IMG/VR virus record: IMGVR_UViG_3300025168_000586
Location: 1-25,773 of that record
Source of the DNA: a virus
Reading direction: 5' to 3' (one strand)
DNA length: 25,773 bases
A model generated the notes under the pieces. That model ran no database searches and had not been told where the DNA came from. It was given only the letters and a program-made list of their open reading frames with translations. The translations under genes and the position numbers were made by a program. Positions 1 to 25,773 of this stretch are shown piece by piece (the first letter of the stretch is position 1; each line of letters begins with the position of its first letter).

Positions 1-1226
1 GACCAGATCATATCGTTCTTTGCTCGTAGGCCGTGGTTGGCGACTAACTGTTCAAAGGTCACGAGGTCCGTGTCATCCACCCCCGGCAGCTTTTTAAATC
101 CTCGCGTCAGTCTTTCCCCGATCGCCATGTAGCTGTAAATTATTCGGGCAACCTTACCGGTTATTTCTTGACCCCGGCGTAGTTGTTCCCAACCATTGAC
201 GGCTTCGCTAATCTTTTCACTAATGGATCGTCTGCCGCGGTAGTTAAACAGGTAGCCGTTTGACTTCAAGTCGTGGGCCACGGGGGTTAATTGGTAACCT
301 GCTTGCGATAAAATTAACCAATCCCCTTGCGCCATGTCCAAAGAATTAATCGTGGTAATCCGCGTCACGTTGCCCAGTTCTGCTCGGGGCTCGTATCGTT
401 TCGGGAATCTTCTAGCAATGCGGCGCACGACATTCTCTGCCACATCGTGGACGTTTTTGGGGATGCGGTACGACTGAGACAGCGTTTCTGATCCGCCGGG
501 TAAGTTAATAAAATGGTCTACATCGGCACCCGCCCATCGGTAAATGGCTTGGTCATCATCACCCGCGCAGTACATCTTCTTAGACTGACTATCTAAAAGA
601 TGCGCTATGTCCCACTGTAGTGGAGACAGGTCTTGCGCTTCGTCTAAAAAGCACAGGTCAAACTCTGGGCAGAATTTAGTACCACCGTTTGCAAACTGTT
701 CGAGCATGTCCGTGAAGTCATACAGCCCTATGCTTTCTTTGTATTCACGCAAGCACTTATCGACAAAGTTAACGGTGGTCCAGTCCTGTTCGATAGTGCT
801 AATGTTGTACTGATCGCGCAGGTCTACTTTCCGCAAGCGGGCCAAGTTGATCAAACCAAGAATGGGATCGCTGCTTGCTACCATACTGGGCACGTCATCA
901 TCTATCGACGTGTTCTTTTGGCCGCCCAGTTCAACACCGATGGTGCGGCTGAGTTCGCGGTAGTTCTCTTCCTGCATCACCTGCTCTGGACGGATGTCCG
1001 ACATGGTTAGTGCCAAGCTGTGTAGCGTCCGGAAGAATATTAAATCTTTCTTCGGGTCAAGGTTAAACCTTTCGGCGGCTCGTTCTTTGGCTTCGTTAGC
1101 GGCCTTTCGAGTAAAGGCTAGGAAGGCTATTCGTTCCGGCGGGGTGCCCTCTTCGAGCGCCTTGTCTACCATGTTGAGTAGTGTCGTGGTCTTACCTGTA
1201 CCCGGAGGACCAAATATTCTAAACAT
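1..1226 (-). CDS. UvrD/Rep-like superfamily 1 DNA helicase, C-terminus cut by the window edge
   Basis: The reading frame starts with ATG at 1226 and stays open to the left edge, giving the first 408 residues. Superfamily 1A motifs appear in order: Walker A GPPGTGKT at residues 6-13, motif Ia (AFTRKAANEAKERA), Walker B LDEAQDLSPLQW from residue 194, motif III CAGDDDQAIYRWAGAD from residue 220, and motif IV LSQSYRIP near residue 250. The later motifs that complete the ATPase site are not reached. Family members are ATP-driven 3'-5' DNA translocases/helicases. With the primase and single-strand-binding-like gene upstream, a role in phage genome replication or repair is likely. The start overlaps the end of the small helix-turn-helix gene by 8 bases, and only a weak purine-rich ribosome site (GGGAGAAGAAG) precedes it. 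A Dda-type helicase is possible, but the fold class is clear. Confidence 0.93.
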   Translation of the reverse strand, partial: MFRIFGPPGTGKTTTLLNMVDKALEEGTPPERIAFLAFTRKAANEAKERAAERFNLDPKKDLIFFRTLHSLALTMSDIRPEQVMQEENYRELSRTIGVELGGQKNTSIDDDVPSMVASSDPILGLINLARLRKVDLRDQYNISTIEQDWTTVNFVDKCLREYKESIGLYDFTDMLEQFANGGTKFCPEFDLCFLDEAQDLSPLQWDIAHLLDSQSKKMYCAGDDDQAIYRWAGADVDHFINLPGGSETLSQSYRIPKNVHDVAENVVRRIARRFPKRYEPRAELGNVTRITTINSLDMAQGDWLILSQAGYQLTPVAHDLKSNGYLFNYRGRRSISEKISEAVNGWEQLRRGQEITGKVARIIYSYMAIGERLTRGFKKLPGVDDTDLVTFEQLVANHGLRAKNDMIW

Positions 1227-1383
1227 CTTTCTTCTTCTCCCGACTGTATATCTGTTGCACCCGTTGTTTAGATATACCCCAAAACTTAGCTACGGCGGTC
1301 ATGGTCATACGTTGTCTATCAATCATGTCCACGATATCTTCGTCGCGCTGCTGTCTCCAATACTTTGTTAAAAGTCTTGTCAA
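1219..1383 (-). CDS. Small helix-turn-helix protein, sigma-70 region 4-like (54 aa, TTG start)
   Basis: This short gene fills the gap between the primase and the helicase. A TTG at 1383 overlaps the primase stop (TTGA) and sits 7 bases after a strong ribosome site, GGGGGAGG, within the primase's last codons. An ATG at 1326 (35 residues) is the alternative start. The core reads DIVDMIDRQRMTMTAVAK followed by FWGISKQRVQQI and ends in a basic REKKKDV tail. The hydrophobic-x-x-A-K-x-x-G-I-S-x-x-R-V-x-Q-I pattern is what sigma-70 region 4 and related DNA-binding helix-turn-helix domains show. There is no room for other sigma regions, so it is probably a stand-alone DNA-binding regulator or transcription cofactor. 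Its stop lies 8 bases inside the helicase gene, so all three genes are coupled. The function is inferred; the start choice is fairly secure because of the ribosome site. Confidence 0.72.
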   Translation of the reverse strand: MTRLLTKYWRQQRDEDIVDMIDRQRMTMTAVAKFWGISKQRVQQIYSREKKKDV

Positions 1384-2915
1384 AACGGAGCCTCCCCCTG
1401 AGCGAACGAAGGTGCTTTCAAATCCACGTCCGTACTATCAAAAGCGGGTATCTTCCAGACACGCACGGCTCTACCTTTGATCTTCAATACCATGCTATCG
1501 CCGTTAATGTCTCTCAACCGCTGCGCAATGCGGTGCGACTTGTACTCAAAGAATTTGTTCTTTTTCAAATAGCTCTCAAAGTCTTTCAAGCGAAAGTAGG
1601 TAACCGCTTCCTCTTCATCTGTCCAAGGGCGGCGTAACAGTATCTCTTCCTTGTCTTGCGCCTGCTGTAAATGGCTGCAAAATTCTTCGAGGTAATCGTA
1701 GAACTGACCGCTAATACTGGCGTCTACAGAGACTTCCATGATCGCGCTTTCGTTGTCGCGCATCTCCGTCATCAATGTACTGATACGGCTTTCCCATTGT
1801 TGCTTCGCAACGGACCTTGGCATGAAGTTGAGTTGCTCCATGCAGTATTTTTGAAACAGTGGTTGGCTCATCAGAGCCTCCGTGTCTAACTCCAGAGGCT
1901 CCCCATTGACGTCCATAAACCAGACGGGTGGGGTACTATTGTATTTACGGAGATTAGCGATTGTAGCGCCTGCTACAGCGGCTCCTATGCCGAATTTACG
2001 GGTGCGGCACAATTCTTTGTTACAATGCGCGTTAATCGGCGCATCGGAACACTTGTAAGCGTATTCTTTGCGGTCTAACTGCTTCGCAACGATGTTGACC
2101 TCGGGTAGTGGCAAGGGCGGCGACAGGTACTCCATGTTGTAACGTAGAATTTCCGACTCGTAGCTGTCCGGGTATGCCTTGCGCAGGTACACGCCTATGT
2201 TGAATAGACCGTTGTTTCGGCCCCCTTCACTGATGCGCTGCTTGCAAAGTATTTGTAGACAAGGTGGACCGTCCTTCATTAAATCAGTCTCACCCGTGTC
2301 CATCACTTGCAGCTTGACGACCTCTTCCGGTGTTTGCGCGTACTGCTTGTGTAACGCAATAAACTCATTAAGTTCAGCAGACGTGCCATCGTCAAGGATT
2401 GCGTATCGTAAGCCGTTCTCGTGATCGTAGTAAGGGAGGTTGAGAAAGTTTCCTACGTCACCCCGGTCTAGGTGCAACTTAATCTGTTTGGGAAATATCT
2501 CACTTTCGCCGTAACCGAGGGCCGAGGACATGTGCTGAAGAGATTTCTGCATGTCCTTTGCAGCAACCCACTCGGTTGAGAATAGAAAGCAATGCGCACC
2601 ACCCGACTTCGAGCGACACACTACTAAAGGTAACTTGAGTTTCCTTATCTTATCGACAAGCATCTTGTGGTCGAGTGGATACTGGTCCACGTCAATACAA
2701 CCCCACTTGCACATGTTGTCTTCGTTGATTGGTATGATACCCAATCCGCTGCCCTTGCCGGACAAATGGTTTTCCCAAAGTTTTTTTGTTTGAGGTTCGC
2801 GCAAAACGCCGGCCTTACCCTTGGCTTTACCGTTTGCGCCGGTATTTTCTATTTTGAAATAACCGTGTGCTTCCTTTAGGCCATCGAATATGGCCATAAA
2901 TTTATCTACTGACAT
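1380..2915 (-). CDS. Archaeo-eukaryotic-type primase with PriL-like cysteine domain (511 aa)
   Basis: The N-terminal half looks like an archaeo-eukaryotic primase (AEP) catalytic domain of the kind found in phages and in TOTE conflict systems. It has CIDVDQYP with the metal-binding pair D75 and D77, SKSGGAHCFLF with H108 (the nucleotide-binding sxH motif), then EIFPKQ and NFLNLPYY around 139-163. Residues about 217-312 form a second domain: PPC (C219), an RNNGLFNIGVYL helix, and YKC-x8-C-x4-C (C289, C298, C303). This resembles the large primase subunit (PriL) iron-sulfur domain, so catalytic and accessory functions may be fused in one chain. The C-terminal 200 residues are unassigned. The expected role is primer synthesis or DNA extension in phage replication. 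The gene lies just beyond an intrinsic terminator and reads into the helix-turn-helix and helicase genes. Confidence 0.87.
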   Translation of the reverse strand: MSVDKFMAIFDGLKEAHGYFKIENTGANGKAKGKAGVLREPQTKKLWENHLSGKGSGLGIIPINEDNMCKWGCIDVDQYPLDHKMLVDKIRKLKLPLVVCRSKSGGAHCFLFSTEWVAAKDMQKSLQHMSSALGYGESEIFPKQIKLHLDRGDVGNFLNLPYYDHENGLRYAILDDGTSAELNEFIALHKQYAQTPEEVVKLQVMDTGETDLMKDGPPCLQILCKQRISEGGRNNGLFNIGVYLRKAYPDSYESEILRYNMEYLSPPLPLPEVNIVAKQLDRKEYAYKCSDAPINAHCNKELCRTRKFGIGAAVAGATIANLRKYNSTPPVWFMDVNGEPLELDTEALMSQPLFQKYCMEQLNFMPRSVAKQQWESRISTLMTEMRDNESAIMEVSVDASISGQFYDYLEEFCSHLQQAQDKEEILLRRPWTDEEEAVTYFRLKDFESYLKKNKFFEYKSHRIAQRLRDINGDSMVLKIKGRAVRVWKIPAFDSTDVDLKAPSFAQGEAPF

Positions 2916-2934
2916 TGATATACCCCATACGAAT

Positions 2935-2965
2935 AAAAACGGCAGGGCTTTTTACACCCTGCCGT
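2935..2965 (-). terminator. Intrinsic terminator after the single-strand-binding-like gene
   Basis: On the minus strand a perfect 9-base-pair stem (ACGGCAGGG / CCCTGCCGT) with a 9-base loop is followed directly by a run of T (2939-2935). It begins 8 bases after the stop codon of the upstream 258-residue gene, the usual position for a rho-independent terminator. Because the primase starts only 20 bases further on and no clear promoter is visible between them, partial read-through is likely. The arrangement may set a high level of the binding protein relative to primase and helicase. Confidence 0.88.
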
Positions 2966-2972
2966 GTGGCTT

Positions 2973-3749
2973 TTAAAACGGTATATCGTCTTTCAAGTCG
3001 TCATCGTCATCCGTATGTTTCACCACCACATCGCCTGCCGCAATACTCTCTGCGAAACCTTTTGCGCGGGCATACAAAGCACCGTCCTCAATGACCCCTT
3101 CACAGGACATCTCCCATCCGTGCCACGATCCTTTGGCGTTTTCCTCAGAGATCGTTTTCAAATGATAAATGTGGCTAAATCTGGGCGGCGTGAACGGCCC
3201 GTTTTTACCCGGCATTGAACGAGACGCCATCATGCTGTTCCACTTTCTGCTTTTTTTAAGCTGCGTAGACTTCATGGCGATAAGCGCGGTCTCGTAGGAG
3301 TTTTCCCCGTCTAACAGTATTACATAATGCTGATGAGTTTCTTCAATGTAATCCCCTTCACCTCCAACAACGTATTCTTTGTTGTCTTCGGACGAACGTT
3401 CTGTCTTGGGGCGTTCTTGTCCCGGCTCGTAAATAGCCACAGGCGCGTTGCTTCCGCTGCCACGCGGAGTCCACTGAATAAACCGACGCTGATAAGCACA
3501 AGGCACGACTCGAACACCCTCTTTCCCCTTGTGCAGAATACCTGTAACGGTGTTGTATATATCCCCCTTACGTGCATCCTCGTTTTCATCCAATACCGGA
3601 TCATTGCCCGACAATACTTTAAGGAAGGGAAGAGCTAAATCTTCTGCTCCCATGTTTTCCATACCGGCACCGGCATCCTGCTCCATCATAGCCGGATTAA
3701 ATACCGCTATTTCTTTTGAGCCTTCTTCGGCTACGTTTTTACTAGGCAT
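2973..3749 (-). CDS. Putative single-stranded-DNA-binding protein with DDIPF tail (258 aa)
   Basis: The protein ends in a run of five aspartates followed by LKDDIPF, the acidic tip with terminal I-P-F that bacterial SSB proteins use to recruit repair and replication partners. The body (about residues 35-235) has no motif I can assign to the standard bacterial SSB fold. It is mixed charged and aromatic sequence compatible with an OB-type beta domain, with a low-complexity N-terminus rich in Met, Glu and Ala. It starts at a TAATG overlap with the 195-residue gene and has a good ribosome site (CGGAGT). An intrinsic terminator follows, as expected for a highly expressed protein, and primase and helicase lie downstream. 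The tail and the context support single-strand binding; the fold is not shown directly. Confidence 0.68.
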   Translation of the reverse strand: MPSKNVAEEGSKEIAVFNPAMMEQDAGAGMENMGAEDLALPFLKVLSGNDPVLDENEDARKGDIYNTVTGILHKGKEGVRVVPCAYQRRFIQWTPRGSGSNAPVAIYEPGQERPKTERSSEDNKEYVVGGEGDYIEETHQHYVILLDGENSYETALIAMKSTQLKKSRKWNSMMASRSMPGKNGPFTPPRFSHIYHLKTISEENAKGSWHGWEMSCEGVIEDGALYARAKGFAESIAAGDVVVKHTDDDDDLKDDIPF

Positions 3750-4336
3750 TACTTTTTACTCCGTTTAATTACTGCGCGTTGACCCACCCATGCTCCGAAC
3801 AGCTCCATCGGGAATTCTTCTCCCGCTTCGCATCGTTCTTTGACGAACGCTCGTAGTGTCTGGGGGTGTACTTCTGTTTTTTGTTCAGGGATAAAACCCT
3901 GCGTTTGTGCGAAAGCAGCGAACGCTCCCGCTTGATCATCCTCTCCACGACCAAACTGACACAAGACCGTGTTTTTAATAATGTCATCGTGCCCGTGATC
4001 GCGTAACCAATCGTAAGCCTCTGGACGTTTACTGACGAGGATGGACGCACCGTATGTCTGCTTGACTTCAACAGTCGAACCGTCATCAAGTGCAAAAGAA
4101 GCCATACCTATCTCTGCGAGCATAGAAGGCATCTCTTCATCCGTGAGTTTAAGCAAAGCTTTTTTTTCTTCCTTGAGCGTCTGCTCAAGATCAGATATGT
4201 TAGCTTCTTTATCACGGATTGTTCGGGCCAACGCAGCTACCGAAGTAAGCCCCTGTTGGTCAATTTTATCGACAGATGAAGCAATCGTTTCTTCAAAGTC
4301 TTGCTCCATCAATTTTGCTAGATCGTTATCACTCAA
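3749..4336 (-). CDS. Conserved-type phage protein with coiled coil, first gene of the replication cluster (195 aa, TTG start)
   Basis: The start codon is TTG at 4336, placed 7 bases after a strong AAAGGAG ribosome site, so the unusual start is well supported. Residues about 38-70 are a heptad-rich charged helix, likely a coiled coil. The rest is soluble and acidic-basic mixed, with a conserved-looking segment (AYDWLRDHGHDD) around residue 107 and a C-terminal helix pair ending in KRSKK. I recognise no catalytic motif. It is the first gene of the leftward transcript and is joined to the single-strand-binding-like gene by TAATG, so a role in replication, recombination or single-strand-DNA handling is plausible but inferred only from position. 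It belongs to the class of small phage proteins commonly found beside SSB-like genes. Confidence 0.8.
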   Translation of the reverse strand: MSDNDLAKLMEQDFEETIASSVDKIDQQGLTSVAALARTIRDKEANISDLEQTLKEEKKALLKLTDEEMPSMLAEIGMASFALDDGSTVEVKQTYGASILVSKRPEAYDWLRDHGHDDIIKNTVLCQFGRGEDDQAGAFAAFAQTQGFIPEQKTEVHPQTLRAFVKERCEAGEEFPMELFGAWVGQRAVIKRSKK

Positions 4337-4358
4337 CGTGTTTCTCCTTTCGTGGTTA

Positions 4359-4378
4359 AAGGCACCTCTCTGGGCCTT
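4359..4378. promoter_or_regulatory. Short imperfect inverted repeat in the divergent control region
   Basis: AAGGC (4359-4363) and GCCTT (4374-4378) form an inverted repeat around a 10-base centre, with a possible CC/GG extension past a bulged A. It lies in the predicted 5' leader of the leftward transcript and touches the -35 box of the rightward promoter. It could be an operator half-site pair or a leader hairpin. The repeat is short, so chance is a real alternative. Confidence 0.3.
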
Positions 4379-4404
4379 GACAATTACAGATATTATCTTA
4401 TACT
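4377..4404 (+). promoter_or_regulatory. Sigma70-like promoter for the SNF2 helicase gene
   Basis: TTGACA (4377-4382), a 16-base spacer and TATACT (4399-4404) form a near-consensus bacterial sigma70 promoter, about 38 bases ahead of the plus-strand ATG at 4443. An A-rich leader with a weak AGG ribosome site follows. It is the best promoter match in the window. A bacterial housekeeping-sigma promoter here suggests expression by host RNA polymerase early in infection. Confidence 0.72.
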
Positions 4405-4417
4405 AAACCAAAGTCAA
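4390..4417 (-). promoter_or_regulatory. Sigma70-like promoter for the leftward replication cluster
   Basis: On the minus strand TTGACT (4417-4412) is followed after 16 bases by TAATAT (4395-4390), ahead of the 195-residue gene with its strong ribosome site. The -35 box is near consensus and the -10 box is moderate; a GATAAT one step upstream is an alternative -10. It overlaps the promoter facing the other way. It is predicted from sequence only. Confidence 0.6.
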
Positions 4418-4442
4418 GCGTTTAAAAAAAATAGGTTAAATA

Positions 4443-5891
4443 ATGCAAGATTATGAGTACAAGACTCAACCCTACGACCACCAACGAACGAGCTTCGAAG
4501 AGTCGTGGGACGCGAAGTTCTATGCGCTATTGATGGAAATGGGCACCGGTAAATCTAAAGTAGCTATCGACACGATGGGTGCGTTGTACGAAGCGGACAA
4601 AATAAAAGCCGCGCTAATCATTGCGCCAAAGGGTGTATATGACAACTGGGTAAAGGGGGAGGTCCCGATACATTTGCCAGAGCGTATTCCACGACACATT
4701 ATGCGTTGGATTCCGGCAAAGACACAGCGTTTTGAATCAGAATTAAAAGATTTTATTGTGGATCGTGAGGCTAAACTTAAAATCTTTGTTATGAACATAG
4801 AAGCGTTTTCTTCGGCACGAGGCACCGATGCGGCTACCGCATTTTTGTACCAAAATCCGGATAACATGGTCATTGTTGATGAATCGACTACTATCAAAAA
4901 CAGGAAAGCTGCGCGTACAAGGAACATCATAAGTTTACAATCTCGGGCTAAGTACCGTCGTATACTTACGGGTTCTCCAATCACAAAAAGCCCCATGGAT
5001 TTATTTAGCCAATGTAACTTCCTTGCGGAAAAAGCACTGGGGTTCAACAGCTATTATGCTTTCCAAGCTCGGTACGCCAACGTGCAGAAGCGCAACATGG
5101 GTCATCGCAGTTTTCAACAGATTGTGGGATACCGACGTTTAGATGAATTATCTGAAAAGTTAGATCGGTTCAGCAGCAGAGTTTTAAAAGTCGATTGTCT
5201 CGATCTGCCTGCCAAGGTGTACATTCGGAGAGACGTTTCGCTCACCCCCGAACAAGTGAAACTTTACGTGCAGATGAAGAAACTTGCGCTCGCTAAGTTA
5301 GAAAGCGGGGAGTTAGCCACGACAGCTAGTGTGTTGACGCAGATCATGAGATTACAACAAATTTGCTGCGGACATTTGCAGCCAGACGAAGGTGAAATAC
5401 AGACGGTAAAAAGTAACCGTTTGAATGAATTACTGGATATTACAGAAGAGCTTCAGGGTAAGGCAATCATTTGGGCGACGTATACACACGACATCCAACA
5501 GGTAGCCGATGCTCTGCGCGACCGGTTCGGGCCCGAATCGGTCGCAACCTATTACGGTGCTACACCTCAAGATGAGCGCCAACAAATCGTGGAGGATTTT
5601 CAAGACCCCGACAATCCTCTGCGGTTCTTCGTAGGACAGCCCAAAACAGGTGGTTACGGTATTACGTTAACTGCGGCTAATACGGTCATTTATTACAGCA
5701 ACAGTTATGACTTGGAAATCAGACTACAATCGGAAGACCGTGCGCACCGTATTGGTCAGACCAATAAGGTCACGTATATTGACCTAGTGTCTCCGGGTAC
5801 CATTGACGAAAAAATACTGGGTGCGCTGCGTAGTAAGATAGATATTGCAGGGCAGGTGTTGGGAGAGGACGTACAGGACTGGTTGCGTTAA
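4443..5891 (+). CDS. SNF2-family DEAD-like helicase/translocase (482 aa)
   Basis: This is the only plus-strand gene. It carries a complete superfamily 2 ATPase core in SNF2 style: Walker A MGTGKS (33-38), LIIAPKGVYDNW (motif Ia region, 58-69), motif II VDEST (145-149, DEST instead of the common DEAH/DEGH), motif III LTGSP (175-179), motif V GGYGITLTAA (403-412) and motif VI QSEDRAHRIGQ (429-439). No accessory domain is visible: the protein is little more than the two RecA-like lobes. SNF2 proteins are ATP-driven double-stranded-DNA translocases that remodel or strip protein-DNA complexes. Phage versions are common, and replication, recombination or displacement of bound proteins are possible roles. 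It has its own promoter and its TAA stop overlaps the convergent neighbour's stop. Confidence 0.95.
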   Translation: MQDYEYKTQPYDHQRTSFEESWDAKFYALLMEMGTGKSKVAIDTMGALYEADKIKAALIIAPKGVYDNWVKGEVPIHLPERIPRHIMRWIPAKTQRFESELKDFIVDREAKLKIFVMNIEAFSSARGTDAATAFLYQNPDNMVIVDESTTIKNRKAARTRNIISLQSRAKYRRILTGSPITKSPMDLFSQCNFLAEKALGFNSYYAFQARYANVQKRNMGHRSFQQIVGYRRLDELSEKLDRFSSRVLKVDCLDLPAKVYIRRDVSLTPEQVKLYVQMKKLALAKLESGELATTASVLTQIMRLQQICCGHLQPDEGEIQTVKSNRLNELLDITEELQGKAIIWATYTHDIQQVADALRDRFGPESVATYYGATPQDERQQIVEDFQDPDNPLRFFVGQPKTGGYGITLTAANTVIYYSNSYDLEIRLQSEDRAHRIGQTNKVTYIDLVSPGTIDEKILGALRSKIDIAGQVLGEDVQDWLR

Positions 5892-6220
5892 AAGTTGTCG
5901 TTTTTGCCTGCTTTAATAATTTCTAAAAATTTACGAGCCTCTTCCGGTTCCATGGGTTTCATTTCTTTATGTAAGAAAATATCGTATTCCCGTAATTCTG
6001 GATGAGTCGGTGCAGTGGGCCATTTTACGCCAGAAGTTTTAGCTTTTTCAGCAGCTTCAGAAACCTCTAATATTTTTCCGTCCCACACAGTAGGTATTAG
6101 GGTAGGAACACCGTCAACATCGACTTGAGCGGTATAAACTGTAGAAACAGAACCGTCTTCGTTTTTGACAGCTTTGTTTTCTGCTAAATTTTTGTAATGA
6201 TGTTCCAAAATAGGGTCCAT
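5888..6220 (-). CDS. Conserved phage protein of unknown function (110 aa)
   Basis: The protein is small and soluble, with a central GVPTLIPTVWDGKIL segment (about 37-51) followed by a helix and THPELREYDIFLHKEM near the C-terminus. I recognise this combination (P-T-V-W-D-G-K, then a WP element and an aromatic/LH element) as a small module that recurs in phage structural or end-of-operon proteins, alone or fused to larger virion proteins, with no established activity that I can name. It starts 2 bases after the small membrane protein with an AAGGAC ribosome site. It is the last gene of the virion operon, and its stop codon overlaps the convergent SNF2 gene by 4 bases. No terminator hairpin is seen after it. 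Confidence 0.75.
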   Translation of the reverse strand: MDPILEHHYKNLAENKAVKNEDGSVSTVYTAQVDVDGVPTLIPTVWDGKILEVSEAAEKAKTSGVKWPTAPTHPELREYDIFLHKEMKPMEPEEARKFLEIIKAGKNDNF

Positions 6221-6222
6221 CT

Positions 6223-6372
6223 TCAGTCCTTCTTATTCCATAATTCAAACAAGACTTTAATTTTTTCTTTTATTTGCTCAATATCTGCATGCATTTTTGC
6301 AAGCACAACGACTAGTGTAACGAAAGCTACCGCAATGGGCCAAACTACTCCTATAGCGTCCATGAATTCCAT
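6223..6372 (-). CDS. Small single-span membrane protein, holin candidate (49 aa)
   Basis: The reading frame runs from ATG at 6372 to TGA at 6223. A second in-frame ATG three codons later (6363) could also serve as start. Residues about 6-24 (IGVVWPIAVAFVTLVVVLA) form one hydrophobic membrane span. It is followed by a charged amphipathic helix (about 26-48) rich in Lys and Glu. The gene fits exactly between the 151-residue and 110-residue genes with 6-base and 2-base gaps, as expected of a real operon gene. Size and layout match small one-span phage holins and other small phage membrane proteins, and it sits near the end of the late operon, where lysis genes are often found. No endolysin is recognisable beside it, so the lysis role is inference. 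Confidence 0.68.
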   Translation of the reverse strand: MEFMDAIGVVWPIAVAFVTLVVVLAKMHADIEQIKEKIKVLFELWNKKD

Positions 6373-6378
6373 GACCAA

Positions 6379-6834
6379 TCACTTTTTAAATATTAATAAA
6401 ATAGTAGTGAGGATAACACCAAAAGCAATAAACGCTGCTGTAAAGGCAACGCCAAGCTGTTTAGCAAAAGCAATGTTTTTGCGCCTGCGGATCAACGCTA
6501 ACCTTATTTGCTTTTCATGCTCTAACCGAGACTCTTCGACCCTGTTCATAATTTCTTTGTAGTCTGCACCCAAGCCCGCCATCAACATCTGATCTTTTAA
6601 GGTTTGATTAAAATGTGAGAGTTGTCGTTTGGCTAGGGTCAGCTGCATGCTGTCTTTCACGCTCAATTTGCCGACATGCTTCGTTTCAACATCTTGAACA
6701 GCTTCGTTAGCGGTGGCGTAGCGACCCATCACCGAAGATATGTCCGTGGCGTGACCGCCTGCTTCTTTTAAGGTGCCTATTGCATCATTTAAACCCTTAA
6801 CTAGAGAGACTACCGTAGCGATTTCCGCGAGCAT
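6379..6834 (-). CDS. C-terminally membrane-anchored helical phage protein (151 aa)
   Basis: The chain is mostly helical. An N-terminal segment (MLAEIATVVSLVKGLNDAIG) resembles the start of a family of small phage proteins of unknown role that begin this way. The middle (about 55-118) is long and charged, likely coiled coil, and ends in a basic stretch (RRRKN). Residues about 125-148 form a single hydrophobic span followed by KK. The topology is therefore a cytoplasmic or virion-internal helix with a tail anchor. It starts by a TAATG overlap with the 327-residue gene and is followed by another small membrane protein. A lysis-related (holin or spanin-like) or ejection-related role is possible; neither is proven. 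Confidence 0.75.
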   Translation of the reverse strand: MLAEIATVVSLVKGLNDAIGTLKEAGGHATDISSVMGRYATANEAVQDVETKHVGKLSVKDSMQLTLAKRQLSHFNQTLKDQMLMAGLGADYKEIMNRVEESRLEHEKQIRLALIRRRKNIAFAKQLGVAFTAAFIAFGVILTTILLIFKK

Positions 6835-7817
6835 TAGAAAGCCGAGGGTAACGAGGCTATACCGCCAACTGACGATTGGGGACGGAAGTTAGACATCATC
6901 GCACTCGAACTGTTACCGATAGAATCCGGACCAGCGTTCCTATACATCATCTCATCACCCCCGAACAAGGGTTGTGCTGAACCGTCCTGTTTGCCGTAAC
7001 CAAAACTTTCTTCGGCGCCAAAATGCGCACGTTCAGCCTGATCTACAAGGTCTACAAATTCGGTCACTTTCGCCTGCATATTTTGCTGCGCCGGACCGGT
7101 ATACGTTTGGTTTAAATAATTACCGTAAACCTTTAAAGGTGAAGACTGCAACTGAGTCATTTGCTGACCAAAATGTTGCTGCATATTTTGAAATATTCCG
7201 CCTATACCACTCATACCACCCATACCACCCATGGGGCTTGAGCCTTGCCTGTGTTCCGCGATTATTTCCGACATGGGTTGCCCTTGTTGTGCAGGCAAGA
7301 CCGATGTACCCATTTGGGGTTTCATAGGGTTTGCGTAAGGTGATGAAATTACTCCACCGGCCTCCATTTGTTGTACGGGGTAAGAAATATGACCCCCTTC
7401 TGATCGCCTTTCCACGTCGTCTCCTTCAGAATGGCCCGGACCACCGCCACCGGGTCCACGTTCTGGACCGTCTTGGTTTCCGCCAATTGTTTCTATAGTT
7501 TCACCACTGCCAAATATTCCGGCAAGACCGCTCATTCCTGCAATACCGGATGTTCCACCACTAGTCTGACCGCTATATCCACCAAAACTAAAGGCGGGGA
7601 CCGTGGACCCTGTTCCGCGGCCCACGTAACCAAACCGTATAGCATCTCTTGACGCTGCGTCAGCCGCGGCCCGCGAGTCTGATTTCTTTTGAAGTCGCGC
7701 AGCAAACGCATCGTAACTTGCTTGGTCATAATTGTACTTTTCGGGGTTTTCTAACCGGTCTTGTTCGTTGCTAGTTAAGTAACTATTCCGACCACCGTAT
7801 TCCTCAAAAATACTCAT
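6834..7817 (-). CDS. Gly/Met/Gln-rich putative virion protein (327 aa)
   Basis: The N-terminus is charged and aromatic. Residues about 65-130 and 190-212 are Gly/Ser/Met-rich low complexity, and the C-terminal 80 residues are Gln/Ser-rich. A GGHISYPVQQMEAGG segment at 141-155 matches the paired-GG element seen in the neighbouring 933- and 590-residue proteins. No enzyme motif is visible. Position immediately after the giant internal protein and TAATG overlaps on both sides argue for a minor virion or assembly component made together with them. A flexible, disordered protein is expected from the composition. The function is unknown. Confidence 0.8.
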   Translation of the reverse strand: MSIFEEYGGRNSYLTSNEQDRLENPEKYNYDQASYDAFAARLQKKSDSRAAADAASRDAIRFGYVGRGTGSTVPAFSFGGYSGQTSGGTSGIAGMSGLAGIFGSGETIETIGGNQDGPERGPGGGGPGHSEGDDVERRSEGGHISYPVQQMEAGGVISSPYANPMKPQMGTSVLPAQQGQPMSEIIAEHRQGSSPMGGMGGMSGIGGIFQNMQQHFGQQMTQLQSSPLKVYGNYLNQTYTGPAQQNMQAKVTEFVDLVDQAERAHFGAEESFGYGKQDGSAQPLFGGDEMMYRNAGPDSIGNSSSAMMSNFRPQSSVGGIASLPSAF

Positions 7818-10800
7818 TACGCTTGTCCCATCAAGCTACCGATGCCGAGAAGTTCTCGGTCTTCTGGGAATAAGGCTGCAAACTTAGTCCGATCTACAGG
7901 CCCTGAACCCTGTGATACCGATTGAACGGCGGCAGGTTGTTGTTGGACCGGACCAAGTGCAGGTCCACTGTTCGGAGTGGGAGTCTGAACAGGTGGATTG
8001 ATGGCCCCTTGTGGGTTATTTGGGGGCAAATTTTGCGGAAGATTCATAGGCCGAGATTCTTGTTCCGGCAAAGTGTACTCTTCTTCAGTTACAGGGCGTA
8101 CTCCTAACGGTATACGTCTTCCCGTTTGTCGGGCTAAAGGTTCAAATGCTTTTTCTATTACAGACATGGCATTGTCGCGTTGTTTCTTGTCGTTAATCTC
8201 TTTCATCATTGCTGCAAGCAACTTAGGGTTAGAGAACATCTCTGTCATTACTTTTAAACGCTGAGTCTCAGGACCGCGAAGCAAGACACGTTGTGCCAGA
8301 TCAGAACCCGTTTGTTCCGCAATAAGACCTCCGCTCATTTGCGGCATATTCAAGAATTTTTTCAATTGCTGTTGTCCAAATGCACCAAACGTAGCACCCC
8401 CAATACGGAGGTACATTAATTTGGCCATGCTTGGGTTTTTAAACAACACGTTTTCAAAGTTGTTAGTAGCAAAGGCTTCTTCTACACCACGTAACGTCTT
8501 AACAGCTTTCTGAACCTCGTTCATTTCGGCTTCTGTGGCAAGTCCTTTATTAATCATAAAGTCTTTCATGGAAAACTTGGTATTAGGGTTCACGCCGTCC
8601 AGTTGCCCAAAGATAGATTTCTGGAAGGAGTCGCCATTTGGCAATCCTGCGGTATTGTTTGCTTTACGCAAAGCATTATTAAAAATAGCGGATTTCAAAC
8701 CTTCTAAAGCTTGTTCACGTTTGTATTCACCACCTTTGTAATTGGCTTCATCGACCATTTGATAAAGCTTATTGAGGGCTATGGTGGGTCGTGGAGACGC
8801 AAGTGCTGTTGCCACTGCTTTTCCGGGGTCTTCAAACTCCAATACACTTTGGAAGGCTCGTGTAGCGTACAAACGATCAATTTGCTCTGGGCTAAAACCT
8901 CTTTCTTGAGCTTTAGTGGGGCTCATATCCAGAGACACGTCGTCTAACATGTTGTCGAAAGCTCTTTGTGCCGATTGAGCGTCGGTTAAATCGACTTCTA
9001 GATCGTTTATCAAAGCAAACAATTCTTTAGTACCGGGTTGCTTTTTAAAGGTTTCTAGCTTGTTAGCGTTTACAACAAACGTTTCAATCATTTCACCCGG
9101 TTTAGCGGGATTTGGTTTAGATTTCTTATCCATCACTTTACGTAAAGAATCACGCAATGCGGCGCTCATCAGCTCATCAGCCGTCATTATTTGTGCTTCA
9201 GCTTCACTTATCCCGCCTTCATCCACTAGGAAACGACCGGCTGCTTTTATCTGTTCAAAACGTTTAGCCGTGCTTAGATTGCCGCCACGGAAGGCCGCAT
9301 CAAGCAGGTTTTGTGGGTCTAAAACCAGACCCCTGTTTCGGTCTGTTGCCGTTAGATCGCTTAAAAAACTACGTGTAAACACATTGTTTTTAGCAAAGGT
9401 ATATGCGCGAGCCGCATTGTACGCATCGGAGGCTCCGTCTTTTTGTCCGGTCAAATCCCTGAGTAAAGCGTCGTTAATTTTGTCCAGTTTACCCGCATTA
9501 ATTGTATCGCCGTTTTTTCTAAAAGTTGACGCACGAGCAAGTAACCCTGAACGCATTTCAAAAAACTTTTGTGCAGTAGCGGGATTACGTCCGGTTCCGT
9601 TTTGGAAGTAATCACGCAAGTCATCAATGTCTTTTTGGTAACCCGATAAAGCAGAGCTAAGATCGCCTTGCTGACCTTTTGATGCAAAATTAAGCCCGCC
9701 TTCTCTTGAGGGACGATCCAACAACTGCAAAACGTTAGGTTGCTGTATCTCAAGGCCATTTTTAGCGTAAAACTGCGTAAGTGGATAACTCCCCACTTCT
9801 TTCCAAAGTCTGCCCTCTCTTACCTTACTAAGGTCAATCTGGTTCTTTAACACGTCATACAGTTTTTGCGATAAATCAACGCGTTCTGACGCACCTGTCA
9901 CGTCTCCGCCAACCACCTTGGATGCCGATTCCATTAACTTGGTTACGGAGGAATCTACGCCGTCCATAATGTTTTGTTCGTACAAACCTTGTTGAACACG
10001 TGCCGCATGAGCCAAAGCAAGGGGGTCACCTGTAGCCGCCAAAGCTCGAATCGCGGCAACAGCACCTGCTTGGAGTTCTTCTCTACCCCTTCCCGTAGCT
10101 GCCGCCAAGTCTGTACTGGTTTTAGCTAATTCGTTTTGAATGGTTTGTAGTGTAGGCGAAAAATCTAAACCTGAAACTTTTGCTAAATCCGCAACAGTGA
10201 GGTTTATATCGTTTCCGTCTGCGTCCTTTCTAACCACTTCGGCTTCTTTGCCAAGTGCTTCAATAAAGGCTGTTAATCTTTCATCAGCCATTACGTCTTC
10301 ACCTGTTTCGGCACTTTTCTTTACAGCGTATTCTTCGGATTTTTGTATAGCTTGTAAAATTCTATCTGCGCTGTCTTTTTTCAAAGACTCGGTTAATATC
10401 CCGTCTTTTGTTTCGTCGGTCGCGTTTCCATAAAACGTTCGCAGAGTTCTAAACAAACTTCTTGCCGCGTCTGGTGCAGAATCTAAAGCAAGTTGCGCCG
10501 GAATAGGTATCACTAGTGACCCTAAAAGCTCATATCCCAAACGAGTGCTGTCGTCATACGGTGCTAAATCTTGAGCCAAATAAGCCCCCGTGCCCGCACC
10601 AACACTTGAAAGGCCCTCTGCGCCTAAAAACTTTTTAGGGTTTTCTCTAGCAAATTTCATTGAGCGGTCAATACCGCTCTCAATACCGCCTACTATTCTA
10701 GAGCCTACCGGACCTTTTCTTGGGTCAAAAGCGTAACCTGCCGGGTTGAACTTCGCAATGCCTATGTTCACCCCTAAAGCGCCACCAAACATAGGACCGC

Positions 10801-11614
10801 TTTCAGAGGCGGTTGCTCGGGCCTTTGAAGCGCTTTCAAATAATTTTGCCGTTGCTTTTTCGCTTAAACCGGCGTTTCTTGCGGCAAGCTGAAAAGCCTC
10901 GTCAGCTATGTCGGTAAACTTACCGTTCGACACCTGTTTGAAATTTTCTAAAAATTCAAGGGCGCCTGTTTTGGCTTTAGGTATACCGGTTGCTAGTTTC
11001 CAAGGCGATGACAACATGGACAAAGCAAACATAGCTGTTTCACCAAAATTAGCCGAAGGCTGTAATGAAGGTATTACGGGAGCTTTTTCACCAATAATGG
11101 CATCTTCCGCTTGTCCCGCGCCTATTGCACCAAGAATAGCGCCACCAACACCACCAACACCGAAAACAATGCCTTTTGCCGCTAAACCCGGCAAACCTAC
11201 CGGAGGAATTGCAGCAGCAATAGGTGTTGCGGCGGCAACCCCTGCTTTAAAACCTAATCCGCCGCCAACGGTTTCTGGAACTATTCTTGCTGCTGAATGT
11301 CCGGCAGCTCTGAGCCCTGAAAACCCTTCTTTTTCTGGATCATACTTACCGTAATCATCGACGTTAGTAAAAATAGTTAGTACTTCTTCAGGCGTAATAT
11401 TACGTTGTTCTGGAGCAATACCTTTGTAACGGTCTAACTTGTCTAAAATAGGGTGTGTGCCGTTACCTAAACTTTCCATGGTTAAAGGTGCGTCTAGCTC
11501 TAACTCTTCGTTAGCTATAGATAACACTCCTTGCACGGTTTGATCTAAACCTTGCGTTTGCATCAGGTTTTTAAACTGAGGAGCGGTTAACTTAACTAAG
11601 GCTTCGTCAGACAT
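7817..11614 (-). CDS. Giant internal/ejection-type virion protein (1265 aa)
   Basis: No peptidase or polymerase motif is visible. After a soluble N-terminal 110 residues comes a long Gly/Ala/Val-rich hydrophobic stretch (about 114-168), able to form membrane-inserting helices. About 700 residues of mainly helical charged sequence follow, then a Pro/Gln-rich tail from about 1165, ending with a folded-looking peptide RTKFAALFPEDRELLGIG. The LFPxD ending is one I associate with internal virion proteins of podovirus-like phages. Size, hydrophobic patch and place among large tail-end genes parallel the T7 gp15/gp16 ejection proteins, which cross the host envelope during DNA injection. That parallel is by layout and not by detected homology. 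It is preceded by a strong AGGAGGG ribosome site and joined to both neighbours by TAATG. Confidence 0.82.
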   Translation of the reverse strand: MSDEALVKLTAPQFKNLMQTQGLDQTVQGVLSIANEELELDAPLTMESLGNGTHPILDKLDRYKGIAPEQRNITPEEVLTIFTNVDDYGKYDPEKEGFSGLRAAGHSAARIVPETVGGGLGFKAGVAAATPIAAAIPPVGLPGLAAKGIVFGVGGVGGAILGAIGAGQAEDAIIGEKAPVIPSLQPSANFGETAMFALSMLSSPWKLATGIPKAKTGALEFLENFKQVSNGKFTDIADEAFQLAARNAGLSEKATAKLFESASKARATASESGPMFGGALGVNIGIAKFNPAGYAFDPRKGPVGSRIVGGIESGIDRSMKFARENPKKFLGAEGLSSVGAGTGAYLAQDLAPYDDSTRLGYELLGSLVIPIPAQLALDSAPDAARSLFRTLRTFYGNATDETKDGILTESLKKDSADRILQAIQKSEEYAVKKSAETGEDVMADERLTAFIEALGKEAEVVRKDADGNDINLTVADLAKVSGLDFSPTLQTIQNELAKTSTDLAAATGRGREELQAGAVAAIRALAATGDPLALAHAARVQQGLYEQNIMDGVDSSVTKLMESASKVVGGDVTGASERVDLSQKLYDVLKNQIDLSKVREGRLWKEVGSYPLTQFYAKNGLEIQQPNVLQLLDRPSREGGLNFASKGQQGDLSSALSGYQKDIDDLRDYFQNGTGRNPATAQKFFEMRSGLLARASTFRKNGDTINAGKLDKINDALLRDLTGQKDGASDAYNAARAYTFAKNNVFTRSFLSDLTATDRNRGLVLDPQNLLDAAFRGGNLSTAKRFEQIKAAGRFLVDEGGISEAEAQIMTADELMSAALRDSLRKVMDKKSKPNPAKPGEMIETFVVNANKLETFKKQPGTKELFALINDLEVDLTDAQSAQRAFDNMLDDVSLDMSPTKAQERGFSPEQIDRLYATRAFQSVLEFEDPGKAVATALASPRPTIALNKLYQMVDEANYKGGEYKREQALEGLKSAIFNNALRKANNTAGLPNGDSFQKSIFGQLDGVNPNTKFSMKDFMINKGLATEAEMNEVQKAVKTLRGVEEAFATNNFENVLFKNPSMAKLMYLRIGGATFGAFGQQQLKKFLNMPQMSGGLIAEQTGSDLAQRVLLRGPETQRLKVMTEMFSNPKLLAAMMKEINDKKQRDNAMSVIEKAFEPLARQTGRRIPLGVRPVTEEEYTLPEQESRPMNLPQNLPPNNPQGAINPPVQTPTPNSGPALGPVQQQPAAVQSVSQGSGPVDRTKFAALFPEDRELLGIGSLMGQA

Positions 11615-14415
11615 TATTCGCCCTCCTTATTTTGTTTACGCATCAGTATTATTTGATTATGAACGTTTTCGGTGCTTTGATCGTTTTCGGTTTCGGCGCT
11701 TCTAACAATGGGCTCGAACTCAAATCCTTTTTGAAAAGCTAATACGTCGTTGTAAAGTACTTTTATGCGGTTCATTTCTTGTCGCATTTGCGTAATTTGT
11801 TTTTCGGTATATTCGCCGGTGTTACCACCATATTCTGGAATAACGGCGGCACCTTGCATAAGCGACCGCTCTAACGAAGCGGCTATAGTTTCAAGTGAGG
11901 CTTGCGCGTCGGCATCCGTCTTGTTTAAAAGTCCGCCCGGACGAATATTCTTTGTTTCTTTTTCCAGTAGTTCTTGAACAAATTTAAGTATTCGACCGCC
12001 TTGGTCACCAGAGGTATTGTATTGCAGCAAATCATTTGCCAACGCCTCTAAGCTAGTCTGGGCCCTCGCGATACTTTTTGCTCTAGGGGTCGCGTCACCT
12101 CCAAACAATTCAGCAGAGCCCTCACTAATAATTTTGCCAACAGACGGCACAACTCTTGATATACCCACAACTTCTCGATAATTTGCCTTCGGATCAAACA
12201 AGGCAGAGGGAGTGCTTTGCCACACCTCCGAATCTCTGTTTACAGTGCCGTCGGGGTTCATAATCTCAGAGGCTGCATTCATCAAAGTAAGCGGTGCCTC
12301 TGGTAAGTCGCCACCGGCATCAGTAAGTTGAGTACCTGTTATTTGCGTAAACAACTCCGGGTTCCCTTGTCGGATATTTTCCAAAATAGCCGGAGCTAAT
12401 TTACCGGAAGAGCCTTTAACGTATTTACCTACAGCAGGGTCCCACACATCTTTAGCGGAGGTGTAGTCCAGTATAGCTTGCTCATACAGTGCTGTTTCGT
12501 CGCCTAAGTCACCGGTAGCATACTGAGACATGCGCTCTGGGTTAGTTAGATAAGTCAATTCGTCTGTTTTAGACTTACTACCAACTTTTGTTGCGTTAGC
12601 TACAAGTCGCTCAATGCTCAACATGCCTAGCTTGTAAGCTTCGTCCAGAGCTTGCGCTCTTTCAGTAATATCGAGCTGAGTATCTTTCTGATCCGCGCCG
12701 CGTGTTGCGAGAGCCTCGTCAAACGCACGGTTTGTCTTAGAAATTGCTCTGTCAATTTCTGATTGTTCCGAAGTAAACTCTTGCATTTCTTCTTGCATAA
12801 GTTTGCGGAAAGTTTGGTCATTAAGTTGCAGTTTTTCTTTTTCGACACGTGAAAGCGCGTTTTCCGCCGCTGTAAACACGTTCTGATGATCTTGGTTTTC
12901 ACGTTCAATAGCACCACGATGACTGGTAAGAGCAACGTTTTGCTCGTGACCACGGTCCATTTTGGAAATATCATTGATATGCAAGAGGCCGTCGCGCTCA
13001 AGTGTGTTCTCAAAATTGATCTGACTTTCACCAATTTTCAATTCACTACCAAGACGCATGTTTTCCTGCTCAAGCATGTTTCGAAGATTGATACCTTCTT
13101 TGGTATTGTCAAACTCAAGTGCAATAATGGCACGTTGGTTAGCAAATTGCTGCTCTCTAACAGAGTCTTGATAACCTTGCGTGTCTAAACGTTCTGCCGT
13201 TGTAAAGTCAAACCGGTCGTTTTGCATTGTGCGTTGGAAAGTGTTGTTGATCTGAGACAATTCCTGTTGCAATTGACCACGTAGTGTAATGTCAGCTTGA
13301 CTTTGTGAGCCTTGCAGTCTTTGCAGTAAATCTTGTGCTTCAATCTTTCGATCAGCCAACCGCATTTGGAAGTTTTGATTAGATTCGTTTTCTTGTTGGT
13401 TAAATGCAAAAGTCTTGTCCAATTTAAGCATGTCTTGCGCTCTATCTAAGGCGCTTTCGTTAGACTTCCATTTCTGTTCTGCGGCCATAGCGGCATTATC
13501 AGCGTCTACTTTAAGTTCGAACGCTAACTGATTCTCAGCAGCGCCCAACGCAGACAGGTTCAAAGCTCTTTTCTCTTTCTTTTGACCTTGTTTAAACTTC
13601 TGCAATTCACCGGCACGGGCACTGATGTTGCCAAGTACCGGCTGAAAAGACTCCGCCAACCTTTCGGCAGGACTCATGTTGCGGTCACCCGCTGTAGCAA
13701 ACCCTAAAGCACCTTGTGCTACATCAAAAAGCATTTGAGCTTTTGTCATATTTTGTTGGTCAGCAAACTCAGCGTCTTGATCTGCCATACCGAGGATGTC
13801 GCCATATACGGATTGTTTATCTTGATATATTTCTCCAAGGCGGGGGTCGCCTCCCGCTCGCATATATGCCACAGGCCCGCCTTGGTTAAAATTTACAGGA
13901 GCAGGACCTCCGGGGCCTTGCATTGGCGCTTCGGGAGCGCCCATATTAACCGTAGACATAATCCCTTCGGCCATCGCACCTTCTATCGGAGCATTCATCT
14001 CTTGAGCAGCTAATCCGCCAATACCTTGATCTACCTCTGCCATCTGCATTACAGGCTGAAGTAGCGTTAACACCGATTCAGGTGTCGCTTGTGAGTCTTC
14101 GGGACCTACCACCTGCGACAGTTCTTGATATCGTTGCTCAATAGGTGCGCTGTCGCCGCGAATACCGTTAATTACGGTTTCGTAATCTTGCGCATTTTCT
14201 AAGTTGTCCAGTTGTCCCGCATATTGGGTCAACATGCCTTCCATCATTGCAGGGTCAATACCCTGCTGCATTGCGCCTTGCGCAGCCTGATTAATATCCA
14301 CCGAATTCGGATCAACCGGAGGCAAACCGGGAGCCGTTACTTGTGGTCCGGGAGCCGCGGGCATTGCTGCGCCGCCATTAGCAAACATTTGCCGACCCAT
14401 TACTTCTCTATTCAT
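11614..14415 (-). CDS. Coiled-coil internal virion protein with N-terminal GG motifs (933 aa)
   Basis: The N-terminal 190 residues are Pro/Gly/Met/Gln-rich and include FANGG (11-15) and NFNQGGPVAYMRAGG (175-189). Residues about 190-620 are long charged helices rich in Gln, Glu, Asn and Leu, with few prolines, probable extended coiled coil. The C-terminal 300 residues look globular. I recognise no catalytic motif. Together with the 590-, 1112- and 1265-residue proteins it forms the block of large proteins between tail genes and operon end where podovirus-like phages keep internal or ejected proteins; that role is inferred. The start overlaps the upstream stop as TAATG, and a GGGG ribosome-site-like run lies 8 bases ahead. 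Confidence 0.82.
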   Translation of the reverse strand: MNREVMGRQMFANGGAAMPAAPGPQVTAPGLPPVDPNSVDINQAAQGAMQQGIDPAMMEGMLTQYAGQLDNLENAQDYETVINGIRGDSAPIEQRYQELSQVVGPEDSQATPESVLTLLQPVMQMAEVDQGIGGLAAQEMNAPIEGAMAEGIMSTVNMGAPEAPMQGPGGPAPVNFNQGGPVAYMRAGGDPRLGEIYQDKQSVYGDILGMADQDAEFADQQNMTKAQMLFDVAQGALGFATAGDRNMSPAERLAESFQPVLGNISARAGELQKFKQGQKKEKRALNLSALGAAENQLAFELKVDADNAAMAAEQKWKSNESALDRAQDMLKLDKTFAFNQQENESNQNFQMRLADRKIEAQDLLQRLQGSQSQADITLRGQLQQELSQINNTFQRTMQNDRFDFTTAERLDTQGYQDSVREQQFANQRAIIALEFDNTKEGINLRNMLEQENMRLGSELKIGESQINFENTLERDGLLHINDISKMDRGHEQNVALTSHRGAIERENQDHQNVFTAAENALSRVEKEKLQLNDQTFRKLMQEEMQEFTSEQSEIDRAISKTNRAFDEALATRGADQKDTQLDITERAQALDEAYKLGMLSIERLVANATKVGSKSKTDELTYLTNPERMSQYATGDLGDETALYEQAILDYTSAKDVWDPAVGKYVKGSSGKLAPAILENIRQGNPELFTQITGTQLTDAGGDLPEAPLTLMNAASEIMNPDGTVNRDSEVWQSTPSALFDPKANYREVVGISRVVPSVGKIISEGSAELFGGDATPRAKSIARAQTSLEALANDLLQYNTSGDQGGRILKFVQELLEKETKNIRPGGLLNKTDADAQASLETIAASLERSLMQGAAVIPEYGGNTGEYTEKQITQMRQEMNRIKVLYNDVLAFQKGFEFEPIVRSAETENDQSTENVHNQIILMRKQNKEGE

Positions 14416-17400
14416 TAAAATAACCCCGCTTTTGCTGCGCCTGCCGCTGCCGACAAGCCTGCTACGCCCAAGCCTAGTATAGACTGAGCGGGTGATACGC
14501 CACCACCTGATTGTTGTGAGACGGCCATCTGGCTAGATGGTGCACCCTTGTATATGTCTGATAAGAACCCTACACGCTGATAAGGCTCATACTGCTGTTC
14601 AACCTGCGTTTTACGTGTTGCTTCCAGAACTGCTTGATCTTGTGCTTGCTGCTGCTTGCCGACATCGAAAACGAAGCCCGCTTCTTTCTGACCCATATTT
14701 TGCTGTAACTCACCAAGAGCGCCTTGACGCAAGCCCAATTCACTTAGGCCTTGCCCCTGTTGTAAGGCAAGCTGACCGTAACTTGTTCCAAGACCTGCAA
14801 TACCTTCGCCCATACGGCCTTGTAGCTCGGAGCCTTGTAGACCAAGAGCGCCACCGGCTTGTGAACCTTGCATGGCCATTTGGGCTTGGCCTTGACCAAG
14901 CTGACCAGACTGACCGGCTAACTGACCGGCCAATTGTTCCGCAGATATACCCATCTGCGCGGCCCGTGAGGCGATGTCCGCCTGTTGGTTTACGCCTTGC
15001 ATGGCCAACGCGCCGGTTTGCTGTCCTAATTGACCAACTAACTGGGCGCTACTTAGCCCGGTGTTTGCCGCAAGCTGCTGTAGATTCATACCCGTTGTAG
15101 CCAAAGCGTTTGCATTGGCTGACGCCATCTGCTCGGCAGATAATCCCAACTGACCGGCCTGATTCAGAGCCGCTAGACCCATCTGACCGCCCTGCTGTGC
15201 GCCTTGTTGTCCCATTTGTGCCGCGGTTAACCCCATTTGAGCGCCTTGTTGCGCACCGGATTGACCTAGTTGAGCCGCCTGCATTCCAAGTTGAGCGCCC
15301 TGCTGTGCCGCAGTCATACCTGTCTGAGCCTGTTGCTGCGCCGTGGTCGCTGCTAATTGTTCCGCAGAAAGTCCTAACTGACCGGCATTTTGCGCTGTTT
15401 GAGCTAACAACTGATTAGCGGACATACCTGTTTGAGCTTGTTGGTTAATCAACTGGCCCGCTAACTGTTCGGCACTGATACCCATTTGAGCCGCCTGACC
15501 CGCTAGTTGTCCCTGCAATTGTGCCGAAGACATACCAAGCTGTCCGGCTAATTGCTCGGCAGATTGACCTAACTGACCCGATTGAGCCAAGTTTGAAGCA
15601 GCAAGCTGTTCCGCGGACAGTGCTTGTTGTCCCGCGTTTAACGCGCCTTGTTGCGCCATCTGCTCGGCAGACAAACCAAGCTGACCTGCTTGCGCCAAGT
15701 TTGATGACGCTAGTTGGTTTGCACCTTGTTCTAGCTGTCCGGCCTGCCCAAAAGCAGACACACCTAACTGACCGCCTTGTGTTAGACCCTGTTGCGCTAA
15801 TTGCTCGGCACTCATGCCTGTTGTAGCGGCTAATTGCTCGGCGGATAGTCCTAACTGACCTTGTTGCTGTGCAGTACGTGCCGCAAGTTCTTCTGCGGAT
15901 AGGCCTAGTGTACCTGCGGCTTGTGCCGCGGCCATGCCCGCTTGAGAACCTTGGGCGCCAAGAGAGCCTGTAAGTTGTGCCGCTTGTTGCGCTCTGGCTT
16001 GTTGCGATTCAAAAGCTTGTTGCGCTCGTTGTGACGCACTTTCAAAACCTGCCTGACGCATACCCGCCGCAGTACGTCCCTGTTGTTCTAGGACGTTTCT
16101 TTGCAATTCTTGTTCAGCTACGGCTTGACGTGATCCGCCAAAGGCACCCGCACCTACCGCTTGAGCGCCAACCTGTTGCTGTTGTATGTTACCCGCACGT
16201 TGAATATCCGCTAAAGCTTGCTGAACCGCAGCATCTTCGTACTGATTCATAAACGAACCCGCGGAGCTAGGGTCATAACTGCCCGTAGTACCCGCTAGTC
16301 CTGCAATACCCGATTGAGCCGTCTCTGTCCCTAATGCACCTGCCTGCTGTAGGGCTTGTGCGGCGTCAGAAGTGATTCCTCTAGCGCCTGAAATTGCCGT
16401 CTGGGTTTGTTGCGCTGCTTGTTGCGCCGCGGTTTGTCCACCTGCTCTAGCTTGACCTGCAACGTTTCTAGCTGCTTGCGCAACGTCATCAATTCCGCCA
16501 ATAGCTCTTTCATAAGCTCCAATTCCTCCTGCCGCTGATTCTCCTGCCGCGGTCCGTGCAGCGTCACTTACGCCGCTTAAACCCTGACTAGCTTGTTGCG
16601 CCGCGAGCCGTGCTGCATCAGTAGCACCCGCAACACCTGCACCTGTTTGTTGAGCCGCGGCCCGTGCTGCGTCAGATACACCACCTAAACCTTGTGCGGT
16701 TCCCGCGGCACCTAATCTTGCACCTAATCCGGCTTCAGCCGCAGCATCCGCACCGGCTAATCCGGCTGCGCCAAGAGCTTGCTGTCCACCCGCCGCTTGG
16801 GCTCGGGCAGCTTGAATGGCCGCATTTGTTGCAGTACCGGCTTCTTGTGCTGCTTGTAAACCACCAATACCGGCCTGTGTAAGACCTGCACCCGCACCCG
16901 TAACGGCTTGACGTGCGTTCGCAATGGCAGCAGCAGAATCTGTGCCTGATTCTTGTGCCGCGGCACTTAAACCCGCTTGTCCTGTGGCAGCGGATTGTTG
17001 GCCTGCTAATGTTGCAGCATCTAGTCCGGTCTGTCCTGCGGCAGCGGCTTGTTGTGCCGCCAATGTTGCAGCATCTAGTCCTGCTTGCGCTTGGTCCGCC
17101 TGAGCAATACTGCCTTGACCAACACTTTCGGCTAACGATCTTGACGCGGCATCTGACCTAGCTAAACGACGTTTTTGCTCTGTTTCTCGACCAGAGTACC
17201 GCGCATCGGCAACAGCTTGTTGCGCAACGGTATTTGCTGCGGTGTTAGCAGCTTGAGTATCTGTAATTACGCCGGGTATGTTACCCGCCGCAGCGCCTAG
17301 AGCTGTTTGACCACCCGCCGCCGCCGTCCGTGCGCCGGTTGCGGCTGTATCTAGAGCTGTTTGCGCAGCAGTCGTTGCCGCGCCTCCCGCGTCAATAGCA

Positions 17401-17753
17401 CCTGCAATACCTTGCTGCGCGGCTTCAACTTGTCCGGGGACGTTAGCGGCGCCGGTACGCATAAAGTCTGCCGCTTCCGTTTGAAACGGTTGTGCTGCGT
17501 CCATGACGCCGCCCATAGCGGTTTGTGCGTCGCCAAGGGTATAACCGGCTTCGTCTAAATAAGGTTGATATCCACCAATTCCGGCTTCCGCAAGTTCGGT
17601 CGCCTTAATCTGAAGGCCAGACATTTCCGCAACCATGTAGGGCGGAATAGTTTGTCCTTGGTCAGCAAGAGCTTTGGCCGATTGCAAGAGGCCTAGCTTA
17701 TAAGCCTCTATCTCCGGTGCTTCACGTACTATCTGTGTGGATTGTTCAGCCAT
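14415..17753 (-). CDS. Ala/Gln/Gly repeat virion protein with 7/11/18-residue ladder (1112 aa)
   Basis: Composition is extreme: Ala, Gln and Gly dominate and there is almost no Cys, Trp or Pro. Residues 225-260 and 355-408 are 18-residue repeats (GLDAATLA.. and G..G.SDAAR.AA types). Residues 617-1020 are a ladder of G-[LMI]-SAEQLA-like units spaced by 7, 11 or 18. Between them, residues about 497-585 are a conserved-looking block (SFMNQYEDAAVQQALADIQR, AVGAGAFGGSRQAVAEQEL) of a kind I recall from other phage structural proteins. The last 90 residues are distinct. The repeats predict very long helices or coiled coils. A GGGAGGG ribosome site precedes the start. A ruler, scaffold or ejected internal role is inferred from neighbours and shape; a fibre or adhesin is the alternative. 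Confidence 0.85.
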   Translation of the reverse strand: MAEQSTQIVREAPEIEAYKLGLLQSAKALADQGQTIPPYMVAEMSGLQIKATELAEAGIGGYQPYLDEAGYTLGDAQTAMGGVMDAAQPFQTEAADFMRTGAANVPGQVEAAQQGIAGAIDAGGAATTAAQTALDTAATGARTAAAGGQTALGAAAGNIPGVITDTQAANTAANTVAQQAVADARYSGRETEQKRRLARSDAASRSLAESVGQGSIAQADQAQAGLDAATLAAQQAAAAGQTGLDAATLAGQQSAATGQAGLSAAAQESGTDSAAAIANARQAVTGAGAGLTQAGIGGLQAAQEAGTATNAAIQAARAQAAGGQQALGAAGLAGADAAAEAGLGARLGAAGTAQGLGGVSDAARAAAQQTGAGVAGATDAARLAAQQASQGLSGVSDAARTAAGESAAGGIGAYERAIGGIDDVAQAARNVAGQARAGGQTAAQQAAQQTQTAISGARGITSDAAQALQQAGALGTETAQSGIAGLAGTTGSYDPSSAGSFMNQYEDAAVQQALADIQRAGNIQQQQVGAQAVGAGAFGGSRQAVAEQELQRNVLEQQGRTAAGMRQAGFESASQRAQQAFESQQARAQQAAQLTGSLGAQGSQAGMAAAQAAGTLGLSAEELAARTAQQQGQLGLSAEQLAATTGMSAEQLAQQGLTQGGQLGVSAFGQAGQLEQGANQLASSNLAQAGQLGLSAEQMAQQGALNAGQQALSAEQLAASNLAQSGQLGQSAEQLAGQLGMSSAQLQGQLAGQAAQMGISAEQLAGQLINQQAQTGMSANQLLAQTAQNAGQLGLSAEQLAATTAQQQAQTGMTAAQQGAQLGMQAAQLGQSGAQQGAQMGLTAAQMGQQGAQQGGQMGLAALNQAGQLGLSAEQMASANANALATTGMNLQQLAANTGLSSAQLVGQLGQQTGALAMQGVNQQADIASRAAQMGISAEQLAGQLAGQSGQLGQGQAQMAMQGSQAGGALGLQGSELQGRMGEGIAGLGTSYGQLALQQGQGLSELGLRQGALGELQQNMGQKEAGFVFDVGKQQQAQDQAVLEATRKTQVEQQYEPYQRVGFLSDIYKGAPSSQMAVSQQSGGGVSPAQSILGLGVAGLSAAAGAAKAGLF
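14694..15905 (-). repeat. Protein-level ladder of heptad/hendecad repeats in the 1112-residue gene
   Basis: The repeat covers residues 617-1020 of the host gene. The recurring G-[LMIQ]-S-A-E-Q-L-A start points are separated by 18, 11, 18, 29, 18, 18, 11, 18, 18, 18, 18, 11, 7, 11, 18, 11, 18, 11, 36, 18, 7, 11, 18, 18, 7 and 7 residues. Every spacing is a sum of 7s and 11s, which are the two classic coiled-coil periods (3.5 and 3.67 residues per turn). The underlying DNA is only loosely repetitive. Confidence 0.85.
16530..16691 (-). repeat. Three 18-residue (54-bp) repeats, SDAAR type
   Basis: Residues 355-408 of the 1112-residue protein hold three consecutive 18-residue units beginning GLGGVSDAAR, GVAGATDAAR and GLSGVSDAAR. 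The DNA copies remain partly similar. Confidence 0.8.
16974..17081 (-). repeat. Two 18-residue (54-bp) repeats, GLDAATLA type
   Basis: Residues 225-260 of the 1112-residue protein are two 18-residue units starting GLDAATLA. The plus-strand string gttgcagcatctagtcc recurs at 17011 and 17065, exactly 54 bases apart, so this duplication is recent enough to be seen in DNA. Confidence 0.85.
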
Positions 17754-19525
17754 TACGCTGTCGCCCTCCCGCGGCTTTCAAGATTACGCATTACTGAATA
17801 CATGTTCTTGATTCCATTATTAAGGTTTCCGTCGCCAAGGCCACGTACCGCGTCGGTAGTCATCACAAACTCACCGGGCATTAACATAGCTCGAACGCTA
17901 TCTTCGCCTTTTGTACCTTCGGTGGGTGCTATACCGCCCGTGCGACGTGGGAAGATCGGTCCGCCGTCCGCGGCACCTTGGTATTCTTCCGTCACATAAG
18001 GACGGGCAAAAGGCCCGCCGGGGGTACTAGACCTCAAGTAATTTTGTTGGTCAATTGGCGTGTTAAAAGCAACAGCTTGTTGTGGTGGGGCATAACCCGT
18101 CAAATCTTCATCGTCAAGCATCGTGCTGCTACCAAAAGGTTCGTATTCGCCTGTTTCCTCGTTCAAGCGTATTGAACCCAAGTCTTTAACTAAGAATTTA
18201 CCGGGATCAGCGTCGATCAAGTCTCTACCCGTGGTAACCGTACCGTCGTCGTTATAATCCAAGAAATTAGCGCGTTCCGTTTCAGGGACATCAAAGAAGC
18301 CCGCGCCACCTGCGATAGCCGTTCCGGCTAATGCTGTTGGTCCAAACCTAGCTATCAGTCCGGGTCCCGCGGCGGCTTTGGCGGCTTCAAAACCTGCCGC
18401 TGTTTGAAGATGTTTTGGGGTTTCGGCTAAATAAGCCGCACCCTCTTTTACTCCCCCGGCTGCAATTTGTTCGGGTGATTGACCACCACGAAACATTACG
18501 TCACCTGTCTTTTCCAAAAAGCTACGTTCAACAGCAGCTTCTGTGGCAGCTTCTGCGCCCGTTTTCACAGCAGTTTCTGCGCCCGTTTTCGCAGCGGTTT
18601 CTGCGCCTTGCTTAACAGCAGCTTCTGCGCCCGTTTCTACAACAGAACCGGTATACATGCTGTCTGCTAAGTTATCAATTTGTGCAGTAGCCATCGGGTC
18701 AAATTTACTAAATAAGTTGCCTTCTCCACCAAAGCCACCACCTGTGAAGGTAGAACCGGCACCCGACAGTGTTTGACCAACACGGTCTCCAAAGTTCGAA
18801 GCGGCGTCGCCAACCTTACTCATAAAGCTGCCGTTACCGGGGCCTGTGAATCCCGCGGTTACACCACCGATCGCGCCAGATATAAGCGCAGACTTTAACG
18901 CGTCTTTTATACTACCGCCGTTTAGAAGTGTTCCAATACCCGAACCCATTGCGGCGCCATAAATTGGCCCGAGAGGCGTCATCGCTAATACGATAGGCAA
19001 GACAATTGGAGCTATTTTCTTAATAACCTTAACAACGCCTTTAAGAACTTTTTTAATGCCCTTAAATAGCTTTTTCAAAAAGAATTCAGGTAAACCTGTG
19101 GTAGGGTTAAGATCGTTAGCGTCGGCGCCAACAACATAAGCTTCAGGGTTTTCAACCCCCGCTTCTGTAAGAATATCGTAAATACGTTGCTTCATTACCT
19201 CGTCTTCGAGGAATTGTGCCGGGATGACTAATTCACCCTCTGCAACGTGGGCAAGCATATTGTCTTCGTTTCGACCATACTTGGCCATGCGCTCGGCCAA
19301 CGCCGGAAATTGCGCTATGCCTTCTGTACCGTAGTCTTCGGCTTTTTCGGAATAAACCTCCTCAAGCTCATCATCTTCCAAGGCAAAATCGCCAATACCG
19401 CCGGAAGGGACTTCAAGCTCCTCAAGTTCTTTGGATTCCTCGACTTCCTCGACTTCCTCGACTTCCTCGACTTCCTCGACTTCCTCGATTTCTAGCTTTT
19501 CATCTTTTAACGCTGCTTTGGCCAT
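17753..19525 (-). CDS. Putative virion protein with membrane-active segment and GEFVMT motif (590 aa)
   Basis: The N-terminus (about 12-40) is an acidic EEV tandem repeat. A HVAEGELVIP element (93-102) leads into a region ending PTTGLPEFF. Residues 149-171 form a Lys-rich amphipathic helix (KKLFKGIKKVLKGVVKVIKK), followed at once by a hydrophobic Gly/Ala stretch (172-195). Residues 298-329 are four 8-residue TGAE.A.K repeats. Residues 423-435 resemble a calcium-binding loop (DYNDDGTVTTGRD). The C-terminus has GGPIFPRRTGG (521-531) and LMPGEFVMTTDAVRG (548-562), a signature I know from many phage structural proteins of unknown role. The membrane segment suggests a protein that contacts or penetrates the host membrane during DNA ejection. 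It starts by TAATG with an AGGTGGAG ribosome site. Confidence 0.83.
   Translation of the reverse strand: MAKAALKDEKLEIEEVEEVEEVEEVEEVEESKELEELEVPSGGIGDFALEDDELEEVYSEKAEDYGTEGIAQFPALAERMAKYGRNEDNMLAHVAEGELVIPAQFLEDEVMKQRIYDILTEAGVENPEAYVVGADANDLNPTTGLPEFFLKKLFKGIKKVLKGVVKVIKKIAPIVLPIVLAMTPLGPIYGAAMGSGIGTLLNGGSIKDALKSALISGAIGGVTAGFTGPGNGSFMSKVGDAASNFGDRVGQTLSGAGSTFTGGGFGGEGNLFSKFDPMATAQIDNLADSMYTGSVVETGAEAAVKQGAETAAKTGAETAVKTGAEAATEAAVERSFLEKTGDVMFRGGQSPEQIAAGGVKEGAAYLAETPKHLQTAAGFEAAKAAAGPGLIARFGPTALAGTAIAGGAGFFDVPETERANFLDYNDDGTVTTGRDLIDADPGKFLVKDLGSIRLNEETGEYEPFGSSTMLDDEDLTGYAPPQQAVAFNTPIDQQNYLRSSTPGGPFARPYVTEEYQGAADGGPIFPRRTGGIAPTEGTKGEDSVRAMLMPGEFVMTTDAVRGLGDGNLNNGIKNMYSVMRNLESRGRATA
18539..18634 (-). 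repeat. Four 8-residue (24-bp) repeats, TGAE type
   Basis: Residues 298-329 of the 590-residue protein read as TGAEAAVK, QGAETAAK, TGAETAVK and TGAEAATE. In the plus-strand DNA the block with ttctgcgcc recurs every 24 bases. An alanine-rich helical linker is the likely product. Confidence 0.85.
19441..19485 (-). repeat. Nine-base coding minisatellite (EEV codons), five perfect copies
   Basis: The plus strand reads cgacttcct five times without change, with degenerate copies on both sides (cgatttcta follows at 19486). On the coding strand this is a run of Glu-Glu-Val codons near the N-terminus of the 590-residue protein. The period is a multiple of three, so copy-number change would lengthen or shorten the acidic tract without breaking the frame. 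Confidence 0.92.
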
Positions 19526-19758
19526 TATCCCGCTCCACCTGTAATGCTTTCAGGCATGGTTACTTGTATTATTGTACTTCGGTTCTCTTCTCCCGTCCAT
19601 GTCGAGCCGCACTGAGGACAGTTGCCCGCGGGGTAAGAAGCTATCTCTTCTGGCGTATCAACCGCATTACCACACGTGACGCAATGTACTACGTCTCGGC
19701 TAGTTGCGGGTTTCCACCTACTGCCGTCAGGCATGGTAATAATTGTTCCGTCACTCAT
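19525..19758 (-). CDS. Small zinc-ribbon protein (77 aa)
   Basis: Two CxxC knuckles are present, HCVTCGN at about residues 25-31 and NCPQCGS at about 46-52, with short flanking beta-like segments. This is a typical four-cysteine zinc-ribbon or rubredoxin-like fold. The N-terminal TIITMPDGSRWKP and the C-terminal TIIQVTMPES echo each other. It overlaps the upstream gene by ATGA and the downstream 590-residue gene by TAATG, so it is translated inside the virion operon. It could be a metal-stabilised virion part, an assembly factor or a small nucleic-acid-binding regulator. The sequence does not decide among these. Confidence 0.8.
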   Translation of the reverse strand: MSDGTIITMPDGSRWKPATSRDVVHCVTCGNAVDTPEEIASYPAGNCPQCGSTWTGEENRSTIIQVTMPESITGGAG

Positions 19759-20051
19759 GATGTTGTTACCGTAACGCTACCCACGGTCCCTGCGGCTTGT
19801 GATCCCCTAAGATAAGGCTTATTGGCTACCGTTATTCGTAACTCATCGCCATACTGAAAAACACCACCCAGAGGAAGGTTATAGTTGTCGGTCTGTAGGT
19901 TAGGCAACGTCAAAGCCGAAGCTTGCCATGGACCGGGGTTATTAACTTGTTGCAAAAACACAGAAAAAGCACGAACAACTTCTGCCATGTATTCCGAATT
20001 GTAATCAGACGGCGCATTTGGAAATAAGGGTTGTACTAAACCTCTACTCAT
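19755..20051 (-). CDS. Small structural-type phage protein (98 aa)
   Basis: An N-terminal helix (EYMAEVVRAFSVFLQQVNNPG, split here as EYMAEVVRAFSVF and LQQVNNPG) is followed by short beta strands: NLPLGGVFQYGDELRITV and a Thr/Val-rich C-terminus. The helix plus beta-sandwich layout and its place beside the tail-nozzle-like gene fit a minor tail or neck component. I know similar small proteins next to this gene in podovirus-like phages but not their role. It overlaps both neighbours by ATGA. Confidence 0.75.
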   Translation of the reverse strand: MSRGLVQPLFPNAPSDYNSEYMAEVVRAFSVFLQQVNNPGPWQASALTLPNLQTDNYNLPLGGVFQYGDELRITVANKPYLRGSQAAGTVGSVTVTTS

Positions 20052-21973
20052 CTACGGCCATCCGGTCTTAATTCAACACGCGGTGTACCTAGTCTCCACT
20101 CTACACCCGTATTATCTGATTCTATCTTTAACGCAAACGAACGTCCCCTCAACCGAAGTCTTACTTGATCGGTAAATTGCTCTACAGGCACTGTCGAAGT
20201 ACGAATCACATTACTACTTACCGTTTGCGCGTAATCTGTGCCCGGAAAACGTCTTGTCTCAAGCGTAAAATCAACGTTTGGCGAAGGGGAGCTAGAACCC
20301 TCGAAAGTTACGTCTGGTATTAATTTGCTCAACAAGACAAAGTTATCTCCGGCACCCATGGACATTTGACTACTTTCTATATAAGAGCTAATAGCCGCAG
20401 GTGGATTAACACTGCCGTCATCTTGACCAAACTCATGGTAATAAAGGTATCCGTCTAAACTGGCGGCAATGGGGAAATCTTGAATACCGCGGTCAATCCA
20501 CGCGGTGCGCGATAAATTGCCGTAATACCACACCTGTTCTTGATAGTTGTACACAACGTATTTGTCGATGTTATCTGAACCCGATGAAGGGTAGTACCAC
20601 CAAACCTCCGAATAAGAAGAATTAATGGCGGCTGTTACTTTTTCGGATTGTGATTGATTGAAATCATTAAACACGTAAGCGCGTACTGAACACGGCAACT
20701 TTTGTACTTGACCCGTATACAGGTAAAACTCTTCTTCACCCATCCACATGACCATGTCATCTACGGCGACAGCCGCTAAAGGACTAGCAATTGTAATGTT
20801 TTCGGAAATCATTGAAATACCAAACGTAAAGGGCGGTCCCAAGTACTGCATGGCGTGTAACGATTTATCTGTAAATACTAATATTTGCTGCCGTGTTTCA
20901 AGAGCCGTGATTATCTCAGAGCCCGTACCGATACGGAGATCACCTGCCGTGTTAGTGGCTTGTGCTGACCAAACTAAAGGGTTTTCTTGATCCGAAAAAC
21001 GAATAAGTAGCGGGTCTTGTACGCCAATGTTATCTTGCGCATCACATCCGAACACTAGCACGTGTCGGTCTCGATCTGAAATCATCACCTGTTTAGCAAT
21101 AGTGGGCGTAGTGGCATCAGCACCGGCTAGGTCCGACAAGGATACTGCGGGTGCAAAAGGTGCGGAACTGGTAGATTTGTCCCAGTAATAAATACCGCCG
21201 TTACGGACGTTAATGATTAAGTCTTCACCAAAATTGTCGTGGCTCCAGATACGGAGAATGTCACCAACCGCGGTAAGGTTTGCTCCGGAACCCCATGTTC
21301 CTCGGGACCACGTGCTTGCGCCCCAACCGTTTCCCGCGACAGTGGTGTCTAGCCCGCTTTGAATTTGATACGTTCCTACGATAGACCCGCCGCCGTTTCC
21401 TGAATCAGACGCGTTAGCTACAACGGGCGTAGGCGTGTAAGTACCGTCAACGGTAATGTCGTTAACGGTAGCAACGGCCCTAGCAACGAGTTCATATGAA
21501 TTAGCGTTTACAATTCTAGTTATTTGATATTCTTGGTTTAAAACAGCGGCTGTAACAACACCGCCTAGCGTTGCCGCGCCACTAAACGTAACGAAATCGT
21601 TTTCGTTAGCGCCGTGGTTTGTGTCTGAAACAGTAAGCGTAGACGATCCGTTAGTTGCGGCGAAAGTTACATCACCCGCCGAAGTGGTCGAACGAATAGG
21701 GGTAATGTCATTGTAGGCACCCCCTTCGTTGATGTAATATTTTAAATGTGTGCCAAGACCTAAATAGCTTGCGCCGTCTAGTGCAACAAAAGGCTTTATT
21801 GCTCGGCACGTGCCTAAAAAACTTTTGCCTGAGTATTTTTCCCAACCCCCGATTTTTTCGGGGGTGCCGAAACGAAACCTTACTTTGTCACAGTCAAACC
21901 AACCACCTTCGTTTGTATAAGAAGTGGTCTCTCTGTTTACTCCGGGTCTAAACTGTAACTTTTGTAAGGGCAT
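20048..21973 (-). CDS. Tail-nozzle-like structural protein (641 aa)
   Basis: The start (LQFRPGVNRETTSYTNEGGW, then DCDKVRFRFGTPEKIGGW) is a signature I recognise from a widespread family of podovirus-like tail proteins. The bulk is beta-rich with recurrent aromatic and Gly-Tyr-hydrophobic strands (for example VLVFGCDAQDN, ILVFTDKSLHAMQYLG, VWWYYPSSGS), consistent with a propeller-like nozzle such as T7 gp12 or P22 gp10, though that equivalence is inference. Residues about 98-185 look like an inserted beta domain (TLTVSDTNHGANENDFVTF), of the sort often labelled FCCH-like in such proteins. The gene begins one base after the stop of the 78-residue gene and overlaps the next by ATGA. It probably sits at the tail tip. 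Confidence 0.82.
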   Translation of the reverse strand: MPLQKLQFRPGVNRETTSYTNEGGWFDCDKVRFRFGTPEKIGGWEKYSGKSFLGTCRAIKPFVALDGASYLGLGTHLKYYINEGGAYNDITPIRSTTSAGDVTFAATNGSSTLTVSDTNHGANENDFVTFSGAATLGGVVTAAVLNQEYQITRIVNANSYELVARAVATVNDITVDGTYTPTPVVANASDSGNGGGSIVGTYQIQSGLDTTVAGNGWGASTWSRGTWGSGANLTAVGDILRIWSHDNFGEDLIINVRNGGIYYWDKSTSSAPFAPAVSLSDLAGADATTPTIAKQVMISDRDRHVLVFGCDAQDNIGVQDPLLIRFSDQENPLVWSAQATNTAGDLRIGTGSEIITALETRQQILVFTDKSLHAMQYLGPPFTFGISMISENITIASPLAAVAVDDMVMWMGEEEFYLYTGQVQKLPCSVRAYVFNDFNQSQSEKVTAAINSSYSEVWWYYPSSGSDNIDKYVVYNYQEQVWYYGNLSRTAWIDRGIQDFPIAASLDGYLYYHEFGQDDGSVNPPAAISSYIESSQMSMGAGDNFVLLSKLIPDVTFEGSSSPSPNVDFTLETRRFPGTDYAQTVSSNVIRTSTVPVEQFTDQVRLRLRGRSFALKIESDNTGVEWRLGTPRVELRPDGRR

Positions 21974-21974
21974 A

Positions 21975-22211
21975 TCATCCGTTCACTACATCAGCTTCTT
22001 CGACATTCTCCGGTTCAGTAAGAGATGCCGTAAGCATGTTTACAAAAGCCTCGCGGCCTACTTTTAGCTGATCCATGTTGAAAACTAGACTTCCTAGCTT
22101 CTTGTCTAAATCAGCAATGTGGTTAACCATCGCAATCTGCTGCTCGGTTAGGTCTTCAATGTTGTGTTCTACTTCATTGACAGTAATGGTTTTGTTTTCG
22201 TTTTTCGCCAT
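21975..22211 (-). CDS. Small acidic helical phage protein (78 aa)
   Basis: The start is the ATG at 22211, which has a good GGAG ribosome site 8 bases before it. A longer frame starting at 22307 would overlap the preceding gene and would give an N-terminus with no phage-like character. The pattern is a short beta hairpin (KTITVNEVEHNIEDLT) followed by a long helix (about 22-62) with heptad hydrophobics, then an acidic tail. The layout recalls a small phage family known only as a domain of unknown function (I believe DUF6447, from memory). It probably dimerises by coiled coil. Its position between the fibre-linked small genes and the tail nozzle suggests a tail or fibre accessory role. Confidence 0.75.
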   Translation of the reverse strand: MAKNENKTITVNEVEHNIEDLTEQQIAMVNHIADLDKKLGSLVFNMDQLKVGREAFVNMLTASLTEPENVEEADVVNG

Positions 22212-22246
22212 TATAAGTCTCCTTTCTAGTGGGTTAATTAAAAATG

Positions 22247-22495
22247 TTAAGCAGCTTCTGCGGCTGTAATAGCAGCATTGATTGTGGACATGTCTTCGCT
22301 GCCCCAATCGTCAAGAGCTACACCTGCGGACAGATAACCAGAGCTACGCATGACACGCTCTTTCACTTCTTCGTCTGTCATGTCGCTGCAAAACTCATTG
22401 TCTGCGTCTAGAGCATTTGTGATAACGCTAACGCTACCAAGCATTGCGCTGTACATTTGTGCTTTTTCTTCTGAGGTTCGTTCTATTTCGCTCAT
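22247..22495 (-). CDS. Small acidic protein, tandem paralog B (82 aa)
   Basis: It is an acidic, probably helical protein of exactly the same length as the upstream gene. It shares with it the MSE start, the R-T-x-E-E/C opening, an S-[VI]-S-[VL]-I-T-[ND] centre and a DWGSE-x-x-[ST]-[TA]-x-[ND]-A-A-I ending. It is joined to that gene by ATGA. It arose by tandem duplication and has diverged, especially in the middle. No catalytic motif is seen. Because the pair follows directly after the tail fibre it may help fibre folding or attachment, by analogy with fibre assembly chaperones. This is inference only. Confidence 0.8.
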   Translation of the reverse strand: MSEIERTSEEKAQMYSAMLGSVSVITNALDADNEFCSDMTDEEVKERVMRSSGYLSAGVALDDWGSEDMSTINAAITAAEAA

Positions 22496-22740
22496 GATGC
22501 TGTGTATCCTTTTCCGGCGCTAATCGCTGCGTCAGTAGCTGTAAAACTTTCGCTACCCCAATCTTCTTTAGCTTTCATAAGTTCTAGGTGCGCGACATTT
22601 CTGTCAACACAAGCCTGCCTGTCTGAGGCTTCTTCATCTGCCATCGCATCACCCGCGATTACGTCTGTAATAAGACTAATGCTGTGACCCATTGCTGTGA
22701 AGTCTGCCGCACATTCTTCTGTTGTTCTGTCTTCGCTCAT
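22492..22740 (-). CDS. Small acidic protein, tandem paralog A (82 aa)
   Basis: This is the first copy of the duplicated pair following the fibre gene, 5 bases after the fibre stop, with a GAAGGA ribosome site inside the fibre's last codons. It shares MSE, DRTTEE, SISLITD and KEDWGSESFTATDAAI elements with the next gene. It has more alanine and two internal cysteines. Function unknown; soluble acidic helical protein. A similar DWGSE-type ending occurs in small proteins I recall from other phages, but no activity is known to me. Confidence 0.8.
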   Translation of the reverse strand: MSEDRTTEECAADFTAMGHSISLITDVIAGDAMADEEASDRQACVDRNVAHLELMKAKEDWGSESFTATDAAISAGKGYTAS

Positions 22741-22745
22741 AGTTT

Positions 22746-25700
22746 TTATCCTTCTAAGGTTGTGATTCTTGCGGTTAATGCGTCTACTTGTGCAGACAGT
22801 TCTTTTACAGCGTTAATTAAGTACCATTGCAATTCGCTAGATTGTACAGATTTAACACCTGTGCTTTCTTCAGCAACAGCACTTGGAAGAACTGTTTCTA
22901 GCTCCTGTGCAATAACGCCAATTTGTTGTCCTGAAATACCAAGAGCAGTGTGACCTTCAAGAATTCCATCAGCTTCCACTTCTGCCGTAGATTTATACTC
23001 AAAGTTCCTGACAACAATATCGTTTATTATTGCTAGACCATTTGTGTTAGTTGTAATGTTCTTTTTTAGTCTTCGGTCAGAAGTTGTTGACCAAGTAGTT
23101 GCATTGTTTCCCTGATAAACCCCGCCAGTGTTAGGATTTATAAAACCAGTGTTTTCCCCTTTACCCGTTGAATTCACACCAATAACAATAGTATTGTTAT
23201 GTGTAGCATCAGCCGTTTCTGAGTTGTAACCAACAATAGTATTTTGAACACCAGTGGTAATTGCTTCTCCTGCTTGACTACCGATGAGCGTATTCTGAAC
23301 GCCTGTGGATACTGCGACTCCTGCATCGTAACCAACGGCTACGTTGTAAGCATTAGTCGCTGAAGTAAAGTTCTGTACCTGTAATGCGTGTTGACCTATT
23401 GCGACTGACCTACTTCCTAAAGTATCAGAGGTTAATGCTTGACTACCTACTGCCACATTAAAATCAGCGTCTGTAAGAGCATCTCCTGCTAGAGCGCCGA
23501 TGAGTACATTCTGGAGGCCTGTGGTTACTGAAAGACCTGCATTAGCGCCTACTGCAACATTGTAGGCGACTGTCGCAGAAGTGAAGTTTTGGGCAGATAA
23601 AGAATTTATACCAATAGCTACTGACCCAGCACCTTTTGTATCTGCACCTAATGCGCTTGTACCGATAGCTACATTTTCATAGCCTGTAGTAAGTGCATCC
23701 CCCGAAAGACCGCCAATGAGGGTGTTGTTTGTGCCCGTGGTTACTGCGGTTCCCGCTTTGTATCCCACCGCAACATTATAAACATCAGTAGCTCCGGTAA
23801 AGTTTTGAGCCGCTAAAGCAGACCTGCCTAGCGCAGTAGAATGATTGCCCTTTGTGTCAGACCCTAGCGCGTCATATCCAAATGCCGTGTTTTCAGACCC
23901 AGTATTAAGCGCGTCACCTGCAAACGCACCGACCATAGTTTGAAGAGCGCCTGTGGTGTTTGCTATTAAAGCACTAGCACCGACTGCGGTGTTGTTAGAA
24001 GCGGTGGTGTTTGCTGTTAAAGCATCCATCCCTACAGCGACATTATTGCTGCCACTGGTGTTTGCTTGTAAAGTATCTCGTCCTAAAGCAGTGTTATTAG
24101 AGCCAGAGGTATTAAGTTTTAAAGCTTCTCTACCTAAAGCCGTATTGCTGTCTGCTGTTGTGGCCGTGCTTAAAGCCTCCATCCCAATAGCCACGTTAAA
24201 GCTGCCAGTGGTTAAAGCATCTCCTGCCAAAGCACCCACCGCTACGTTGGCTGTACCTGTCGTGTTTGCGTATAAAGCCTTATAACCACTAGCCGTATTG
24301 TTAGTGCCTGAACTATTGAGGTTTAATGCTTGATGTCCCAACGCTGTATTAAAGCTCGCCGTAGTTTGTTGGTTTAACGTGTCACGCCCCACTGCTGTAT
24401 TGGATGTACCTGTGGTATTTGACGTTAAAGAATCAACGCCAATAGCGGTGTTACTGCTTGCTGTTGTAGTTGCAGACAAAGAACGATACCCAAGTGCCGT
24501 ATTTGCCTGACCTGTAGTAATCGCATCTCCTGCCAAGCCGCCGACAAGAGTATTGTTTGTGCCTGTGGTTACTCCGGCTCCTGCATAAAAACCTACTGCG
24601 GTATTGTGGTTATCTACATCAGAGTTTTGTGATTCTAATGCTGCAAAACCTATAGCTACGTTTTTTCTACCTGTATCTTCTGCACTTAATGCAAGCCGAC
24701 CCAGTGCTACGTTATTAAATCCCGTAGTAAGAGCATCACCAGCACTATCGCCTACGGCAGTATTACCTGAGCCTGTGGTGTTTGATAATAAAGCAAGAGT
24801 ACCCACTGCTGTGTTGTTAGAAGCGGTGGTATTTGCGTTTAACGCCCCATAACCCAAACCAGTATTGCTAGCACCCGTAGTGTTGGCCCCTAACGAGGCT
24901 GATCCGACGGCAGTGTTATCCGCGCCTGTTGTATCAGAAGTTAAAGCACCATTACCCACAGCAACATTGTCATTGGCTGTAGTAATCGCATCACCGGCAA
25001 GACCACCAATGAGCGTATTACGAACGCCTGTGGTTACTGCTACTCCCGCATGGTGTCCAATTCCCACATTGTAGGCATTAGTTGCGGTAGTAAAGTTCTG
25101 ACTACCTAAAGCAAAATATCCCAAGGCGACAGACCGGCTACCTTTTGTGTCTGCGGTCAATGCAGAGAAACCCAAGGCCGTATTGTAATCACCAGTAGTA
25201 ATCGCAGTACCTGCTTCATCGCCTACGACAACATTATAATTACCACCGCTTACAATGCTGTTACCTGCGTTGACACCTGCAATGAAGTTTGATGTTCCTG
25301 CTGTAGTAGAATGAAGTCCTGCACTTGTTACGCTAGAATTAAAAGTAGCCGCACCAGCCGCACTAAAATCTAGGGTTAAGGCTGTAATGGTTGAGCCACC
25401 ATCGTTGCCTCTAATAAAAATATCTTTATCTTGTACTGCGTTTGCTAATATAGTGTCGCCAGAGCTGTTTGTAACCGAAAGAAATAAAGTACCCGCATCT
25501 TTTAAAAGAAAGTCTGCTCCGTTAGCATCAAGAATAATATCGCCTTCGGAATCTAGTATAAAATCTCCTGTGGCTGACAAAGTAGAGCCGTCAAGCGTCA
25601 TAGTATCTACCACTACACCTGCGTTGGCTGTTACTACGCCGCCTGCGACAACAGTGCCAGATACATCTAAGTTACCATTCAGGTCTACGGTGGTAGCAGC

Positions 25701-25773
25701 AATCTGAATCTCTGTGTCAGCAACTAGGTCGAGCTGTCCGTCTGCGCTTGAGTTAATGTAGATCGCGGCATCG
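22746..25773 (-). CDS. Tail fibre with beta-roll repeats and S74 chaperone, N-terminus cut by the window edge
   Basis: The frame is open to the right edge, so the GTG at 25613 is not the true start. The part beyond it (AAIYINSSADGQLDLVADTE, TTVDLNGNLDVSGTV) is typical fibre shaft sequence. Counting from 25613, residues 127-806 hold about 39 repeats of mostly 17 residues with the core N-T-A-[VIL]-G-x-x-A-[LG], like the left-handed beta-roll heads of trimeric adhesins. Residue 838 onward leads to TTSDRRLKKN, the start of an S74 intramolecular chaperone. In known members the chain cleaves itself between Ser and Asp (here S845/D846, codon at 23079-23081), releasing a 110-residue trimerising helper after folding. 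A C-terminal helix (VKELSAQVDALTARITTLEG) completes it. The role is receptor binding as a trimer. No enzyme domain is seen. Confidence 0.93.
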   Translation of the reverse strand, partial: DAAIYINSSADGQLDLVADTEIQIAATTVDLNGNLDVSGTVVAGGVVTANAGVVVDTMTLDGSTLSATGDFILDSEGDIILDANGADFLLKDAGTLFLSVTNSSGDTILANAVQDKDIFIRGNDGGSTITALTLDFSAAGAATFNSSVTSAGLHSTTAGTSNFIAGVNAGNSIVSGGNYNVVVGDEAGTAITTGDYNTALGFSALTADTKGSRSVALGYFALGSQNFTTATNAYNVGIGHHAGVAVTTGVRNTLIGGLAGDAITTANDNVAVGNGALTSDTTGADNTAVGSASLGANTTGASNTGLGYGALNANTTASNNTAVGTLALLSNTTGSGNTAVGDSAGDALTTGFNNVALGRLALSAEDTGRKNVAIGFAALESQNSDVDNHNTAVGFYAGAGVTTGTNNTLVGGLAGDAITTGQANTALGYRSLSATTTASSNTAIGVDSLTSNTTGTSNTAVGRDTLNQQTTASFNTALGHQALNLNSSGTNNTASGYKALYANTTGTANVAVGALAGDALTTGSFNVAIGMEALSTATTADSNTALGREALKLNTSGSNNTALGRDTLQANTSGSNNVAVGMDALTANTTASNNTAVGASALIANTTGALQTMVGAFAGDALNTGSENTAFGYDALGSDTKGNHSTALGRSALAAQNFTGATDVYNVAVGYKAGTAVTTGTNNTLIGGLSGDALTTGYENVAIGTSALGADTKGAGSVAIGINSLSAQNFTSATVAYNVAVGANAGLSVTTGLQNVLIGALAGDALTDADFNVAVGSQALTSDTLGSRSVAIGQHALQVQNFTSATNAYNVAVGYDAGVAVSTGVQNTLIGSQAGEAITTGVQNTIVGYNSETADATHNNTIVIGVNSTGKGENTGFINPNTGGVYQGNNATTWSTTSDRRLKKNITTNTNGLAIINDIVVRNFEYKSTAEVEADGILEGHTALGISGQQIGVIAQELETVLPSAVAEESTGVKSVQSSELQWYLINAVKELSAQVDALTARITTLEG
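23196..25235 (-). repeat. About 39 tandem 17-residue (51-bp) repeats in the tail fibre
   Basis: Thirty-three units are 17 residues, four are 21, one is 19 and the last is 16. The unit is N-[TV]-A-[VIL]-G-x-x-[AS]-[LG]-x-x-x-[TS]-[TS]-[GA]-x-x. The 21-residue variants carry an extra QNFT-x-AT-x-x-Y insertion. Within the array a four-unit group (17+21+17+17 = 72 residues, 216 bp) recurs, three times contiguously at 23244-23891, once at 24969-25184, and once in shortened form (70 residues) at 24504-24713. Confidence 0.9.

Follow-up and report, generated by a model that had tools for sequence, protein, structure and literature searches.

Among the closest described systems is gp14, a podovirus ejection protein of phage T7 that forms an outer-membrane channel. 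Once ejected, it is a hairpin of two antiparallel helices connected through a short loop, and the hexameric channel consists of such hairpins (PMC11784390). Proteins of the gp14 type are otherwise conserved in size, at 181–240 aa (PMC8954989). A second group of phage proteins is collected in PHROG 4287, a 'DNA ejection protein' profile that is matched by LUZ24 gp53, HTVC023P gp81, HTVC027P gp83, and a 294-aa protein of phage DSL-LC04. The hairpins of chemoreceptors were reportedly described by Alexander and Zhulin in 2007 as carrying symmetric indels. These cytoplasmic hairpins are antiparallel and helical, and fall into length classes counted in heptads, such as 34H, 36H, 40H, and 44H (PMC9321776). 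The coiled-coil arms of SMC proteins are likewise antiparallel, with natural lengths that are periodic (PMC5344682).

We analyzed a contig of a marine virus, IMG/VR record IMGVR_UViG_3300025168_000586, of which the whole stretch of 25,773 nucleotides is called the window below. It encodes a 1112-aa protein with two long repeat arms between three conserved blocks (Table 1). It resembles T7 gp14 in the position of its gene before those of two larger, putative ejection proteins and in a small-residue hydrophobic C-terminal segment (hydropathy peaks at residues 1089–1112), and probably also as an antiparallel two-helix hairpin, for which paired indels and the Glu-Arg register are strong but indirect evidence. 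It differs in scale, since gp14 has 196 aa and arms of about 60 residues, whereas arms in the hairpin family range from near zero to about 560 residues, with about 500 reached. Members of PHROG 4287 share homologous N, tip, and C blocks, and in the short ones the match covers most of the protein; these are essentially armless, whereas the clade of the window has two paired repeat arms. Chemoreceptor hairpins, which are not homologous, change by heptads and form few classes, while the protein described here changes by whole-turn steps of 11 and 18 residues over a far wider range. SMC proteins, also without homology to it, are ATPase machines with a much longer length period, and to our knowledge their arms have no one-to-one Glu-Arg ladder.

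Table 1. Coordinates of the hairpin gene, its parts, the Glu-Arg rungs, and neighboring genes in the window
Feature	Position	Strand	Remarks
1112-aa hairpin protein gene	14415..17753	(-)	ORF; 57 IMG/VR loci and phage DSL-LC04 encode homologs (294-1346 aa)
N block, residues 1-75 (IVREAPEIEAYK ... GIGGYQPYL), hairpin base	17529..17753	(-)	conserved landmark
Arm 1, residues 76-493, Ala/Gly-rich, Arg rungs (DAAR-type motifs)	16275..17528	(-)	
Tip block, residues 494-596, conserved	15966..16274	(-)	
Hairpin turn GAGAFGGS, residues 534-541	16131..16154	(-)	mirror centre of paired indels
Arm 2, residues 597-1039, SAEQLA ladder, Glu rungs	14637..15965	(-)	
C block, residues 1040-1112, FLSDIYKGAP and small-residue hydrophobic C-terminal helix	14418..14636	(-)	
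Rung Arg458 / Glu622	16380..16382 / 15888-15890	(-)	i+j=1080
Rung Arg429 / Glu650	16467..16469 / 15804-15806	(-)	i+j=1079
Rung Arg382 / Glu697	16608..16610 / 15663-15665	(-)	i+j=1079
Rung Arg364 / Glu715	16662..16664 / 15609-15611	(-)	i+j=1079
Rung Arg346 / Glu733	16716..16718 / 15555-15557	(-)	i+j=1079
Rung Arg317 / Glu762	16803..16805 / 15468-15470	(-)	i+j=1079
Rung Arg281 / Glu798	16911..16913 / 15360-15362	(-)	i+j=1079
Rung Arg205 / Glu874	17139..17141 / 15132-15134	(-)	i+j=1079
Rung Arg142 / Glu939	17328..17330 / 14937-14939	(-)	i+j=1081, two off main register
933-aa protein, putative gp15-like (tunnel) ejection protein by position	11614..14415	(-)	downstream of hairpin gene
1265-aa protein, putative gp16-like ejection protein by position	7817..11614	(-)	DSL-LC04 counterpart annotated DNA transfer protein
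641-aa P22 gp10-like stabilisation protein	20048..21973	(-)	phrog_3287, E=7e-72; marks short-tailed (podovirus) tail module

A scan of viral contigs identified homologs of the hairpin protein at 57 loci. Full proteins have 478–1346 aa and the DSL-LC04 version has 294 aa, while short versions of 247–286 aa are present in HTVC023P, HTVC027P, 023Pt_psg01, and one MAG contig. The N block is recognizable in most homologs and the tip and C blocks in all full ones; the tip block has a length of 102–103 residues in every homolog except the shortest and a mean column identity of 70% (A3 alignment). Searched alone by tblastn in phage records, the tip block gave no match and was probably masked as low complexity. 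The MAG contig (L062), which encodes its 247-aa short homolog at positions 743–1483, was the sole match among the genome contigs and was binned as Planctomycetaceae; it is phage-like, its binning is probably wrong, and it is uninformative on the host. The short homolog of phage 023Pt_psg01 (MW574966.1, 3001–3765) is annotated as putative peptidoglycan binding protein, which conflicts with the match of its relatives to the ejection-protein family. Weak Pfam helix-turn-helix matches occur in arm 2 (HTH_26, present in 14 of 23 members with a best E-value of 1e-4) and probably stem from the motif LGLSAEQLA, which automatic annotation could misread as DNA binding.

The lengths of the two arms are tightly matched. 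Across 43 full homologs, in which arm 2 spans 107–559 residues, arm 1 and arm 2 lengths correlate with r=0.9987 and a slope of 1.02, and phylogenetic independent contrasts on a tree built from the conserved blocks gave r=0.9994 and a slope of 1.008 (33 non-zero contrasts). The difference between arm 1 and arm 2 is exactly -23 residues in many otherwise divergent lineages, including the DSL-LC04 protein with arms of 12 and 35 residues, and -24 to -26 in the clade of the window, while the constant is -2, -6, -11, or -16 in a few other groups. Pairs of homologs differ by equal amounts in both arms, as in +18/+18 (L029/L031), +29/+29 (L034/L036), +36/+36 (L003/L002), and +130/+130 (L040/L031), and mismatches are small, for instance 14/18 between two related groups. 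The delimitation of arm 1 is based on this constant relation to arm 2 and on an 18-residue autocorrelation (z=5.3). It was this weaker period in residues 100–500 that extended the search beyond the SAEQLA-type ladder, to which a sequence-only reading of the window had drawn attention. That reading had the protein and coordinates right (residues 617–1020, positions 15905–14694) and captured half of the structure, having missed the antiparallel partner, which is the first, Ala-rich half of the protein.

Length changes also occupy mirrored positions. With indels placed under a one-gap model, their distances from the tip in arm 1 and arm 2 correlate at 0.985 (93 pairs); a parallel pairing of the arms, for which the correlation is 0.30, was rejected. 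The 24 clean indel pairs have a slope of 0.994 and r=0.998, and their mirror centre at residue 540.25 (IQR 539.4–541.2) coincides with the conserved GAGAFGGS. Two AlphaFold models, both of low confidence (pLDDT 50 and 54), also place a turn at GAGAFGGS.

A third line of evidence is the distribution of charges. With the centre fixed by the indels, opposite charges coincide most at shift 0 among 181 shifts. Exact pairs of Glu in arm 2 and Arg in arm 1 number 188 at one shift (i+j = 2c-1, which is 1079 here), compared to 80 at the next-best shift, one 18-residue unit away, and a background of 12.4 +/- 14.4; these counts are pooled from related homologs and are not independent events. In most of the 34 homologs examined, no other shift scored higher. 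The most divergent members (L039, L042, L046, L055, L056) show a faint rung signal or none, and in L053 it is displaced by one residue. Controls at this register, namely reverse polarity, like charges, Gln-Arg, and Ser-Asp, showed nothing, and for local volume, hydrophobicity, Ala/Gly, and Gln content the best match was not at the mirror register, which leaves charge alone. In the 1112-aa protein, the steps between Arg rungs (29, 47, 18, 18, 29, 36, 76, 63) mirror those between Glu rungs (28, 47, 18, 18, 29, 36, 76, 65). Paired insertions add as many Arg/Lys to arm 1 as Glu to arm 2 in 23 of 29 cases, and the counts agree within one in 28 of 29. Because arm lengths track each other, indels are mirrored, and Glu and Arg share one register, three lines that are largely independent, we conclude that arms 1 and 2 almost certainly pair as an antiparallel helical hairpin that turns at GAGAFGGS.

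The hairpin gene is situated between the gene of a 590-aa protein and those of the 933-aa and 1265-aa proteins, behind the P22 gp10-like stabilization gene, whose product has 39.7% identity to the DSL-LC04 stabilization protein (tblastn). Close to its N terminus, the 590-aa protein contains EEVEEVEEV, encoded by a tandem 9-bp repeat (19436–19492, 6.3 copies). Further genes of the window encode a 955-aa tail fibre or spike (22746–25613, minus strand) that has numerous GNNTAxG-type repeats and ends in a self-cleaving chaperone domain (Peptidase_S74), an AEP-TOTE-type primase (1380–2915, minus strand), a Pam3 gp34-like protein (2973–3749, minus strand), and, on the opposite strand, a SNF2-type helicase (4443–5891, plus strand); DSL-LC04 has a similar helicase-then-primase arrangement. 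In phage DSL-LC04, portal and adaptor are annotated, and a three-gene run of 294, 645, and 1068 aa, the last annotated as 'DNA transfer protein', fits the gp14, gp15, gp16 pattern in order and sizes (PMC8954989). The 933-aa protein is considered gp15-like because its gene order matches this run; it appears largely helical and charged, and its homologs in the core family have about 780 to 1076 aa.

Kinship to an ejection-protein family is supported by profile matches of the short homologs. PHROG 4287 matches the 294-aa protein of DSL-LC04 (E=6.9e-9, residues 10–288), the HTVC023P protein (E=2.3e-10), and LUZ24 gp53, which is noted as a particle protein (E=2e-10). The window protein itself has a weak match to this profile in its C-terminal residues 994–1106 only (E=3.7e-4) and is joined to the family through its homologs. 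These matches count against the alternative that the same hairpin is a fixed rod of the virion, either external, as a needle or fibre core, or internal and structural, even though a charge-poor, register-locked hairpin would be equally good as a rod. The DSL-LC04 gene order and sizes also argue against a fixed rod, while the position of the gene behind that of the tail hub and arm lengths that vary freely even among close relatives would suit one. P22-like phages have their needle gene at this place. A receptor-binding domain was not found in the hairpin protein, which again disfavors a fixed rod, and we consider such a role unlikely.

The sequence does not decide between a rod and a channel, but gene context and analogy with ejected T7 gp14 favor a channel hairpin. 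The hairpin gene of this podovirus adjoins larger genes that by position would be gp15- and gp16-like, as expected for a gp14-like setting, whereas the size of 1112 aa here, and of 247–294 aa in the shortest homologs, exceeds the about 180–240 aa of gp14. A sequence relation to T7 gp14 was not found (hhalign probability 0.1, E=0.62), T7 gp14 belongs to phrog_805 and not to phrog_4287, and searches with Pfam, T7 gp14, and PDB profiles gave nothing solid and no solved relative. Because the sequence comparison with gp14 failed, we infer that the hairpin protein works like gp14, by analogy, and not that it is gp14. We propose that it belongs to the virion, as part of the podovirus DNA-ejection module, and has a role in the ejection channel, which we regard as about as likely as not; the combined statement of an antiparallel hairpin with a gp14-like ejection-channel role appears more probable than not.

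Sequence register is alike for pairing within a chain and between chains, so that the arms could also pair between neighboring subunits as swapped hairpins; we regard this as improbable, because a turn that is short and conserved makes intramolecular pairing simplest and the hairpins of ejected T7 gp14 are intramolecular (PMC11784390).

Within the hairpin, arm 2 contains the stronger repeat. The SAEQLA-type ladder is real, yet the spacing of 7 residues that the sequence-only reading had listed beside 11, 18, 29, and 36 never occurs alone, and the nine strict SAEQ[LM]A sites, with spacings of 11, 47, 18, 18, 29, 36, 76, and 65, include some gaps longer than those listed. A unit profile built from these nine sites identified 21 ladder units in residues 608–991, compared to a mean of 1.3 units in shuffled zones. 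Their spacings are 11, 18, 11, 18, 11, 18, 18, 18, 11, 18, 18, 18, 29, 18, 18, 11, 18, 11, 36, and 54; all 20 are sums of 11 and 18, with a mean deviation from whole turns of 0.11 residue. Autocorrelation of the ladder against 500 shuffles was highest at lags 18 (z=11.5), 29 (z=10.7), 65 (z=9.4), 36 (z=8.4), 47 (z=8.1), and 11 (z=7.9), with just z=3.6 at lag 7. The sum of 7 and 11 is thus the internal make-up of the 18-mer and not a separate spacing of 7 residues. A strict rule of sevens and elevens did not hold: homolog lengths also differ by 4, 8, 10, 26, 37, and 48 residues, and looser motifs such as QLA violate it. Such a rule is moreover forceful for short spacings alone, as every integer from 60 upwards is a sum of 7s and 11s. 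We rejected it in favor of a rule of whole helical turns, each of 3.614 residues.

Among the homologs, arm 2 has 29 distinct lengths, which are in phase at this period (R=0.916 vs 0.66 for the best of 1000 jittered nulls). Length change hence keeps helix register, as had been suspected, and the quantization of arm 2 also upholds the description of the ladder region as ruler-like. For arm 1 lengths alone the period is borderline, because the N-terminal landmark drifts by 2–3 residues between clades. In the autocorrelation analysis, the dominant period of the ladder is 3.61–3.62 residues, and Gln, Ala, and Gly are each periodic there. Residue types hold fixed helix faces along the whole of arm 2 with a period of 3.616: Ala/Gly at about 190 degrees, Gln/Ser/Asn at about 0, Leu at about 75, and Glu at about 247. 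The stripe is nearly straight, and with a period of 3.61 arm 2 does not fit the canonical heptad (3.5) or hendecad (3.67) coil that had been suggested. Whole-turn quantization, fixed faces over hundreds of residues, and steps of 11 and 29 residues suit a continuous helix better than an alpha-solenoid, in which each 18-residue unit would be a short helix plus an LGxS turn as in toroid or helix-turn-helix arrays. A solenoid also does not predict equal arms and an antiparallel Glu-Arg register, and both low-confidence AlphaFold models consist mostly of continuous helix. Its support comes from a marginal profile match to the designed toroid dTor_6x35L (E=0.17), the weak Pfam helix-turn-helix matches in several homologs, and the resemblance of LGLS to a helix N-cap; as a description of the arms it is quite improbable, although it could apply to the packaged state of the hairpin protein.

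Repeat recombination could account for the step sizes taken alone, but not for the pairing of the arms. In favor of unequal crossing-over in a repeat array, with mutational instead of structural step sizes, DNA repeats are visible (diverged, 60–85% identity) and step sizes equal repeat spacings. As the sole explanation it is very improbable, since it leaves unexplained the equal changes at mirror positions of both arms and the matched Arg/Glu counts, and the paired inserts differ in sequence between arms and hence are not mutual copies; recombination may contribute to the step sizes. Exchange of a central cassette as source of the paired changes gave a mixed picture and was rejected as a general explanation, fitting L040/L031 and not most other pairs. 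In L040/L031, DNA identity is 96% in the inner arms and tip, the stretch bounded by the paired indels, compared to 84–89% in the outer parts, which suggests that the hairpin end was exchanged as a cassette.

For the antiparallel hairpin in an ejection role, we infer helicity along the whole arm, oligomerization, a channel, its location, and a function as ruler. Arm 1 would extend from the conserved N-terminal base, turn at GAGAFGGS, and arm 2 would return to the C-terminal base, with both arms held in register by rungs of arm-2 Glu opposite arm-1 Arg. Growth and shrinkage proceed by matched segment pairs at mirror positions, of equal whole-turn length and in most cases balanced in their Arg and Glu counts. 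Placed next to one another, several such hairpins may form a helical channel that extends the tail at or through the outer membrane, and arm length would set the reach of this channel. For fully helical arms, with 0.15 nm per residue, the computed extended length is about 32 nm for the 537-aa homolog L040, 75 nm for the window protein, and 93 nm for L014, compared to about 9 nm for T7 gp14 (residues 25–143 halved). Arm length does not co-vary with the lengths of the neighboring ejection proteins in the core family, and the idea that the parts of the conduit lengthen together was rejected because neighbor lengths are independent of the arms. A straight 75-nm rod is probably too long for the capsid of this genome class. 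As such a rod is unlikely to fit the head, the packaged state must differ, and broken helices are likely. In the packaged protein, the 18-residue units might be short helices that are broken at LGxS turns and join into uninterrupted arms when ejected; speculatively, the LGxS motifs, which account for the weak helix-turn-helix and toroid matches, would be natural helix break points of the packaged form. We only tentatively suggest the full scenario, in which the gene gains complementary Arg- and Glu-rung segments at two distant places and thereby tunes the ejected hairpin about tenfold between relatives, while packaged 18-residue units may fold short.

AlphaFold models this large, low-complexity phage protein poorly; its fold was read here from evolution alone, down to the register of residue pairs, and provides a design code, matched residue by residue, for long antiparallel helices poor in charge. 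If the proposed function is true, the reach of the podovirus DNA-ejection conduit would be an evolvable length. This would raise the testable question of what this length measures, be it surface polysaccharide or envelope spacing, and the question of how two separate, non-homologous insertions become fixed together.
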